From assembly GCF_002794355.1 (NCBI RefSeq), contig NZ_PGOI01000009.1, positions 310,001 through 374,000 on the forward strand: a stretch of 64,000 bases of DNA, read 5' to 3'. This DNA comes from Pseudorhodobacter sp. MZDSW-24AT. Its GTDB lineage: Bacteria > Pseudomonadota > Alphaproteobacteria > Rhodobacterales > Rhodobacteraceae. The notes under the pieces were generated by a model, which searched no databases, had not been told where the DNA came from, and was given only the letters and a program-made list of their open reading frames with translations. Position numbers and translations under genes: made by a program. Below are positions 1 to 64,000 of the stretch, in pieces; the first letter of the stretch is position 1; each line of letters opens with the position of its first letter.

Positions 1-1016
1 CGTGGCAGGATGCCGGTTTCCGAAACGATCGGGCGCACGGTCTTGGTGTCGCGACCGTCGATGCGGGCGCCGCCGTTGATGATGTCGCCGCGCAGGATCG
101 AGGATTCCAGCTTCTTGATCGACGCGCCGAGGTTGACGTCGGCCAGTTCTTCTTCGCCCAGCGAGTCCTTGATTGCCTGCACCGCCGCTTCGATGGCGTT
201 GCTACGCTCTTGCTTGTCCTTGATCGCGAAGGCGGCGCGCATCTGTGCTTCGCCTGCGGCTTTCACCTTGGCATAGAGCGCCGAGTAATCTGCCGGCTGG
301 AAATCGAAGGGTTCTTTGGCGGCTTCTTCGGCGAAGTCGATGATCAGGTCGATCACCGGCTGCATCGCGTCGTGGCCAAACTTGACCGCGCCCAGCATCT
401 CGGCTTCGGTCAGCTCATAGGCTTCGGATTCCACCATCATCACGGCGTTCTTGGTGCCGGCGATGACCAGATCGAGGCGCTGATCCGGGTTGGCGCGCAG
501 GTTCTGCATGTCTTCGACATCGGGGTTCAGGATGTATTCCCCGTTCGAGAAGCCCACACGCGCGGCGCCGATCGGACCCATGAACGGCACGCCGGACACG
601 GTCAGCGCGGCGGAGGCGGCGATCATGGCGAGCACGTCGGGTTCGTTGACCAGATCATGGCTGAGGACGGTCACGATCACGAGCACTTCGTGGTTGAAGC
701 CGTCGACGAACAGCGGGCGGATCGGGCGGTCGATCAGACGCGAGGTCAGCGTTTCCTTTTCCGAAGGACGGGCTTCGCGTTTGAAAAAGCCGCCCGGGAT
801 CTTGCCGGCGGCGTAATAGCGTTCCTGATAGTGGACGGTCAGCGGGAAGAAGTCTTGGCCCGGCTTGGCCTTCTTGGCGAAGGTGACGTTGGCCATCACC
901 GAGGTGTCGCCCATGGTGGCGATCACAGAGCCATCGGCCTGGCGGGCAACCTTGCCGGATTCCAGTGTGAGGGTTTCGTTGCCCCACTGGATGGATTTAC
1001 GAGTCACGTTGAACAT
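1..1016 (-). CDS. pnp: Polyribonucleotide nucleotidyltransferase (PNPase), N-terminal part
   Basis: PNPase degrades RNA 3' to 5' by phosphorolysis and works in the RNA degradosome. The minus-strand reading frame opens with [12 protein letters not shown] and continues through the first RNase PH-like core: [11 protein letters not shown] near residue 20, [15 protein letters not shown] near residue 70, and [12 protein letters not shown] near residue 90, all hallmark PNPase segments. The gene runs off the left edge, so only about 338 residues are present and the KH and S1 domains are outside. The start ATG at 1016 fits the family N-terminus. The gene is divergent from the biosynthetic block to its right. 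No rpsO, its frequent partner, lies in the bases upstream that are visible. Identification is firm. Confidence 0.97.
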
Positions 1017-1409
1017 CTATCGTTCCCTATATGGAAGCACGCACGGCCCCTGCCGTGGCTTCCCTTTGCATGGCGGCCCCATTGCCGCCGCCCCCCAATC
1101 CTTTGCATGCGGCCGGGGGCGGGCCTCACGTCACAGATGGCGGGGCCATACAGGAAAATGGGGGCTTTGGGAAGCGGGCTGTTGGGGAGAGGCGATGTCT
1201 CGCTGTGTTACACCAAGGCCAGACCAATGATTTCAAGGCCTTGATCTTGCGAATTCACCATGTGTTAACCTTTGCCCGCCGGCGTTGCCCCCCGCCATGC
1301 CTTGGGTCTGCCGCATTCCCGGCCCGGTGCTGCCCTGTTGCGGCGGCAAGACAAGGGCTTCATTCCATGGTATCGGCACTTCAGCCCGGAAGGGGACTGC
1401 CCAAGAGAA
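1017..1409. other. Intergenic region between pnp and the biosynthetic operon
   Basis: This 393-base divergent interval must hold the pnp promoter and the likely promoter of the operon starting at 1410. It is GC-rich. Frames that cross it have no recognisable protein similarity; the frame of the downstream membrane protein stays open back to 1272, but that extension reads as arginine/proline-rich non-membrane sequence and is probably untranslated. I see no convincing terminator, operator or small RNA here. Confidence 0.5.
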
Positions 1410-2816
1410 ATGCCCGTCGGAAACGCCTTTGCCTATGTGATGCTGGCCTTGTGGCCGGTGGTTTCGTGGATCTTCTTCACGAAGCTGCCCCCGGCACGCG
1501 CGCTCATCTGGACCATTCTGGGCGCTTATCTGCTGCTGCCTCCGGTGGTGGCGCTGGACTTCCCCTTGGTGCCGGACATTGACAAATATGCGGTGGCCAA
1601 TCTTGCGGCGCTGGCGGCGGTGCTGTTCTTGTTGCGCGCGCGCTTTGGCCTGTGGCCCGGGTCGCTCTTGGGGCGTGGCCTGATCGTGCTCTATGTGGCG
1701 AGCCCCTTTGCCACCGTGGTGACAAATCCCGATCCGATCTGGTTTCCCCAGCGCGTGCTGCCTGCGCTGCGGCTGTATGACAGTCTGGCCGTGGTGGGAA
1801 ACCAGTTCATCGCGCTGATCCCTTTCTTTCTGGCGCGCCGCTTTCTGAGCGGAGAGGAGGCGATGCGCGCGATGATCGTGGCGCTGATGGTGGCAGGGCT
1901 GATCTATTCCTTGCCGATGCTGCTGGAGGCGCGGATTTCGCCGCAGTTGAACCTGTGGATCTATGGCTTTTTCCAGCATGATTTCAGTCAGGCGATCCGC
2001 TTTGGCGGGTTCAGACCCTTTGTCTTCATGCCGCATGGGCTGTGGGTCGCGTTCTTTGGGATGATGTGCTTCCTTGCCGCCGTGACCTTGCTGCGCGTGG
2101 GACCTGCGGCGGCGCGCCCGCGCTTTTTCATGGTGGCGCTGTATCTGATGGTCGTGCTGCTGTTTTGCCGCAGCGCCGGGCCTTTGGTTTATGCGCTGGC
2201 CTTGGCACCGACCATTCTGCTGTTGCCGCGCCGGGTGCAGGTTCTGATGGCCGGGGCGATGGTGATGTTGGTGATCACCTATCCGCTGCTGCGCGGCCTG
2301 CATCTGGTGCCGGTGGAGGATCTGATGAACCTTGCGCTGAGCCTGAACGCCGAACGCGGCGCCTCGCTGCAATTCCGCATCCTGAACGAGGAATTGCTGT
2401 TGGACCGCGCCGCCGAGCGGCCATGGTTTGGCTGGGGCCTGTATGGGCGCGGGTTGATGCATGACCCGATGACCGGACAGATCAATGTGATCGCCGATGG
2501 CGGCTGGATCATCACCTTGGGCACCTTCGGCTGGGCCGGATATATTGCGGAATTCGGCCTGCTTGCGCTGCCCGTGGTGCTGATGGCGCGCGAGGCGATC
2601 CGCCAGCCTTCGGCGGCGCTGTCGCCGTTTGTCTGTGCGATCACACTTATTCTGGCGGTCAACCTGGTGGATCTGCTGCCCAATGACACGCTGATCCCAT
2701 TCACATGGCTGATGGCGGGGGCGGTGCTGGGCCATGCCGAGGCGCTGCGCGCGACGTGGAAGGCCGCACATCCGCGCAAGGCGGCGCAACTGGCGCCGGG
2801 GAGGACAGTGCTGTGA
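1410..2816 (+). CDS. Polytopic membrane protein, O-antigen polymerase/ligase-like
   Basis: A hydrophobic protein of 468 residues with roughly ten to twelve membrane segments, beginning MPVGNAFAYVMLALW and including ILVVLF-type helices up to TWLMAGAVLGH at the C-terminus. The overall layout, with a large loop before the last helices (around NAERGASLQFRILNEE and the WFGWGLYGRGLMHD stretch), resembles Wzy/WaaL O-antigen polymerase or ligase proteins, which join lipid-linked glycans in the periplasm. I chose ATG 1410 over the open frame from 1272 because the first 46 residues of the longer form are not membrane-like. Its stop overlaps the start of the next gene (GTGA), so it is translationally coupled to a glycosyltransferase. 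The acceptor and donor cannot be read from sequence. The WaaL or Wzy assignment is inference. Confidence 0.7.
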   Translation: MPVGNAFAYVMLALWPVVSWIFFTKLPPARALIWTILGAYLLLPPVVALDFPLVPDIDKYAVANLAALAAVLFLLRARFGLWPGSLLGRGLIVLYVASPFATVVTNPDPIWFPQRVLPALRLYDSLAVVGNQFIALIPFFLARRFLSGEEAMRAMIVALMVAGLIYSLPMLLEARISPQLNLWIYGFFQHDFSQAIRFGGFRPFVFMPHGLWVAFFGMMCFLAAVTLLRVGPAAARPRFFMVALYLMVVLLFCRSAGPLVYALALAPTILLLPRRVQVLMAGAMVMLVITYPLLRGLHLVPVEDLMNLALSLNAERGASLQFRILNEELLLDRAAERPWFGWGLYGRGLMHDPMTGQINVIADGGWIITLGTFGWAGYIAEFGLLALPVVLMAREAIRQPSAALSPFVCAITLILAVNLVDLLPNDTLIPFTWLMAGAVLGHAEALRATWKAAHPRKAAQLAPGRTVL

Positions 2817-4099
2817 CCCGACGGTTGCGTGTTTTGCTGGTGGCCGAGGCCGCGAACCCGGAATGGGTGTCGGTGCCCTTGGTGGGTTGGTCGCTGGCGC
2901 GGGCGCTGGCAGAGGTGGCGGATGTGCATCTGGTGACACAGGTGCGCAACCGCGATGCGTTTCTGCGCGCCGGACTGGTGGAAGGCGAGGCCTTCACCGC
3001 CATTGATTCCGAAGCGCTGGCGCGACCTCTGTGGAAGCTGGGCAGCTTTCTGGCGGGGGGGCGCGGCGGCTGGACCATTCAGCAGGCCGCGCAGACGATC
3101 AGCTATCCGTATTTCGAGCATCTGGTGTGGCGGCGCTTTGGCGCCGAGATCCGCGCGGGGCGTTTTGACGTGGTGCACCGGATCACCCCGCTTTCGCCCG
3201 TCCAGCAAAGCCCGATTGCCGCAAAATGCCGGGCCGCCGGGGTGCCTTTCGTGCTGGGGCCGATCAACGGCGGCGTGCCGTGGCCCAAGGGGTTTGAGGC
3301 CGAGATGAAGCGCGAGCGCGAGTGGCTGTCCAAGGTGCGGGGTTTGTATCGGGCCTTGCCGGGGCGGCAGTCCACCTTGCGCGCCGATGCCATTCTGGCC
3401 GGATCGCGCCAGACCCAGCGCGAGATTCCGGCGCGGCATCAGGAGCGGGTGATCTATCTGCCCGAAAACGCGATTGACCCCGCGCGGTTCAACGCGCGGG
3501 CGGTGCATGGCGGCCCCGGGCCGATGCGGGCCTGTTTCATTGGGCGGCTGGTGCCGTTGAAGGGCGTGGACATGCTGCTGGAGGCGGCGGCGCCCTTGCT
3601 GCGCGACGGGCGGCTGGTGCTGGAGATCGTGGGCGACGGCGATCAGAAGGCCGCTTTGCAGGCGCAGGCGGCGGCCTTTGGCGCGGGGGTCGTGTTCCAT
3701 GGCTGGAAGGCCCATGCCGAGGTGCAGGACATTGCCGCGCGCTGCCAGGTGCTGGCCTTTCCGTCGATCCGCGAATTCGGCGGCGGCGTGGTGCTGGAGG
3801 CGATGGCGCTGGGCCTTGCGCCGATTGTTGTGGATTACGCAGGTCCGGCCGAGCTGGTGACCGAGGCGACCGGATGGAAGGTGCCGATCACGGGCCGCGC
3901 GGGCGTGGTGGCCGGGTTGGCCGCGCGTCTGGCATGGTGCGTGGACCATCCCGAGGCGGTGGCGGCCAAGGGCGCGGCCGCGCGCGCCCGGGTGGAGGCT
4001 GCGTTCACATGGGCGCGCAAGGCCGAACAGGTGCTGTCGGTTTACCGTTGGGTCCTGCAACGCAGCGGTCCCAAGCCCGCGCCTTTCGGACCGGGCTGA
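2813..4099 (+). CDS. Glycosyltransferase family 4
   Basis: A 428-residue GT-B glycosyltransferase of the GT4 type, expected to transfer a sugar from a nucleotide-sugar donor on the cytoplasmic face. The C-terminal half carries the family signatures FIGRLVPLKGVDMLLEA (around residue 240) and, further on, FPSIREFGGGVVLEAMALG, which contains the conserved E-x7-E type donor-binding region, followed by DYAGPAELV. The start is GTG 2813, overlapping the stop of the preceding gene by four bases and preceded by GGGGAGG at a good distance; an upstream open frame from 2705 lies inside the previous gene and is rejected. Sits in the block with the PKS and NRPS genes, suggesting it glycosylates their product or builds an attached glycan; sugar specificity is unknown. 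Confidence 0.9.
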   Translation: MTRRLRVLLVAEAANPEWVSVPLVGWSLARALAEVADVHLVTQVRNRDAFLRAGLVEGEAFTAIDSEALARPLWKLGSFLAGGRGGWTIQQAAQTISYPYFEHLVWRRFGAEIRAGRFDVVHRITPLSPVQQSPIAAKCRAAGVPFVLGPINGGVPWPKGFEAEMKREREWLSKVRGLYRALPGRQSTLRADAILAGSRQTQREIPARHQERVIYLPENAIDPARFNARAVHGGPGPMRACFIGRLVPLKGVDMLLEAAAPLLRDGRLVLEIVGDGDQKAALQAQAAAFGAGVVFHGWKAHAEVQDIAARCQVLAFPSIREFGGGVVLEAMALGLAPIVVDYAGPAELVTEATGWKVPITGRAGVVAGLAARLAWCVDHPEAVAAKGAAARARVEAAFTWARKAEQVLSVYRWVLQRSGPKPAPFGPG

Positions 4100-4175
4100 G
4101 GGAGGGTGGCTCCTTATTTTGGCCAAGTTTGCTATATAGCCGGAACGGCGTTTATGCCTGCCGAGTGGATGTCTG

Positions 4176-7100
4176 ATGCGTGATTCCCTGCCGCCCGTTG
4201 AGCTTTCGGAAACCGATATTGCGATTGTTGGCATGGCGGCGCATCTGCCGGGGGCCGGTGATCTTGACAGCTATTGGGCCAATCTGCGCGGTGGCATTGA
4301 ATCGATCCGGGTGCTGGAGGCCGAGGCCTTGCTGGCGGCAGGGGAATCTCCGGCGCGGATGGCGCGGGGGAATTATGTGCCAGCGGCGGCCGTGCTGGAC
4401 GGGTTCGAGCACTTCGATGCCGAGTTTTTCGGGTTCTCGCCGAAAGAGGCGGCCATTCTGGACCCGCAGCACCGGCAGTTTCTGGAAGTGGCTTGGGAAG
4501 CGCTGGAAAATGCAGGCCACCCGCCCGAACGCTTTGGCGGCCCGATCGGGGTTTGGGCGGGCTGCGGGATGGGGTCGTATTTCTACTTCAACCTGTGCTC
4601 GCACCGGGATCTGGTGGATCAGACGGGGATGTTCCTGCTGCGCCATACCGGGAATGACAAGGATTTTCTGGCCACGCGGGTCAGCCATGTGCTGGACCTG
4701 AAGGGGCCCAGCATCAACGTGCAGACGGCGTGCTCGACATCGCTGGTCGCGGTGCATTACGCGGCGCAGGCGCTGTTGAACGGCGAATGTGACATGGCCT
4801 TGGCGGGCGGGGTGACGATCGAGTTGCCGCATGCGCGCGGGTATCTGTATACCGAAGGCGAGATCCTGTCGCCCGACGGGCATTGCCATGCCTTTGACCA
4901 TCGTGCGCAAGGCACGGTGTTCGGCTCGGGCGCGGGCTGTGTGGTGCTGCGCCGGGCGGTGGATGCGCTGCGCGACGGCGACCATATCTGGGCCATCCTC
5001 AAGGGCTCGGCGGTGAACAATGACGGCGCGGCCAAGGCGGGCTATCTGGCGCCATCGGTCGATGGTCAGGCGCGCTGTGTGGCCGAAGCGCAGGCGGTTG
5101 CCGGGGTCAGCGCGGAGTCGGTCAGCTATGTCGAGTGCCATGGCACGGGAACCTATCTGGGCGATCCGATCGAAGTGGCGGCGCTGACGGCGGCGTTCCG
5201 GGAAACCACCGATGCGGTGGGGTCGTGCCGCATCGGCAGCGTGAAAACCAACATCGGCCATCTCGACACCGCCGCCGGGGTGGCGAGCCTGATCAAGGTG
5301 GCGCTGGCGCTGCACCACCGGGAATTGCCGCCGTCCTTGGGCTATGAGGCGCCCAATCCGGCGATCGACTTCGAGACCTCGCCCTTCCGGGTGAATGACC
5401 GGCTCACCCCCTGGACCGCCGCGCCGCGCCGCGCCGGGGTGAACAGTCTGGGCGTGGGGGGCACCAATGCGCATGCGGTGCTGGAAGAGGCGCCGCCGCG
5501 CGCAGCCCCGGCGCCCAGTGACTGGCCTTTCCAGCCGCTGGTGCTTTCGGCCCGCTCCAAGGCCGCGCTGGATGCCGCCAGCACGCGCCTTGCCCAACAC
5601 CTGCGCGCGCGGCCTGACCAGCCCTTGGCCGATGTCGCCTACACCTTGAAAGAGGGCCGCCGCGCCTTTGACAAACGCCGCGTGCTGGTCGCCGAAAGCC
5701 ACGCCGAGGCCGCCGAGATCCTCGACTCCGCCGATCCCCGCCGGGTCTTCACCCATGACCATCTGGGCGACAGCCCCCCGGTCATCTTCATGTTCCCCGG
5801 CGGCGGCGCGCAATACGCAGGCATGGCGCGCGACCTCTATGAAACCGAACCGGTCTTCGCCGATTGGATGGACCGCGGCCTCGCCGTGCTGGAACCCAAG
5901 CTCGACTACAGCATCCGCGCCCTCTGGCTCCCCGAACCGGGCCAAGAGGCCGCCGCCGACGCCGCGCTGAAACGCCCTTCGGTGCAGCTGCCGCTGATCA
6001 TGATCACCGAATTCGCGTTGGCCAAACTCTTCGAATCCTGGGGTGTTACCCCCAGCGCGCTCGTCGGCCATTCCATGGGCGAAAACACCGCCGCCGCCCT
6101 TGCCGGTGTGCTCAGCTTCGAAGACTGCATCGGCCTCGTCCATCTGCGCGGCACCTTGTTCGACACCATCGCCCCGGGGGGCATGCTCTCGGTGCCGCTC
6201 TCCGAAGAACGCCTGCGCAGCACCCTCGCGCGGCTTGGCTTTTATCTTGGCTCAAATATCCCGGGGGTCCGGGGGCTGGCCCCCGGTCCGACAGAGCCGC
6301 TGGACATTGCCTCGGTGAACGCGCCCGAGCTTTGCGTCGTCTCCGGCCCGGAGGCCGCCCTGTCCAGCCTTGCCGAACAGCTCGCCGCCGAAGGCATCGA
6401 CACCCAGCGCATCGCCATCGACATCGCCGCCCATTCCGCGATGCTGGAACCGATCCTGCAGCGCTTTGGCGATTACCTGCGCGCGATCGCGCTGCATCCG
6501 CCACGCCTGCCCATCTTTTCCAACCGCAGCGGCGCCGAACTCACCGCGGCCGAGGCCACCGATCCCGATTATTGGGTGCACCATCTGCGCGGCACGGTGA
6601 ATTTCCGCGCCTGCATGGAGAGCTTGAGCGCCACGCCGGCGCAGGTCTATCTGGAAATGGGGCCGGGCCGCGCGCTGTCGTCGCTGGCGCAGGCCAATGG
6701 TGTGGCCTCGGGTCAGGTGATCCCGGCCTTGCGCCATCCCGATCAGCGCATCGCCGATGATGCTTGGCATATGGTCACGCTGGCGCGGCTTTGGGCCTGC
6801 GGCGTTGCCATCGACTGGGAGCCGATCTGGGGCGGTGCCGCGCGCTGCCGGGTGCCGCTGCCGGGCTATGCCTTTCAGCGCAAGCCTTATTTCATCGCCC
6901 CCGCCGAGGCGCAGGCCCCGGAGGCCGAGGCCTTGCCTGTGCGGCGTGCCGATCTGGCGGATTGGGGCTGGCGCCCGCAGTGGCGGCCGGTGGCGGCGGG
7001 TGTTGACCCTGATGATCTGGCCGAACGCCCGACGGAAACATGGCTGATCTTTCTGGATGAGACCGGGATATGTGCCGCGCTGGCGGACCGCCTGTCGCGG

Positions 7101-10100
7101 GCCGGGCACCGGGTGGTGCGGGTGCGGGCGGGCGATGCCTTTGCGCGCGAGGCTTCGGGCGGGTATCGGCTGTCGCCCGAGCGCGGGCGCGAAGGCTATG
7201 ATGCCCTGATCCGCGATCTGGTGGCGCGGGGGCTGGTGCCAAGCCGGATCGTGCTGGGCTGGCTGCTCACGGGCAAAGAGACCTTCCGTCCCGGGTCGAG
7301 CTTTCTGCACCGCAACATCGAGCAGGGCTTTTATGCGCTTTTGTTTCTGGGGCAGGCCTTGGCCGAAGAAAACCTGCCGCGCCCGATCCGCATCACGGTG
7401 CTGACCAGCGGCGCGGCGCAGGTGAAGGGCGAGCCTTTGCCCTATCCGGAAAAGGCCATGGTGCTGGGCCCGGCTCGGGTGATCCCGCGCGAGGTGCCGG
7501 GCGTCGAGGTGGGCCTGCTGGATCTGGGGCCCGGCGCCTCGGATGAGGTGGTCTTGGAAGAGGTGCTGGCCGACGCCCCGTCGCTGGCGGCTTGGCGCAA
7601 GGGGCGGCGCTATGAGTCCGGGGTGAAGGCGGTGGCCTTGCCTGCGGCCCAGCTGGACCTGCCGCAGGGCGCGCATGTGCTCATCACCGGGGGCTTTGGC
7701 GGCATCGGTCTGACGGTGGCCGAAGATCTGATCCGCCGTTTTGCGGTGAAGATCACGCTGATCGCGCGGCGTGCCTTGCCCGAGCGCGCGGCTTGGGCGG
7801 CGCTTTTGGCGAAGGCGGGGCCGGACGATCCGCTGGCCCGGCGACTTCTGGCCTTGCAGCGGCTGGAAGCCTTGGGGGGCGAGGTGCATGTGGCACGCGC
7901 CGATGTGGCCAATCTGGAAGAGATGCAGGCGGCGCGCGCGGCGGGCGAGGCGCAGTTTGGCCCGGTTCACGCCGTGATCCATGCGGCGGGCGTGGTGGAT
8001 GACGGGCCTTTGCTGATGAAAACCCCGGCCGAGGTCGAAGAGGTTTTTGCCCCCAAGCTGCATGGCACGCAGGTGCTTGAGCGGCTGTTCCCCGATGGCA
8101 CGATCGCGCTTTTGGTGCTGTTCGCGTCAACCTCGACGGTGACGGGGCCTGCCGGGCAGATCGATTATGTGGCGGCGAATGAATATCTGAACGCCTATGC
8201 CAAGCACCGTTCGGGCGGAAAGACCCGCGTGGTGGCGCTGAACTGGGGGATCTGGCAAGGCGTGGGCATGGCCGCCGAGGCCTTGGCCGACCGCACAGGG
8301 CGGGTGGAAAGCCCGCGTCTGCCGCTGGAGGCGCCGATGCTCGACGAGGCCGGGTTTGACCGCGACGGCCACCGGGTTTTCCATGCGCGCTATGGGCTGG
8401 ACCGCTGGGTTGTGGATCAGCACCGCACCAAGGCGGGTCTCGCCCTGCTCCCCGGCACGGGCTATCTTGAGGTGATGGCCGAGGCTTGGGCCGCGCAGGG
8501 CGAAGGCGATGCTTTTGAAATCCGGGATCTGACCTTTTTCCGCGCGCTGGAGATCGAGGCGCCGCGGGCGGTGCGGGCGCGGCTTACGCGCAGTGACGAA
8601 GGCTATGGGTTCCAGTTGCAGTCGCAGGCGGTGGTGTCGGGGCGCAGCGGTTGGCTGCTTCATGCCTCGGCCCGTTTGCTGCCGCTCGAGACGGCTGGCC
8701 CGCGGCTGGATGTGGCGGGCATCGCCGCGCGGCTGCCTGTGCCCGAGGTGGGGGAGGGGCTTTTCAGCCCGCAGGAGGCGCATCTGGCCTTTGGGCCGCG
8801 GTGGCGGGTGCTCACGTCCCGCGCGCTGGGGGCGGGCGAAGGGCTGGCGCATCTGGCGCTGCCTGCGGCGTTCCGGGCCGAGCCTGATCAGGGCTGGCGG
8901 CTGCATCCGGCGCTTCTGGACCTTGCCACCGGTTGGGCGATGGGCTTGATCGACGGCTATACGCCCGAGGCGTTGTGGGTGCCGGTGTCTTATGCGCGGG
9001 TGCGGGTGTTCCGCCCGCTGCCCGCCCGGATCGTCAGCCATATGCGCAATGCCGGGGCCAATGCGGCCGCGCGCGGCACCGCCAGTTTCGACGTGACGCT
9101 GGCCACGCCCGAGGGCGAGGTCTGTGTCGAGGTGGAGGGCTTCACGATTCACCGGCTGGAGGGTGGGCTGCGCTTGCAAGCGCCCGATCCGCGCAGTCTC
9201 GAGGCGGATGCGGTGCAGCTGCGCGCGGCCTCGCCCGCCGAGGAGCGTTTGCTGCACGCGTTTTCGCAAGGCATCCGCCCCGAGGAAGGGGCCGAGGCCT
9301 TTGGCCGGGCGGTGGCCTTGGGACACAGCCAGATCTTCGTCTCGTCGCTGGATCTGCCCGCCTTGATCCGGGCGACGGCGGTGGAAGAGGCGGCGCGCAG
9401 CGACGGCCCGAGCTTTGAGCGGCCCGATCTTGACAGCGATTATGTGGCGCCGCGCACGGATATCGAGCGCACGCTGGTGGGGTTCTGGCAAGAGCTGCTC
9501 GGGGTGGCCCGTGTGGGGGTGGAGGACAGTTTCTTCGATCTGGGTGGCCACAGCCTGATTGCGGTGCGGCTGTTTGCGATGGTGAAAAAGGCCTATCGGG
9601 TGGATTTCCCGATCTCGGTGCTGTTCGAGGCGCCGACGATCGCCGCCTGTGCCGCGTTGATCGAGGCGCAGATCGGGCCGCAAGAGCGCGCGTCGGGGGA
9701 GGCACCCGCTGTGGCCTCTGGTGCAGGGGCGGCGGTGGCGCCGCGGCGGTTCACCCATCTGGTGCCGATGCACAAGGGCGAGGGCGGGGCCAAGGCGCCG
9801 TTCTTCCTCGTGGCGGGGATGTTTGGCAATGTGCTGAACCTGCGGCATCTGGCGCAGCTGCTGGGCGGGGACCGGCCGTTTTACGGGTTGCAGGCGCGGG
9901 GGCTGTATGGCGACGCGCGGCCGCATGGCGATTTCGTGAGTGCGGCGCGCGACTACATCGCCGAAATGCGTCAGGTGCAGCCCGAGGGGCCCTATCTTTT
10001 GGGCGGGTTCTCGGGGGGTGGCCTGATTGCTTGGGAAATCGCGCGGCAACTGGAGGCCGAAGGCGAGGCGGTGCCGCTGGTGGTGCTTTTGGACACGCCG

Positions 10101-10601
10101 GTGCCGATGCGGCCACAGCTGTCGAAGCTGGACAAGCTGATGATCCGCGCGGCCGAATTGCGGGCCGAGGGGCCGGGGTTCTTCCGGCGCTGGTGGCGCG
10201 AAAAGCAGGCGTGGAAACAGGCGCAAGCGGCGGGCGGCGCAGATGGCGGCGCGGATGAGGGCGCGTTCCACAATGCGGCCATCGAGGCCGCCTTCCGCGC
10301 GGCCTTGCCCCTGTATCAGATGACGCCGCGCCAAGGGACGACGGTGCTGTTCCGTCCGGCGCTGGACAGGCGCTGGCAGGTGACGGGGGGGCGCTGGGTC
10401 AGTGCGGCGCGCGAATTCGTGCTGCATGACAATGACCTTGGCCCCTTTGCCCCGGCGCTGGAGGTGATCGAGGTGCCGGGGGACCATGACAGCATGGTGC
10501 TGGAGCCCAATGTCCGGGTGCTGTCGGCGCGGATGCGGGCGGTGATTGCCGCCGCCGAGGCCCCGGAGCCTACGTCTTGGCTTGCGGCGGCGGCGGAATA
10601 G
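4176..10601 (+). CDS. Type I polyketide synthase, KS-AT-KR-DH-ACP-TE
   Basis: A single-module modular PKS of 2141 residues. Order read from sequence: ketosynthase about 10-435 with Cys186 (TACSTS), His322 (ECHGTGT) and His362 (NIGHLDTAAG); acyltransferase about 535-850 with Ser633 in GHSMGE; a long linker; ketoreductase about 1165-1400 with GGFGGIG at 1172 and the YVAANEYLNAYA active-site stretch; dehydratase about 1405-1690 with His1416 before LLPGTGYLE and Asp1582 in HPALLD; carrier protein with Ser1793 in DLGGHSL; type I thioesterase with Ser1946 in GFSGGG and His2104 in GDHDS. All catalytic residues are present, so it should extend, reduce, dehydrate and release a chain. KR before DH is not the usual order. 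The AT differs in codon use (about 5540-6590) and contains a palindromic repeat in frame (6240-6299). The motif at the usual HAFH/YASH site reads IAAH, so extender choice is uncertain. Confidence 0.95.
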   Translation: MRDSLPPVELSETDIAIVGMAAHLPGAGDLDSYWANLRGGIESIRVLEAEALLAAGESPARMARGNYVPAAAVLDGFEHFDAEFFGFSPKEAAILDPQHRQFLEVAWEALENAGHPPERFGGPIGVWAGCGMGSYFYFNLCSHRDLVDQTGMFLLRHTGNDKDFLATRVSHVLDLKGPSINVQTACSTSLVAVHYAAQALLNGECDMALAGGVTIELPHARGYLYTEGEILSPDGHCHAFDHRAQGTVFGSGAGCVVLRRAVDALRDGDHIWAILKGSAVNNDGAAKAGYLAPSVDGQARCVAEAQAVAGVSAESVSYVECHGTGTYLGDPIEVAALTAAFRETTDAVGSCRIGSVKTNIGHLDTAAGVASLIKVALALHHRELPPSLGYEAPNPAIDFETSPFRVNDRLTPWTAAPRRAGVNSLGVGGTNAHAVLEEAPPRAAPAPSDWPFQPLVLSARSKAALDAASTRLAQHLRARPDQPLADVAYTLKEGRRAFDKRRVLVAESHAEAAEILDSADPRRVFTHDHLGDSPPVIFMFPGGGAQYAGMARDLYETEPVFADWMDRGLAVLEPKLDYSIRALWLPEPGQEAAADAALKRPSVQLPLIMITEFALAKLFESWGVTPSALVGHSMGENTAAALAGVLSFEDCIGLVHLRGTLFDTIAPGGMLSVPLSEERLRSTLARLGFYLGSNIPGVRGLAPGPTEPLDIASVNAPELCVVSGPEAALSSLAEQLAAEGIDTQRIAIDIAAHSAMLEPILQRFGDYLRAIALHPPRLPIFSNRSGAELTAAEATDPDYWVHHLRGTVNFRACMESLSATPAQVYLEMGPGRALSSLAQANGVASGQVIPALRHPDQRIADDAWHMVTLARLWACGVAIDWEPIWGGAARCRVPLPGYAFQRKPYFIAPAEAQAPEAEALPVRRADLADWGWRPQWRPVAAGVDPDDLAERPTETWLIFLDETGICAALADRLSRAGHRVVRVRAGDAFAREASGGYRLSPERGREGYDALIRDLVARGLVPSRIVLGWLLTGKETFRPGSSFLHRNIEQGFYALLFLGQALAEENLPRPIRITVLTSGAAQVKGEPLPYPEKAMVLGPARVIPREVPGVEVGLLDLGPGASDEVVLEEVLADAPSLAAWRKGRRYESGVKAVALPAAQLDLPQGAHVLITGGFGGIGLTVAEDLIRRFAVKITLIARRALPERAAWAALLAKAGPDDPLARRLLALQRLEALGGEVHVARADVANLEEMQAARAAGEAQFGPVHAVIHAAGVVDDGPLLMKTPAEVEEVFAPKLHGTQVLERLFPDGTIALLVLFASTSTVTGPAGQIDYVAANEYLNAYAKHRSGGKTRVVALNWGIWQGVGMAAEALADRTGRVESPRLPLEAPMLDEAGFDRDGHRVFHARYGLDRWVVDQHRTKAGLALLPGTGYLEVMAEAWAAQGEGDAFEIRDLTFFRALEIEAPRAVRARLTRSDEGYGFQLQSQAVVSGRSGWLLHASARLLPLETAGPRLDVAGIAARLPVPEVGEGLFSPQEAHLAFGPRWRVLTSRALGAGEGLAHLALPAAFRAEPDQGWRLHPALLDLATGWAMGLIDGYTPEALWVPVSYARVRVFRPLPARIVSHMRNAGANAAARGTASFDVTLATPEGEVCVEVEGFTIHRLEGGLRLQAPDPRSLEADAVQLRAASPAEERLLHAFSQGIRPEEGAEAFGRAVALGHSQIFVSSLDLPALIRATAVEEAARSDGPSFERPDLDSDYVAPRTDIERTLVGFWQELLGVARVGVEDSFFDLGGHSLIAVRLFAMVKKAYRVDFPISVLFEAPTIAACAALIEAQIGPQERASGEAPAVASGAGAAVAPRRFTHLVPMHKGEGGAKAPFFLVAGMFGNVLNLRHLAQLLGGDRPFYGLQARGLYGDARPHGDFVSAARDYIAEMRQVQPEGPYLLGGFSGGGLIAWEIARQLEAEGEAVPLVVLLDTPVPMRPQLSKLDKLMIRAAELRAEGPGFFRRWWREKQAWKQAQAAGGADGGADEGAFHNAAIEAAFRAALPLYQMTPRQGTTVLFRPALDRRWQVTGGRWVSAAREFVLHDNDLGPFAPALEVIEVPGDHDSMVLEPNVRVLSARMRAVIAAAEAPEPTSWLAAAAE
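6240..6299. repeat. Palindromic intergenic-type repeat inside the PKS AT domain
   Basis: Within the AT coding sequence the DNA reads CAAATATCCCGGGGG followed by the hairpin CCGGGGGC-TG-GCCCCCGG (6269-6286). Read on the minus strand this is hairpin, then CCCCCGGGATATTTGA, the same layout as the intergenic copies at 33215-33256 and 41485-41565. It is in frame and encodes about 20 residues (689-708) between the ML-V-L-EE-L strand and the LDIASVNAPELC segment, where typical AT domains have only a short loop. Confidence 0.75.
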
Positions 10602-10603
10602 CC

Positions 10604-11608
10604 ATGGCGCGGGTGCTGACGGTGATCCTGAACTGGCGGACGGCGCAGATGACCCTGCGCGCGGCCGAAGCCGCTTTGCTGGCCATGCGCGGCATCGAGG
10701 GCGCGGTGGTGATCGTGGACAATGACTCGGGCGATGGCAGTTTCGAGGAGATGTCGGAGCAAGCGCGCGCGCGCGGATGGGACAGCGGGCCGCATCAGCT
10801 GCGGGTGCTGCAATCGGGGCGCAATGGTGGCTTTGGCGCGGGCAACAACTTTGGCATCCGCGCCGGGCTGCCGGATGGCAGCGCGCCCGATTACGTCTAT
10901 CTGCTGAATTCAGACGCTTTCCCCGCGCCGGATGCGATTGCGGCGCTGCTTGCGCATCTGGAGGCGCATCCCGCCACTGGCTTTGCGGGGAGCCATATTC
11001 ACGGTGAGGATGGGGCGCCGCATCACACCGCCTTTCGCTTTCCCAGCATTGCCGGAGAGTTTGAGCAGGCCGCGCGCTTTGGCCCGATTTCGCGCTTGCT
11101 GCGGCGGGCGATTGTGGCGCCGCCTTTGCCACAGGCGACGGGCCGGGTGGATTGGCTGGCCGGGGCCAGTCTGATGATGCGCGCCCGCGTGCTGGACCAG
11201 ATCGGCCTGTTTGACGAGACGTTCTTTTTGTATTTCGAGGAAACCGAATTGTGCCTGCGGGCGGCGCGCGCGGGCTGGCCCACCGATTACGTGGTGGAAA
11301 GCCGCGTGGCGCATATCGGATCGGTTTCGACCGGGATGAAGGGCTGGCAGCGGGTGCCGCGCTTCTGGCTGGATTCGCGGCTGTATTACTATGCCAAGTG
11401 CCATGGCCGTGCCTATGCACTGGGGGCGACGGTGGCCCATGTGGCAGGGGGGCTGATCTGGCGGGCGCGGGCGTTGATCCAGCGCAAGGCCTTTATCGAT
11501 CCGGCGCATTACCTTGGCGATATGTCGGCCCATGCGGCGGCTTGGGCGCTGCGCGGGTTTCGACCCGTGGCAAAGAAAGAAACCGCTGCGGCGGTGAGGA
11601 GCGTGTGA
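10604..11608 (+). CDS. Glycosyltransferase family 2
   Basis: A 334-residue GT-A fold glycosyltransferase of the GT2 (rhamnosyltransferase-like) type. Visible motifs are VTVILNWRTA at the N-terminus, VIVDNDSGDGS (nucleotide-binding Asp residues), GGFGAGNNFGIRAG, the DxD-equivalent YLLNSDAFP, GASLMMRARVLDQIGLFDETFFLYFEE and a C-terminal region with hydrophobic character. Start ATG 10604 lies two bases after the PKS stop; the upstream in-frame codons from 10577 lie in the PKS gene. The stop overlaps the NRPS start as TGATG, so expression is coupled to both megasynthase genes. A second sugar or a non-glycan acceptor in the same product is the simplest reading. Confidence 0.9.
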   Translation: MARVLTVILNWRTAQMTLRAAEAALLAMRGIEGAVVIVDNDSGDGSFEEMSEQARARGWDSGPHQLRVLQSGRNGGFGAGNNFGIRAGLPDGSAPDYVYLLNSDAFPAPDAIAALLAHLEAHPATGFAGSHIHGEDGAPHHTAFRFPSIAGEFEQAARFGPISRLLRRAIVAPPLPQATGRVDWLAGASLMMRARVLDQIGLFDETFFLYFEETELCLRAARAGWPTDYVVESRVAHIGSVSTGMKGWQRVPRFWLDSRLYYYAKCHGRAYALGATVAHVAGGLIWRARALIQRKAFIDPAHYLGDMSAHAAAWALRGFRPVAKKETAAAVRSV

Positions 11609-14600
11609 TGGCGTTGAGCGCAATTCTGATCGGCAATGAAAGCCTGACACGGGCCTGCGGCGCGGCTTGGCTTGCGCGCGGACATCGGCTGGTGGCGGTG
11701 GTCACGCGGGAGGCATCGGTGCGCGATTGGGCGCTGGGCGCGGGGCTGCGGGTCGAGGCGCCCGGCGCGGGGCTGGAGCAGCGACTGGCCGGGCTGACCT
11801 GCGACTGGCTGCTTTCGGTGGCCAATCTGTCGCTGGTGCCTGCGGCGGTGCGGGCCTTTGCCGCGCGCGGGGCGGTGAATTTTCACGACGGGCCCTTGCC
11901 GCGCCATGCCGGGCTGAATGCGCCGGTCTGGGCGCTTTTGGCCGGAGAGCGCCAGCACGGGATCACATGGCATCTGATGACGGATGGTGTGGACACGGGC
12001 GACATTCTGGAGCAGCGGCTGTTTGACGTGGCGCCGGGCGAGACGGCGCTTTCGCTCAACACCCGGTGCTTTGAGGCCGGGCTGGAAAGCTTTCCGGCGC
12101 TGATGGATCAGATGGAGCGCGGGTTGCGCCCGGTGCCGCAGGATTTTGCCGGGCGCGTGGTGCATGCGCGGGCAGATCGGCCCGCGGCTTTTGGACGGCT
12201 GGATTTCACGGCTTCGGCCGAGGCGGTGGCGCGGATGGTCCGCGCGCTGGACCATGGGCGCTATTGGAACCCGCTGACCACGGCCAAGATCGCCGGATCT
12301 TTTGGCGTGCTGAACGTGGGGGCCGCCGAGGTGGCAGAGGGCACGGGCCTGCCGGGAGCGGTGCTGTCTTCGGGGCCTGAGGGGGTTGTGGTGGGCTGTG
12401 GCACGGGGGCGGTGCGGTTGCACCGTCTGACCTGTCAGACGCTGGGGCTGCCGGTGTCGCCCGAGCGGGTGCGGGATGTGGCCTTGCTGGAGGATGGCGC
12501 GGCGCTGACGGCGGCGCTGGCGGCGCTGGTCCCGCATGAGGCCGCGGTGCGCAAGCGGCTTGCGGCGCTGGCGCCGTTGCCCGTGGCGGGCACAGGTGAG
12601 GGCGCGGGCTGGCTTCGGGTGCCGGTCGAGGCCGGGGCCGAGCGGCTGGCGGTGGCCTTGGCGCAGGTCGCGGGGCAGGGCAGCGGGGATCTGGCGCTGT
12701 CGGTGGCGCCGGGGCTGGAGGGGTATTCCAGCGGCTGGGTGCCGGCGCGGGTGGAGGTGGGTGGCACCGTGGCGGCGGCGGTCGCGGCGCTCCGGGCCGA
12801 AGGGGCCCCGGGCTTTGCGCTGGATTTGCGGACGCGCGATGCCCGGCTGGCGGGGATGCAGGTGCCTCCCGTGGGCCTGTCGCGCCATGGCGGGCCGGTG
12901 CCGGGGACGGTTGTCACGCTGTGTGACGGGGCGCTGCTGGCGGACCGCGCCCGGATCTCGGAGGCCGAGGCGCGCGCGCTTGCGGCGCGGCTGGCCTTTG
13001 TGGCGGCGGCGGCGGGTGACGAGGTGGCGGTGTCGGATCTGCCGATGCTGACCGAGGACGAACGGCGGGCGGTGCTGGAGGCGGCGAACCAGACGCTGGC
13101 CCCGCGCACGGAGCTGTGCGTGCATCAGGCCTTTGAGGCGCAGGTCGCGCGGACGCCCGATGCGCCTGCGGTGAGTTTCGAGGCGGTGACGCTGAGTTAT
13201 GCCGCGCTGAACGCGCGGGCGAACCGGGTGGCGCAGGTGCTGCGCGGCTTGGGCGTGGGGCCGGGGGTTCTGGTGGGGCTGCACATCCGGCGCAGTCTGG
13301 ACATGCTGGTGGGCGCCTTGGCCATTCAAAAGGCGGGCGGGGCCTATGTGCCGATGGACCCGGCCTATCCGGCGGATCGCACCGCGCTTTATATCGAGGA
13401 TTCGGGCTGTCCGGTGATCGTGACGACCCATGATCTGGCGGCGGCCTTGCCGGCGCGCGCGGTGGCCTTGTGTCTGGACACCGATGGGCGGATCGCGGCG
13501 GCGTCGGAGGCCAATGTTGAAAGCGGCGTGGGGCCGGGGGATCTGGCCTATCTGATCTATACATCGGGGTCCACCGGGCGGCCCAAGGGGGTGATGGTCG
13601 AGCACCGCAATGTGGCGAATTTCTTCACCGGGATGGATCAGCGCCTTGGCACCGCGCCGGGGGTGTGGCTGGCGGTCACCTCGCTGTCTTTCGACATTTC
13701 GGTGCTGGAGCTGTTCTGGACGCTGGCGCGCGGGTTCAAGGTGGTGATCTCGTCGGATGAGAACCGGGCGCTGGTGTCTTCGGGGCGGATCGCGAGTGCG
13801 GGGAGGATGGATTTCTCGCTGTATTACTGGGGCAATGACGATGGCGCGGGGCCCAAGAAATACGAGCTGCTGCTGGAGGGCGCCAAGTTTGCCGACAGCC
13901 ATGGCTTTGTGGCGGTGTGGACGCCCGAGCGGCATTTCCATGCCTTTGGCGGGCCATACCCGAACCCTGCGGTGACGGGGGCGGCGGTGGCGGCGGTAAC
14001 GCGCAACATCGGGGTGCGGGCCGGGTCTTGCGTGGTGCCCTTGCACCATCCGGCGCGGATTGCCGAGGAATGGGCGGTGATCGACAATCTGACGGGCGGG
14101 CGCGCCGGGATTGCGATTGCCAGCGGTTGGCAGCCCGATGATTTCGTGCTGCGCCCGGAAAACACGCCGCCGAAGAACAAGGCCGCGATGTTTGCCGCCG
14201 CCGATCAGGTGCGGCGGCTGTGGCGCGGCGAGGGGGTGGATTTTCCCAAGGCGGACGGGTCGATGTTCACCGTTGTCAGCCAGCCGCGCCCGGTGTCGGC
14301 AGAGCTGCCGCTGTGGGTGACGACTGCCGGCAACCCCGAGACATGGCGCGAGGCCGGCGAGCTGGGGGCCAATGTGCTGACCCATCTTCTGGGCCAGTCG
14401 ATTGACGAGGTGGCGGGCAAGATCAAGCTGTATCGCGAGGCGCGGGCCAAGGCCGGGCATGACCCCGAGGCAGGGGTGGTGACCTTGATGCTGCACTCTT
14501 ACGTGGGGCGCGACCGGGCACAGGTGCGGCGCGTGGCCGAAGGCCCGATGAAGGCCTATCTGGCCGCCGCTGTGGGCTTGGTCAAGCAATACGCCTGGGC

Positions 14601-16116
14601 CTTTCCGGCCTTCAAGAAGCCCGAAGGCGTGACCAATCCGATGGACATTGACCTGCGCAGTCTGAGCGCCGAAGAAAATGACGCCATTCTGGATTTCGCG
14701 TTTCAGCGCTATTTCGAGGACTCGGGCCTGTTTGGCACGGTCGAGGATGCGCTGGCGCGGGTCGAGCAGCTCAAACGCATCGGCGTGGGCGAGGTGGCCT
14801 GTCTGATCGATTATGGCATCGCCCCCGAGACGGTGATGGAGGGGCTTTATCCGCTGGCCGAGGTGGTGCGGCGCGCCAATGCGGGCGGCGGGGTGGAGGC
14901 GGATGATTTCTCGATCGCGGCGCAACTGATCCGGCACAAGGTGACGCATCTGCAATGCACGCCGTCGATGGCGCGGATGATCGCGATGAATGAAGAGTCG
15001 CGCACGGCCTTGGCGGGGGTGCGCATGGTGATGGTGGGCGGCGAGGCGCTGCCGGGGGCCTTGGTGCAAGACCTGCGGGCGGCCACATCGGCGCGCATCC
15101 TGAACATGTATGGGCCGACGGAAACCACGATCTGGTCTTCGGTGGAAGAGGTGGGGGTGCCAGAGGCGGTGTCGAACATCGGCACGCCGCTGGCCAATCA
15201 GCAGATGTATGTGCTGGACGCCCGTGGCGCGCCCGTGCCGGTGGGCACCCCCGGCGAGCTGTGGATTGGCGGCGACGGTGTGACGCGCGGCTATTGGCAG
15301 CGACCGGATCTAACCGCCGAGCGCTTCCGTCCCGACCCGTTCGTGACGCCGGATCGCGCCTGCCCTTGGGGCGCGCGGATCTATGGCACCGGCGATCTGG
15401 TGCGGCGGCGCGCCGATGGCAAGATCGATTTTCTGGGCCGCGCCGATCATCAGGTGAAGCTGCGCGGCTATCGGATCGAGCTGGGGGAGATCGAGGCCGC
15501 GCTGGAGGCGCAGCCGGGGGTGCATCAGGCGGTGGTTCTGGCGCGCGAGGACAGCCCGGGCGATGTGCGGCTGGTGGGCTATGTCACCGGGCCTGCGTCC
15601 GAGGCGGCGTTGCGCGCGGCGCTGGCAGAGCGGCTGCCCGAGCATATGGTGCCCGCGCAGATCGTGAGGCTGGAGGCCTTTCCGCTGACTCCCAACCGCA
15701 AGGTGGACCGCAAGGCGCTGCCTGCGCCCGGCGCGCGGGCGACCGAGGCGGTGTTCGTGGCCCCGACCTCCGACATCGAGGCGCAGATCGCGGCGGTCTG
15801 GGCGCGGGTGCTGGGGGTGCCCAAGGTGGGCGCCAAGGACAATTTCTTTGCGCTGGGCGGGCATTCGTTGCTGGCGGTGCAGGCGCACCGCGAAATCCGG
15901 GCGGCGCTGGGCGCGGCCAAGCTGTCGATCACCGACATTTTCCGCTTTCCCACCCTGTCGGCCTTGGCCGCGCATCTGGATGACGGGCCAAAGCCCGTGG
16001 CGGCGGCGACCGCGGCGGCAAAGTCTGCCGGGCTTGCCACGCAGGCCGAGGCGCGGGCCGATGCCATGGCGCGACGGCGCGCCATGCGGGCGGGGCGGGC
16101 AGGCGTGGATGCCTGA
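11608..16116 (+). CDS. NRPS: formyltransferase - adenylation with embedded luciferase-like monooxygenase - PCP
   Basis: A 1502-residue, single-module peptide synthetase. Residues 1-210 are a methionyl-tRNA-formyltransferase-type domain with the catalytic triad Asn91, His93 and Asp129, spaced exactly as in E. coli Fmt (108, 110, 146); residues to about 300 look like the Fmt C-terminal domain. About 300-490 resembles the end of a condensation domain but has no HHxxxDG. The adenylation domain shows A2 (KAGGAYVPMDP), A3 (YTSGSTGRPKG from 651), A4 (FDIS, Asp696), then A5 (GPTE at 1169), A6, A7 (YGTGDL), A8 and A10 (NRKVDRK). Between A4 and A5, about 730-1090, lies a bacterial-luciferase-like FMN monooxygenase of the MupA-type. 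PCP Ser1420 is in GGHSL. Hand-aligned pocket residues are D-I-L-Q-M-G-M-I-W-K, a glycine-type code. No release domain. Starts at ATG 11608 with GAGGAG upstream. Confidence 0.93.
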   Translation: MALSAILIGNESLTRACGAAWLARGHRLVAVVTREASVRDWALGAGLRVEAPGAGLEQRLAGLTCDWLLSVANLSLVPAAVRAFAARGAVNFHDGPLPRHAGLNAPVWALLAGERQHGITWHLMTDGVDTGDILEQRLFDVAPGETALSLNTRCFEAGLESFPALMDQMERGLRPVPQDFAGRVVHARADRPAAFGRLDFTASAEAVARMVRALDHGRYWNPLTTAKIAGSFGVLNVGAAEVAEGTGLPGAVLSSGPEGVVVGCGTGAVRLHRLTCQTLGLPVSPERVRDVALLEDGAALTAALAALVPHEAAVRKRLAALAPLPVAGTGEGAGWLRVPVEAGAERLAVALAQVAGQGSGDLALSVAPGLEGYSSGWVPARVEVGGTVAAAVAALRAEGAPGFALDLRTRDARLAGMQVPPVGLSRHGGPVPGTVVTLCDGALLADRARISEAEARALAARLAFVAAAAGDEVAVSDLPMLTEDERRAVLEAANQTLAPRTELCVHQAFEAQVARTPDAPAVSFEAVTLSYAALNARANRVAQVLRGLGVGPGVLVGLHIRRSLDMLVGALAIQKAGGAYVPMDPAYPADRTALYIEDSGCPVIVTTHDLAAALPARAVALCLDTDGRIAAASEANVESGVGPGDLAYLIYTSGSTGRPKGVMVEHRNVANFFTGMDQRLGTAPGVWLAVTSLSFDISVLELFWTLARGFKVVISSDENRALVSSGRIASAGRMDFSLYYWGNDDGAGPKKYELLLEGAKFADSHGFVAVWTPERHFHAFGGPYPNPAVTGAAVAAVTRNIGVRAGSCVVPLHHPARIAEEWAVIDNLTGGRAGIAIASGWQPDDFVLRPENTPPKNKAAMFAAADQVRRLWRGEGVDFPKADGSMFTVVSQPRPVSAELPLWVTTAGNPETWREAGELGANVLTHLLGQSIDEVAGKIKLYREARAKAGHDPEAGVVTLMLHSYVGRDRAQVRRVAEGPMKAYLAAAVGLVKQYAWAFPAFKKPEGVTNPMDIDLRSLSAEENDAILDFAFQRYFEDSGLFGTVEDALARVEQLKRIGVGEVACLIDYGIAPETVMEGLYPLAEVVRRANAGGGVEADDFSIAAQLIRHKVTHLQCTPSMARMIAMNEESRTALAGVRMVMVGGEALPGALVQDLRAATSARILNMYGPTETTIWSSVEEVGVPEAVSNIGTPLANQQMYVLDARGAPVPVGTPGELWIGGDGVTRGYWQRPDLTAERFRPDPFVTPDRACPWGARIYGTGDLVRRRADGKIDFLGRADHQVKLRGYRIELGEIEAALEAQPGVHQAVVLAREDSPGDVRLVGYVTGPASEAALRAALAERLPEHMVPAQIVRLEAFPLTPNRKVDRKALPAPGARATEAVFVAPTSDIEAQIAAVWARVLGVPKVGAKDNFFALGGHSLLAVQAHREIRAALGAAKLSITDIFRFPTLSALAAHLDDGPKPVAAATAAAKSAGLATQAEARADAMARRRAMRAGRAGVDA

Positions 16117-16738
16117 GGCCGCCTTGCTTGGCGCGCTGCGGGGGCTTGCACCCGAGGGGGCGGGCCTTGGCTGGGCTGATCCGCGCGCGGACCATGCCCT
16201 GATGCCGGGCGAGGCGGTGCCGGGGGCGATCCTGTCGCGGCAGCGGGAGTTTGCAGCGGGCCGCGCGGCGGCGCGCGCGGCGCTGGCGGCGTTTGGCGTT
16301 CCGGCGCAGGCGCTGCCGATGGGGGCCGACCGCGCGCCGGTCTGGCCTGCTGGTGTGGTTGGGTCCATCACGCATACGGCGGGGGCCTGTCTGGCGGTGG
16401 CCCTGCCAAGCGCGCGCTGCCGGGGGATCGGGCTGGATCTGGAAGAGGACCACCCGCTGGACCCGGATCTGTGGGAGATGGTGCTGCGCCCGGAAGAGCG
16501 GGCGGGCATGACGGGCGCGCAGGCCAAGGCGGTGTTCTGCGCCAAGGAGGCCGCCTATAAGGCGCAATACAGCGTCAGCCGCACGCTTTATGGCTTTGAC
16601 GGGATGCGGGTGAACTGGCGCGGCGCCGCGTTTGACGCCGTGTTCACACAGGCGGTGCCGCCTTTTGACGCGGGCGCGCAGGTTGAGGGACAGGTGGTGC
16701 GGGTGGCGGGGCATCTGCTGGCGCTGGCCCGGCTGTGA
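16109..16738 (+). CDS. 4'-phosphopantetheinyl transferase, EntD/Sfp type
   Basis: A 209-residue enzyme that moves the phosphopantetheine arm of CoA onto a serine of carrier proteins, here surely the ACP of the PKS and the PCP of the NRPS. Signatures are VGSITHTAG (CoA-binding, as in EntD), GIGLDLEED (Mg-binding Asp/Glu) and FCAKEAAYKAQY (the W/F-x-x-KE-A-x-x-K motif). The gene starts at ATG 16109, overlapping the NRPS stop by eight bases, so it is the last member of the translationally coupled block. A dedicated transferase next to the megasynthases supports the idea that both are active. Confidence 0.93.
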   Translation: MPEAALLGALRGLAPEGAGLGWADPRADHALMPGEAVPGAILSRQREFAAGRAAARAALAAFGVPAQALPMGADRAPVWPAGVVGSITHTAGACLAVALPSARCRGIGLDLEEDHPLDPDLWEMVLRPEERAGMTGAQAKAVFCAKEAAYKAQYSVSRTLYGFDGMRVNWRGAAFDAVFTQAVPPFDAGAQVEGQVVRVAGHLLALARL

Positions 16739-16841
16739 TGCCGCGCCGCAGCGACGAATTGTCGCGACAGCCGGGGGAAAAGCGCTATTCTTGTCGCAAC
16801 CGTGTGCCTTGAGGAGGGCAGGCGGGCGTGGGGAGGATGGC

Positions 16842-17051
16842 ATGAACAAGCTTATTGCCGTGGTCTGTGTGATCAGCTGGTCGGGGTTCTGGGCCTTTGG
16901 CTATCTGGCGCTTTCGGCGGATGTGCACGATCAGGCGCAGATTCTGGTGGCCAGTTTGTTGGCCGCGCTTGGATTTTTGACGGGGGTCTTTGCATATATC
17001 CGGCTGGCGCGCGAAAGGCCGGTGAATTACCGGCGGGTGATGCCGCGCTAA
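16842..17051 (+). CDS. Small membrane protein, unknown function
   Basis: A 69-residue protein with two predicted membrane helices (about 4-24, IAVVCVISWSGFWAFGYLAL, and 35-55, VASLLAALGFLTGVFAYI) and a basic C-terminal tail ending RRVMPR. ATG 16842 is preceded by GGGAGGATGG. No family is recognised. It follows the phosphopantetheinyl transferase by about 100 bases, a gap containing small self-complementary GTCGCGAC-type sequences, so it may be the first gene of the next unit rather than part of the biosynthetic operon. Confidence 0.65.
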   Translation: MNKLIAVVCVISWSGFWAFGYLALSADVHDQAQILVASLLAALGFLTGVFAYIRLARERPVNYRRVMPR

Positions 17052-17100
17052 ACAGTGCTTTGCCCTTGTTCGGGGGCGGGGTCCGACTTACCTCTGGATC

Positions 17101-17895
17101 ATGAAACACCTGATCCCCTTCATGCCCAAGCCGCCTGTTGTGTCTGTGGTCCGCCTGCAAGGCGCGATTGGCACCGGGGGGCGCAGTCTTTCGGATGCGG
17201 CCTTGGCCTCGGTGCTGGAGCGCGCCTTTTCGCGCGGGAAACCGGCGGCGGTGGCGCTTGTCATCAATTCGCCCGGCGGGTCGCCCGTGCAGTCGTCGCT
17301 GATCGCGGCGCGCATCCGGCGGCTGGCCGAGGAAAAGCGGGTGCCGGTGCATGGCTTTGTCGAGGATGTGGCGGCCTCGGGCGGGTATTGGCTGGCAACG
17401 GCGGCGGATCAGATCTGGGTGGACGAGTCGTCGCTGGTGGGGTCGATCGGGGTGATTTACGCCAGTTTCGGCTTTCCCGAGCTGATGCAGAAGGCCGGGG
17501 TGGAGCGGCGGGTGCATACCGCGGGGCGGTCGAAATCCTTTGCCGATCCGTTCAAGCCCGAGCGCCCCGAGGATGTGGAGCGCATCCACAAGATGCTGGC
17601 GCCGCTGCACCAGAATTTCATCGCGCAGGTCAAGGCGCGGCGCGGGGCACGGCTGGCGGCCGAGGCGGATCTGTTCAACGCCGATATCTGGGTGGGCCGC
17701 GCCAGTGTGGAGAATGGCCTGACCGATGGCATCGGGCATCTGGTGCCCAAGATGAAAGAGCTGTTCGGGCCCAAGGTGCGGCTGGTGGGCTATGGCCAGC
17801 GGCGCGGTCTGTTGCAGCGCTTTGGCATGGGGATGACCGATGCGCTGATGGCCAGTGTCGAGGAGCGGGCCCTTTGGGCGCGCTATGGGCTGTAG
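17101..17895 (+). CDS. S49 family (SppA/SohB-like) serine peptidase
   Basis: A 264-residue protein of the signal-peptide-peptidase/SohB family, which cleaves residual signal peptides or membrane-protein fragments with a Ser-Lys dyad. Visible motifs are VINSPGGSPVQSS, EDVAASGGYWLATAAD (the nucleophile Ser in ASGG), VGSIGVIYASFGFPEL and TAGRSKSFADPF (the candidate general-base Lys), followed by the ERIHKMLAPLHQNFIAQV helix. There is no clear signal peptide or membrane anchor, unlike E. coli SohB, so it is the short form. The stop TAG is immediately followed by the next start codon. Confidence 0.9.
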   Translation: MKHLIPFMPKPPVVSVVRLQGAIGTGGRSLSDAALASVLERAFSRGKPAAVALVINSPGGSPVQSSLIAARIRRLAEEKRVPVHGFVEDVAASGGYWLATAADQIWVDESSLVGSIGVIYASFGFPELMQKAGVERRVHTAGRSKSFADPFKPERPEDVERIHKMLAPLHQNFIAQVKARRGARLAAEADLFNADIWVGRASVENGLTDGIGHLVPKMKELFGPKVRLVGYGQRRGLLQRFGMGMTDALMASVEERALWARYGL

Positions 17896-18078
17896 ATGCT
17901 ATTCAAGATCATCCTGATCTTTCTGCTGGCGATGGTGCTGGTGGGGATGATTGGCAAGGTGGTGTTTCCTACCGCCCTGGACCGGATGAAACGCAAGGCG
18001 CTGGGGCGGGGGCCTGTGTGCCGCGCCTGCGGGCGCTATGTCATTGGCAAAAGCTGTGACTGCGGGAAAAAGGGCTGA
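17896..18078 (+). CDS. Tiny membrane-anchored zinc-ribbon-like protein
   Basis: A 60-residue protein with one N-terminal membrane helix (about 2-25), a basic stretch MKRKALGRG and a C-terminal cysteine motif: Cys42-x2-Cys45-x8-Cys54-x-Cys56, suited to binding zinc. It starts at the base after the S49 peptidase stop and ends four bases before the dehydrogenase start, so it belongs to that operon. No named family is recognised. Its anchoring plus metal-binding tail suggest a partner or adaptor for the peptidase, but that is inference. Confidence 0.7.
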   Translation: MLFKIILIFLLAMVLVGMIGKVVFPTALDRMKRKALGRGPVCRACGRYVIGKSCDCGKKG

Positions 18079-18081
18079 GAG

Positions 18082-18855
18082 ATGACGGCATTGGTGACGG
18101 GGGCGGGCAAGCGGCTTGGCCGGGCGATGGCGCTTTATCTGGCGCGGCGCGGGCAGGATGTGGCGGTGCATTATTCCAGTTCCGAAGCCGAGGCGGCGGC
18201 GGTGGTGGCCGAGATCGAGGCGATGGGGCGGCGCGCGGTGGCGCTGCGGGCCGATCTTTTGCACGAGGCCGAGGTGGAGACGCTGGTGCCCCGGGCGGCG
18301 GCGGCATTGGGGCCGCTGACGGTGCTGATCAACAACGCCTCGATCTTTGAATATGACACGGTGCAGACCGGGACGCGGCGCAGTTGGGACCGCGCGCTGG
18401 AAAGCAATCTGCGCGCGCCTTTCGTGCTGATGCAGGGCTTTGCCGCGCAATGTCCGCAGGCGGTGCCAGATGAAAACGGCGAGCCGGTGGCGCAAGGGTT
18501 GGTCGTCAATATGATTGATCAGCGGGTGCACAAGCTGACGCCGGAATTCGCCAGCTATACGATTGCGAAGATGGGGCTGTGGGCGCTGACGCAGACGGCG
18601 GCGCAAGGTTTGGCGCCGCATGTCCGGGTGAATGGCATCGGCCCGGGGCCGACCTTGCAAGGCGGGCGGCAGTCGGCCGAGCATTTCGCCCGCCAGCGTG
18701 CGGCCACCATTCTGGGGCGCGGCGCGCATCCGTCTGACATCACGGCGGCGCTGGGATTCTTCCTCGACTCGCCTGCTGTGACGGGCCAGATGATCGCGGT
18801 GGACGGGGGCCAGCATCTGGGATGGAAGACGCCGGATGTGCTGGGCGTGGAGTGA
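18082..18855 (+). CDS. SDR family oxidoreductase, pteridine-reductase-like
   Basis: A 257-residue classical short-chain dehydrogenase. It has the N-terminal TGAGKRLGRA cofactor motif with the TGxxxRLG variant seen in pteridine reductases, HYSSSEAEA (Ser/His typical of NADPH use), INNASIFEYD, and the catalytic YTIAKMGLW (YxxxK). NMIDQ replaces the usual catalytic-serine strand, another feature of the PTR1/FolM-like group. It probably reduces dihydropterins or a similar heterocycle in the cytoplasm. Last gene of the S49 peptidase operon, upstream of an AT-rich gap and uvrC. Specific substrate is not certain. Confidence 0.85.
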   Translation: MTALVTGAGKRLGRAMALYLARRGQDVAVHYSSSEAEAAAVVAEIEAMGRRAVALRADLLHEAEVETLVPRAAAALGPLTVLINNASIFEYDTVQTGTRRSWDRALESNLRAPFVLMQGFAAQCPQAVPDENGEPVAQGLVVNMIDQRVHKLTPEFASYTIAKMGLWALTQTAAQGLAPHVRVNGIGPGPTLQGGRQSAEHFARQRAATILGRGAHPSDITAALGFFLDSPAVTGQMIAVDGGQHLGWKTPDVLGVE

Positions 18856-19160
18856 GACGGGCCGCAGGGCGGTTCGGAGTTGTGCACTTTGCCCTGCATC
18901 TTCACACAGCCGTTACACAAGCCCCTGATTTTCAATGAAATTAACTTGTGTTAGAAAATTTTAGCATTGAAAACAATACCTTATCGTTTCGCCTAAAAAA
19001 TAGGCATGTTAACGAAAGGGGTGGAAAACAAGGGAAATCCGGCGTTGTCAAAAGTTTTTCCTCAGGCTTATCCACAGAAACGGGGGACTTCTTCCCCCTT
19101 GCCCGCGCCGCGATATCATTGCAGCGATAGGGCAGAATCGATGACTCGGACGGAGATGAT
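18856..19160 (+). promoter_or_regulatory. AT-rich uvrC upstream region with a perfect DnaA box and paired GANTC sites
   Basis: This 305-base gap is strikingly AT-rich around 18929-19020 in an otherwise GC-rich window. It holds one perfect DnaA box, TTATCCACA, at 19068-19076, a hairpin GGGGGA/TCCCCC near 19083-19099, and two CcrM-type methylation sites (GAATC at 19135 and GACTC at 19143) just before uvrC. It certainly contains the uvrC promoter region. A replication-origin role is only a possibility: I find a single perfect box and no neighbouring origin gene. Confidence 0.45.
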
Positions 19161-21062
19161 TTGAAGGAAGCCGGTGTGACCACGCAGACCCCAGAGCCAG
19201 AGGCGGAGACGGCCCCGGTTGCCACCGGACAGGCGGTGATTCAGGGCTATCTGAAAACACTGGACGCCTCGCCGGGCGTGTATCGCATGCTGAACCAGAA
19301 GGGCGAGGTTCTGTATGTGGGCAAGGCGCGCAACCTGAAGGCGCGGGTGTCGAATTACGCGCGCGGGCATGGCCATTCGGCGCGGATCGCGCGGATGATC
19401 TTTGAAACCGCCAGCATGATGTTCCTGACCACCCGGACCGAGGTGGAGGCGCTGCTGCTGGAACAGAACCTGATCAAGCAGCTGAAGCCGCGCTACAATG
19501 TGCTGATGCGGGACGACAAGAGTTTTCCCAACATCCTGATCTCGAAGACGCATGACTTTCCGCAGCTGAAAAAGCACCGGGGGAAGAAATCCGAGAAGGG
19601 CGCGTATTTCGGACCTTTTGCATCGGCGGGGGCGGTGAACCGGACGCTGAACCAGTTGCAGAAGGTGTTTTTGCTGCGCAACTGCACCGATGCGATGTTT
19701 GACTCGCGCACGCGGCCTTGCCTGCAATATCAGATCAAGCGCTGTGCCGCGCCTTGTGTGGGCAAGGTCACGCCCGAAGGCTATGGCCAGCTGGTCGCCG
19801 ATGCCGAGCGGTTCCTGCAAGGCAAGACCACCACGGTGCAGGCCAATCTGGCGGCGGAGATGGCGAAAGCGTCCGAGGAGATGGAGTTTGAACGCGCGGC
19901 GGCGCTGCGCGACCGTATTCGCGCGCTGACGCAGGTGCAGCAGGCGCAAGGCATCAACCCGCGCGGGGTGGCCGAGGCGGATATCGTGGCGCTGCATCTG
20001 GAAAACGGGCAGGCCTGTGTGCAGGTGTTCTTTATCCGCGCCAACCAGTCTTGGGGGAACCGCGATTTTTACCCGCGCACCGGGGCGGGGGCGGAAGAGG
20101 CGGAGATCCTGACGGCGTTCCTGACGCAATTCTATGATGACAAGGAGCCGCCGCGGCTGATCCTGCTGTCGCATGGCGTTGAGGATGAGGATCTGGTGGT
20201 GCAGGCGCTATCAGACCGGGCGGGGCGCAAGGTGGAATTGGCGGTGCCGTTGCGTGGCGAAAAGGCCGAGCTGGTGGAAAATGCCACCCGCAACGCGCGC
20301 GAAAGTCTGGCGCGCAAGATGGCCGAGGGGGCGACGCAGAACAAGCTGTTGGCGGGTTTGGCCGAAGCGTTCGATCTGGACGCGCCGCCGCAGCGGATCG
20401 AGATTTACGACAACGCGCATATCCAAGGCTCGGATGCGGTGGGCGGCATGGTGGTGGCGGGGCCGGATGGCTTTGTCAAATCGCAGTATCGCAAGTTCAA
20501 CATCAAATCGGCCGCCGGGGCCAATTCCGACGACTTTGGCATGATGAAAGAGGTGCTGACCCGCCGCTTTGAACGGCTGCTGAAAGAAGACCCGGACCGC
20601 AAGTCTGACATGTGGCCCGATCTGTTGCTGATCGATGGCGGGGCGGGGCAAGTCTCGGCCGTGGGCGAGATCATGGCCGAGCTGGGCGTGGATGATGTGC
20701 CGTTCATCGGGGTGGCCAAGGGCATTGACCGGGATGCGGGAAAGGAAGAATTCCACCGCCCCGGCATGCGGCCCTTTGCGTTGCAGCGCAATGATCCGGT
20801 GCTGTATTTCGTGCAGCGTCTGCGCGATGAGGCGCACCGCTGGGCCAATGGCGCGCATGTGGCCAAGCGCGCCAAGCAGGTGGGGGCGACGCCGTTGGAT
20901 GACATTCCGGGCGTGGGCGCCACCCGCAAACGCGCGCTGCTGGCGCATTTCGGCAGCGCCAAGGCGGTGTCGCGTGCCGGGGTTTCCGATCTGATGGCGG
21001 TGGACGGGATTTCCGAGGCGATGGCGCAGGTGATCTACGACACGTTCAACGCGCGGGGCTGA
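19161..21062 (+). CDS. uvrC: UvrABC excinuclease subunit C
   Basis: UvrC makes both incisions in nucleotide excision repair, loaded onto UvrB at a lesion. The 633-residue protein shows the GIY-YIG nuclease at its N-terminus ([21 protein letters not shown]), the [17 protein letters not shown] cysteine region, the UVR helical hairpin ([16 protein letters not shown]), the RNase H-like C-terminal nuclease ([33 protein letters not shown]) and a tandem helix-hairpin-helix end ([14 protein letters not shown]). The start is either TTG 19161 (with GGAG upstream) or GTG 19176 (with GAAGGAAG upstream); both fit. The 3' end overlaps the convergent YcaQ-like gene by 17 bases. Confidence 0.97.
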
Positions 21063-22278
21063 GCGGTTCGCGCTGCCAGTCGGGCGCGTAATCGCAAAAG
21101 GTGCAGCCGCTGAAGACGGCCAAGCGGTCAAGCTCGCGCGCTAGGCCTGACAGGCGGGCCTTGGTCAGCCTAAGGCCGGGTTCGGGCCAGAAGGCGCGGA
21201 TGCGCAAGGTGGTGCTGGCACGGTCGGCGCGGGCATCAAGGCGGCCGATCAATCGCGTGCCTTCCAGCACCGGGAAGACGTAATAGCCGTATTGGCGCTT
21301 GGCCTCGGGGACGAAGACCTCGATCCGGTAGTGAAAGCCGAACAGACGCTCGATCCGGGCGCGATCGCGCAAGGCGGGGTCGAAGGGCGACAGGATGCGC
21401 GGCCCGGAGGGCGGCGGCGTCAGCGCGCCGAGGCGGGCGGCCAGATCGGGGCGGGCGAGGGCGGGGCGGGGGCTGCCGTCGGCCTGTTCGACGGTCAGGC
21501 GGATCAGGCGTCCGGCGGCAAGCTCGGCGCGCGCCCAATCGGCGGCGGCGGGCTTGTCGATGGCGTGCCAGTAGCGGGCGATTTCGGCGTCATCGGCAAA
21601 GCCAAGGTTGGCAAGGGCCGAGGAACAGGCCCAGTCGATGTGCTGTTCGGGCGTGATTTCTGCCGCGAGCAGGGCAGGGGGAATGACGTTTTCCGTCAGG
21701 TCATAGACCTTGCGAAAGGCGTCGCGGCGGGTGACCGAGATCTGGCCCGTGCGCCAGAGCCATTCCAGCGCGGTTTTCGACGGGTGCCAATCCCACCAGC
21801 CGCCCTTGCTGCGCGGCTCGTCCTTGCCGACATCGCTGCTGCTGACGGGGCCATGACGGGCGATGTGGTTCAGGATGGTGTCGAACTGCTGGGTGTAGCC
21901 GTCGCGGAACCAGCGCTGCCAATTGCTGTGGAGCCGCGCGGCATCGCGGGCAAAGCGGTGCTTCCACTGCGGGAAAAGGGCGACGGGGAGGATGGAGGCA
22001 TCATGCGTCCAATGCTCGAACAGGGCGCGGTTCTGTTCCAGCAGGGGTTTGAGCGCGGGGGGGCGGTAGCTGTGACGGCGTGCCCACAGGATCATGTGAT
22101 GCGCGCGTTCGACCGAGGCGATGCTGTCGACCTGCACAAAGCCGATGCGGTCGATCAGGGCGGCCAGCGCCGGGCCTTTGGCGGGGCCGCTGCGCGGCTC
22201 GGCCAAGGCGTGGTGGTGCAGGAAAAGGTGGCGCGCGGTGGCGTTTGGCAGGTGCATGGCGCATTGCAACTGCGCCAT
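21046..22278 (-). CDS. YcaQ-like winged-helix DNA glycosylase family protein
   Basis: A 410-residue protein of the YcaQ/AlkZ group (HTH_42 winged-helix proteins), some members of which unhook interstrand DNA crosslinks. Seen: the N-terminal [22 protein letters not shown] (the QxD-type active-site region), [31 protein letters not shown] (winged helix), [20 protein letters not shown] and a C-terminal [14 protein letters not shown] 22278 is used; an internal ATG at 22257 is possible. It sits 27 bases after the desaturase gene and overlaps uvrC tail to tail, so two DNA repair genes converge here. Crosslink repair as its function is inferred from family. Confidence 0.85.
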
Positions 22279-22305
22279 GCGGAAAAGGTCAAGGCCTTTG
22301 CCGGA

Positions 22306-23352
22306 TCACGCCGCCTGCGCGGCCCAGACCTTGCGGCCTTCGCGGAAGCTGACCAGACGCCGCCCGGCTTCGTCCCACAGGTGCAGGCGCGCGCAGGACA
22401 GGCTTTCGCGCAAGGTGAGCACCTGTGCTTCGGCCAGCGAGGGGTAATCGCGCAGGATTTCTGACAGGCGGTAAAAGGGGATGCGGCTGTAGAGGTGGTG
22501 GACATGGTGGATGCCGATGTTCGCGGTCATCCAGCGCAGCGGCTGCGGCAGTTTGTAATGCGAGCTGCCCAGCAAGGCGGCGTCATGCACCTGCCAAGCG
22601 GGTTCCTGATCCCAATAGGTTTCTTCGAACTGGTGCTGGACGAAGAACAGCCAGACGCCGATCGTGGCCCCGGCCACCACGGTGGGGGCGAAGATCAGCG
22701 CCAGCACCTGCCAGCCACCCAAGAGGTAAAGCCCCACCAGCAACACGGCCAACACCAGATTGGTGCCCATGGCCGACAGCCAATAGCGCCAGCCTGCGGT
22801 CATCAGACCCAGCGGCAGGCGGTATTCCAGCATGAACAGATAGGCCGGGCCGATGCCGAACATCACGATCGGATGGCGGTAGGCGCGGTAGAGCAGGCGG
22901 CCGAGCCAGCTGCGCTTGTGATATTCCTCGACCGTCAGCGTCATCACATCGCCGATGCCGCGCCGGTCCAGATTGCCGGCATGGGCGTGATGGATGGAAT
23001 GGGTGCGCTTCCACACGGTATAGGGCGTGAGCGTGAGCACCCCGATGGCGCGGCCCACCCAATCATTCACCTCGCGGCTGGCGAAAAAGGACTGGTGCCC
23101 GCAATCATGCTGGATCAGGAACAGGCGCACCAGCCACAGGCCGTTCAGCACCGAGATCGCCAAGGCCAGCCACGGGCTGACCGAGAGCGCGGCCCATGCG
23201 GCCCCCCAGAAGGCAAGAAAGCCTGCAAGGGTGACGGCCAGTTCAAACAGCGAGCGTTTGGTGGAGGGGTCGCGGTATTTCGCCAGCAAAGGCACCCATT
23301 TTCTGGCGCTTGCCTCTTGGGCTTTCGCCAGATCGTTCTGCATCATCGTCAT
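22306..23352 (-). CDS. Membrane fatty acid desaturase
   Basis: A 348-residue integral membrane di-iron desaturase. The three histidine clusters are all present: HDCGHQSFF, HSIHHAHAG and, near the C-terminus, IHHVHHLYSR, with four or more membrane helices around them (LAGFLAFWGAAWAALSV, LALAISVLNGLWLV). It introduces a double bond into membrane acyl chains or a related lipid such as a carotenoid-like substrate. Start MTMMQND, with several closely spaced Met codons, so the first few residues are uncertain. Reads in the same direction as the YcaQ-like gene and may be cotranscribed with it. Confidence 0.92.
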   Translation of the reverse strand: MTMMQNDLAKAQEASARKWVPLLAKYRDPSTKRSLFELAVTLAGFLAFWGAAWAALSVSPWLALAISVLNGLWLVRLFLIQHDCGHQSFFASREVNDWVGRAIGVLTLTPYTVWKRTHSIHHAHAGNLDRRGIGDVMTLTVEEYHKRSWLGRLLYRAYRHPIVMFGIGPAYLFMLEYRLPLGLMTAGWRYWLSAMGTNLVLAVLLVGLYLLGGWQVLALIFAPTVVAGATIGVWLFFVQHQFEETYWDQEPAWQVHDAALLGSSHYKLPQPLRWMTANIGIHHVHHLYSRIPFYRLSEILRDYPSLAEAQVLTLRESLSCARLHLWDEAGRRLVSFREGRKVWAAQAA

Positions 23353-23496
23353 TCAGGGGCCTTCTGCGGCTGTCGGTCGAAGTGTCTTGCGGGGATGGAC
23401 CGCAGGAAAACGGTCCCAGACTGATAGGTCGGGTTGCACAAACAAGCTACAAAAATCGAAACATCCGGCCGGGCGCGGCAATTTGCCCGGCCCGCG

Positions 23497-24684
23497 TCAT
23501 CCACGCGCAAGGCCAGCTTCGGCGGCGATCTCACGCGCCGATTTGCGGGCGCGTTCGGTGGCCGATTTCAGCTGGCCACAGGCGGCCATGATGTCTTCGC
23601 CGCGCGGGGTGCGGATCGGGCTGGCATAGCCTGCGTTGTGGATGATGTCGGCAAAGGTGTGAATGCGGTTGCCGCTGGAGCGTTTGTAGGGCGCGCCGGG
23701 CCATTCGTTGAACGGAATGAGGTTCACCTTGGCGGGGATGCCTTCCAGCAGCTTGACCAGACGGTGGGCGTCTTCCTTGGTGTCATTGACGCCATCGAGC
23801 ATCACATATTCAAAGGTGATGCGTTCGGAATTGGACAGGCCGGGATAGGCCTTCAGCGCTTCGAGCAGGGTGGCGATGTTCCAGCGTTTGTTGATCGGCA
23901 CCAGTTGATCGCGCACCTCATCGGTGGTGGCGTGGAAGGACACCGCCAAGAGGCAGCCGATTTCGGTCGCGGTGCGGGCGATTTCGGGCACCACGCCGCT
24001 GGTCGAAAGGGTGATGCGGCGGCGGCCAAGGGCAATGCCTTCGTTGTCCATCACGACTTTCATCGCGTCACGGACGTTTTCGAAGTTATACAAAGGCTCG
24101 CCCATGCCCATCAGGACGATGTTGCTGATGCGGCGGATTTCCTCTTTCGGCGCGCCTTGCACTGGCCATTCGCCCAGATCGTCGCGCGCGAGCATGACTT
24201 GGCCGACAATCTCGCCAGCGGTCAGGTTACGGACCAGTTTTTGCGTGCCGGTGTGGCAGAAGGAGCAGGTGAGCGTGCAGCCGACCTGCGAGCTGATGCA
24301 GAGCGTGCCGCGGTCGGTTTCGGGGATATAGACCACCTCGACCTCATGCCCGCCCGCGATGCGGACAAGGTATTTGCGGGTGCCGTCTTCCGAGATCTGC
24401 CGGGTGACAACCTGCGGCAGTTCGATCACGAAATGCTGGGCCAGCAAAGCGCGATAGTCTTTGGCCAGATTGGTCATCTGGGCGAAATCGCGCACGCCCC
24501 AGTGATAGACCCATTGCCAGACCTGCCCCAGCCGCATCTTGGCCTGCTTTTCGGGGGTGCCAGCGGCAATAAGCGCATCGCGCAACTGGTCACGCGTGAG
24601 GCCGACGATGTTGACCGGCCCGCCTTCGGGCAGCTTGCGCGGCAAGGTCAGCACATCTTGGGTGATCGGGGCGGTCGGGGTCAT
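23497..24684 (-). CDS. rlmN: Dual-specificity RNA methyltransferase RlmN
   Basis: A radical SAM enzyme that puts the 2-methyl group on A2503 of 23S rRNA and A37 of some tRNAs. The 395-residue protein has the radical SAM cluster motif in [13 protein letters not shown], the [13 protein letters not shown] stretch, SLHAT-like [11 protein letters not shown] and a C-terminal cysteine region (AACGQL) used to form the methyl-carrying Cys. The frame is open back to 24753, but I start at ATG 24684 ([15 protein letters not shown]) because it has GGAA at a proper distance and matches the usual length. Confidence 0.95.
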
Positions 24685-24790
24685 CGGCGGTTCCATCGAC
24701 AGGGCAGGCTTTGGATATAAGGGATTATCGGGCAAAACGGAACGGGTCATCACGCAAGGCCGGAAACGATCGCGTGTGCGCCCAGACCTG

Positions 24791-24827
24791 TGGGAAAATG
24801 CAAAACGCCCCGGAGACTCCGGGGCGT
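24791..24827 (-). terminator. Rho-independent terminator after the IalB-like gene
   Basis: A near-perfect hairpin at 24805-24827 (ACGCCCCGGAG / CTCCGGGGCGT) is followed, on the minus strand, by TTTTGCATTTT. It ends the minus-strand gene at 24850. Confidence 0.85.
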
Positions 24828-24849
24828 GTGCAGCGGGATCAAGGCACGC

Positions 24850-25374
24850 TTATCTGCAGCGGGCCTCGGCCTCTTGCATGGCGGCGGTGAAGCCGCGCAG
24901 GCTGAAGGTGTCTTTGGTCTGGGTGCCGCGCCCCGAAGCGCCTGTCAAGACGGCGGTGGCGCCGCGCTTCATCGCGTTGAGCAAGGCGGCATCGGCTTCG
25001 GCGCTCGCAGGCCATGCCCATTCGCCATCGGCGAAAAGATCATAGGACTGGCCGTCGATCTCGACCTTGACGGTCGAGCCATTGGCAAAGGGATAGCCGC
25101 CGGTGAACGACACCTCGCCGCGCGCGCCTGCGCCGGGGCGGAAGGTCACGAACAACAGAATGTCCCCGCGCCGCACCGAGACCGGCTGGCCATCGCGGGT
25201 GTTCACGGTTTCCTTGGGGCTGGAAACGCCCCAGCATTCTTGCGGATTCGACTCGGTAAACACGCTCCAGTCGGTCTTGGTGGCGACGCGATTGGTGGAT
25301 TCCTGTGCAGTGGCAGTCGATGCGGCCAAGGCCATGGCAGCGCCGAGTGCGGTGCGCACGAAGATGGATGTCAT
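24850..25374 (-). CDS. Secreted IalB-family (invasion-associated locus B) protein
   Basis: A 174-residue protein with a clear Sec signal peptide (MTSIFVRTALGAAMALAASTATAQ), so it is exported. The mature part, with KTDWSVFTESNPQECWGV, VSVRRGDILLFVTFRPG and KRGATAVLTGASGRGTQTKDTFSLRGF, matches the IalB family found across alphaproteobacteria. In Bartonella IalB aids red-cell invasion; in free-living members the role is unknown. One cysteine pair (ECW and the C-terminal RCR) could form a disulfide. It is a stand-alone gene with its own terminator. Confidence 0.85.
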   Translation of the reverse strand: MTSIFVRTALGAAMALAASTATAQESTNRVATKTDWSVFTESNPQECWGVSSPKETVNTRDGQPVSVRRGDILLFVTFRPGAGARGEVSFTGGYPFANGSTVKVEIDGQSYDLFADGEWAWPASAEADAALLNAMKRGATAVLTGASGRGTQTKDTFSLRGFTAAMQEAEARCR

Positions 25375-25551
25375 AATATTACAGCCTCCAAGCTGTCCTT
25401 TGCCTCCCCCCTGTCTGCTGCCGGCCTTGTGCTGCGGCTTTTATCTGGCATGGGGGCGTTCAACCCGATATCCCACCCATAACGCAAAAAGGCCAATCCG
25501 CGAAAGCCCCATGGGCAACAAATCGCGCATCTGTGACGGGGGAAGATGAGG

Positions 25552-26541
25552 ATGGACATGCAGCCGATGGTAGAGCTGTGGCGGGGCGGGCGACTGGAAA
25601 GCCAGCATGCCGGGCATGCGGTGATCTGGGGCGAAGGGGGCATGGTGGAGGCGTGGGGCAACCCTGCCGCGATCATCTATCCGCGCTCCTCTTGCAAGAT
25701 GATTCAGGCCTTGCCCTTGGTGGAAAGCGGGGCCGCGGATGCAGCGGGCCTGAGCGACCGGCACCTCGCGCTGTCTTGCGCCAGCCATGAAGGCGCGGCG
25801 CTGCATGTAGAGGCGACGGGGCGCTGGCTGGCCGGGCTGGGCCTGAGCGAGAGCGATCTGCGCTGTGGCGCGCATGAACCCTATGACCGCGACGAGCGCC
25901 TTCGCCTGATCCGCGCAGAAGAGAAGCCGTGTCAGTTGCACAACAATTGCTCGGGCAAGCATTGCGGTTTTCTGACGATGACGCGGCATATGAAAGCAGA
26001 CCCCGAATATGTGGAATTGGATCACCCGCTGCAACGTGCGATCCGGCAGGTGACGGAAGAGGTGTGCCAAGAGACGGTGGCAGGCCATGGCATCGATGGC
26101 TGTTCGGCGCCGAATTTTGCCACCTCGCTGGCGGGGCTGGCGCGGGCGATGCAAAGCTTTGCCGCGGCGCGCGACACCGGGGATGCGCGGCAGCGCGCCA
26201 TGGCACGGCTGCGCGATGCGATGGCCACGCATCCCGAGATGGTGGCAGGCGAAGGCCGGGCCTGCACCGAGTTGATGCGGGCCATGGGCGGGCGGGTCGC
26301 CATCAAGACCGGGGCCGAGGCGGTGTTTGTGGCGATGATCCCCGAACAGAGGCTTGGTCTGGCGCTGAAGATCGCCGATGGCGGCACGCGGGCTTCGGAA
26401 GCGGCAGTGGTGGCGCTGTTGGTGCGCTTGGGCGTGCTGGAGGCGGGGCATCCAATGGCGCAAAAGCGTCTGCCCGGCGTGCAGCGCAACTGGCGTGGGC
26501 TGGAAACCGGAGAGCTGCGTCTGGCAACGGGCTTTGCCTAA
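25552..26541 (+). CDS. Asparaginase, Rhizobium etli type II family
   Basis: About 330 residues of the pfam06089 asparaginase family, unrelated to the classic E. coli enzymes, hydrolysing L-asparagine to aspartate and ammonia. Conserved segments: YPRSSCKMIQALPL (Ser and Lys of the active site), LALSCASHEGAALHV, CQLHNNCSGKHCGFL (cysteine-rich metal site), HGIDGCSAPNFA and KTGAEAVFVAMIPEQ. The frame opens at 25546 but ATG 25552 has GGGGGAAG at the better spacing; ATG 25558 is also possible. Followed by a strong hairpin at 26550. Confidence 0.9.
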   Translation: MDMQPMVELWRGGRLESQHAGHAVIWGEGGMVEAWGNPAAIIYPRSSCKMIQALPLVESGAADAAGLSDRHLALSCASHEGAALHVEATGRWLAGLGLSESDLRCGAHEPYDRDERLRLIRAEEKPCQLHNNCSGKHCGFLTMTRHMKADPEYVELDHPLQRAIRQVTEEVCQETVAGHGIDGCSAPNFATSLAGLARAMQSFAAARDTGDARQRAMARLRDAMATHPEMVAGEGRACTELMRAMGGRVAIKTGAEAVFVAMIPEQRLGLALKIADGGTRASEAAVVALLVRLGVLEAGHPMAQKRLPGVQRNWRGLETGELRLATGFA

Positions 26542-26549
26542 GGAAAAAA

Positions 26550-26572
26550 GCCCCCGTCGGTTTGACGGGGGC
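26550..26572 (+). terminator. Terminator hairpin after the asparaginase gene
   Basis: GCCCCCGTC and GACGGGGGC pair around a GGTTT loop nine bases after the stop; an A-run precedes it and the following T-tract is weak (CCTTCT). Confidence 0.75.
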
Positions 26573-26830
26573 CTTCTGCCGCAGGCGCAGGTCCGGGAGC
26601 CAGATATCTGGGTGGGGGCAGTCAACACCTGACCTCCGGACCTGACACTCTGCAAGGACTGGTATCGCCTTGCGATGTGGCTGCAATCGGGTGGGCCTGC
26701 GGCGCTTGCGGGGTGTTTTCACGGTAAAACTGCGGCGGAGCCGGGGGGGGTAGACTGCGGCGGAGCCGCGGGTGGGCTGCGCGGCGTTGTGCGGGCTTGA
26801 TTTACCGCCGCCGGGCGATAAGCTGGGCAT
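26573..26830. other. Non-coding gap with a short direct repeat
   Basis: After the terminator I see no gene. A 15-base direct repeat ACTGCGGCGGAGCCG occurs at 26729-26743 and 26754-26768, in a G-rich stretch, before the promoter region of the next gene. Confidence 0.5.
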
Positions 26831-27178
26831 ATGACGGTTCAACCCCCGAGCCACTTTCCCTTTGCCACATCCCTGCCCGAGCAGGTTTGTTTTGATCGGC
26901 GTGAATTGTCGGCCATTCTGGCGCTTTATGGCCGCATGGTCGCCTTGGGTGAGTGGCGCGATTACGGCATTTCCACCTTGCGCGATTTCGCGGTGTTCGA
27001 GATTTATCGGCGCACCGCCGAAAACCCGCTTTACCGGATCGAAAAGCGCCCCAAGCTGCGCGGCAAGCAGGGGATCTATGCGGTGGTGGGCATGGATGGG
27101 CAAATCCTGCGGCGCGGCGGCGATCTGGGGCAGGTGTTGCGCGTGTTGGAACGCAAGCTGATCCGCCCGGTCGATTAA
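26831..27178 (+). CDS. DUF2794 family protein
   Basis: A 115-residue protein matching DUF2794, a family of unknown function found mainly in alphaproteobacteria. Key stretches are VCFDRRELSAILALYGRMVALGEWRDYGI, FAVFEIYRRTAENPLYRIEKRPKL-type core and GIYAVVGMDGQILRRG. It is soluble with no signal peptide. The stop TAA overlaps the stop of the convergent NlpC/P60 gene by two bases. Confidence 0.85.
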   Translation: MTVQPPSHFPFATSLPEQVCFDRRELSAILALYGRMVALGEWRDYGISTLRDFAVFEIYRRTAENPLYRIEKRPKLRGKQGIYAVVGMDGQILRRGGDLGQVLRVLERKLIRPVD

Positions 27179-28059
27179 CCCGGCGTGACCTTGCCCTTGT
27201 CGTCGCCGGGCCGCGGCGCCCGCAGGAACGACCGGATCGGAACGATGACGCGCCGTCGCGCGATCACCGGGCCGCCATTTTGCGCCAGAATGCGGGAGAT
27301 CGCGGCGGCAATCGGCTCGAACGCGACGCTCATGGTATGGCCATTGGCATGCAGGATGCGCCGCTTGTCACTGACCCAAGCGACATGGCCTTGCCAGAAC
27401 AAGAGGTCCCCGCGTTGCAGGGGCACGCTGTCATCCAAAGGGTGGCCAAGCGCTTTTTGCTGGTCGCTGTCGGCGGGGCAGGACAGGCCGCAGGCCAGCA
27501 GCGCCGCCTGCACCAGACCGGAACAATCGATGCCCGCCGCCGAATTGCCGCCCCACAGATAGGGCGTGCCGACAAAGCCTTCGGCCACCTCCACCGGATC
27601 CAGCGGGCGGTCGGTGAGCGCGCGCAGATGCGCAAGCGGCACATGGCCATGCGCGGTTTGCGCAAAGCTGCCGGTCTGTCCGGTGACGGCCAGCCGGGCG
27701 CCGAAAGGCAGGGCCGCGATTTCGGGCGCCTGCACCTTGGGCGCGCTGTACAGATGGCTTGCGCGGGCGCTGACCCAATGGGTGGGCGGCACGGCGGGGC
27801 CGATCGCCGCCTCGGCCACCCAGCCACAATAGCCGTCCTTGGCCGCCTGCACGAAAGCATGGCCATCGCGCAGATCGATCACGGTGACGGCGTCGCCCAG
27901 CAGAAGCTGACGGTCGCGCGCGCCGCCCGGATGCGCGAGCAGATCGGACAGAGGCTGGCGGATGCTGGCGGGTTCGCCATCGGTGAAGGTCGCGTCAACC
28001 CGGCCGCGCAATTCGGGCAGGGCAAAGCGGCCGGAAAACGGGGTGCTGCGCCGATCCAT
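27175..28059 (-). CDS. NlpC/P60 family cell-wall hydrolase
   Basis: A 294-residue cysteine peptidase of the C40 family, expected to cut gamma-D-Glu-diamino acid bonds in peptidoglycan peptides. The N-terminal half has SH3-like segments (YCGWVAEAAIGP, HLYSAPKVQAPEIAALPFG); the C-terminal half has the catalytic Cys in GGNSAAGIDCSGLVQ, the His in GHVAWVSD and a third polar site HANGH. There is no evident signal peptide. ATG 28059 overlaps the upstream aminopeptidase stop as TGATG, so both form one unit and may act in recycling wall peptides. Confidence 0.92.
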   Translation of the reverse strand: MDRRSTPFSGRFALPELRGRVDATFTDGEPASIRQPLSDLLAHPGGARDRQLLLGDAVTVIDLRDGHAFVQAAKDGYCGWVAEAAIGPAVPPTHWVSARASHLYSAPKVQAPEIAALPFGARLAVTGQTGSFAQTAHGHVPLAHLRALTDRPLDPVEVAEGFVGTPYLWGGNSAAGIDCSGLVQAALLACGLSCPADSDQQKALGHPLDDSVPLQRGDLLFWQGHVAWVSDKRRILHANGHTMSVAFEPIAAAISRILAQNGGPVIARRRVIVPIRSFLRAPRPGDDKGKVTPG

Positions 28060-29450
28060 CACAGGCCCAACATCTGGGGCAGCGCATAAAGCACCGCGCG
28101 CGCGCCTTGGCCCGCGCCTCCCTTGGGGCGGGCGGGCAGATCGGACGGGATGTGGCCGTAGATGTCGAAATGGGCATAGCGCGGGCTGTCGACGAAGCGG
28201 CGCAGGAACAGCGCGGCGGTGATCGCCCCGGCAAACCCGCCCGAGGGCGCGTTGTCGAGATCGGCAATCCCCGGTTCGATCATCGGCTCGTAAGCCTCCC
28301 AGAAGGGCAGGCGCCAGACCGGATCACACCCTGTGGCCGCCCCGGCCGCAAGGGCGGTGGCAATCTCGGGGTCGTCGGTGAAATACGGCGCCAGATCAGG
28401 GCCAACGGCGACGCGCGCGGCCCCGGTGAGCGTGGCCATCGAGATGATCGTGGCCTCCGCCTCTTCGCTGGCATAGGCAAGCGCATCGGCAAGGATCAAC
28501 CGCCCTTCGGCATCGGTGTTGTTCACCTCGACCGTCAGGCCCTTGCGGCTGCGCAGGATATCACGCGGGCGCATCGCCCTGCCCGAGACGCTGTTTTCCA
28601 CCGCGGGCACCAGCACCCGCAGGCGCAAGGGCAGGCCAAGCCGCATGATCATCAGCGCAAGCCCCATCACGGTGGCGGCGCCGCCCATATCCTTTTTCAT
28701 CAAGAGCATGCCGGACGAGGGTTTCAGGTCCAACCCGCCGGTGTCAAAGCACACGCCTTTGCCCACCAGCGTCAGCTGCGGGCCCTCGCTTCCCCAGCGC
28801 ATCTCCAGCAGGCGGGGCGCGCGCGGCGAGGCGCAGCCGACCGCGTGGATCATGGGGAAGTTTTGCGCGAGCAGGTCATCGCCCACAATCGCGGTGGCGG
28901 TGGCGCCGAACTCTTCGGCCAAGGCAAAGAAGGCCGTCTGCAACTCTTCAGGCCCCATGTCATTGGCGGGGGTGTTGATGAGATCACGTGTGAGGTATTC
29001 CCCCGCCGCCATGGCGAGCAGGGTTTCCCCGTCCAGACCTTCGGGCAGCTTCAGCCGGGGCAGGGCGGCGGCGGGCTTGCCGGGGCGATAGCTGTCAAAC
29101 CGGTAGCTGGCCAGCAGCCAGCCCAGAACAGTTTCTTGCGCGGCGGCTTCGGTCAGCGCGCCCGACAGGTGCCAATCGCCTGCGGGCAAGGCGGCCACCG
29201 CCTTGGCCAGACCAAAACGGCTGCGGGCGCGGGCCTTTGTGCTGCCAGTGCCGATCACCGCGCCGTCCAGCCCATCGGCGCCGGGGAGCAGCCGCACCTC
29301 GCCCAAGGCCGCCTCGAACCCCGTGGCCTTGAGCCAGCCCGCATGCGCGGCGCCCGGACCGGCCAGCCAATCGGACAGGTCATCAGGCGCTATGACATGC
29401 AGCGGCAAGGACGGGGCATCGGCGGGCGCAAAGGCGGGCAGGCGGGGCAT
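28059..29450 (-). CDS. Leucyl aminopeptidase family (M17) metallopeptidase
   Basis: A 463-residue cytosolic aminopeptidase with two metal ions per active site. The C-terminal catalytic domain has NTPANDMGPEEL, VGKGVCFDTGGLDLKP (Lys and Asp metal/catalytic residues), MKKDMGGAA, and the signature NTDAEGRLILADALAYA. The start ATG 29450 has AAGGAA at six bases. It overlaps the NlpC/P60 gene downstream. Substrate range is not readable; M17 enzymes remove N-terminal residues from short peptides. Confidence 0.93.
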   Translation of the reverse strand: MPRLPAFAPADAPSLPLHVIAPDDLSDWLAGPGAAHAGWLKATGFEAALGEVRLLPGADGLDGAVIGTGSTKARARSRFGLAKAVAALPAGDWHLSGALTEAAAQETVLGWLLASYRFDSYRPGKPAAALPRLKLPEGLDGETLLAMAAGEYLTRDLINTPANDMGPEELQTAFFALAEEFGATATAIVGDDLLAQNFPMIHAVGCASPRAPRLLEMRWGSEGPQLTLVGKGVCFDTGGLDLKPSSGMLLMKKDMGGAATVMGLALMIMRLGLPLRLRVLVPAVENSVSGRAMRPRDILRSRKGLTVEVNNTDAEGRLILADALAYASEEAEATIISMATLTGAARVAVGPDLAPYFTDDPEIATALAAGAATGCDPVWRLPFWEAYEPMIEPGIADLDNAPSGGFAGAITAALFLRRFVDSPRYAHFDIYGHIPSDLPARPKGGAGQGARAVLYALPQMLGL

Positions 29451-29526
29451 CGGCGGTTCCTTTTGTGTCGGCCAGAGCCTAGCCGTTCCGCCGCCGCCCG
29501 CAACCCCCCGCCGCCCTGCGCCGCGC

Positions 29527-29916
29527 CTAATTCAGCGACTGGTCCAGCAGATCCTTGTCAGGGGCAAGCGCGCGTTCGGCAATGCGGATCAGCCGCGCCC
29601 AGACCGCGGAAAACGCCGTCGAGTCGTCCGAGGCAAGGCATATGCGCAGGTCGGCCGCCACCAGACCCAAAGAGATCATGCCCAAACTTTCCGCCATCCC
29701 CTGCAGCCGCCGCAGGGGACGGCCAAGATCGGCCAGATCATGCGCCCGCACCCGGGCCGCCAGCCCGGCCATCGTCAGCGCCAGTTCCGCCAAGGCGCGT
29801 GTCACCACCTGTTCCGCCGAGTCGGTGCCCAGATTGCGGTAGATCGTGGCAATCGGCCCGCCATCTTGGCGAACATGATCTCTTGGACGCAACACCACCA
29901 CATTGTCAGCCTGCAT
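29527..29916 (-). CDS. Small helical protein resembling a degenerate Hpt domain
   Basis: A 129-residue, mostly helical protein with no signal peptide. No named family is certain. The stretch PLRRLQGMAESLGMISLG looks like the phosphotransfer (Hpt) motif A-H-x-L-K-G-x-A-x-x-L-G, with Arg69 where the phosphorylated His should be. The frame opens at 29943 but ATG 29916 has GAGGTG at six bases, so I use it. It lies divergent from carbonic anhydrase and behind the aminopeptidase. Confidence 0.6.
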   Translation of the reverse strand: MQADNVVVLRPRDHVRQDGGPIATIYRNLGTDSAEQVVTRALAELALTMAGLAARVRAHDLADLGRPLRRLQGMAESLGMISLGLVAADLRICLASDDSTAFSAVWARLIRIAERALAPDKDLLDQSLN

Positions 29917-30060
29917 GGCCCACACCTCTTGTTTCACACCCAAGGGTCAGACTGCGCCGGCATGTTGAAGAAAAGGTTGCAAGCGCAGCACAATCCCTCT
30001 CGAATTTTCTGCAATTGCTGCCTATTAGGGGGGTCCAAGTCATGCGGAGGCCCCTCGGTC

Positions 30061-30705
30061 ATGGATGTTGCGCGCCCACTTCCCCATTACCTGATCCAGC
30101 GGTTCCACGGCTGGCGGGCGACCACCTATCAGGACAACAAGGCCTGGTTCCGGCGTCTGGCCGAAAGCGGGCAGCATCCGCGCGCCATGGTGATTTCCTG
30201 CTGTGACAGCCGGGTGCATGTGACCTCGATCTTCGGCGCGGATGAAGGCGAGTTCTTCATTCACCGCAATGTGGCCAATCTTGTGCCGCCCTATTCGCCC
30301 GATGGCACCTATCACGGCACTTCGGCGGCGGTGGAATATGCGGTCACCTCGCTGGGGGTGGCGCATATCGTGGTGCTGGGCCATTCCAACTGTGGCGGGG
30401 TCAAGGGCTGCCACGACATGTGCATGGGGCATGCCCCGGCGCTGGAGGAAAAGACATCCTTTGTGGGGCGCTGGATGGATATTCTGCGCCCCGGCTTTGA
30501 GCGGGTGAAGGATCTGCCCGATGCCGATCGCCCGCGCGCCTTGGAAAAAGAGGCGGTGCTGGTCAGTCTGGAAAACCTGATGACCTTCCCTTTCGTGCGC
30601 GAGGCCGTGGAGGGCGAGCGGCTGACCCTGCACGGGCTGTGGAACGACACCGGGGCAGGGCAGCTGGAACATTACGATCCTCTGCGCGGCTTTGTGGCGG
30701 TCTGA
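30061..30705 (+). CDS. Beta-class carbonic anhydrase
   Basis: A 214-residue cytoplasmic enzyme interconverting CO2 and bicarbonate. The zinc ligands and catalytic dyad are visible: Cys47, Asp49 and Arg51 in ISCCDSRV, His108 and Cys111 in LGHSNCGGVKG. The C-terminal part NLMTFPFVREAVEG and LHGLWNDTGAGQLEHYD is typical. ATG 30061 has GGAGG about ten bases upstream; the much longer open frame (from 29203) is not coding there. It is the first of three genes with a bicarbonate transporter and a PII-like regulator. Confidence 0.95.
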   Translation: MDVARPLPHYLIQRFHGWRATTYQDNKAWFRRLAESGQHPRAMVISCCDSRVHVTSIFGADEGEFFIHRNVANLVPPYSPDGTYHGTSAAVEYAVTSLGVAHIVVLGHSNCGGVKGCHDMCMGHAPALEEKTSFVGRWMDILRPGFERVKDLPDADRPRALEKEAVLVSLENLMTFPFVREAVEGERLTLHGLWNDTGAGQLEHYDPLRGFVAV

Positions 30706-30756
30706 ACGATCACGCCCGACAGGTCTGTCCCATAGAACCGCGAACAGGGGGCACTG

Positions 30757-31737
30757 ATGCAGGATATCCTTGGTCTGGCGCTGGCCAACCTTCTGTCGCC
30801 CATGATCTTGTGCTTTGCGCTGGGGCTGTTTGCAGCCTTGGCGCGCTCTGAGCTGACAGTCCCGGAGGCTGCGGCGAAGGCGCTGTCGATCTACCTGCTG
30901 TTTGCCATCGGCTTCAAGGGCGGGGTGGCGGTGGCCGATCATGGGGTGGACGCGCGGCTTCTGGCGGCGCTGGGGGCCGGTGTGGCCTTGTCCTTCGCGC
31001 TGCCTTTCGTGGCCTTTGCCCTTTTGCGCGCCATGACCCGGCTTTCCACCACCGATGCGGCGGCGGTGGCCGCGCATTATGGCTCGATCTCGATCGTGAC
31101 ATTCGTGACCGGGGCTTCGGTGCTGACCTCACAAGGCATCGCCTCGGAAGGCTATATGGTGGCCGTGGCGGCGGCGATGGAGGCCCCGGCGATCATCTCG
31201 GCGCTGTGGCTGGCCCGCCGCGCGGGCAGCGGGGCCGAGCGGATGGACGCCGAATTGTGGCGCGAGATTTTGCTGAACGGGTCCATCGTGCTGTTGGTCG
31301 GGGCCTTTGTGATTGGCATGGTCACCGGGCAAGACGGGATGGCGCGGATCGAAAGCTTCATCGTGTCGCCGTTCCAAGGGGTGCTGTGCCTGTTCCTGTT
31401 GGATATGGGGCTGGTGGCAGGGCGGGGCCTGCGGGCGTCGCGTGGGGTGCTTAGCCTTGGGGCGGTGGGCTTTGGCTTTGTGATGCCGGTGATCGGGGCC
31501 GCTGCCGGGCTGGTGGCGGGGATGATCCTTGGCCTGTCCACCGGCGGTGTGGCGCTGATGATGGTGATGGCGGCCTCGGCCAGCTATATCGCGGTGCCGG
31601 CGGCGATGCGGGTGGCGCTGCCCGAGGCGAACCCTTCGGTCTATCTGACGCTTTCGCTGGGGGTGACCTTTCCCTTTAACCTGACGCTTGGCATCCCCGC
31701 CTATGTGGCGGTGGCGCAGGCGGTGACCGGAGGCTGA
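30757..31737 (+). CDS. sbtA: SbtA-type sodium-dependent bicarbonate transporter
   Basis: A 326-residue inner-membrane protein with about ten helices, matching the SbtA family that imports bicarbonate with Na+. Seen: LLSPMILCFALGLFAALARSEL at the N-terminus, the conserved IYLLFAIGFKGGVA, AAHYGSISIVTFVTG (bicarbonate/Na+ site region), MEAPAIISALWLARR, and the second inverted repeat LCLFLLDMGLVAGRGLR and SASYIAVPAAMR. It is followed after five bases by the PII-like gene, the usual SbtA-SbtB pairing. Transport of bicarbonate is inferred from family and neighbours. Confidence 0.88.
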   Translation: MQDILGLALANLLSPMILCFALGLFAALARSELTVPEAAAKALSIYLLFAIGFKGGVAVADHGVDARLLAALGAGVALSFALPFVAFALLRAMTRLSTTDAAAVAAHYGSISIVTFVTGASVLTSQGIASEGYMVAVAAAMEAPAIISALWLARRAGSGAERMDAELWREILLNGSIVLLVGAFVIGMVTGQDGMARIESFIVSPFQGVLCLFLLDMGLVAGRGLRASRGVLSLGAVGFGFVMPVIGAAAGLVAGMILGLSTGGVALMMVMAASASYIAVPAAMRVALPEANPSVYLTLSLGVTFPFNLTLGIPAYVAVAQAVTGG

Positions 31738-31742
31738 GACGC

Positions 31743-32051
31743 ATGCAAACGCATAAGGCCAAGCGCGTGGAAATCATCATCGAAGCGCCGATGCAAAGCC
31801 GTCTGACCAGTGCCCTGACCCGTGCCGGGGTGACCGGGTTCACCATTCTGCCAGTGCTGGGCGGATCGGGGCGGTCGGGGGAATGGACCCGCGAAGGGCA
31901 GGTCGGACGCGGCGGCATGGTCGCCGTGGTCTGCCTGATCCGGCCTGAACGGCTGGAAACACTGCTGGACGCTGCCTTTGCGGTGGTCGAGCGCCACATC
32001 GGCGTGGTGTCGGTCACCGATTGCGAAGTGCTGCGGGCCGAGCGGTTCTGA
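31743..32051 (+). CDS. PII-like signalling protein, SbtB/CPII type
   Basis: A 102-residue PII-superfamily protein: RVEIIIEAPMQSRLTSALTRAG forms the first strand and helix, a T-loop-like segment GGSGRSGEWTREGQVGRGG follows, then MVAVVCLIRPERLETLLDAAF and a last strand VVSVTDCEVLR. The T-loop lacks the uridylylated Tyr of GlnB/GlnK, so it is not a nitrogen PII. SbtB-type proteins bind adenine nucleotides and gate SbtA; position right after SbtA supports that job here. Ends before a bidirectional terminator. Confidence 0.85.
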   Translation: MQTHKAKRVEIIIEAPMQSRLTSALTRAGVTGFTILPVLGGSGRSGEWTREGQVGRGGMVAVVCLIRPERLETLLDAAFAVVERHIGVVSVTDCEVLRAERF

Positions 32052-32076
32052 GCCACGCGGGCGACACGATGACAGC

Positions 32077-32105
32077 AAAAAGCCCGCCGGAGGGGCGGGC
32101 TTTTT
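32077..32105. terminator. Bidirectional terminator between the PII-like gene and asd
   Basis: AAAAAGCCCGCC and GGCGGGCTTTTT pair around a short loop, giving A-run, stem and T-run in both directions between converging genes. Confidence 0.9.
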
Positions 32106-32125
32106 CCGGTTTCAGCGGGCGGTGA

Positions 32126-33148
32126 TCAGCCCTTTTTCAGGCAACGCTGGCCCAGCACTTCGGCGATCTGCACCGCGTTCAGGGCCGCACCCTTGCGCAG
32201 GTTGTCTGACACCACCCAGATGTTCAGGCCGTTTTCCACCGTCTCGTCCTGACGGATGCGGCTGATATAGGTGGCATATTCGCCCACACATTCGATGGGG
32301 GTGATGTAGCCGCCGGCCTCGCGCTTATCCACGACCAGCACGCCGGGCGCTTCGCGCAGGATATCGGTTGCCTCTTCCCAGTCGAGGTAGTCTTCGAATT
32401 CGATGTTCACCGCTTCGGAATGGCCCACGAACACCGGCACGCGCACGCAGGTGGCGGTGACCTTGATTTTGGGGTCGAGGATCTTCTTGGTCTCGACGAC
32501 CATTTTCCATTCTTCCTTGGTGTCACCGGAATCGAGGAACACATCGATATGCGGGATCACGTTGAAGGCGATCTGCTTGGGGTAGACCGAGGGCGAGACC
32601 TCTTGACCCGGGACATAGATGCCCTTGGTCTGGTTCCACAGCTCGTCAATCGCTTCCTTGCCGGTGCCTGACACGGATTGATAGGTCGAGACCACCACCC
32701 GCTTGATGCGCGCGCGGTCATGCAAGGGCTTGAGCGCCACCACCATCTGCGCGGTCGAGCAGTTGGGGTTGGCGATGATGTTCTTGTTCTTGTAGCGCAC
32801 CACGTCGTCGGCGTTCACTTCCGGCACGATCAGCGGGATGTCGGGATCGTAGCGGTAGAGCGACGAGTTGTCGATCACCACGCAGCCCTGACTTGCGGCC
32901 TTGGGCGCATAGGTCTTGGTGGCATCCGAGCCGATGGCAAAGAGCGCGATGTCCCAGCCAGTGAAGTCGAATGTGTCGAGGTCCATCGTCTTGAGAGTCT
33001 TGTCACCGAAGCTGACTTCAGTGCCCAGCGACTTGCGGCTGGCAAGTGCGGCGATCTCATCCACAGGAAATTCACGCTCGGCGAGGATGTTGAGCATTTC
33101 CTTGCCCACATTCCCCGTCGCGCCCACGACAACGACTTTATAGCCCAT
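32126..33148 (-). CDS. asd: Aspartate-semialdehyde dehydrogenase
   Basis: Makes aspartate semialdehyde from aspartyl phosphate, on the way to lysine, diaminopimelate, threonine and methionine. The 340-residue protein has VVVVGATGNVGKEML (NADP binding), ASRKSLG, VIDNSSLYRYD, the catalytic Cys in IIANPNCSTAQMV, VSTYQSVSGTGKEA and VRVPVFVGHSEAVNIEFE. I start at ATG 33148 (MGYKVVVVG) rather than 33160 because GGAGGG precedes it. A palindromic repeat and the MFS gene lie upstream. Confidence 0.96.
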   Translation of the reverse strand: MGYKVVVVGATGNVGKEMLNILAEREFPVDEIAALASRKSLGTEVSFGDKTLKTMDLDTFDFTGWDIALFAIGSDATKTYAPKAASQGCVVIDNSSLYRYDPDIPLIVPEVNADDVVRYKNKNIIANPNCSTAQMVVALKPLHDRARIKRVVVSTYQSVSGTGKEAIDELWNQTKGIYVPGQEVSPSVYPKQIAFNVIPHIDVFLDSGDTKEEWKMVVETKKILDPKIKVTATCVRVPVFVGHSEAVNIEFEDYLDWEEATDILREAPGVLVVDKREAGGYITPIECVGEYATYISRIRQDETVENGLNIWVVSDNLRKGAALNAVQIAEVLGQRCLKKG

Positions 33149-33214
33149 CTGGCCCTCCATGCGTCAAACGACGAGGGTCCTTACCGCAAAGGGGAGGGAG
33201 GGGGAAGAGAAAGA

Positions 33215-33256
33215 GCGGGGCTCTGCCCCGCACCCCGGGATATTTGTGAACAGATG
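33215..33256. repeat. Rhodobacteraceae-type palindromic repeat, intergenic copy 1
   Basis: Hairpin GCGGGGC-TCT-GCCCCGC (33215-33231) followed by ACCCCGGGATATTTGTGAACAGATGA. It lies between the MFS stop and the asd start. The same layout is at 41485-41565 and, inverted, inside the PKS at 6240-6299. Confidence 0.75.
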
Positions 33257-33259
33257 AGC

Positions 33260-34426
33260 TTAGTCGGTGCGATCTTGCGAGAAGGCGTAGACCAGAAGGC
33301 CTGCGGCGAGAAGAAGGGCGATGAAGCCGAAGATTGCCGTGTAGGGCGCCGAGGCCGGATCGGCCGGGGTGGCGGCATGCAGGCGGCCGGTGGCGAGTTG
33401 CAAGAGGCCGACAGGCGCGATGCCAAAGAGGTTCAGGAGCGTCACGCCGCGCCCGGTGAGATGCGCGGGGATGAAGGCGCGGCCATGGGCGATCACCATG
33501 GGGAAGGAGGCGCCGGCAAAGCCGAGTCCCGCGAGCAGGGCAATGGTGAGCGTGGGGCTTTGCGGGGCGGTCCAGAGCCCGAGGATGCAGGCAAGGGCCA
33601 GCGCATTGCCGCCGAAGATCAGCCATTTGCGCGTGCCAAGCGCGCGTTCGAGCGGGCCATAGGCAAAGCTGCCCGCCACCATCGCCAGCCCCATGATCAG
33701 GCTGACCTGTCCGATCCAGGCGGCATCGGCGCCGAAGACATCGCGGAACAGCGGCCCCACCCAAAGCCCGCGGATCGAGGCGGCGGGGGCATAGCAGACC
33801 GCCATCATCACCAGCATCGGCCAGAGCGCAGGCATCTTTAGCAGGTCGAGCAGATTGCCTTTCTGGCCGCCTGCGCTGCGCGGCGGATCCCGCAGCAGCA
33901 GCAGGATTGCGAGCGCGATCAGCGCCGTGATCGCGGCAAGGCCCCAGAGCGTTGTGCGCCAGCCCAAGGCCTCGACCGCCAGCGACAAGGGCAAGGACGA
34001 GCCGATGTTGCCCAGATTGCCGATGCCCACCGTGGCCCCGGCGAGGGTGCCGAAAACGGCGGGCGCATAGCTGCGGGCGAAGATGTAATAGGAAGCCATC
34101 AGCACCGAAGAGCAGCCCATGCCGATCAGCACCATGGCCAGCTTGATCGCGCCCGGCCCGGCGGCGGTGGCAAAGATCGCGGCCCCCAAGGCACCGATGC
34201 CCATCAGCACGGCGGTGGTGAGGCGCGGCCCGACGCGGTCCAGCGCTTCGCCCACCGGGATCTGCATCAGGGCAAAGGCGAGGAACCACAGGCCCGAGGC
34301 AGCTGCCAGATCGCTGGCGGTGGCGCCCAGATCGCGGTCCAGCACCGGGGTCAGCACCGCCAGAAAGGCGCGGTAAAACTGGCTGAGCACGTAAGCCCCC
34401 AGAAGGGCTGCAATTCCGGCGCGCAT
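33260..34426 (-). CDS. MFS transporter
   Basis: A 388-residue major facilitator protein with 12 predicted helices. The first half has LGAYVLSQFYRAFLAVLTPVL and the loop motif PVGEALDRVGPRLTTAVLMG typical of MFS (motif A); the second half begins near LKMPALWPMLVMMAVCY and has YGPLERALGTRKWLIFGGN, the second-half counterpart. Substrate unknown. It ends 112 bases upstream of asd; the second MFS gene lies behind it in the same direction but is not closely related. Confidence 0.88.
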   Translation of the reverse strand: MRAGIAALLGAYVLSQFYRAFLAVLTPVLDRDLGATASDLAAASGLWFLAFALMQIPVGEALDRVGPRLTTAVLMGIGALGAAIFATAAGPGAIKLAMVLIGMGCSSVLMASYYIFARSYAPAVFGTLAGATVGIGNLGNIGSSLPLSLAVEALGWRTTLWGLAAITALIALAILLLLRDPPRSAGGQKGNLLDLLKMPALWPMLVMMAVCYAPAASIRGLWVGPLFRDVFGADAAWIGQVSLIMGLAMVAGSFAYGPLERALGTRKWLIFGGNALALACILGLWTAPQSPTLTIALLAGLGFAGASFPMVIAHGRAFIPAHLTGRGVTLLNLFGIAPVGLLQLATGRLHAATPADPASAPYTAIFGFIALLLAAGLLVYAFSQDRTD

Positions 34427-34548
34427 GTCTGGTCATCCTCCCTGATGGCCCGCGATCCTTGCAGGGCGCAAGGCGCGGGTCAACGGGCGGCGCGGCGCAA
34501 GGGGAGAAGGTGTGGGCACAGGCCCGGCACCGGGGTCTTTTGGCGCGG

Positions 34549-35784
34549 TCAGGCGCGCAGCGCCACCAGCGGCTTTTCCCGGATCGGCAGATGCACGATG
34601 GCGGAAAACGCGCCAACGCCCACCCCGATCCACCAGACCAGCGTGTAATCGCCGGTGATGTCATACATCTTGCCGCCCAGCCAGACGCCCAGAAACCCGC
34701 CGATCTGATGCGAGAGAAAGACAAAGCCGTAGAGCGTGCCCATATAGCGCAGCCCGTAGATATGCGCGACCAGACCGCTGGTCAGCGGCACGGTGGCCAG
34801 CCACAGGCTTCCCATCACCGCCGAGAAGATCAGCACCGATTCCGGCGTGATCGGCATCAGGATAAAGGCGGCGGCGGCGATGGTGCGGGCCACATAGATG
34901 CCAGTGAGCAGGTATTTCTTGGTATAGCGCTTGCCCAGCCAGCCCGCAGTCAGCGTGCCCGCGATATTGGCCAGACCGATGACCGAAATTGCCACCGCCC
35001 CCAGCGCCGAGGTGGTGGTGATGCCCATGCCCGCCAGCATCCCCGCCGGGTCAATCGGGCCGCAAAGCTCGGTCACGAAGGCCGGGAAATGCGCGGTGAT
35101 AAAGGCCAGCTGATAGCCGCAGCTGAAAAAGCCAAGGAAGATCAGGCTGAAGGACGGGTCCTTGAAAGCGCGGGTCAAAACGGCGCCCATGCTTTCCTCC
35201 AGCTCGGCGCGGGTGGCGACCTGCGGCGAGCGGATGAAGGGCAAGGCAAACAGGCTGCACAGGATCAGCGCGGCAAAGATCACAAAGACCTCTTGCCAAG
35301 CGTAGGATTGCAAAAGGAATTCCGCCAGCGGCGCGCCGAACACCTGCCCCATCGACCCGGCGGCGGTGGCAATCCCAAGCGTCATCGACCGGTGCTCGGG
35401 GGCCGCCGCACGCCCCACCACTGCCAGCACCACGCCAAATCCGGTGCCCGCGATGCCAAAGCCCACCAGAATCTCCAGCAGATGGTGCTGCCCCGGCGTC
35501 ACCGCAAAAGAGGACAGCACCAGCCCGGCGGCATAGGTAAGCGCGCCTGCGATGATGGCGCGGCGGTCGCCAAAGCGTTCGGCCAGCGCGCCAAAGATCG
35601 GCTGCCCAATGCCCCAGGCGAGGTTCTGGATCGCGATGGCCAGCGAAAACTCTGCCCGCGCCCAGCCGAATTCCTCGGCAATCGGAATCTGGAACACGCC
35701 GAAACTGGCGCGGATGGCAAAGCCGAGCATCAGGATCACACATCCGGCGATCAGAACGGGGGTGAAGATCGGGGCTTTGGCCAT
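34549..35784 (-). CDS. MFS transporter, OFA/monocarboxylate-like
   Basis: A 411-residue MFS protein with 12 helices. IAIQNLAWGIGQPIFGALAERFGDRRAIIAG carries motif A, and the N-terminus MAKAPIFTPVLIAGCVILMLGFAIRASFGVFQ plus EEFGWARAEFSLA is the pattern of monocarboxylate/oxalate-type MFS carriers. The second half has IAGTLTAGWLGKRYTKKY and LRYMGTLYGFVFLSHQIGGFLGVWLGG. The substrate is unknown; a carboxylate is a reasonable guess from family only. Confidence 0.88.
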   Translation of the reverse strand: MAKAPIFTPVLIAGCVILMLGFAIRASFGVFQIPIAEEFGWARAEFSLAIAIQNLAWGIGQPIFGALAERFGDRRAIIAGALTYAAGLVLSSFAVTPGQHHLLEILVGFGIAGTGFGVVLAVVGRAAAPEHRSMTLGIATAAGSMGQVFGAPLAEFLLQSYAWQEVFVIFAALILCSLFALPFIRSPQVATRAELEESMGAVLTRAFKDPSFSLIFLGFFSCGYQLAFITAHFPAFVTELCGPIDPAGMLAGMGITTTSALGAVAISVIGLANIAGTLTAGWLGKRYTKKYLLTGIYVARTIAAAAFILMPITPESVLIFSAVMGSLWLATVPLTSGLVAHIYGLRYMGTLYGFVFLSHQIGGFLGVWLGGKMYDITGDYTLVWWIGVGVGAFSAIVHLPIREKPLVALRA

Positions 35785-35884
35785 GGCGCGCTCCTGTGCG
35801 GAGGCGGACGATGTGCCTGATGCGGGGCGGCGTCAAATGCTGATTTGTGATCGGCACAATTGCCGAGGCCAGCCGCCCGCGACC

Positions 35885-36697
35885 TCAGCCAAAATCGCGC
35901 GGGTCTGGCCCGGTGCGGGTGCCCGCGTCCAAGGTGGCCATCGCGGTCATCTCTTCGGGCGTCAGGCTGAAATCGGTCACATCCAGATTCTGCGCCAGCC
36001 GCCCCGCATGGGTGCTGCGCGGGATCACCGAACAGCCCAGTTGCAGATGCCAGCGCAAGATCACCTGCGCCGGGGTCTTGCCGCTGCGGGCCACCACCGC
36101 CTGCACCGGCGCGCTGTCAAAGGCCGCGCCTTGCCCCAGTGGCGTCCAGCTTTGGGTGACAATGCCCAGCCGGTCATGCAACGCGCGCAGGTCGGCCTGT
36201 TGCAGGCCGGGGTGCAGTTCGATCTGGTTCAAGACCGGGGTCACCCCGGTTTCACCGATCAGCCGCTCCAGATGATCGCCCATGAAATTCGACACCCCGA
36301 TGGATTTCACACGGCCTTCGTCCCGCAGGCGGATCATCGCGCGCCACGTGTCAAGGTAAAGCCCCTTGGCGGGGCAGGGCCAGTGGATCAGCAACAGATC
36401 CGGCTCCAGCCCCAGCCGCGCCACCGACTCGTCAAAGGCGCGCAGGGTTTCGTCATGGCCCTGACGGTCGTTCCAGACCTTGGTGGTGACAAACACCCGC
36501 TCCCGCGGGAGGCCAGAGGCGCGCAGGCCCGCGCCCAAGCCTTCTTCATTGCCATAGATCGCGGCGCCGTCGATCAGCTCATAGCCAAGCCCCAAAGCGG
36601 TGCCGACGATTCTGGCCGTCTCCTCCGCCGGAACCTGCCAGATTCCCAAGCCCAGCGCCGGAATCCGGTTGCCGTCATTCAGCTTCAGCGTCGCCAT
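35885..36697 (-). CDS. Aldo/keto reductase
   Basis: A 270-residue NADPH-dependent reductase of the AKR superfamily (2,5-diketo-D-gluconate reductase-like). The catalytic tetrad is visible: Asp and Tyr in LIDGAAIYGNE, Lys in FVTTKVWND and His in LLLIHWPCP. KSIGVSNFMGDHL and the NQIELHPGLQQ strand are family signatures, and SVIPRSTHAGRLAQNL is the NADPH-binding end. Single gene with ATG 36697; physiological substrate not known. Confidence 0.92.
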   Translation of the reverse strand: MATLKLNDGNRIPALGLGIWQVPAEETARIVGTALGLGYELIDGAAIYGNEEGLGAGLRASGLPRERVFVTTKVWNDRQGHDETLRAFDESVARLGLEPDLLLIHWPCPAKGLYLDTWRAMIRLRDEGRVKSIGVSNFMGDHLERLIGETGVTPVLNQIELHPGLQQADLRALHDRLGIVTQSWTPLGQGAAFDSAPVQAVVARSGKTPAQVILRWHLQLGCSVIPRSTHAGRLAQNLDVTDFSLTPEEMTAMATLDAGTRTGPDPRDFG

Positions 36698-36784
36698 GTC
36701 CGTCTCCCGCAGATTTGGGCGTCAGGGAACAGATTTCACGCGGCGGATGCAAGCCCGAACTGCCCACCTCCTGGATTTGCATCT

Positions 36785-36815
36785 TTTAAAAATACTCCGG
36801 GGGAGGCGTGCCCCG
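36785..36815. repeat. AAATACTCC-type short palindromic element, copy 1
   Basis: AAATACTCC followed by GGGGGAGGCGTGCCCCG: CTCC pairs with GGAG. It sits in the 230-base gap between the Gfo/Idh gene end and the aldo/keto reductase start. A second copy follows the P1 peptidase stop at 52994. Confidence 0.55.
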
Positions 36816-36929
36816 CCACCGCGATGCCGCCTGCCACGCGCGCGACTGGGGCACGACGGGGGCGGAGCCCCCCGCACCATCGGCTTGCCCCCGCCCTTCG
36901 CGGGGGCACCGCCGGATCACGCCAGTGGA

Positions 36930-38063
36930 TCAGGCGGGCCGCTTCGGGGCATATGCGGCGCGGGTCAGGTCCACCGCTTGGCCTGTGCGCGCACTTTCCT
37001 GCGCGGCCATGCCCATCGCCACCGCCCACCAGCCGTCCAGCAGGCTCACCTCGGGGCTTTGCGCGCCGCGCACCACGCGGGCAAAGCCCTGATGCTGGTA
37101 AAAGGTGCTGCCATTGTGATCGCCCGCGGCCAGCAGCGCCGGGTCCACCGGCACCTCCAGCACCTGCGGGCCTTTGGGGGCGCGCGGGCTGACGATCACC
37201 TGCGGCACCGGGGGCTCGCCCAGATGCGCGGGCCAGAACCGGCCCGGACCGGGCACCAGACAGTCGATCTTGCCCTTGGGCCCCACGGCGGCAATCTCTT
37301 CCTGATAGCGCGCGCCTTCGGCGAACATGCACAGTTCCAGCATCGCGCGCAGGCCGCTTTCAAAGTCCACGATCACATAGGCATTGTCCCAGATGTCAGG
37401 CGTCTGGCCCTCATAGCGCTCGTCCAGATGGTTCACCGCCTGGCCCGCCGATGCCATCACCCGCACCGGGTCACAGCCGGCGATCAGGCGCATCAGATCG
37501 AAGAAATGGCAGCATTTTTCCACCAGCGTGCCGCCGGTGTTGCGGTTGAAGCGGTTCCAGTCGCCCACCTTTTCCAGAAAGGGAAAGCGGTGTTCGCGGA
37601 TGGTCAGCATCTTGATGCCGCCCGTGGCCGCCTGCGCTTGCGCGATCAGATGCGCGACGGGGGGCATGTAGCGGTATTCCATCGCCACCCAGATCGGTGC
37701 CGGATAGGCGGCGCGGAGCGCAGCCAGACGGGGGGCCTCGGCCGGGTCGGTGAACAGCGGCTTTTCGCACAGGATCGGCAAGGGCCGGATCGATGCGATC
37801 TCTTCGAGCTGCGCCAGATGCAGATAATTGGGCGAGACGATCAGCAGGCAGTTCACCGCCGGATGCGCCACCACATCGGCAAGGCTGTCCATCATCACCG
37901 CGTCCGGGGCCAACTCTGCCGCCCGCGCGCGCATGGCGGCATCAGGCTCGAAAATCGCCGCCACCCGGGCGCCGGGGATCAGCGCGATGTTGCGCAGATG
38001 CTCTTGCCCCATCATGCCGCAGCCGATGATGCCATATCTCAGATCCATATCTGCCGTATCCAT
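36930..38063 (-). CDS. Gfo/Idh/MocA family oxidoreductase
   Basis: A 377-residue NAD(P)-dependent dehydrogenase of the glucose-fructose oxidoreductase/inositol dehydrogenase family. The N-terminal Rossmann fold has YGIIGCGMMGQEHLRNIAL; LLIVSPNYLHLAQLEE and ILCEKPLF give the EKP catalytic Lys; the C-terminal beta-sheet domain has NTGGTLVEKCCHFFDLMRL with the His of the catalytic region. It starts seven bases after the GntR gene in the same direction, so both are one operon. A polyol, sugar or amino-sugar substrate is expected, not identified. Confidence 0.9.
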   Translation of the reverse strand: MDTADMDLRYGIIGCGMMGQEHLRNIALIPGARVAAIFEPDAAMRARAAELAPDAVMMDSLADVVAHPAVNCLLIVSPNYLHLAQLEEIASIRPLPILCEKPLFTDPAEAPRLAALRAAYPAPIWVAMEYRYMPPVAHLIAQAQAATGGIKMLTIREHRFPFLEKVGDWNRFNRNTGGTLVEKCCHFFDLMRLIAGCDPVRVMASAGQAVNHLDERYEGQTPDIWDNAYVIVDFESGLRAMLELCMFAEGARYQEEIAAVGPKGKIDCLVPGPGRFWPAHLGEPPVPQVIVSPRAPKGPQVLEVPVDPALLAAGDHNGSTFYQHQGFARVVRGAQSPEVSLLDGWWAVAMGMAAQESARTGQAVDLTRAAYAPKRPA

Positions 38064-38070
38064 ATCAGCC

Positions 38071-38772
38071 TCATTTCAGGCGGGCCACATAGGCCACGCG
38101 GTCAGGGTCATACCAGGTGAAGGACGCTTCGACCGAGCGGCCGTCCTGCGCCCGGGCGATGCGGGTGATCTTGGGCAGCGGCGTGCCGGGGGGGTGCGGA
38201 AAGGCGGCGGGCGCCCACTCGGGCAGAGGGCCAAGCCCCACCCGGTCTTCCGCCTGTGCGATCCACAGGTTCAGCCGTTGACGGTAGTAAAGGTAAAGCG
38301 ACTCTGACAGATCCTCGGGGGCGACGTGCGCCACCAGCGCTGCGTCCAGCCAGATCTCCTCGACCGCCGCCACCACGCCCGACAACAGGCGCAGGCGACG
38401 GATGCGATGGCCTTCGGCGCTGCTGACAAAGGCGGGCAGGCCTTGGTCCTTGGGCAGCCGGTCCACCGAGAGCACCCGCGCGGTGGGCAGGCCGCCGCCC
38501 GCCGTCAGTTCCAGCCGGAACAGAGCATAGACAGAGCCCGGGTCGGCCTTGGCGCGGATGTAGTTCCCCGAACCCTGCCGCCGCTCCACCAGACCTTTGT
38601 CGGCGAGCGCCTGCAAGGCCTGCCGCAAGGTGCCCACCGCGATGCCAAGCTCTGCCGCCATCTCGCGTTCGGGCGGCAGGCGCTGGCCATCCAGAAGCCG
38701 CCCCGCTGCGATGTCGCGGATCAAAAGCTCGGTGATCTGCTGATAAAGCGGCAGCGCGCCAGAGAGGGACAT
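38071..38772 (-). CDS. GntR family regulator, HutC/UTRA type
   Basis: A 233-residue transcription factor: N-terminal winged helix (YQQITELLIRDIAAG, LPPEREMAAELGIAVGTLRQALQAL, ERRQGSGNYI) and a C-terminal UTRA effector domain (FRLELTAGGGLPTARVLSVDRL, EGHRIRRLRLLSG, ending ASFTWYDPDRVAYVA). It is divergent from the flavin monooxygenase operon and in line with the Gfo/Idh gene; a perfect inverted repeat in the shared gap is a plausible operator, so it probably controls both directions. Confidence 0.92.
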   Translation of the reverse strand: MSLSGALPLYQQITELLIRDIAAGRLLDGQRLPPEREMAAELGIAVGTLRQALQALADKGLVERRQGSGNYIRAKADPGSVYALFRLELTAGGGLPTARVLSVDRLPKDQGLPAFVSSAEGHRIRRLRLLSGVVAAVEEIWLDAALVAHVAPEDLSESLYLYYRQRLNLWIAQAEDRVGLGPLPEWAPAAFPHPPGTPLPKITRIARAQDGRSVEASFTWYDPDRVAYVARLK

Positions 38773-38791
38773 CGGAGAGGCCGTAAATTGA

Positions 38792-38808
38792 TATAGGATT
38801 GATCTATA
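38792..38808. promoter_or_regulatory. Candidate GntR operator
   Basis: TATAG-N7-CTATA is a perfect inverted repeat in the 117-base gap between divergent genes; a nearby ATTGAT direct repeat overlaps it. GntR/HutC regulators commonly bind such sites. Binding is inferred from position. Confidence 0.5.
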
Positions 38809-38889
38809 GAAATCCCGGTGCTACGCAAGGGCAAAGATACATCCCGCCCGCAAGATGCGCGCGCCGGGGCTTTAGGGAAGGGGAATGCG

Positions 38890-40047
38890 ATGACAGTGGT
38901 GCCCGTCACCTCGGCCGATCTGGACGCGAGCGAGGTCAGCTGGTTTGCCGCGCTGTGTTCGGACGATTACCAGTTTCTGGGCGTGCCGGACCCGGCCTTG
39001 CGGTCAAGCTGGGATCACTGCTCAACCATCGTGAAACGGGCCGAAACCCATGGCTTTCGCAACATCCTGTGCCCGTCGTCCTATCAGGTCGGGCAGGACA
39101 CGCTGTCTTTCGTGGCGGGCTGCGCGCCGATCACCGATCGCATCAACTTTCTGGCCGCCATCCGCTGCGGCGAGATGCAGCCGGTGATGCTGGCGCGCAC
39201 CGTGGCCACGCTGGACCATATGCTGCAAGGGCGGCTGACGCTGAACGTGATCAGTTCCGACTTTCCGGGCGAGGTGGCGCCAAGCGCCTTTCGCTACAAG
39301 CGCAGCCATGAGGTGGTGGAGATCCTGCGCCAGGCCTGGACGCGGGATCACATCGAATATGCGGGCGAGGTTTACCAGATCAGCAAGGTTTCCGCCGACC
39401 CCGCGCGGCCCTACCAACAGAACGGCGGGCCGCTGCTTTACTTCGGCGGCTATTCTCCCGATGCGCTGGAGCTGTGCGGCGCGCAATGCGACGTGTATCT
39501 GATGTGGCCGGAAACCAAGGACATGCTGGCGCAGCGGATGCGCGACGTGCACGCCCGCGCCGAAGCCCATGGCCGCACGCTGGATTACGGGTTGCGCGTC
39601 CACATGATCGTGCGCGACACGGAGGCCGAGGCGCGCGACTATGCCGAGCATATCGCCAGCAAGCTGGATGACGAATACGGCAAGCTGATCCGCGACCGCG
39701 CGCATGATTCCATCTCGCTGGGTGTGGCGCATCAGGCGCGGGCGCGCGAACTGGCCGATCAGTTCGGTTATATCGAGCCACATCTCTGGACAGGGATCGG
39801 CCGCGCGCGGTCGGGCTGCGGGGCGGCGCTGGTCGGATCGACCGATCAGGTGCTGACCCAGATCGAAGAGTATCGCAAGATGGGCATTCGGGCTTTCATC
39901 TTTTCGGGCTATCCTCATCTGGATGAATGTGACCATTTCGGCACCAAGGTGCTGCCGCAGTTGAAAACCTGTTCTTTGCCTCATGAATATGGCCGCGTGC
40001 CTGCCGCCACGCCTGCCACCCCCCTTGGAAACGGACCCCGCCGCTGA
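38890..40047 (+). CDS. Luciferase-like flavin-dependent monooxygenase
   Basis: A 385-residue FMNH2-dependent monooxygenase of the alkanesulfonate monooxygenase (SsuD/MsuD) type. Seen: EVSWFAALCSDDYQFLG, CPSSYQVGQDTLSFVAGCA, ATLDHMLQGRLTLNVISSDFPGE (SsuD-like FMN region), YFGGYSPDALELC and GIRAFIFSGYPHLDECDHFGTKVLP. It would need reduced flavin, and a flavin reductase is encoded two genes later. It is coupled to an aldo/keto reductase (ATGA overlap at 40047). The start is ATG 38890 after a run of purines. Substrate unknown; C-S cleavage is plausible from family. Confidence 0.9.
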   Translation: MTVVPVTSADLDASEVSWFAALCSDDYQFLGVPDPALRSSWDHCSTIVKRAETHGFRNILCPSSYQVGQDTLSFVAGCAPITDRINFLAAIRCGEMQPVMLARTVATLDHMLQGRLTLNVISSDFPGEVAPSAFRYKRSHEVVEILRQAWTRDHIEYAGEVYQISKVSADPARPYQQNGGPLLYFGGYSPDALELCGAQCDVYLMWPETKDMLAQRMRDVHARAEAHGRTLDYGLRVHMIVRDTEAEARDYAEHIASKLDDEYGKLIRDRAHDSISLGVAHQARARELADQFGYIEPHLWTGIGRARSGCGAALVGSTDQVLTQIEEYRKMGIRAFIFSGYPHLDECDHFGTKVLPQLKTCSLPHEYGRVPAATPATPLGNGPRR

Positions 40048-40940
40048 TGGAAAAGATTGCCCTTTCGCCCGACGTCTCGCTCTCTCGCCTTGTCTATGGC
40101 ATGTGGCGGCTGGGCGATGATGACAACACCGCCCCCGCCCATGTGCAGGCCAAGATCGAGGCCTGCCTTGCCCAAGGCATCACCACCATGGATCAGGCCG
40201 ACATCTATGGCGGCTATACCGCCGAGGCGATCTTTGGCGCGGCCTTGCGCGCGGCGCCCGGTTTGCGCGACCAGATCGAGATTGTGACCAAATGCGATAT
40301 CGTCGCCCCCGCAGGCCGCCATGCCGCCGCGCGGGTGAAGTATTACGACACCAGTGCCGCGCATATCACCGCGAGTGTCGAGGCGAGTCTGCGCGATATG
40401 GCGACCGACCGGGTTGACCTTTTGCTGATCCACCGTCCCGATCCGCTGATGGACCCGTCCGACACTGGCCCGGCGCTCGATGCGCTGGTCGCCAGCGGCA
40501 AGGTGCGCAGCGTGGGCGTGTCGAACTTCCGCCCTTGGGATGTGGAGCTGCTGCAATCGGGGATGCAGACGCCGCTGGTGACCAACCAGATCGAGTTGAG
40601 CCTGCGCGCACATCACGGGTTCACCAATGGCGACGTGGCCTTTCACCAGCGCCATGGTCAGCCGCTGATGGCGTGGAGCCCGCTGGCAGGCGGGAGCCTG
40701 CTCTCGGGCGCTGATCTGCGCCTGCGCGATGCGCTGCACCGGATCGGGGCGGAGCAGGGGACCGATTGGTCGGCGGTGGCGGTGGCATGGCTGTTGCGGC
40801 ACCCGGCATGCATCCTGCCGGTGATGGGCACCAACAGTCTGGAGCGCATCGGAAAACTTTCTGATGCCTGCCGGGTGGAAATGGATCGCCAGACGTGGTT
40901 CGAGCTCTACACCCATGCCATGGGACATGAAGTGCCGTGA
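40047..40940 (+). CDS. Aldo/keto reductase, YdhF-like
   Basis: A 297-residue NADPH-dependent reductase: catalytic residues are in TTMDQADIYGGY (Asp, Tyr), IVTKCDIV (Lys) and LLLIHRPDPL (His). SVGVSNFRPWDVELL, NQIELSLRAHHG and the C-terminal HPACILPVMGTNSLERI fit the AKR family. The start overlaps the monooxygenase stop by one base and its stop overlaps the flavin reductase start, so all three are translated together. It may reduce an aldehyde released by the monooxygenase. Confidence 0.92.
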   Translation: MEKIALSPDVSLSRLVYGMWRLGDDDNTAPAHVQAKIEACLAQGITTMDQADIYGGYTAEAIFGAALRAAPGLRDQIEIVTKCDIVAPAGRHAAARVKYYDTSAAHITASVEASLRDMATDRVDLLLIHRPDPLMDPSDTGPALDALVASGKVRSVGVSNFRPWDVELLQSGMQTPLVTNQIELSLRAHHGFTNGDVAFHQRHGQPLMAWSPLAGGSLLSGADLRLRDALHRIGAEQGTDWSAVAVAWLLRHPACILPVMGTNSLERIGKLSDACRVEMDRQTWFELYTHAMGHEVP

Positions 40941-41470
40941 CGGCAGAGGGTGCGATGGCGGATGGAGCGATGAGGACCGAGGTGCAATTTACCCCCGAAG
41001 GCAACCCGCGTGCCTTTCGCGATGCGCTGGGGCGCTTTGCCACCGGCGTCACGCTGGTGACCTGTGCGACGCCCATGGGGCCGATGGGGTTTCTGGCCAA
41101 CAGCTTTGCTGCCGTGTCGCTGGACCCGGCGCTGGTGCTGTGGTCGCCCGCGAAAGCCTCCAGCCGCTTTGCGCATTTTGCGACCGCTCAGCACTATGCG
41201 ATTCATGTGCTGGACGCTGCCCATAGCGAATGGCTGCCGCGCTTTGGCCGCGGCGGAGCGGGATTTGACGGGCTGAGCCATGAGATCAGCGCCGAAGGCG
41301 TGCCGCTGATCACGGGCGCGCTGGCGCAGTTCGACTGCGTGCAACACGCCACACATGACGGCGGCGATCACCTGATCGTGGTGGGCCGCGTGCTGCGCGC
41401 GGCCTACCGCGCGGGCGAACCGCTGGTGTTTTCGCAAGGGGCTTATGGGCGCTTTGCGAGCGGGATATGA
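40937..41470 (+). CDS. Flavin reductase family protein
   Basis: A 177-residue protein of the flavin reductase-like (pfam01613) family: FRDALGRFATGVTLVTC, GFLANSFAAVSLDPALVLWSPAKASSRF and HAIGHV-like GGDHLIVVGRVLRA. It supplies reduced FMN, most likely to the monooxygenase in the same operon. Start GTG 40937 overlaps the AKR stop by four bases. The start has no strong ribosome site, as expected for coupled translation. Confidence 0.9.
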   Translation: MTAEGAMADGAMRTEVQFTPEGNPRAFRDALGRFATGVTLVTCATPMGPMGFLANSFAAVSLDPALVLWSPAKASSRFAHFATAQHYAIHVLDAAHSEWLPRFGRGGAGFDGLSHEISAEGVPLITGALAQFDCVQHATHDGGDHLIVVGRVLRAAYRAGEPLVFSQGAYGRFASGI

Positions 41471-41484
41471 GGGCAAGTGTAGAC

Positions 41485-41565
41485 TGGGGCTCTGCCCCCT
41501 GCTCATTGGTTTCTCGAACCAATGGCGAAACCAATGAGCAACCCGGGATATTTAGGAACAGATGA
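41485..41565. repeat. Palindromic repeat copy 2 with a nested 14-base inverted repeat
   Basis: GGGGCTCTGCCCC, then an insert whose arms are TGCTCATTGGTTTC (41500-41513) and GAAACCAATGAGCA (41527-41540), then CCCGGGATATTTAGGAACAGATGA. Without the insert it equals the copy at 33215-33256. The insert holds three copies of the CATTGGTT/AACCAATG arm, allowing two rival hairpins. Confidence 0.75.
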
Positions 41566-41605
41566 CGGGGGCAGGGGGGCGCATCGTGACCCCCATGCGG
41601 AGCGT

Positions 41606-42451
41606 TTACACCGGTATGTTGTCGATGAGGCGCACCCCGTCGAGCCAGGCGGCGGCGAGCATGCGGCGCGGGCTGGCGGGGTCGTCTGAGGGCATCAGCG
41701 TGGCGGCGTCGCGCAACTCGATATATTCCACCCGGTCAAAGCCTGCGGCGCGGATCGCCTCGGCGGCTTCGCGGATGGCCATGCGGTCGGATTGCCCGGC
41801 GCGGATATCCTCGGCCGCGGCGGTGATGGCGGTGTAAAGCACGCTGGCGCGGGCGCGGCCCGCCGGCGTCAGCCGCACATTGCGCGAGGACATGGCCAGC
41901 CCATCCGGCTCGCGGATGGTTTCGCAGCCGACGATCTGCACCGCGAGGTTCAGGTCGCGCACCAGCCGCAGCACCACCTGCAATTGCTGCCAGTCCTTCT
42001 GGCCGAAATAGCCGCGATCGGCCATCGTCATGCCAAAGAGCTTGGTGACCACCGTGGCCACCCCGTCGAAATGGCCCGGCCGCATCCGGCCTTCGAGCGG
42101 TTCGGACACGCCCGCGACCGAAACCGTGGTCTTGAAGCCATCGGGATAAACCTCTTCGCGCGCGGGGGCGAAGATCAGATCCACCGGAACCGTCGCCAAA
42201 AGGGCGGCATCGGCCTCTTCGGTGCGGGGGTATTTCAGCAGGTCATCGGGGTTGTTGAACTGCATCGGGTTCACGAAAATCGTGGTGATCACCCGGTCGC
42301 AGTCGCGCCGTGCGGCGCGGGCAAGGCTGAGGTGGCCGTCATGCAAGGCGCCCATCGTGGGCACGACGCCGATGACCTCCCCCGCCGCACGCCATGCGCG
42401 GGTGTGGGCGCGCAGCGCCTCGACCGTGCGGACAATCACGGGCGTGCTCAC
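41606..42451 (-). CDS. panC: Pantothenate synthetase
   Basis: Joins pantoate and beta-alanine with ATP to make pantothenate. The 281-residue protein has [19 protein letters not shown] (ATP-binding HxGH-type site), [48 protein letters not shown] and SSRNVRLTP. The start is GTG 42451, overlapping the panB stop as GTGA, so panB-panC form a coupled pair. Feeds CoA synthesis. Confidence 0.97.
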
Positions 42452-43284
42452 GATTTGGCCTTTGCGGGCAGCACATCGGCAAAGGCGTGTTCGGGGCCGG
42501 GGAAGCTGCGGGCCCGCACCTCGGCGGCGTATTCGGCGATGGCGGCATCGGCGAGTTTGCCAAGCTCGGCATAGCGTTTGACGAATTTCGGGCGGAAATC
42601 GGTGAAGAGGCCCAGCATGTCATCGATCACCAGCACCTGCCCGTCGCAATCGACCCCGGCCCCGATGCCGATGGTGGGGATCGACAGCGCCGCCGTGATG
42701 CGCCCCGTCAGGCCCTGCGGCACCTTTTCCAGCACGATGGCAAAGGCGCCCGCAGCCTCGCACGCCCGGGCATCGGCCATGACCTTGTCGGCCTCGGCGT
42801 CGCGGCCCACCACCTTATAGCCGCCCAGCGTGTTCACCGCCTGTGGCGTGAGGCCGATATGCGCCATGACCGGCACTCCGCGCGCGGTCAGGAAAGCGAT
42901 GGTTTCAGCCATATGCTGGCCGCCTTCGAGCTTGACCGAGGGCGCGCCGGTTTCCGCCATAAGCCGGGCGGCGTTGCGATAGGCCTGTTGCGGGCTTTCC
43001 TCATAGCTGCCGAAGGGCATGTCGATCACCGCCATCGCGCGCGACAGGCCCCGCACCACCGCGCGGCCATGCAGGATCATCATCTCCATCGTCACGCCCA
43101 CGGTCGAGGGCATGCCATGCAGCACCATGCCCAGCGAATCTCCCACCAGCGCCACATCGCAATGCGGATCGACCAGACGCGCCATCGGCGTGGTATAGGC
43201 GGTCAGCACCACCAAAGGCTGCCCGCCCTTGCGGGCCTTGATATCGGGCGGCAGCACCGGGCGAACGGGGGAAGTCGCGCTCAT
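42448..43284 (-). CDS. panB: 3-methyl-2-oxobutanoate hydroxymethyltransferase
   Basis: First committed enzyme of pantothenate synthesis, adding a hydroxymethyl group from methylene-tetrahydrofolate to ketoisovalerate. The 278-residue TIM-barrel protein has [60 protein letters not shown] and [21 protein letters not shown] start at ATG 43284 ([10 protein letters not shown]), with GGAG seven bases before, not the frame start at 43326. Confidence 0.97.
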
Positions 43285-43459
43285 GATCGTCTCCTGCCTG
43301 TGAAGCCCCGAGGGAGGGGCATCCATAAACTGCCCGCCATCAGTGCATCAGCCTGCGCAGATGCGCAAGAATATTGCGCCGCACTGCGGCACATCGGGCG
43401 GGCTTGACGTGACGGCGCGCGCCGTGCCCCATGGCATCACCCCGCAAACGGAGCCTGAG

Positions 43460-43801
43460 ATGAGCCTGATCCAACGCGTCAGCCGCGATGCCACACCCCC
43501 CGAAGACACGCGGCCCGATCCGGCCAAGGTGGTGGCAGGCGATCCGGTGCACACCACTTGGAACATCGAAGAGGTGGGGGGGCTGTATTGCGGGCTGTGG
43601 CAATCCACCCCCGGCGCGTGGCGCGTGTCTTATGATGAATGGGAGTATATCCGTATCTTGCAAGGCCATTCCATCCTGCGCGGCGAAGATGGATCGGAAA
43701 CCCATTTGCGGGCCGGGGACAGCTATATCATCCGGCCCGGGTTCACCGGCGTGTGGGAGGTGGTGGAGACCACGCTGAAGGATTACGTGATCCGGGCCTA
43801 G
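43460..43801 (+). CDS. Cupin domain protein (DUF861/EutQ-like)
   Basis: A 113-residue cupin: VHTTWNIEEVGGLYCGLWQSTPGAW, then EWEYIRILQGHSILRGEDGS and LRAGDSYIIRPGFTGVWEV, the two conserved cupin motifs of the small single-domain (cupin_3) family. Such proteins bind small molecules or metals; the role is unknown. ATG 43460 has GGAG six bases upstream. Its stop overlaps the convergent DMT gene by three bases. Confidence 0.85.
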   Translation: MSLIQRVSRDATPPEDTRPDPAKVVAGDPVHTTWNIEEVGGLYCGLWQSTPGAWRVSYDEWEYIRILQGHSILRGEDGSETHLRAGDSYIIRPGFTGVWEVVETTLKDYVIRA

Positions 43802-44679
43802 GCCTTTGCCTTGCGGCTGGCCATGGCCACCCCGACCCCGGCCAGCGCCAGACCGGCCCAAGCCAAGGGCGGCATCGCCTCGCCCAGAAGCGGCCATGCA
43901 AAGAGCGCCGACATGGCGGGAACAAGGTAGAACAAGGCCGAGACGCGGCTGACCTCTCCGGCGCGGATCATGGCGAGCAAAAGCGACATGGCCAGCAGCG
44001 AATTGCCGATCACCAGATAGGCCATGACCGCGATGAATTCCCCGTCCCACCGGATGGCAAGGCTTTCGGTCATCAGCGCCAGCGGCAGGGTAAAGCCCGC
44101 GCCCACCGCATATTGGATCAGGTTCGAGGTCACAGGGTGCTGGCGGATGCCAAAACGCTTTTCATAAAGCGTGCCTGCGGTAATCCCCAAGAGCCCGCCA
44201 CCGGCGGCGAGCAGGCCCCAAGGGCTTTCTGCCTGCACCTGCGCGCGTGCAAGGATCACCACCAAGGCCCCGGCGAGCCCAAGGCCAAGCCCCATCCATG
44301 CCCGGCGGCTGACGGTTTCGCCCACGAAACGGGGGGCGATCAGCGCGACAAGGATCGGTTGCAGGCAGACCACGATGGCCACCCCGGCGGCGGAGACGCC
44401 GGATTTGAAGGCCAGATAGCACAGGCCGAAGTATCCCACCTGAATCAGAAAGCCGACCACCGCGACATCGACCCAGCCGCGCAAGTTCGCAGGCATCGGA
44501 GGGCGCAAAAACACCACAAAGGGCAACAGCACCAGCAGGACAAGACAGTAGCGCAAGGCCAGCAGGGTCATGGGTTCGGCATGGGTCAGGCCCAGCTTGG
44601 CCACCGCGAACCCGGCCGACCACAGAACAAGGAACACGGCAGGGGCGGCGATCAGCCAAAGGGGGCGCTGGGGCATCAT
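43798..44679 (-). CDS. DMT superfamily (EamA) transporter
   Basis: A 293-residue inner-membrane protein with ten helices in two EamA repeats: AAPAVFLVLWSAGFAVAKLG at the start, QVGYFGLCYLAFKSGVSAAGVAIVVCLQPILVALIAPRF in the first repeat, and YLVIGNSLLAMSLLLAMIRAGEVSRVSALFYLVPAMSALFAWPLLGEAM in the second. It likely exports a metabolite or amino acid. Substrate not readable. The stop overlaps the cupin gene stop. Confidence 0.9.
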   Translation of the reverse strand: MMPQRPLWLIAAPAVFLVLWSAGFAVAKLGLTHAEPMTLLALRYCLVLLVLLPFVVFLRPPMPANLRGWVDVAVVGFLIQVGYFGLCYLAFKSGVSAAGVAIVVCLQPILVALIAPRFVGETVSRRAWMGLGLGLAGALVVILARAQVQAESPWGLLAAGGGLLGITAGTLYEKRFGIRQHPVTSNLIQYAVGAGFTLPLALMTESLAIRWDGEFIAVMAYLVIGNSLLAMSLLLAMIRAGEVSRVSALFYLVPAMSALFAWPLLGEAMPPLAWAGLALAGVGVAMASRKAKA

Positions 44680-44706
44680 GCAACGGACTATTGCCGGGGC
44701 CGCCGC

Positions 44707-44758
44707 GAAAGAAAAGAAAAAGGACGCTGCCCATGGCCGAGGGCCACCGGCAGCGCCC
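44707..44758 (-). terminator. Terminator after the L,D-transpeptidase gene
   Basis: On the minus strand GGCGCTGCC pairs with GGCAGCGTCC around a long loop and is followed by TTTTTCTTTTC. Confidence 0.8.
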
Positions 44759-44762
44759 GGAT

Positions 44763-45590
44763 TTACAGCGTGACGAAATCGCCGGCGGTGACGGGCGCGC
44801 CATCGCGCGGATCGTCAAACACCGGGGCGCGGGTATCGGCGTTGGGGCCGTAGATCAGCTCGGGGTCGACGGTGCGCGAAGGCAGATCGACGCCACGGCC
44901 AAAATTCTCGGGATCAACGCGCAGCGATTCCGCTTCGGTGCGCACATGCACCGGGGTGCCGATCGGCACCATTTCAAACAGGTCGATGATGTCCTGATTG
45001 AACATGCGGATACAGCCTGCCGAGCCGGAATTGCCGATGGATTCCACATCTGACGTGCCGTGGATGCGGAAATAGGTGTCGCGGCCACCTTTGAACAAAT
45101 AAAGCGCGCGTGCGCCCAGCGGGCTGCGCAGACCGCCCGGAATGCCCTTGGCAAAGGGGCCATACACATCCGGCTCACGCCGGATCATGTTCTGGGTGGG
45201 GGTCCAGCCGGGCCATTTGCGCTTCATCTGGATCACGCCATTGCCAGCGAAGGCAAGGCCTGCACGGCCCACACCCACGGGATAGCGCACCGAGTTCGCG
45301 CCTTCGCGGACGAAATACAGGAACTTGGAATAAGGATCGACATCGATGGTGCCGATGGGCTGTTCGCCCAGATACTGGCCCGTGATGCGGCGGTTCGGGC
45401 CTTGGGTGTATTTCGGGTCGATCCCCGGCAGGGCAAAGCCGCTGTCAAAGATCGGGCCATAGCCGGGCAGGAATCCGGCAAAAGGCGAGGGGGATTGGTC
45501 GGCGCCGGGTGCGGCTGGCGCACAGGCCGACAGGGCAGCGAAACCGGACAGGGCCAGAAAGCCACGGCGGCTGAGAGGGGCAAAGGACAT
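44763..45590 (-). CDS. L,D-transpeptidase (YkuD) lipoprotein
   Basis: A 275-residue peptidoglycan cross-linking or protein-anchoring enzyme. The catalytic motif is HGTSDVESIGNSGSAGCIRM (His and Cys). The N-terminus MSFAPLSRRGFLALSGFAAL-SAC has twin arginines and a lipobox-like LSAC, so it is probably Tat-exported and lipid-anchored. I choose ATG 45590 rather than the frame start 45641 because the signal begins there. A terminator follows on its 3' side. Links diaminopimelate residues or anchors a lipoprotein to the wall. Confidence 0.92.
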   Translation of the reverse strand: MSFAPLSRRGFLALSGFAALSACAPAAPGADQSPSPFAGFLPGYGPIFDSGFALPGIDPKYTQGPNRRITGQYLGEQPIGTIDVDPYSKFLYFVREGANSVRYPVGVGRAGLAFAGNGVIQMKRKWPGWTPTQNMIRREPDVYGPFAKGIPGGLRSPLGARALYLFKGGRDTYFRIHGTSDVESIGNSGSAGCIRMFNQDIIDLFEMVPIGTPVHVRTEAESLRVDPENFGRGVDLPSRTVDPELIYGPNADTRAPVFDDPRDGAPVTAGDFVTL

Positions 45591-45648
45591 TGGCAGCCTT
45601 ATGATACGAGTCGTGCGATACCTAGCATGCGAGACTGCCAAACGAAAA

Positions 45649-45676
45649 GACCCGGGAAGTGGTTCCTTCCCGGGTC
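45649..45676 (-). terminator. Terminator after the phytase-esterase-like gene
   Basis: GACCCGGGAAG and CTTCCCGGGTC pair perfectly (11 bp) with TTTTCGTT following on the minus strand. Confidence 0.85.
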
Positions 45677-45724
45677 GCTTTCCGTCGCCATCTGTGGCGC
45701 GCGGGTGTCAGGTGTGGTGCAGGC

Positions 45725-47905
45725 TCACTCGACAGAGCCGATGGACCAGAACAGCGTCTCGCCCGAGGAGTCGGCCACGCCGTCATTGTCGGTGACCACC
45801 CAGCCCGTGCCTGCCGCGTCGATGGCAAAGCCTTCGACCTTGTCGACGGTATAGCCGTTCAGCACCGCCAGATCGGGCAGGAAGTCGCGCACCAGTTCCT
45901 TGCTGACCACCGGCAGCGTGCCGCCCAGTTCGGCAGGCTGCAACGCGGCTGCCGGAACGCGGTAAAGCTTTTTCGTCATGGCCTTGTCGGCAATCTGGTT
46001 GTCGCGTTCCACGATATAGGCCCAGTCGCCGTGCAGGGTGATTTCTGACAGGCCCATCCATGCGCCCTCGGCCGGGGTATCCAGCGGGTAATGCACGGCA
46101 CCCCAGGTTTCCTCGGCGGTGTTATAGGCCAGAAGCTTGACCATGCCCTTCGGGTCATCCTTCCATTCGCGCTGCACCGCCATCCACAGCCAGTCGCCGG
46201 AGACGGTGATGCCTTCAAAGCCGAAGCGGATTTCCTGTGGCAAAATCGCCTCGGGCAGGGCGATTTCCTGCGTGATCTCGCCTTTGTCATTCACGTTGTA
46301 AATCGCGTGCGGGATCAGCCGGTCGCTGCGGCCTTCGGAGGCCAGCCAGAAGCCGCCGTTGCCATCGGGGGCGATGCCTTCGATGTCGAGCTTTTGCGCG
46401 GCGTCGCCGCCGCGGGTGATGTCGAGGGCTGCCGTGATGCGCGCAGGGGTTTGGGTGGCGTCAATGGTATAGATGCGGGGCATCGCGCCATAAACGCTGT
46501 CGGATACGGCATAAAGCTGGCCGGGTTCCGCACCGGCGGTCAGGCCCGACAGGGCGCCCCAGCCGATCAGCGGGTCAGACCCGGCGCTGGTCAGCATCGG
46601 ATAGGCGGCGGGCGCTTCGCTGCGCGCATAGATCATCACATGCGCCGGGGCGAGGCCATCCTCGCGCAGGTCAACCTCATTGGCGGTGACCAGCAGGTTG
46701 CGCGCCGGAAGGGTGGCGATCCCTTCGGGCGACACGCCCGAGGGCAAGAGTTGGCGCAGCACCGGGGCGGCCGGATCGGTCAGATCATAGACCGCGATCA
46801 CCGAGGCGCGTTCCGAGGCGACAAAGGCCATCGGCACACCGTCGAAGGTGTCAAACTTCACCGATTCCAGTTCCACGCCCTTGGTGTGGCTGCGGTGTTC
46901 GGGGTAGTGGCCGATTTCGGCAATTGCGCGTTCCAGCGTATTGCCCGAATCCCAGACCAGCGTGCCATCCTTGCGGAAGATCGACCATGTGCGGGTGCCG
47001 CCGTTCCAGTCGCCTTCATTGGCCATGGCAAAGTGATCGCCGTCGATCCAGGCAATCGCATCGGGCTCGCGCGGGACGGCGCCCTTGGTTTCGCTAAAGT
47101 CCAGACGGCCATCGCGCCGGGTGTCGATGCCCGACACCTCCACCTCTCCGGCGCTGAAATGGCTGGCGATGCTGCCATCGGCGGCGATCACCACGATATG
47201 GTTGTTTTCCTGCAAGGTGACGACAATCTCACCGTTCGCGTTCACATCGACATATTCCGGCTCCGGGTCTTCGGGGCCAATCTCGGCCAGCCCGGTCAGA
47301 TCGATGCGCGTTTGCGCGGCGCAATCGGCGGCGCCGTTCACCACCGGCAGTTTCACCACATAGCCTGCGGGCATCTGCGGCAGGCCGCCATCGCCCGCGT
47401 CTTCGTCGCGTTCATTCTCGATGGCGATGGCGAGGAAAGACCCGTCCGGGGCCTTGGCCACGGCATCCGGCTGGCCGCCGATGTCGCATTCGGCGGTGAT
47501 GGCCTTGGTGGCCGGGTCCACGGTCACCAGCTTGCCTGACGGATTGGTAAAGCTTTCGCTGGTGTTCACCCCGGCAAAGATCTGCGCGCCGATGAAAACG
47601 GCCGTGGTCGGCTCGCCGCCCACCTCGATATTGCCCAAGGGTTTGGGGGCCGCCGGGTCTGTGATGTCGACCAGACCGATCACGCCCAGCGGGCTGTCGG
47701 TATAGACCAGCGTCATCCCGTCTTCGGAAGCCGAGATGATCTCGGCGCTGCTGGCGCGGGCAAGATCTTCGCCCTCGGCCATATTGGCGGGGGTAGCGAA
47801 GCTGGCGATGCGGTTGAAATTCATCTCGGCCAGCGCGGGGAAGGCAGCAAAGATGGCCAGCGCGGAGGTCAGGCCAAGGGTCTTGCCAAAGGGGGAAAGC
47901 GGCAT
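45725..47905 (-). CDS. Secreted beta-propeller protein with esterase-like phytase domain
   Basis: A 726-residue exported protein with a Sec signal (MPLSPFGKTLGLTSALAIFAAFPALAE). The N-terminal half is a repeated beta-propeller-like region (VVIAADGSIASHFSAG, LGNIEVGGEPTTAVFIG, FVASERASVIAVYDL). The C-terminal part SDPLIGWGALSGLTAG, LDIEGIAPDGNGGFWLASEGR and VDKVEGFAIDAAGTGWVVTDN matches the esterase-like-activity-of-phytase family, probably calcium-bound and acting outside the cytoplasm on organic phosphates or esters. I use ATG 47905 with AAGGA upstream; frame opens to 48010. Confidence 0.85.
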   Translation of the reverse strand: MPLSPFGKTLGLTSALAIFAAFPALAEMNFNRIASFATPANMAEGEDLARASSAEIISASEDGMTLVYTDSPLGVIGLVDITDPAAPKPLGNIEVGGEPTTAVFIGAQIFAGVNTSESFTNPSGKLVTVDPATKAITAECDIGGQPDAVAKAPDGSFLAIAIENERDEDAGDGGLPQMPAGYVVKLPVVNGAADCAAQTRIDLTGLAEIGPEDPEPEYVDVNANGEIVVTLQENNHIVVIAADGSIASHFSAGEVEVSGIDTRRDGRLDFSETKGAVPREPDAIAWIDGDHFAMANEGDWNGGTRTWSIFRKDGTLVWDSGNTLERAIAEIGHYPEHRSHTKGVELESVKFDTFDGVPMAFVASERASVIAVYDLTDPAAPVLRQLLPSGVSPEGIATLPARNLLVTANEVDLREDGLAPAHVMIYARSEAPAAYPMLTSAGSDPLIGWGALSGLTAGAEPGQLYAVSDSVYGAMPRIYTIDATQTPARITAALDITRGGDAAQKLDIEGIAPDGNGGFWLASEGRSDRLIPHAIYNVNDKGEITQEIALPEAILPQEIRFGFEGITVSGDWLWMAVQREWKDDPKGMVKLLAYNTAEETWGAVHYPLDTPAEGAWMGLSEITLHGDWAYIVERDNQIADKAMTKKLYRVPAAALQPAELGGTLPVVSKELVRDFLPDLAVLNGYTVDKVEGFAIDAAGTGWVVTDNDGVADSSGETLFWSIGSVE

Positions 47906-47973
47906 GCGGATCATCCTTATCCGATCAGAAAATCTGGGGGAGAGTTGCGCAGGATTGATGAAGCCGCGATGAC

Positions 47974-47987
47974 AGCGACATGTCGCT
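47974..47987. promoter_or_regulatory. Perfect 14-base palindrome between divergent genes
   Basis: AGCGACATGTCGCT lies between the phytase-like gene and the GlsB gene, flanked by two TTGCGCAG direct repeats (47944 and 47997). Possible operator; no known regulator site is recognised. Confidence 0.4.
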
Positions 47988-48108
47988 TGTGCGAAATTGC
48001 GCAGCGGCAAGGAGTCGCCGGGAACCTTTTCATGACTTCAAGAGTTTGTGAGCAGAGACACAAACCGGCGGCACGCGCCCTGTAGACCGCCATAGGAGAG
48101 GGACACCC

Positions 48109-48363
48109 ATGACCATCGAAGCACTTCTTATCATCCTGCTGATCGGCGCCATTGCCGGCTGGCTCGCCGGCCTGATCGTCAAGGGCTACGGATTCGGCCT
48201 GCTCGGCAATATCGTGGTCGGCATCGTCGGCGCGCTGTTCGCCGGGTTCCTGTTCCCGCGCATCGGTCTGGGCTTTGGCGGCGGTGTCCTTGGCTCCATC
48301 GTGGCCGCCACGCTGGGCGCGGTGATCCTGCTGTTCCTGATCCGCTTGGTCAAACGCGCCTGA
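48109..48363 (+). CDS. GlsB/YeaQ/YmgE family membrane protein
   Basis: An 84-residue protein of the transglycosylase-associated/GlsB family: three membrane helices separated by glycine-rich turns (IGAIAGWLAGLIVKGYGFGLLGNIVVGIVGALFAGFLFPR, GGGVLGSIVAATLGAVILLFLI). The family responds to general stress; no enzyme activity is known. It has GGAGAGGGA upstream and ends before a bidirectional terminator. Confidence 0.9.
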   Translation: MTIEALLIILLIGAIAGWLAGLIVKGYGFGLLGNIVVGIVGALFAGFLFPRIGLGFGGGVLGSIVAATLGAVILLFLIRLVKRA

Positions 48364-48383
48364 GCCTTCGGGTCGCATATGTC

Positions 48384-48413
48384 AAAAGGCCGGGGAAACA
48401 CCCCGGCCTTTTT
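48384..48413. terminator. Bidirectional terminator between the GlsB gene and creatinase
   Basis: AAAAGGCCGGGG and CCCCGGCCTTTTT pair around AAACA, giving T-runs in both directions. Confidence 0.9.
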
Positions 48414-48421
48414 CTGTTCTG

Positions 48422-49636
48422 CTATTCAACCACGTTGAAGTCGGGCCCATAGGGGTACTGCGTGATATCCTCGGGCGCGTCTTCGGTGATGACAAAGATA
48501 TCATGCTCGCGGTAGCCGCCCGCGCCGGGTTGGCCGTGCGGAATGGTCAGCATCGGTTCCATGCTGATGACCATGCCGGGCTCCAGCACGGTGTCGATAT
48601 CCTCACGCAGTTCCAGCGCCGCCTCGCGGCCATAGTAATGCGACAGGATGCCAAAGCTGTGGCCATAGCCGAAGGTCCGGTATTGCAGCATGTCGCGCTC
48701 GGCCAGAAAGCTGTTGATCTTGGCGGTGATCTCGGCACAAGACGCGCCCGGCCGCAGCAAGGTCATGCCATATTCATGCGCGTCGATGTTGTGCTGCCAA
48801 ATCGCCATGGAGGCGGCATCCACCTCGCCCACAAAGAGCGTGCGTTCCAGCGCGGTGTAATAGCCCGAGATCATCGGAAAGCAGTTCAGGCTGAGGATAT
48901 CGCCGCGCTTGAGCTTGCGGTTGGTCACCGGGTTATGCGCGCCATCGGTGTTCAGCCCGGATTGGAACCAAACCCAAGTGTCGCGGTATTCGGCATCGGG
49001 AAAGCGCTTGGCAATCTCGCGCTCCATCGCGTCACGGCCCGCGATGCTGATTTCAAGCTCGGTCGCGCCCACTGCAATCGCCGCGCGGATGGCATGGCCG
49101 CCCACATCGGCGACATTGGCGCCCTGCTTGATCAGCGCGATTTCGGCCGGCGATTTCATCATGCGCTGCTGCATGGTGGCGGGGGCGATGTCCATGCCGC
49201 GCTTGGGTTTCAGAAAGCTGTTGAGCTTGTCCGCCCGCTCCATCGTCAGATGATCGGCCTCGCAGCCGATGGCCTTGCCGGTGCCGGTGATGCTGGCCAC
49301 CACCCGCCAGAAATTGTCGCGCGTCCAATCGGTGTAGGTGATGTTGTCCCCGACCGAGCGGCGCCACGGCTGGCCCGCATCGATGCCCGCGCTGACGGTG
49401 ACGCAATCGCTGCGGGTGACGACGCAGGCATAGGGGCGGCCAAAGCTGCAGTAGAGAAAGCCCGAGTAATAGGCCACATTGTGCATCGAGGTGAGCACGA
49501 TGGCATCCAGACTGTGCAACTCCAGTATGTCACGCAAACCGGCAAGGCGCTCTTCGTATTCGGAAACCTCGAAGGGCAAGGCATCCTTGCCGGGGCCGTT
49601 GTGGAACCGGTAGTGGTCCGGGCGGATCAGGTTCAT
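48422..49636 (-). CDS. Creatinase (creatine amidinohydrolase), M24 fold
   Basis: A 404-residue pita-bread enzyme splitting creatine to sarcosine and urea. It matches Pseudomonas creatinase closely as I remember it: NVAYYSGFLYCSFGRPYA, NITYTDWTRDN, TWVWFQSGLNTDGAHNPVT, ILSLNCFPMISGYYTALERT, LQYRTFGYGHSFGILSHYYGRE and DTVLEPGMVISMEPM. Length fits the 403-residue family. I start at ATG 49636 with GAGG upstream; the frame opens at 49759. No creatininase or sarcosine oxidase gene is nearby, so it may act on another guanidine compound. A paired palindrome lies upstream. Confidence 0.9.
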   Translation of the reverse strand: MNLIRPDHYRFHNGPGKDALPFEVSEYEERLAGLRDILELHSLDAIVLTSMHNVAYYSGFLYCSFGRPYACVVTRSDCVTVSAGIDAGQPWRRSVGDNITYTDWTRDNFWRVVASITGTGKAIGCEADHLTMERADKLNSFLKPKRGMDIAPATMQQRMMKSPAEIALIKQGANVADVGGHAIRAAIAVGATELEISIAGRDAMEREIAKRFPDAEYRDTWVWFQSGLNTDGAHNPVTNRKLKRGDILSLNCFPMISGYYTALERTLFVGEVDAASMAIWQHNIDAHEYGMTLLRPGASCAEITAKINSFLAERDMLQYRTFGYGHSFGILSHYYGREAALELREDIDTVLEPGMVISMEPMLTIPHGQPGAGGYREHDIFVITEDAPEDITQYPYGPDFNVVE

Positions 49637-49803
49637 GTCAGACCTCATGTCTGGGGCCGGACGGATCGCCCGGAACCCCGAAAGGTCCCGGCGTACAGGA
49701 CGTGAAGCGGCAGAACCGCAAGCGGCGGGAGGCTGTCCCTGTGGCGACGCCATCGCCACGGCTCAGGCGCATCATGCCTGCGGGGGGCGCGGCCCGCAAG
49801 ACA

Positions 49804-49878
49804 AAGGTGCGTGCTCGCACGCACCTTACAAAGATCCTGCCGGGGCTTCGGGTGTAGGGTGCGTGCGGGCACGCACCC
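49804..49878. repeat. Two GGTGCGTGC-type palindromes
   Basis: Arms GGTGCGTGC and GCACGCACC pair around TC at 49806-49825 (stem extends to 11 bp at 49804-49827) and around GG at 49857-49878. Both are in the 250-base gap between the yghU-like stop and creatinase start. They look like a Rhodobacteraceae extragenic palindrome present twice, and may double as terminators. Confidence 0.7.
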
Positions 49879-49887
49879 CATCAGGTG

Positions 49888-50730
49888 TTACAGCGCGTCG
49901 AAATCCGCCGCCGAATGCCGCTCGGGCAACTGCTCATGCGCCTCACCCCAATTGCGGTTCACCTTGCGGCCGCGCACCACGGCAGGCCGGGCATCGATCT
50001 TTTCCGCCCATGTCACGACATGCTTATAGGATGTCACATCCAGAAACTCGCCCGCATTATAGGCGCGCCCCAGCACCATGCCGCCATACCATGGCCAGAT
50101 CGCCATATCCGCAATGCTATACGCATCCCCCGCGACAAATTCATGCTCGGCCAGTTGCCGGTCCAGCACATCCAGCTGACGCTTGGTTTCCATCGCATAG
50201 CGGTTGATGGGATATTCGTATTTTTCCGGCGCATAGGCATAGAAATGCCCAAAGCCGCCGCCCACGAAGGGCGCTGATCCCATCTGCCACATCAGCCAGT
50301 TCAGCACTTCGGTGCGCTCTGGCCCCGAGGCCGGCAGGAAGGCCCCGAACTTTTCCGCCAAATGCATCAGGATCGACCCCGATTCGAACACCCGCAGCGG
50401 GGTCTCTCCTGAATAATCCATCAGCGCCGGGATCTTGGAATTGGGATTCACCCCCACAAAGCCCGAGCCGAACTGATCGCCATCGCCAATCTTGATCAGC
50501 CAAGCATCGTATTCGGCGGCATGACCGGCTTCGAGCAATTCCTCGAACATCACCGTCACCTTCACCCCATTGGGTGTGGCGAGCGAATAGAGCTGGAACG
50601 GATGCTCCCCGCGCGGCAGGTCCTTGTCATGCGTGGGCCCGGCGATCGGGCGGTTGGTGCTGGCGAATTTCCCGCCATTGTCTTTGTCCCAGGTCCAGAC
50701 CTTTGGCGGAACATAAGGTGTTTCGGTCAT
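49888..50730 (-). CDS. yghU: Glutathione S-transferase family, YghU type
   Basis: A 280-residue Nu-class glutathione transferase/disulfide reductase. The start MTETPYVPPKVWTWDKDNGGKF and FASTNRPIAGPTHDKDLPRGEHPFQLYSLATPNGVKV match E. coli YghU. VGVNPNSKIPAL and VFESGSILMHLAEKFGAFLP are the thioredoxin-fold glutathione site. I use ATG 50730; ATG 50742 is possible. YghU reduces peroxides or disulfides with bound glutathiones. In line with the DoxX and SDR genes upstream. Confidence 0.93.
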   Translation of the reverse strand: MTETPYVPPKVWTWDKDNGGKFASTNRPIAGPTHDKDLPRGEHPFQLYSLATPNGVKVTVMFEELLEAGHAAEYDAWLIKIGDGDQFGSGFVGVNPNSKIPALMDYSGETPLRVFESGSILMHLAEKFGAFLPASGPERTEVLNWLMWQMGSAPFVGGGFGHFYAYAPEKYEYPINRYAMETKRQLDVLDRQLAEHEFVAGDAYSIADMAIWPWYGGMVLGRAYNAGEFLDVTSYKHVVTWAEKIDARPAVVRGRKVNRNWGEAHEQLPERHSAADFDAL

Positions 50731-50833
50731 GTCGTTTCCCATGCGTTTGAGCCAGTTGTGGACGAAAACCTAAGATGCCAGCCGCGGCGCGGCAATGGGG
50801 GCCTGCGGCAGGCTTCGTGTGCGCCTGCGCGCC

Positions 50834-51199
50834 CTAGCGCCAGATCACCCAGCGCCCCGGCCCTTGCGCGGCCAAGATCAGCAGCCCGCCCGCGATGGCC
50901 CAGTTCTTGACCATGATGGTCAGCTGCCACGGGTCCGCGCGCAGCTGCCAGTGGAAAAAGCTGGTCATCAGGCAATAGCCCGCCAGCGCCCCGGCCCAAA
51001 GCGCGACGCGCGGCCCCAGCAGCAGCGCAAGACCCGCCACCAGATTGAACGCCGCCACCGGCCAGACCAGCGCAGGCGGCAGGCCCACCCCCGCCAGCAT
51101 CGCCTGCACCGGCGCCGGATCGCCCAGTTTCTGCACCGCCCCGCCCAGAAACAGCAGCGCGATCAGCCCCCGGCCCGCAAGGTTCAGCGCATCCCCCAT
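50834..51199 (-). CDS. DoxX family membrane protein
   Basis: A 121-residue protein with four helices: LAGRGLIALLFLGGAVQKLG, ALVWPVAAFNLVAGLALLLG, AGALAGYCLMTSFFHWQ and MVKNWAIAGGLLILAAQG. It fits the DoxX family, small quinone- or redox-related membrane proteins. Its ATG at 51199 overlaps the SDR stop as TGATG, so the two are coupled. Function unknown. Confidence 0.85.
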   Translation of the reverse strand: MGDALNLAGRGLIALLFLGGAVQKLGDPAPVQAMLAGVGLPPALVWPVAAFNLVAGLALLLGPRVALWAGALAGYCLMTSFFHWQLRADPWQLTIMVKNWAIAGGLLILAAQGPGRWVIWR

Positions 51200-51897
51200 C
51201 ACACCGACCGCGTGATGCCGCCATCCACCCGCAGATTCTGCCCGGTGATATAGCCCGCCCCGTCCGAGGCCAGAAAGGCCACTGTCGCGGCAATCTCCTC
51301 CGCGCGGCCATAACGCCCCATCGGAATGCGGGCGCGAAACGCCTCCTTCTCGGGCAGGCTGTCGATGAAACCGGGCAGCACATTGTTGATGCGAATGCCC
51401 TTGGCGGCATAGTGATCGGCATAAAGCTTGGTAAAGGCCGCCAGCCCCGCCCGCGCCACGCCGCTGGTCGGGAAGGCCGGGTCGGGCTCGAAGGTGGCGA
51501 AGGTGGTGATGTTGATGATCGCGCCCTTGCCCTGCGCCTCCATGATCGGCGTCACCGCGCGAATGGGGCGCACCGCCGACAGGAAATAGATCTCGAACCC
51601 CTGATGCCAGCCCTCATCGGTGATCTCGACCAAGGGCGCGCGGGGCCCGTGGCCTGCGCTGTTTACCAGCACATCAATCCGGCCAAAGCGCTCCATCGTG
51701 GCGGCGATCAGCCGCTCCACATCCGCCTGCACCTGATTGGACCCGGTCACGCCCACGCCGCCCAACTCCACCGCCAAAGCCTCGCCCTTGCCCGAGGACG
51801 ACAGGATGCTGACCGCATAGCCCTCTGCCGCCAGCTTGCGCGCCGCAGCCGCCCCCATGCCGGATCCGCCCGCCGTTACCACCGCCACCTTTTGCAT
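51199..51897 (-). CDS. SDR family protein with altered active site (SxxxR)
   Basis: A 232-residue short-chain dehydrogenase fold: TAGGSGMGAAAARKL (cofactor motif), ADVERLIAATMERFGRIDVLVNSAG and GIRINNVLPGFIDSLPE. The usual YxxxK is replaced by Ser145-G-V-A-Arg149, and the strand that normally ends in the catalytic Ser is ITTF. So it keeps the NAD(P) fold but may have lost or changed reductase chemistry. The group is seen in some beta-ketoacyl-ACP reductase-like SDRs. Coupled to DoxX. Confidence 0.88.
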   Translation of the reverse strand: MQKVAVVTAGGSGMGAAAARKLAAEGYAVSILSSSGKGEALAVELGGVGVTGSNQVQADVERLIAATMERFGRIDVLVNSAGHGPRAPLVEITDEGWHQGFEIYFLSAVRPIRAVTPIMEAQGKGAIINITTFATFEPDPAFPTSGVARAGLAAFTKLYADHYAAKGIRINNVLPGFIDSLPEKEAFRARIPMGRYGRAEEIAATVAFLASDGAGYITGQNLRVDGGITRSV

Positions 51898-51992
51898 ATG
51901 CCCAACTCCCTGATCTGTTGCCGCACCCTGCCACGCGCAGGCGGGCGGCGAAAGGGCTTGCCAAAGCGCGCGGTTTGCGGCCCCCTTGGCCC

Positions 51993-52994
51993 ATGCGCCC
52001 CGGACCGAAGAACCTCATCACCGATGTGCCCGGCCTGCTGGTCGGCCAGTCGCATGACGCCCGCTTGCGCTCCGGCGTCACGGTCCTTACCGCTGATCGG
52101 CCATTCACAGCGGCGGTGCAGGTCATGGGCGGCGCGCCCGGCACGCGGGAAACCGATCTGCTCGCCCCCGACCGTCTGGTGCAAGAGGTCGATGCGCTGG
52201 TGCTCGCAGGCGGCTCGGCCTTTGGGCTTGATGCCTGCTCGGGCGTGGCCGATGCGCTGCGCGCGCGGGGGCGCGGCTTTGCGGTGGGCGATCAGCGCGT
52301 GCCCATCGTGCCCGGCGCGATCCTCTTTGATCTGTTGAACGGCGGCGACAAGACCTGGGCGCGCAACCCCTATGCCGCGCTGGGGGCCGCCGCCTTTAAC
52401 GCCGCCGCCACCGCGTTCGTGCTTGGCACCGCAGGCGCGGGCTATGGGGCCGCCACGCAAAACTGGAAAGGCGGGATCGGCTCGGCCTCCGCCGTGCTGC
52501 CCTCTGGCCTCACCGTCGGCGCGCTCGTCGCCGTCAACGCGCTGGGCTCGGCCACCGTGGGCAACACCCCCCATTTCTGGGCCGCCCCGTGGGAGGAAGG
52601 CACCGAATTCGGCGGCCTCGGCCCCGCCCCCCGCAGGCCCCCCGCCGATGTCCCCCTCCCGCACAAACGCATGGGCGAATCGACCACCATCGCCATTGTC
52701 GCCACCGATGCGCGGCTGACCCAAGCTCAGGCGCAGCGCATGGCCACCGCCGCCCATGATGGCATGGCCCGCGCGCTGGTGCCTTCGCACACCCCGCTCG
52801 ACGGCGATCTGGTCTTTGCCGCCGCCACGGGCGCACGCGACCTTGCTGATCCGCTCACCGACAGCTTCCAACTCGGCCACGCCGCCGCCACCTGCCTTGC
52901 CCGCGCCATCGCCCGCGCGGTGTTCAGCGCCCGCGCCATGACAGGCGACCGTCAGCCCGTCTGGTCCTCCGCCTCCCGGCTTGCACCTTTCTGA
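51993..52994 (+). CDS. P1 family peptidase (DmpA-like)
   Basis: A 333-residue self-cleaving N-terminal-nucleophile hydrolase of the DmpA/L-aminopeptidase-D-esterase family. ITDVPGLLVGQSHDARLRSGVTVL opens the fold; DALVLAGGSAFGLDACSGVADALRARG and the VGALVAVNALGSATVGN region near residue 195, where family members cleave before a Ser or Thr, are clear; FAAATG and the GHAAATCLARAIARAV end follow. It probably trims N-terminal residues or beta-peptides. ATG 51993 is used. Confidence 0.9.
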   Translation: MRPGPKNLITDVPGLLVGQSHDARLRSGVTVLTADRPFTAAVQVMGGAPGTRETDLLAPDRLVQEVDALVLAGGSAFGLDACSGVADALRARGRGFAVGDQRVPIVPGAILFDLLNGGDKTWARNPYAALGAAAFNAAATAFVLGTAGAGYGAATQNWKGGIGSASAVLPSGLTVGALVAVNALGSATVGNTPHFWAAPWEEGTEFGGLGPAPRRPPADVPLPHKRMGESTTIAIVATDARLTQAQAQRMATAAHDGMARALVPSHTPLDGDLVFAAATGARDLADPLTDSFQLGHAAATCLARAIARAVFSARAMTGDRQPVWSSASRLAPF

Positions 52995-53018
52995 AATACT
53001 CCCGCCGGAGGCGTCCCC
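52994..53018. repeat. AAATACTCC-type short palindromic element, copy 2
   Basis: AAATACTCC-CGCC-GGAGGCGT starts in the P1 peptidase stop codon. The same AAATACTCC and GGAGGCGT pieces occur at 36785-36815. Confidence 0.55.
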
Positions 53019-53027
53019 CCGCAGCCC

Positions 53028-54266
53028 TCAGCGCAAGCGGTTCAGAATCTCCAGACTGGCATAGCCATCGGGCCGCATCCCATTCGCCCGCTGAAACGCT
53101 TTCACCGCCGCAATCGTGTTCGGCCCGATCCGGCCATCCACGCCCTTGGGGTCAAACCCGGCTGCGCCCAGCCGCTCTTGCAACTCGATCCGCTCATCCC
53201 GCGTCAGCGCGCGCAAGTCGCGCGGCCAGTCGGCAACAATCGCCGGTCCGCCGCGCAGCCGGTCGGCCAGATGGCCCACCGCGATGACATAGGCATCGGC
53301 AGTGTTATAGCGTTCGATCACCTGAAAATTGGAAAAGATCAGAAAGGCCGCCCCCCGCGCCCCTCCGGGCAACAGGACCGAGGCCAGCCCGTGATCGGGC
53401 AAATCCCCGCCCGCCATCGGCACCACCCCCAGCGCCGCCCAATCGGCCACGGGTTTTCTCACCCGTTCCGTGGTCTGGTCATAGTCAAACCCCTCGGGCA
53501 GCCGCACCTCCAGCCCCCAGACCGCCCCCGTGGTCCAGCCCCAATGCCGCAGATAGGCCGCGGCCGAGGCCAGTGCATCCGTCGGGTCATCCCCCCAGAC
53601 ATCGCGCTTGCCGTCGCCGTCGAAATCCACCGCATGGCCCCACCAGCTGGTCGGCATGAACTGCGTGTGCCCCATCGCCCCGGCCCAACTGCCGCGCATC
53701 GCCTCCGGGCGCACATCGCCATTGGCCACGATCCGCAAGGCCGCGATCAACTGCTCTTCAAAAAACGCCGCGCGCCGCCCGTCATAGGCCAGCGTCGCCA
53801 GCGCCCCGATCGTGGGCGTGTCGCCGCGAAAGCTGCCATAGGCCGATTCCAGCCCCCAGATCGCCGCCACCACATGCCGGTCCACGCCAAATTCGGCCTC
53901 GATCCGGCGCAGCACCGCGTCATGCCGCGCCAGCGCCGCCTTGCCATGCGTGATCCTGTCGGCCGAGACAGCCGTGTCCAGATAGTCCCAGATCGTCTTG
54001 GTGAACTCGCTCTGGTTCCGGTCACGCTCCAGAATCTTCGGGTCAAAGCGCACATCCGCCAGCGCCCTCTCCAGCACCTCGGGCGCGATTCCTGCTTCCA
54101 GCGCACGCGGGCGAAAGCCGGTCAGCCAGTTTGCGAATCCCTCTTCGCTGCCCATGTCGCTGGTCTCCCGCTGCTCTGCCACATTTCCTGTTTCGCTGGT
54201 ATTGGGCGATTGCGCGGCGCCCGGCTGCGCCAGCCCCACCATCAGAAAGATCAATCCTGCCCGCAT
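53028..54266 (-). CDS. Lytic murein transglycosylase, MltB type, with PG-binding domain
   Basis: A 412-residue exported enzyme cutting peptidoglycan glycan chains to anhydro-muramic ends. MRAGLIFLMVGLAQPGAAQ is the signal. The catalytic domain has the key Glu in AAIWGLESAYGSFRG, then GHTQFMPTSWWGHAVDFDGDGKRD, NWALRHWG-like AAAYLRHWGWTTGAVWG and FQVIERYNTADAYVIAVGHL. The C-terminal 60 residues, LQERLGAAGFDPKGVDGRIGPNTIAAVKAFQ, are a peptidoglycan-binding repeat. Start ATG 54266. Confidence 0.93.
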   Translation of the reverse strand: MRAGLIFLMVGLAQPGAAQSPNTSETGNVAEQRETSDMGSEEGFANWLTGFRPRALEAGIAPEVLERALADVRFDPKILERDRNQSEFTKTIWDYLDTAVSADRITHGKAALARHDAVLRRIEAEFGVDRHVVAAIWGLESAYGSFRGDTPTIGALATLAYDGRRAAFFEEQLIAALRIVANGDVRPEAMRGSWAGAMGHTQFMPTSWWGHAVDFDGDGKRDVWGDDPTDALASAAAYLRHWGWTTGAVWGLEVRLPEGFDYDQTTERVRKPVADWAALGVVPMAGGDLPDHGLASVLLPGGARGAAFLIFSNFQVIERYNTADAYVIAVGHLADRLRGGPAIVADWPRDLRALTRDERIELQERLGAAGFDPKGVDGRIGPNTIAAVKAFQRANGMRPDGYASLEILNRLR

Positions 54267-54470
54267 ATGCCTTGCCCCGCCTTTTTCGCAAAGCCTAGCG
54301 CCCGGCGCGGCAAAGGGCAAATCCGGGCGCGCGGCCCCAAGCACCGAGGAACGGTGACAAACCGATAAGCGCCCGCTCTGGCCGTTCCGCGACCGCCAAT
54401 GTCGCAACAGGGGCTGATCTTTGCGCGCCGATGGCCTAGCTGACAGCCAAGGCAACAGGATCGGCGGGCG

Positions 54471-56522
54471 ATGGGTTATTTTCTGGGCGTGGATACGGGC
54501 GGCACCTATACCGATGCGGTGATCGTGGATGCAGAGGCCACCCGCGTCATCGGCAAGGCGAAATCCTTGACCACCCGCCATGATCTGGCCGTGGGCATCG
54601 GCGGCGCCGTCGATGCCGCGCTTGCGCAAGCCGGGGTGGCCGCGGCCGAGGTCGCGCTGGTTTCGCTCTCCACCACGCTGGCCACCAATGCGCTGGTCGA
54701 AGGGCAGGGCGGCCGCGTGGCCTTGATCTTCATCGGCTTCGACGCCGGAGACGAGGCCCGCGCCGGTCTCGATACGGCACTCAAGGGCGATCCGATCCTG
54801 CGCCTTGCCGGGGGGCATGGCCATGCGGGCCAAGAGCTCGCGCCCTTGGATCTCGCCGCGCTGGAGCATCACCTGCTCACGCTCGGCGATCAGGTGATGG
54901 GCTTCGCCGTTGCCGCCCGTTTTGCCACCCGCAACCCCGCGCATGAAATTGCCGCGCGCGATCTGATCCGCCGCGTCACGGGCCGCCCGGTCACCTGTAG
55001 CCACGAACTCTCGGCCCATCTCAACGGCCCCAAACGCGCGCTGACCGCCGTGCTCAACGCGCGGCTGATCGGCATGATCGACCGGCTGGTCGCTGCCTGC
55101 GAGCGTCATCTCGCCAGCCTTGGCATCACAGCCCCCCTGATGGTGGTGCGCGGCGATGGCGCGCTGATCTCGGCCGCCATGGTGCGCGAACGCCCGATCG
55201 AGACGATCCTGTCCGGTCCGGCCGCCAGCATCGTCGGCGCGCGCTGGCTGACGGGGGCATCGGATGCGCTGGTCAGCGATATCGGCGGCACCACCACCGA
55301 TGTGGCGCTGCTGCGTGATGGCCTGCCCGAAATCGACCCCCAAGGCGCGCGGGTGGGCGGCCTGCGCACCATGGTCGAGGCGGTGGCGATGCGCACCACC
55401 GGCCTTGGCGGCGATTCCGAAGTGCATCTGATCACCGAAGGCCTGACCGGGGGCCTGCGCCTTGGTCCGCGCCGGCTGATCCCGGTGTCGCTTTTGGCGC
55501 AGACGCAGGGGGCCATGGTCCACGCGGCGCTGGACCGCGCCCTGTCGGCGGATGTGTCGGGCGATCATGACGGGCGCTTCGTGATCCCGATGCCGGGGGG
55601 GCAAGGCGGGCTTACCGCGCGCGAAGCCGCGCTGCTGGCGCGGATCACCGCGCCGATGCCACTGGCGCAAGCGCTGACCTCGCGGCTCGAGGCGGCGGCG
55701 CTCGACCGCCTTGTTGCGCGCGGCTTGGTGATGATCGCGGGCGTCACGCCTTCGGATGCCAGCCATGCGCTGGGGCGCCTCGATGTCTGGGATGCGCAGG
55801 CGTCGGATAAAGCGCTGCGCCTCTTGGGCCGCCGCCGCACCGGCGCGGGAGAGCGCTTTGCCACCGATCCGGCGCAGCTTGCGCAAAGCATCATTGATCA
55901 ACTCACCCGGCAAACCGCCGAGTGCCTGCTGGAAGCGGCCTTTGCCGAAGACCCGGCCTTTGCGGCGGAGTCGCCCGAGGTTCTGGCGCGCCACAGTCTG
56001 ACGCGGGCAGGCCTGCGGCGGCATCAGGGCGTGATGCAGATCAGCGCGCGGCTGGCGGTGCCGGTGATCGGTCTTGGCGCCTCGGCCCCCGCCTATTACG
56101 GCGCGGTCGGCGCGGCCTTGGGGTGCGAGATGATCCTGCCCGAACACGCCGGGGTCGCCAATGCCATCGGTGCCGTGGTGGGGCAGGTCAGCCAGCGCGC
56201 CACCGGCACGCTCACCAGCCCGTCCGAAGGCCGCTTTGCCGCGCATCTTCCTTCGGGACTCGCGGTCTTCACCGATCAGGAGGCCGCCCTTGCCGCGCTG
56301 ACCGAGGCCTTGACGCAAGAGGCCCGTGCCCGCGCGCTGCGCGCCGGCGCCGTGGATCTGCACCTGACCACAGGCCGCGACATCCGCGAGGCCGAAGTGG
56401 AAGGCCGCCGCATGTTCATCGAAGCCGTCGTCACCGTCACCGCCTCGGGCCGTCCTCGGGTCGCCCATGCGGCCCCCGCAGGAAACCAGCCCCGCGCGCA
56501 GGGGAAGGATGCGGAAATCTGA
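54471..56522 (+). CDS. Hydantoinase/oxoprolinase family protein
   Basis: A 683-residue HyuA-type protein. It opens with GYFLGVDTGGTYTDAVIVD (actin-like phosphate-binding motif), then STTLATNALVEGQGG, the hydantoinase core VVRGDGALISAAMVRERPIETILSGPAASIVGA, and SDIGGTTTDVALLRDG, the second phosphate motif. These enzymes use ATP to open hydantoin, oxoproline or acetophenone-type carbonyl rings. No HyuB partner gene is next to it, so the substrate is unclear. Ends 49 bases before the tRNA. Confidence 0.9.
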   Translation: MGYFLGVDTGGTYTDAVIVDAEATRVIGKAKSLTTRHDLAVGIGGAVDAALAQAGVAAAEVALVSLSTTLATNALVEGQGGRVALIFIGFDAGDEARAGLDTALKGDPILRLAGGHGHAGQELAPLDLAALEHHLLTLGDQVMGFAVAARFATRNPAHEIAARDLIRRVTGRPVTCSHELSAHLNGPKRALTAVLNARLIGMIDRLVAACERHLASLGITAPLMVVRGDGALISAAMVRERPIETILSGPAASIVGARWLTGASDALVSDIGGTTTDVALLRDGLPEIDPQGARVGGLRTMVEAVAMRTTGLGGDSEVHLITEGLTGGLRLGPRRLIPVSLLAQTQGAMVHAALDRALSADVSGDHDGRFVIPMPGGQGGLTAREAALLARITAPMPLAQALTSRLEAAALDRLVARGLVMIAGVTPSDASHALGRLDVWDAQASDKALRLLGRRRTGAGERFATDPAQLAQSIIDQLTRQTAECLLEAAFAEDPAFAAESPEVLARHSLTRAGLRRHQGVMQISARLAVPVIGLGASAPAYYGAVGAALGCEMILPEHAGVANAIGAVVGQVSQRATGTLTSPSEGRFAAHLPSGLAVFTDQEAALAALTEALTQEARARALRAGAVDLHLTTGRDIREAEVEGRRMFIEAVVTVTASGRPRVAHAAPAGNQPRAQGKDAEI

Positions 56523-56571
56523 CGAATGGGGCTTGACGCGCGATGGCGGGCGCAATACGACCCGCGCCAGT

Positions 56572-56648
56572 GGCTAGGTAGCTCAGCTGGTTAGAGCACG
56601 TGACTCATAATCACGGGGTCGGGGGTTCGAGTCCCCCCCTCGCCACCA
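56572..56648 (+). tRNA. tRNA-Met (anticodon CAT), probable elongator
   Basis: A 77-base gene with the full cloverleaf: acceptor GGCTAGG/CCTCGCC, D arm GCTC...GAGC, anticodon arm CGTGA-CTCATAA-TCACG, T arm GGGGG-TTCGAGT-CCCCC and encoded CCA. The CTCATAA loop gives CAT. G1-C72 pairing rules out the initiator type; tRNA-Ile(CAT) is not excluded. Acceptor position 4-69 is a T-C mismatch. Confidence 0.93.
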
Positions 56649-56666
56649 CTTCTCTCTCTCCTCACA

Positions 56667-57047
56667 TCAGACCCCGCCGCGCAGCGCCATCAGGGTGATG
56701 GCGCCGATATAGCCCGCATTGGCCAGAATCATCAGCGCGACGGCCAAAGATCCCAGATCCTTGGCCTGACGCGCGGCTTCGGACCAGCCGGGCGAGACAT
56801 GGTCCATCACCACCTCGATCGCGGTGTTCAGCGCCTCGACCGCCAGAAGCGCGGCAAAAAGCACGCCAAAGCCCAGCCAGTGCCACGCCCCCGCTTGCGC
56901 CCAAAACAGCAGGGCCGCGCCCATGGCCCCGCCCATGAGTTCCTGCCGCGCGGCGGTTTCGCGCAAAAGGCGCCGCAGCCCGGCCCAAGAATAGGCGGTG
57001 GCGTCCAGCATATGCCAAAGCCCCTTGCGCGGTGGTTTCACGGCCAT
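56667..57047 (-). CDS. dgkA: Diacylglycerol kinase
   Basis: A 126-residue membrane enzyme that phosphorylates diacylglycerol to phosphatidate. The signature is AVEALNTAIEVVMDHVSP (catalytic Glu and Asn), followed by AKDLGSLAVALMILANAGYIG. Three helices, about 35-125. I use ATG 57047 (MAVKPPRKGLW) with GGAGGGGG upstream; the frame is open to 57161. Confidence 0.95.
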   Translation of the reverse strand: MAVKPPRKGLWHMLDATAYSWAGLRRLLRETAARQELMGGAMGAALLFWAQAGAWHWLGFGVLFAALLAVEALNTAIEVVMDHVSPGWSEAARQAKDLGSLAVALMILANAGYIGAITLMALRGGV

Positions 57048-57340
57048 GCGGCCCCCTCCCTGATGCCTTCTTGCGGTCACAGCCTTGCCTGCCGATACGG
57101 GCAAGTCCAGCCGCCGCGTGCCGCAAATCCCGCCGCCCGAACAGGCCTGTCTTTCGGGCAATTTCGTTGCATCTGGTCAAAAGAGTGTCAGGCCGCATTC
57201 TCTTTGCCGCGCCGGGTCTATCATCTGGCGCGGAAATCAGGTGTCATGCCCGTCACTTGCCCTTGCGGCAAGGCGCGGGCCACTTCAGCGGCGCGCCGGA
57301 TCACCGCCAGACCGTCTGACCCAAAGGGAGCCGACCCCAT
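57048..57340. other. Gap between dgkA and the RND adaptor gene
   Basis: 293 bases with divergent genes on each side. It holds both promoters. GTCAAAAGAGTGTCAGGCC near 57178 is the only notable short pattern; no clear operator, terminator or small gene. Confidence 0.4.
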
Positions 57341-58492
57341 ATGAAACTCGTGCCGCAACTGTTGGCCATCGCTGTGATCATCGGGGTGGCGGTGCCGCTG
57401 GCCGCGCGCTTTGTGCCGGGCACCCATCCTTGGCTCGACAGCGCCGGGCTTCTGGCGCCGCTCACCTCTCTGGGCGTGGTGCCCGACGCAGGCGAAGCCG
57501 CCAGCCCTTCGGGCGGGCCGGGCGGCGCGCGGGGCGGGGCAGGCGGGGGCGGCGTGCAGGTTCTGGCCGCCGCGCCGCAACGAGAGGTGCTCAGCACGGT
57601 GATCGATGCCATCGGCTCGGCGCGGGGCGCGCATTCGGTGGACCTGTCCTTTGGCGTCAGCGGGCGCATCACCGCGCTGCATGTCGCCCCCGGCAACCGG
57701 GTCGAGGCGGGGGCGGTGCTGGCCGAACTGGATGCCGAAAGCGCCCGTCTGGCACTGGAGCGCGCCCGGCTGATGCTGGCCGATGCCCAGCAAACCATCG
57801 ACCGCCTGTCGCAACTGGCCGGGTCTGGCACCACCACCAGCCTGCAGCGCCAAGACGCCGAACTTGCCCTGCGCACCGCCGAACTGGGCCTGCAAGCCGC
57901 GCAGGCCGATCTGGACGACCATCGGCTGACCGCCCCGGTGGCAGGCTATATCGGCCTGATCGAGCCGCAGGTGGGCGATCTGGTGACCCCCACCACCCCG
58001 ATCACCCGGATCGAAGACCGCTCGACCCTGATCGTCGATTTCCGCGTGCCCGAGCGCATCGCGGCACAGGTGGCGCCCGGGGACACCGTGCAGGCCGCGC
58101 CGATCTCTGCCCCCGGACGTCCGATCACCGGGCAGATCACCGCCGTGGACAACCGCGTGGACGAGGCCAGCCGCACCCTGCGGGTGCAGGCCAGCATCGC
58201 GAATGCCGATGACAGCCTGCGCGCCGGGATGGCCTTTCGCATCTCGATCACCTTCACCGGGGCCGAAGTGCCCACGGTCAGCCCTCTGGCCATCCAGTGG
58301 GGGGGTGATGGGGCCTTTGTCTGGGTGGTGCGCGCGGGCAAGGCCGCCCGCCTGCCTGTCCGCATTCTGCAACGCAACGCCGATGCCGTGTTGATCGAGG
58401 CCGATCTGCAACCCGGCGATCTGATTGTCACCGAAGGCGTGCAGGCCCTGCGCCCCGGCGCCGACGTCGCCGTCGCCGCCCCAAGGAGCTGA
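57341..58492 (+). CDS. RND efflux periplasmic adaptor
   Basis: A 383-residue membrane-fusion protein: one N-terminal signal or anchor helix (LLAIAVIIGVAVPLAARFV), a Gly-rich linker, then the barrel-sandwich and hairpin: FGVSGRITALHVAPGNRVEAGAVLAELD, LERARLMLADAQQTIDRLSQLAG helix, DDHRLTAPVAGYIGLIEPQVGDLVTP, and beta-barrel PRVP-like VDFRVPERIAAQVAPGD. It bridges the RND permease to an outer-membrane channel, which is not in this window. The permease starts five bases after its stop. Confidence 0.93.
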   Translation: MKLVPQLLAIAVIIGVAVPLAARFVPGTHPWLDSAGLLAPLTSLGVVPDAGEAASPSGGPGGARGGAGGGGVQVLAAAPQREVLSTVIDAIGSARGAHSVDLSFGVSGRITALHVAPGNRVEAGAVLAELDAESARLALERARLMLADAQQTIDRLSQLAGSGTTTSLQRQDAELALRTAELGLQAAQADLDDHRLTAPVAGYIGLIEPQVGDLVTPTTPITRIEDRSTLIVDFRVPERIAAQVAPGDTVQAAPISAPGRPITGQITAVDNRVDEASRTLRVQASIANADDSLRAGMAFRISITFTGAEVPTVSPLAIQWGGDGAFVWVVRAGKAARLPVRILQRNADAVLIEADLQPGDLIVTEGVQALRPGADVAVAAPRS

Positions 58493-58496
58493 CCCG

Positions 58497-61400
58497 ATGG
58501 ACACCCGCGCCAAAGCCACCGCCGCCATGGGCCAAAGCACCGCCCTGTTCGTCCGCCGCCCGATTCTGGCCTTTGTGCTCAACGCGCTGATCGTGATTGC
58601 GGGGTTTGCCGGATTTCTGGGCGCCGATGTGCGCGAATTGCCGGCGGTGGACCGGCCCGTGGTCTCGATCAGCACCAATTACACCGGGGCCGCGCCCGAA
58701 ACCATCGACCGTGAGGTGACGGCGGTGATCGAAGGCGCCGCAGGCCGGGTCGCGGGGGTGAAATCCATCTCCTCCTCATCGCGCTTTGGCTCCAGCCGGG
58801 TCACGGTGGAATTCAACGACAGTGTCGATCTGGATGTTGCCGCCACCGATCTGCGCGATGCGGTGGCCCGGCAGGTCAACAGCCTGCCCGATGGGGCCGA
58901 TGCGCCCCGTGTGGTGAAATCCGACGCCGATGCCGAGGCCATTCTGCGCGTGGCTGTCACCTCGTCGCGCCGCAGCGCGGATGAGCTGACCACCCTTGTC
59001 ACCGATCTGGCCGAATCGCGTCTGCTGGCCGCGCCCGGAGTGGCCGATCTGCAAATCTTTGGCGGGCGCGAACTGTCGTTTCGCGTGGATGTCGACCTGA
59101 TGCAACTGGCCGCGCGCGGCCTGACGCTGGCCGATCTGCGCAACGTTCTGGGCAATGCCGCCTTTGACTCGCCCGCAGGGGCGCTGAGTTCCGAAAACCA
59201 AAGCCTTCTGGTGCGCACCACCGCCGCCATCCGCACCGCCGAACAGATCGAGGCGCTGACGATTGCGGGCAATGTCCGCCTTGGGGATGTGGCGCAGGTC
59301 ACGCTGGGCCCCGATCCGGGGGCGTCCATCCTGCGCGCCAACGGCCAGACCGGCATCGGCATCGGCATCATCCGTCAGGCCAATGGCAATTCATTGGCGA
59401 TTTCCGAGGCCGTGCGGCAGGTGGTGGCCGATCTGCAACCGCTGCTGCCCGAAGATGTGCAGATGTTCGTCACCTCGGACAGCGCCGATTTCATCCAAGG
59501 CGCCATCACCGAGGTGCAACTGGCGCTGATCCTCTCGGTGCTGATCGTGACGGCGGTGATCTTCTTGTTCCTGCGCGATCCGCGTGCCACGCTGATCCCG
59601 ATCATCGCCATGCCGGTGGCGCTGATCGGCACGCTGGCCGCCATCTGGATTGTCGGCTTTTCGGTCAACATCATCACGCTGCTGGCGTTGGTGCTGGCCA
59701 CGGGTCTGGTGGTGGATGATGCCATCGTGGTGCTTGAAAACATCGTGCGCCGCCGGTCCGAAGGCATGGGCGCCCGCGCGGCGGCGGTGCTTGGCACCCA
59801 GCAGGTGTTCTTTGCCGTGCTGGCCACCACCACCACGCTGGCCGCTGTTTTCGTGCCGCTGTCCTTCTTGCCGGGGCAGACCGGCGGGCTGTTCCGCGAA
59901 TTCGGCTTCACCCTTGCCATCGCGGTGCTGCTGTCCTCGGTCACCGCGCTGACGCTGTGTCCGGTGCTGGCCGCCAAGCTTTTGCGCCCGCATGAAACCA
60001 CCGCACCCAGCCTGATGACTCGTCTGGGGGACCGCCTGTCGCGGCTTTATGCAGGGGCGCTGCGCCTGTGCCTTGCCGCGCCGCTGGTCACGGTCACCTG
60101 TGCGCTGTTGTTTGCGGCGCTGGCGCTGGCGATCTTTCCCAATCTGCGGCAGGAACTCACCCCGCCCGAAGACCGCGCGGCGGTGCTGCTCTCGATTCAG
60201 GCGCCGCAGGGGGTGTCCCTCGATTACACCGATGCCCGCATGCGCGAGATCGAGGCCTTGGTCGAGCCGCTGCGCGAAAGTGGCGAGGTGACAAGCGTCT
60301 TTGCCATCGCGGGGATGGGCGGGCAGGACAGCCGGGGCTTCATCGTGATCACGCTGGCTGGCTGGGCCGAGCGCGCGCGCAGCCAGCAAGAGATCGCCGC
60401 CGAGATCAGCGGCAAGCTGCGTGACATCATCGGGGTGCGCGCCTTTGCCATTCAGGGCAATTCGCTGGGCATCCGGGGGGCAGGGCAGGGCTTGTCCTTT
60501 GCGCTGGTCGGCGACAATTACGAAACCTTGGCCGACAACGCCCGCGCCCTTGTCGAGCAGATGGAGGCCGATCCGCGCTTTGGGCAGGTGCGTCTGGGCT
60601 ATGACACCACCCAGCCGCAGCTTTTTGTCGAGATCGACCGCGCCCGCGCCGAGGATCTTGGCGTTCAGATCGCGGGCATGGGCGAGGCGCTGCAAGCCGT
60701 GCTAGACGGGCGCACCGTCGGCACGTTGTTCCTTGATGACAACAGCTTTGACATCCGCCTTGTCTCCAACGCCGATCCGGTGAACGACCCCGGCGATCTG
60801 GAGCGGATCTTCGTGCCCACCACCGAAGGCCAGATGGTGCCGATTTCCACCTTTGTCACCCTGACGGAACGCGCGGTGGCCCCGCAGCTGGAACGGGAAT
60901 CCCAGATGCGCGCGGTGCCGATCACCGCCGGGCTGACCCCGGAACTGGCCTTGGGCGATGCGCTGGCGCAGGTGCAGGGCATGGCAGCCGACATCCTGAC
61001 CGACAACAGCCGCATCGTGCCGCTGGCCGAAGCCGCCACCTTGGGCGAGACCACCTCGGGCCTTGCGATCACCTTCGGCATCGCGCTGATCGTGGTGTTT
61101 CTGGTGCTTTCGGCACAGTTTGAAAGCTTTGTTTCGGCCTTCATCGTGATGGCCACGGTCCCGCTGGGGCTGGCCTGCGCGGTGTTTGCGCTGCTGTTCA
61201 CCGGGGGCAGTCTCAACGTCTACTCGCAGATCGGTTTGGTGCTGCTGGTGGGGATCATGGCCAAGAACGGGATTCTGATCGTCGAATTCGCCGATCAGCT
61301 CCGGGAAAAGGGCGCCTCGGTGCGCGCGGCCATCGAAGGCGCCGCCGTGGCCCGCCTGCGCCCAGTGATGATGACGATGGTGGCCACGGTTCTGGGCGGG

Positions 61401-61625
61401 TTGCCGCTGCTTCTGGCCACCGGCGCGGGGGCCGAGGCGCGCGCGGTGCTGGGGGCGATCATCGTGGGCGGTCTGGGGCTGGCCACCTTGGCCACGCTGT
61501 TCATCACGCCCGTCGCCTATCTTCTGCTTGCCGGTCTGTCCCGCTCACGCGCGGCAGAGAGCGAATTGCTGATCGCCGAACTGGAGCAGGCCGCCGCCAA
61601 TCCAACCCCTCACCCGGCAGAGTGA
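58497..61625 (+). CDS. RND efflux permease, HAE1 type
   Basis: A 1042-residue, twelve-helix proton-driven exporter of the AcrB/MexB class. Asp407 and Asp408 in LATGLVVDDAIVVLENIVRR align in number with the proton-relay pair of AcrB. Two large periplasmic loops follow TM1 and TM7; QLALILSVLIVTAVIFLFLRD and NVYSQIGLVLLVGIMAKNGILIVEFADQ are helix motifs. AAGGAG lies before ATG 58497. It probably exports hydrophobic compounds; divergent TetR gene downstream may control it or the next operon. No outer-membrane gene seen. Confidence 0.95.
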   Translation: MDTRAKATAAMGQSTALFVRRPILAFVLNALIVIAGFAGFLGADVRELPAVDRPVVSISTNYTGAAPETIDREVTAVIEGAAGRVAGVKSISSSSRFGSSRVTVEFNDSVDLDVAATDLRDAVARQVNSLPDGADAPRVVKSDADAEAILRVAVTSSRRSADELTTLVTDLAESRLLAAPGVADLQIFGGRELSFRVDVDLMQLAARGLTLADLRNVLGNAAFDSPAGALSSENQSLLVRTTAAIRTAEQIEALTIAGNVRLGDVAQVTLGPDPGASILRANGQTGIGIGIIRQANGNSLAISEAVRQVVADLQPLLPEDVQMFVTSDSADFIQGAITEVQLALILSVLIVTAVIFLFLRDPRATLIPIIAMPVALIGTLAAIWIVGFSVNIITLLALVLATGLVVDDAIVVLENIVRRRSEGMGARAAAVLGTQQVFFAVLATTTTLAAVFVPLSFLPGQTGGLFREFGFTLAIAVLLSSVTALTLCPVLAAKLLRPHETTAPSLMTRLGDRLSRLYAGALRLCLAAPLVTVTCALLFAALALAIFPNLRQELTPPEDRAAVLLSIQAPQGVSLDYTDARMREIEALVEPLRESGEVTSVFAIAGMGGQDSRGFIVITLAGWAERARSQQEIAAEISGKLRDIIGVRAFAIQGNSLGIRGAGQGLSFALVGDNYETLADNARALVEQMEADPRFGQVRLGYDTTQPQLFVEIDRARAEDLGVQIAGMGEALQAVLDGRTVGTLFLDDNSFDIRLVSNADPVNDPGDLERIFVPTTEGQMVPISTFVTLTERAVAPQLERESQMRAVPITAGLTPELALGDALAQVQGMAADILTDNSRIVPLAEAATLGETTSGLAITFGIALIVVFLVLSAQFESFVSAFIVMATVPLGLACAVFALLFTGGSLNVYSQIGLVLLVGIMAKNGILIVEFADQLREKGASVRAAIEGAAVARLRPVMMTMVATVLGGLPLLLATGAGAEARAVLGAIIVGGLGLATLATLFITPVAYLLLAGLSRSRAAESELLIAELEQAAANPTPHPAE

Positions 61626-61631
61626 GGGGCA

Positions 61632-62234
61632 CTAGCCCGTGATCGCCCGCGCGAACAGCCGCGCCAACTGGCGCTGACCTGTGCGATAGCCGTCCAGCGT
61701 CTGGCCGGGGAACTTCAGCCCCATCGCCGACACCATGATGGTGCGGGCCACCGTCTCTGGACTGCCGATGCCATCGGCCATCGGCAGCGCCGCCAGCCAG
61801 CGCGCCAGAATGCCGATCTTCTGCGCCTGTGCCCGATCCGCCAGATCCTGCGTCAGGCTCATCCCGGCATCCAGCAGTTCCGACCCATGCGGCGTGTCTA
61901 GCACCACATCCATGAACTTGCCGTCCTTGGCCACAAAGGCCGCGATCAAGGCCTGTTCCGGCGTCTGCCCGGGGGCTGTCAGCGCCGCCTCCATCGCGGC
62001 GATCGCCTCGTTGAAATAGCGCTCGGCCAAGGTGCGGAAGACATCGTCCTTGTTGCGGTAGTGCAGATACAGCGCCGAGCGCGAGATCCCCACCCCGCGC
62101 GCGATGTCATCCATCGTGGTGCGCCGGAAGCCATAGGTGGCAAAGGCATGAAAAGCCGCGTCAAGGATCAGATCCTGACGGTCAGCCGCACGGCCCGCCC
62201 CGGGCAAGGGCGGCTTGGCATCTTCAACGCTCAT
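61632..62234 (-). CDS. TetR family regulator
   Basis: A 200-residue repressor. The DNA-binding helix-turn-helix is [45 protein letters not shown]; the C-terminal helical domain would bind an effector. I use ATG 62234 ([10 protein letters not shown]) rather than the frame start at 62276, which lies in the operator region. It points away from the RND genes' end and is divergent from the molybdenum hydroxylase operon; palindromes in the gap suggest it represses that operon and itself. Confidence 0.92.
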
Positions 62235-62263
62235 GCCTCTGATGTGGCGAAAAGTCCCGCTGT

Positions 62264-62304
62264 TGTCAATTGACATTCTGACATTTCACGCTCATTTTGT
62301 CAGA
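62264..62304. promoter_or_regulatory. TetR-type operator cluster of TGACA half-sites
   Basis: A perfect 12-base palindrome TGTCAATTGACA (62264-62275) is followed by TCTGACA-N14-TGTCAGA (62277-62304). So four TGACA half-sites, in alternating orientation, lie between the regulator and the iron-sulfur subunit gene. Position makes autoregulation likely. Confidence 0.65.
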
Positions 62305-62322
62305 AGCCAGAAGGAGCCTCCC

Positions 62323-62790
62323 ATGCCCACCACCCTCACCGTGAACGGCACCAGCGCCACCGTCGACCTGCCCGATGACACGCCCTTGCTGTGGGCGCTG
62401 CGCGACGGGCTGAACCTCACCGGCACCAAATACGGCTGCGGCGTCGCGGCCTGCGGGGCCTGCACCGTCTTGATCGATGGCGTGGCGCAGCGGTCCTGCC
62501 AGACGGCGCTGGCCGATGTGGCAGGCGCTTCTGTCACCACCATCGAGGGCCTTGGCACCCCCGCCGCGCTGCATGCGGTGCAGGCGGCATGGATCGACCA
62601 TCAGGTCGCGCAATGCGGCTATTGCCAGTCGGGGCAGATCATGCAGGCGGCAAGCCTCTTGGCGGAAAACCCCGCGCCGTCCTTGCAAGAGATCGACGAT
62701 GCCATGGATGGCAACCTGTGCCGCTGTGGCACCTATCCCCGCATCCGCGCCGCCGTGCAGGATGCCGCCAGCCGCCTGCGCGAGGTGTGA
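62323..62790 (+). CDS. 2Fe-2S subunit of an isoquinoline 1-oxidoreductase-like enzyme
   Basis: A 155-residue protein with two [2Fe-2S] clusters. Plant-type ferredoxin cysteines lie in [20 protein letters not shown] with RSCQTAL; the second cluster has [12 protein letters not shown] and [14 protein letters not shown]. It is the small subunit (IorA type) of xanthine-dehydrogenase-family molybdenum hydroxylases and carries electrons from the Mo site. Start ATG 62323 with AAGGAG. The Mo-binding subunit starts one base after its stop. Confidence 0.94.
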
Positions 62791-62791
62791 T

Positions 62792-64000
62792 ATGGGACGC
62801 CTGCGCACCATCGCCCGCCGCACCTTCCTGATCGGCTCGGCCGCCCTTGTCGGCGGTGTCGCCTTTGGCACCTATGCCTATCGCAAACCGCATGCCAACC
62901 CGATTGCCGGGGCGGGCATCGGCGCGCTCACGCCTTATGTCCTGATCGACCCGCAAGGTGTCACCATCATCGCGCCGCGCGCGGAAATGGGGCAGGGCAT
63001 CCACTCCACCCTTGCCGCCCTTGTCGCGGAAGAGCTTGACCTGCCGTGGGATCAGGTCCGGGTCCTGCACGGCCCGCCCGCCGCCGCCTATTACAACGCC
63101 GCCATGCTCGAAGAAGGCGTGCCCTTTGCGCCCACCGATGAAAGCTGGCTTGCGGAAACCGCACGCGGGGCGATGGCGATTCCGGCCAAGTTCCTTGCGC
63201 TGCAAATCACCGGCGGCTCCACGTCCACACCAGACGCCTATGAAAAGATGCGCGCCGCCGGGGCCGTCGCCCGCGCCGCATTGGTGCAGGCCGCCGCCCG
63301 CCGCCTTGGGCTTGATGCCGCCACGCTGACCACAGAAGGCGGCGCGGTGATCGCCCCCGATGGCACCCGCATTCCCTATACCGAGCTCGCGGTCGAGGCT
63401 GCGGCCAGCGACCTGCCCGCCGTGCCGCCCTTGAAGGCCCGCGAGGATTGGACGCTGCTGGGCACCTCGCTGCCGCGGCTTGACATGGTGGAAAAATCCA
63501 CCGGCACCGCGCAATTCGCGGGCGATATCCGCTTGCCCGGCATGCGCTTTGCCACCGTGCGCATGAACCCCGCGATCGGGGCCGCGATGAACGGCTTTGA
63601 CGCCACCGCCGCCCTTGCCATGCCGGGGGTGGAGCAGGTGATCAATCTGGGCCGGGGTGTGGCTGTCGTTGCCAACACCACTTGGGCCGCGATGCAAGGC
63701 GCCGATGCCATCCGCTTTGATTGGGCGGACGCCAGCTATCCCGCGACCAGTGCCGAAATGCGGGCCCAGATTGCCGCCGCCTTCTCCTCTGACACGGTGG
63801 ATGCCACCCCCCGCAACGATGGCGATGTGACCCAGCCGCGCGGCCAGACCTTGCAGGCCGAGTATCACGTCCCCCCGCTCGCCCATGCCACGATGGAGCC
63901 GCAGCAGGCCACTGCGCTGTTGCAGGATGGCCGGTTGGAAATCTGGGTCGGCACCCAAGCCCCCGGTTTCGCCCGCAAGGCCGCTGCCAAGGCGGCCGGC
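62792..64000 (+). CDS. Molybdopterin subunit of an isoquinoline 1-oxidoreductase-like enzyme, N-terminal part
   Basis: The reading frame runs off the right edge: 403 residues visible. It starts MGRLRTIARRTFLIGSAALVGG, a twin-arginine signal, so the enzyme is exported folded. VTIIAPRAEMGQGIHSTLAALVAEELDLPWDQVRV is the molybdenum-cofactor binding segment; LKAREDWTLLGTSLPRLD and STGTAQFAGDIRLPGMRFATVRMNP start the second half of the IorB type fold. It probably hydroxylates an N-heterocycle or aldehyde. The last residues seen are GTQAPGFARKAAAKAAG. Confidence 0.93.
   Translation, partial: MGRLRTIARRTFLIGSAALVGGVAFGTYAYRKPHANPIAGAGIGALTPYVLIDPQGVTIIAPRAEMGQGIHSTLAALVAEELDLPWDQVRVLHGPPAAAYYNAAMLEEGVPFAPTDESWLAETARGAMAIPAKFLALQITGGSTSTPDAYEKMRAAGAVARAALVQAAARRLGLDAATLTTEGGAVIAPDGTRIPYTELAVEAAASDLPAVPPLKAREDWTLLGTSLPRLDMVEKSTGTAQFAGDIRLPGMRFATVRMNPAIGAAMNGFDATAALAMPGVEQVINLGRGVAVVANTTWAAMQGADAIRFDWADASYPATSAEMRAQIAAAFSSDTVDATPRNDGDVTQPRGQTLQAEYHVPPLAHATMEPQQATALLQDGRLEIWVGTQAPGFARKAAAKAAG

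Follow-up and report, generated by a model that had tools for sequence, protein, structure and literature searches.

The 64,000-nucleotide stretch of Pseudorhodobacter sp. MZDSW-24AT analysed here (the window) carries six genes that bring sugar-polymer enzymes together with a polyketide synthase (PKS) and a nonribosomal peptide synthetase (NRPS), and the question is whether they form one system and whether its product is a free metabolite or a part of an exopolysaccharide (EPS). The genes and the seam that divides them are as follows.

1410..2816, + strand: O-antigen ligase/polymerase (WaaL/Wzy)-fold membrane protein (OAL), probable EPS polymerase (AlphaFold and Foldseek)
2813..4099, + strand: GT4 glycosyltransferase, relative of exopolysaccharide EpsH (Pfam PF00534, 2e-23)
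4100..4175, + strand: seam between the OAL-GT4 and PKS-GT2-NRPS-PPTase blocks (76-base gap; blocks separable in relatives)
4176..10601, + strand: type I PKS, single module KS-AT-KR-DH-ACP-TE (Pfam; conserved catalytic residues in an alignment of 75 sequences including the window)
10604..11608, + strand: GT2 glycosyltransferase (PF13641, 1.2e-12; PF00535, 3.5e-11; Asn102 and Asp104 in 84/84)
11608..16116, + strand: NRPS initiation module with FT, condensation remnant, glycine-type A domain split by a luciferase-like monooxygenase (LLM/MOx), and PCP (Pfam, NCBIfam, alignment, structure model, profile)
16109..16738, + strand: 4'-phosphopantetheinyl transferase (PPTase), PptT/EntD-like (PF17837, 4.7e-24; PF01648, 8.9e-8)

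A first-pass annotation had placed six open reading frames on one strand, as is the case, and its identification of GT4, PKS, GT2, NRPS and PPTase was confirmed with Pfam. Of the four overlaps and one 2-base gap it described, the gap stands, between PKS and GT2 (10602-10603), and the sequence holds three overlaps: GTGA between OAL and GT4 (2813-2816), TGATG with a single shared base at 11608 between GT2 and NRPS, and 8 bases between NRPS and PPTase (16109-16116). The GT4 to PKS joint is a gap of 76 bases (4100-4175). Scanning for promoters and terminators gave 3 promoter-like sites where shuffled sequence averaged 1.5, and 17 terminator-like sites where 12.8 were expected, neither of which was informative.

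The earlier description of the NRPS was right as to its identity and too poor as to its content, the protein also carrying a formyltransferase and an embedded luciferase-like monooxygenase.

11608..12537, + strand: formyltransferase (FT) with Fmt/ArnA-like C-terminal part (PF00551, PF02911)
12562..13107, + strand: C-terminal remnant of a condensation domain and C-A linker (profile matches to the condensation-domain ends of McyB, 2e-8, and Txo2, 1.8e-4)
13132..13767, + strand: adenylation (A) domain, N-terminal part (PF00501; code residues D, I and L in 79/79)
13813..14865, + strand: luciferase-like monooxygenase (MOx), inserted in the adenylation domain (TIGR04020, PF00296)
14902..15720, + strand: adenylation domain, C-terminal part (TIGR01733, PF00501, PF13193; Lys1365 in 79/79)
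15784..15978, + strand: peptidyl carrier protein (PF00550; Ser1420 in 79/79)

Active sites were compared in alignments of 79 NRPS, 75 PKS, 84 GT2 and 62 PPTase rows, which include the window and some plasmid loci and from which short or weak open reading frames were dropped. The formyltransferase model (pLDDT 94.0) matched Fmt 5uai (Foldseek E 1.6e-25) and ArnA 1z7e (E 4.3e-24), and its triad N91/H93/D129 is present in 77, 78 and 77 of the 79 sequences. Pfam gave no match at 12562..13107 and the HHxxxD[GH] motif occurs there in 1/79 sequences; together with the profile matches, which indicate a remnant, this rules out a complete condensation domain. The N-H-D triad thus precedes an A domain with no complete condensation domain, as in FT-led initiation modules of the LgrA type. 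LgrA, the linear gramicidin synthase, has the initiation module FT-A-PCP and is the best PDB match of the NRPS; both open with a formyltransferase, and the module described here differs in its extended Fmt/ArnA-like FT, condensation-domain remnant, MOx insertion and glycine-type code.

This adenylation code reads D-I-L-Q-x-G-M-I-W in the 79 sequences, with code positions set by motif: Q, G, M and W are found in 79/79 and the second I in 78/79, and the position taken as 299 is variable. We take this code to denote glycine, and on that assumption the earlier guess of a formyl-glycine unit fits both the FT domain and the conserved code. The monooxygenase (residues 736-1086) lies between the two A parts (509-720 and 1099-1371), that is, within an A domain presumably specific for glycine, and belongs to the MupA/Atu3671 luciferase-like monooxygenases (TIGR04020, 477.9 bits, cut-off 244.45). 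In myxothiazol-type pathways a MOx inside glycine A domains alpha-hydroxylates glycine, according to the accessible text of PMC11342130. By layout, our module resembles the A-MOx modules of myxothiazol and melithiazol and the MOx of corallorazine-like clusters, as set out in that same text, in having a monooxygenase within a glycine-type A domain, whereas here the module is FT-led, appears to initiate and stands in a polysaccharide context.

The PKS comprises the following domains.

4212..5654, + strand: ketosynthase, KS (PF00109/PF02801/PF16197; Cys186, His322 and His362 in 75/75)
5784..6695, + strand: acyltransferase, AT (PF00698, end from fabD match; GHS motif in 74/75)
7674..8258, + strand: ketoreductase, KR (PF08659; Tyr1331 in 74/75, Asn1335 in 75/75)
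8355..9164, + strand: dehydratase, DH, placed after KR (PF21089, PF14765; His1416 and Asp1582 in 75/75)
9471..9662, + strand: acyl carrier protein, ACP (PF00550; Ser1793 in 74/75)
9804..10505, end approximate, + strand: terminal thioesterase, TE (PF00975 from residue 1877; Ser1946 and Asp1973 in 73/75, His2104 in 74/75)

In the dehydratase, the position after the catalytic Asp, where we would expect Gln or His, is Gly in 74/75 sequences, and the activity of this domain is, judged from sequence, uncertain. Pfam found no separate enoylreductase domain in the PKS, the sole family so named, PF13561, falling on the KR. The thioesterase could possibly act as an acyl transferase to sugar; it may also simply hydrolyse its chain. 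Mycobacterial Pks13 likewise ends in a TE, which moves its chain to trehalose; its domain order and substrates differ from those of the PKS here, for which transfer is only proposed. The PPTase conserves D110, E112, K146, E147 and K151 in 62/62 sequences and scored under the cut-offs of the NCBIfam PptT and EntD models.

The call of OAL as Wzy/WaaL-like was borne out by its fold and found no counterpart in family profiles: no Pfam or NCBIfam model supported it, and even at E up to 1 Pfam gave nothing. In particular it gave no PF04932 (Wzy_C) match, the match of its own genome to that family being at a different locus, on contig C20. Its AlphaFold model (pLDDT 85.6, residues 179-209 below 50) had as best PDB match WaaL 7tpg (Foldseek E 2.6e-4, probability 1.00, TM 0.48/0.54, rmsd 8.3), a moderate match that places it in the O-antigen ligase/Wzy superfamily, followed by the peptidoglycan polymerase complexes 6pl5 and 8p1u (E 0.04-0.05). 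OAL is a probable EPS polymerase. GT4 scored 480.4 bits against the EpsH model NF041879, below the cut-off of 800, which makes it a relative and not a member.

Whether the six genes belong together was examined in 295 Rhodobacteraceae genomes, about one per genus, with counts that ignore shared ancestry and presence thresholds of 1e-250 (NRPS), 1e-280 (PKS), 1e-40 (OAL) and 1e-90 (GT4). The NRPS was found in 103/295 genomes and OAL homologs, at E up to 1e-40, in 112/295. NRPS and PKS occurred together in 101 genomes, NRPS alone in 2, PKS alone in 3 and neither in 189. Where GT2 had 3 kb or more of sequence on each side, PKS-GT2-NRPS was contiguous in 67/70 loci, so this order is not due to chance, and a PPTase match came next in 53 of the 66 loci with enough sequence. 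The search for the six-gene order in relatives found it contiguous in Pseudotabrizicola, at four loci (L009-L012); another MAG (L045) shows it up to the end of its contig, which falls inside the NRPS, and in one further genome (G124) OAL-GT4-PKS is contiguous.

The OAL-GT4 pair behaved otherwise. GT4 lay at most 3 kb from OAL in 41 of the 50 genomes with both, and was absent, at the threshold used, from 57/103 NRPS genomes. OAL homologs occurred without NRPS in 14/112 genomes, two of which (G085 and G097) still had a PKS match, and GT4 homologs did so in 5/51; in 6 genomes OAL and NRPS were 52-420 kb apart on one contig, and in 20 they were on different contigs. OAL-GT4 and PKS-GT2-NRPS-PPTase are therefore separable blocks, which meet in the window at the 76-base gap, the very joint at which the first-pass annotation had placed a possible split, and the unified six-gene operon of the first-pass annotation, read as one indivisible unit, is ruled out by these co-occurrence data. 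The two blocks are nevertheless associated: with ancestry ignored, 98 of the 295 genomes had both NRPS and OAL, 5 NRPS alone (OAL thus being absent from 5/103 NRPS-bearing genomes), 14 OAL alone and 178 neither.

The surroundings of the cassette in relatives were then compared with control stretches. In the upstream 20-kb flanks of 20 relatives, hand-picked from the better-scoring NRPS rows and not random (2 of the 40 flank stretches, upstream and downstream, being shorter than 20 kb), a flippase was found in 13/20 against 0/17 controls, a sugar transferase in 11/20 against 2/17, WecB/TagA in 12/20 against 1/17 and an OAL homolog in 15/20 against 1/17; of 20 controls requested 17 existed, and one (L147) inflates the control counts, since it contains the OAL-GT4-WecB genes displaced within its own genome. 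Downstream flanks were poorer (flippase 1/20, sugar transferase 1/20). Seeds for the Wza exporter matched 1/40 flank stretches, and Wzc-like and annotated-OAL seeds 0/40. This test leans towards plasmid-type homologs, because the marker seeds were drawn from cassette neighbourhoods on plasmids. Among 13 database stretches examined, of 20 matches listed, 10 had EPS genes beside the cassette, including those of Aminobacter, Shinella, Rhizobium, Neorhizobium and Deinococcus, and the Hyphomicrobiales and Deinococcus neighbourhoods resemble the Rhodobacteraceae ones. Clear EPS genes were missing in 2/13 (Aliiroseovarius L094 and Nostoc L096), and the Methylobacterium stretch (L162) was equivocal. 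In Deinococcus, Methylobacterium and Aliiroseovarius, the NRPS gene directly precedes the PKS gene on one strand.

A link between the cassette and polysaccharide is thus well supported, and the earlier proposal that the product modifies a cell-surface glycan draws support from the genomic context and from the co-occurrence of NRPS and OAL. We consider it fairly probable that, within a Wzx/Wzy-type exopolysaccharide system, PKS-GT2-NRPS-PPTase is the part that builds an acyl group, a short one which decorates the polymer. This explanation rests on the domain content, the conserved active sites, the EPS neighbourhood in relatives and an association with a protein of Wzy/WaaL fold that persists where the genes are unlinked; the identity of the product and its transfer are what we infer. 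The NRPS would act before the PKS, because the line opens with FT, closes with TE and contains no complete condensation domain. The PPTase would charge both carrier proteins; the NRPS would load glycine, formylate it and oxidise it through the embedded monooxygenase; the KS would accept this starter and add one malonyl-type unit, which the KR, and perhaps the DH, would then process. The TE would release a short acyl group, C4 in length and bearing formamido or, should the C-N bond be cleaved, 4-oxo, or would move it to a sugar of a lipid-linked repeat built by GT2, GT4 and other transferases, and the repeat would be flipped by Wzx and polymerised by OAL. More tentatively, and with rather more doubt than belief, several lineages (Rhodobacterales, Hyphomicrobiales and Deinococcus) may have built a dedicated NRPS-PKS line into their EPS machinery, its TE loading a formamido- or oxo-acyl group, from formylated, oxidised glycine and malonyl, directly onto the lipid-linked repeat, so that each repeat of the polymer would carry one.

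PKS-NRPS hybrids usually give free products, and the TE could hydrolyse, which would suit a secondary metabolite that is released free, perhaps in glycosylated form, and serves as antibiotic, siderophore or signal, the polysaccharide genes being adjacent by chance or through shared regulation. A type I secretion pair in Shinella (L092), a TolC gene nearby in Aminobacter (L091), the related NRPS among PKS genes without EPS genes in Nostoc (L096) and the survey PMC10584327, in whose accessible text the cluster figures among candidates for bioactive products, point the same way. We regard this reading as unlikely, since flippase, sugar transferase and WecB genes are enriched upstream, the Wzy-like protein is associated even when unlinked, and no TonB receptor was found among the annotated neighbours in seven EPS-type plasmid stretches, for which the gene table is incomplete.

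By extrapolation from wcbR/rkpA, PKS and NRPS might instead supply a lipid, or a lipid-like molecule, on which the polysaccharide is anchored or carried. WcbR/RkpA type I PKS genes of Burkholderia and rhizobia are found in gene clusters that make and export capsular polysaccharide (PMC3908369, accessible text), and by description resemble the PKS here in being encoded inside a polysaccharide locus; that text mentions no FT-A(Gly)-MOx NRPS partner. We consider an anchor quite improbable, because the PKS has no separate enoylreductase and probably takes its starter from a glycine module, as would be expected for a short polar acyl group more than for a long chain; iteration is possible all the same. 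Placement of the product on protein or LPS by OAL as a ligase, which agrees with a fold closest to WaaL, itself a ligase, and with xrtD exosortase genes near the cassette in R. conchae and Aliiroseovarius, is very improbable, as the WaaL fold cannot tell ligases from Wzy polymerases and the flippase, chain-length and sugar transferase genes agree with the making of a polymer.

The decoration of an exopolysaccharide, if correct, would explain why the cluster matches no known product and leads one to expect a new class of substituent on the polysaccharides of marine and soil bacteria. The layout, first noted as unrecognised and undescribed, has its core in roughly one in three of the sampled Rhodobacteraceae genera, where it is carried as an orphan gene cluster, and PMC10584327 very probably reports the same cassette. 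The accessible text of that survey gives NRPS-like/T1PKS hybrids in 18/37 species, of Roseibaca and related genera, and for R. domitiana an NRPS at 350,790-355,316 and a T1PKS at 356,309-362,641, whose lengths, and the 992 bases between them, agree with those of NRPS, PKS and GT2 here; on size and spacing, and for R. domitiana only, it is probably the same cassette. Two genome surveys, PMC10584327 among them, regard what is apparently the same cluster as a bioactive pathway that is cryptic; the accessible text of PMC10584327 reads the hybrid as a possible antitumour product and does not contain the word polysaccharide, and in the accessible text of openly licensed PMC papers we found none linking the cassette to polysaccharide.

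Within the window the EPS-type genes are only OAL, GT4 and GT2, and candidate partners lie on contigs C24 and C1 of the same genome; in one relative (G135), EPS-type genes stand just upstream of the OAL gene. Contig C24 holds sugar transferase, WecG, GT2, Wzz, kinase-like and EpsE-like genes, and C1 a Wzx (C1:139654-140514) and two Poly_export genes (C1:190778 and C1:325343). Flippase, phosphoglycosyl transferase, polymerase, chain-length and exporter kinds are thus all present, on different contigs or far apart, and for that reason we can only infer that they form one Wzx/Wzy pathway. Beside the Wzx gene on C1 is a second NRPS (C-A-T-TE), which we considered as a part of the same assembly line; its one strong homolog in the 20 flank pairs, 17 controls and 12 plasmid stretches lies in a Paracoccus locus (L093).

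The six genes lie on the plus strand of the window as open reading frames, with all but the first supported also by Pfam.

Features of the six-gene stretch
1410-2816, plus, OAL, a membrane protein of WaaL/Wzy fold
2813-4099, plus, GT4, an EpsH relative
4176-10601, plus, PKS
10604-11608, plus, GT2
11608-16116, plus, NRPS
16109-16738, plus, PPTase

Along the window, the first two genes overlap in GTGA, a 76-base gap separates the second from the third and a 2-base gap the third from the fourth, and the last two joints are again overlaps (TGATG, then 8 bases), which makes three overlaps and not four as first annotated. From the translations, we take the left neighbour to be pnp on the minus strand and those on the right to be a sppA-like gene, a SDR gene and uvrC. 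Homologs of the right-flank genes were also found 3' of the cassette (PKS-GT2-NRPS-PPTase) in Pseudotabrizicola (L009-L012) and partly in L033 and L041. ARAGORN called a tRNA-Cys at window 22231-22326, which was absent from the Rfam search results, overlaps the minus-strand ORF 21046-22278 and is probably spurious.

The NRPS was detected in 103 of 295 Rhodobacteraceae genomes (E ≤1e-250) and, at E ≤1e-200, in 7 of the 385 genomes drawn across the class, five of the seven belonging to the same family, own genome included. The GT2 was located directly between an upstream PKS and a downstream NRPS in 67 of the 70 loci that extend 3 kb or more to each side, among the best 80 of 389 relatives (exceptions L070, L073 and L077), and a PPTase match came next after this core in 53 of the 66 loci with enough sequence. 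Plasmid matches listed comprised 20 records for the NRPS and 40 for the PKS; nineteen of the former (H1-H19) recur among the latter, the exception being H20, from Nostoc.

Co-occurrence in 295 genomes (raw counts, kinship ignored)
Pair; both; first alone; second alone; neither
NRPS, PKS; 101; 2; 3; 189
NRPS, OAL; 98; 5; 14; 178
NRPS, GT4; 46; 57; 5; 187
OAL, GT4; 50; 62; 1; 182

Of the 50 genomes with both OAL and GT4, 41 have the two genes no more than 3 kb apart. Of the 98 genomes with NRPS and OAL, 72 have the pair within 50 kb on one contig and 6 have it 52 to 420 kb apart on a single contig; in the other 20 the two genes fall on separate contigs, some perhaps through contig breaks. This proximity of OAL to GT4 and the separation of NRPS from OAL in relatives place the seam between an OAL-GT4 block and the core at the 76-base gap, and show, on raw counts ignoring kinship, an association of the blocks that goes beyond linkage. 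The single unit proposed by the first-pass annotation thus gives way to two blocks, with OAL and GT4 occurring without the NRPS in 14 and 5 genomes, respectively.

The NRPS contains, by Pfam, a formyltransferase (FT), an adenylation (A) domain, a luciferase-like monooxygenase (MOx) and a carrier protein, the monooxygenase (TIGR04020, 477.9 bits for a cut-off of 244.45) sitting inside the A domain and dividing it in two. The AlphaFold model of residues 1-508 (pLDDT 94.0) matched best methionyl-tRNA formyltransferase and ArnA, and the FT triad is kept in 77, 78 and 77 of 79 aligned sequences. The A-domain code, with positions placed by motif rather than by alignment to a solved domain, has D, I, L, Q, G, M and W each in 79 of 79 aligned sequences, I in 78 and one variable position; we take it to be similar to a glycine code. 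The stretch between FT and A gave no Pfam match. We read it as a condensation remnant, since the last 60 positions of its profile (about 180 residues) match condensation-domain ends (McyB, 2e-8; Txo2, 1.8e-4) and HHxxxD[GH] is present in 1 of 79 homologs. The NRPS C-terminus (window ~16025-16113) bears a tail of RADAR-DAMARRRAMRAGR type that is similar in the 13 relatives compared and might dock onto the PKS.

The PKS has the Pfam order KS, AT, KR, DH, ACP, TE. In 75 aligned sequences, the KS residues and the DH His and Asp are kept in all, and the TE triad in 73, 73 and 74; the DH position where Gln or His would be expected is Gly in 74. The PPTase residues are kept in 62 of 62 aligned sequences. 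With the FT at the start and the TE at the end, we put the NRPS before the PKS. Deinococcus (L095), Methylobacterium (L162) and Aliiroseovarius (L094) encode the NRPS ahead of the PKS on a single strand. The Deinococcus actinosclerus locus has its formyltransferase in a reading frame of its own (L095:17770-18696), immediately followed on that strand by the A-MOx-T NRPS and the PKS. As described in the literature, MOx in glycine A domains carries out alpha-hydroxylation with amine loss, giving carrier-bound glyoxylate (PMC11342130). The NRPS would hand on either glyoxylate, the amine being lost, or formamido or hydroxylated glycine, and one PKS extension would yield a C4 acyl unit. Since exopolysaccharide (EPS) genes and a WaaL/Wzy-fold protein accompany the cassette, the target of this unit is probably a sugar of the EPS repeat.

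OAL had no Pfam or NCBIfam match. Its predicted structure matched first WaaL 7tpg (E 2.6e-4, moderate TM-score of 0.48/0.54) and next peptidoglycan polymerase complexes (E 0.04-0.05), so the earlier WaaL/Wzy-like call appears sound at the fold level. GT4 scored 480.4, below the EpsH cut-off of 800.

The 20 kb on each side of the core in 20 hand-picked relatives were compared with 17 control stretches, one of which (L147) contains the OAL-GT4 part displaced within the genome it comes from, using marker seeds drawn from plasmid neighbourhoods of the cassette. Upstream against control, we found a flippase in 13/20 and 0/17, a sugar transferase in 11/20 and 2/17, a WecB/TagA gene in 12/20 and 1/17, and an OAL homolog in 15/20 and 1/17, with downstream counts of 1, 1, 6 and 3 of 20. 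Among these 40 stretches, exporter (Wza) seeds matched a single one (0/20 upstream, 1/20 downstream) and neither the Wzc-like nor the annotated-OAL seeds had a match, so the flanks do not show a complete EPS locus. EPS genes adjoin the cassette in 10 of 13 database stretches (L089, L090, L091, L092, L093, L095, L160, L161, L163, L164); it has no clear EPS genes next to it in L094 and L096, and L162 is ambiguous. In Aliiroseovarius sp. M344 (L094:17974-31743), the gene after the NRPS relative is a 9.2-kb NRPS/PKS gene; clear EPS genes are absent, and the locus adjoins nos genes and an xrtD exosortase. In G135, GT2, WecB, Wzz-like, kinase-like and EpsE-like genes are directly upstream of the OAL gene. 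In the own genome, candidate partners of the cassette sit elsewhere, on contigs C24 (352-359 kb: WecG, GT2, kinase-like, Wzz, sugar transferase and EpsE-like genes) and C1 (Poly_export genes and, at 139-145 kb, a flippase with a C-A-T-TE NRPS after it).

PKS genes of capsule clusters (wcbR/rkpA) are known (PMC3908369), and a 37-genome survey reports NRPS-like/T1PKS hybrids in 18 species (PMC10584327). The hybrid of Roseibaca domitiana, related there to enzymes of the antitumour argyrin pathway, fits the present cassette in gene sizes and spacing; the word polysaccharide is absent from the survey text as accessible. A plasmid hybrid cluster reported in Paracoccus marcusii CP157 (PMC8273931) matches plasmid record H11 by size and host. 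Since these published clusters indicate, by such fits, that the cassette itself has already been seen, it is no undescribed system as first suggested. Searches of openly licensed papers turned up no account that reads it as an EPS component.

The own genome also carries on C1 (~139522-144863; L170:18522-19904, L171:3-3863) a Wzx flippase directly followed by a second NRPS (C-A-T-TE). This NRPS has a homolog (~870 bits) in the EPS locus of Paracoccus sp. Arc7-R13 (L093:724-4650); none of the 40 flank stretches gave a comparable match.
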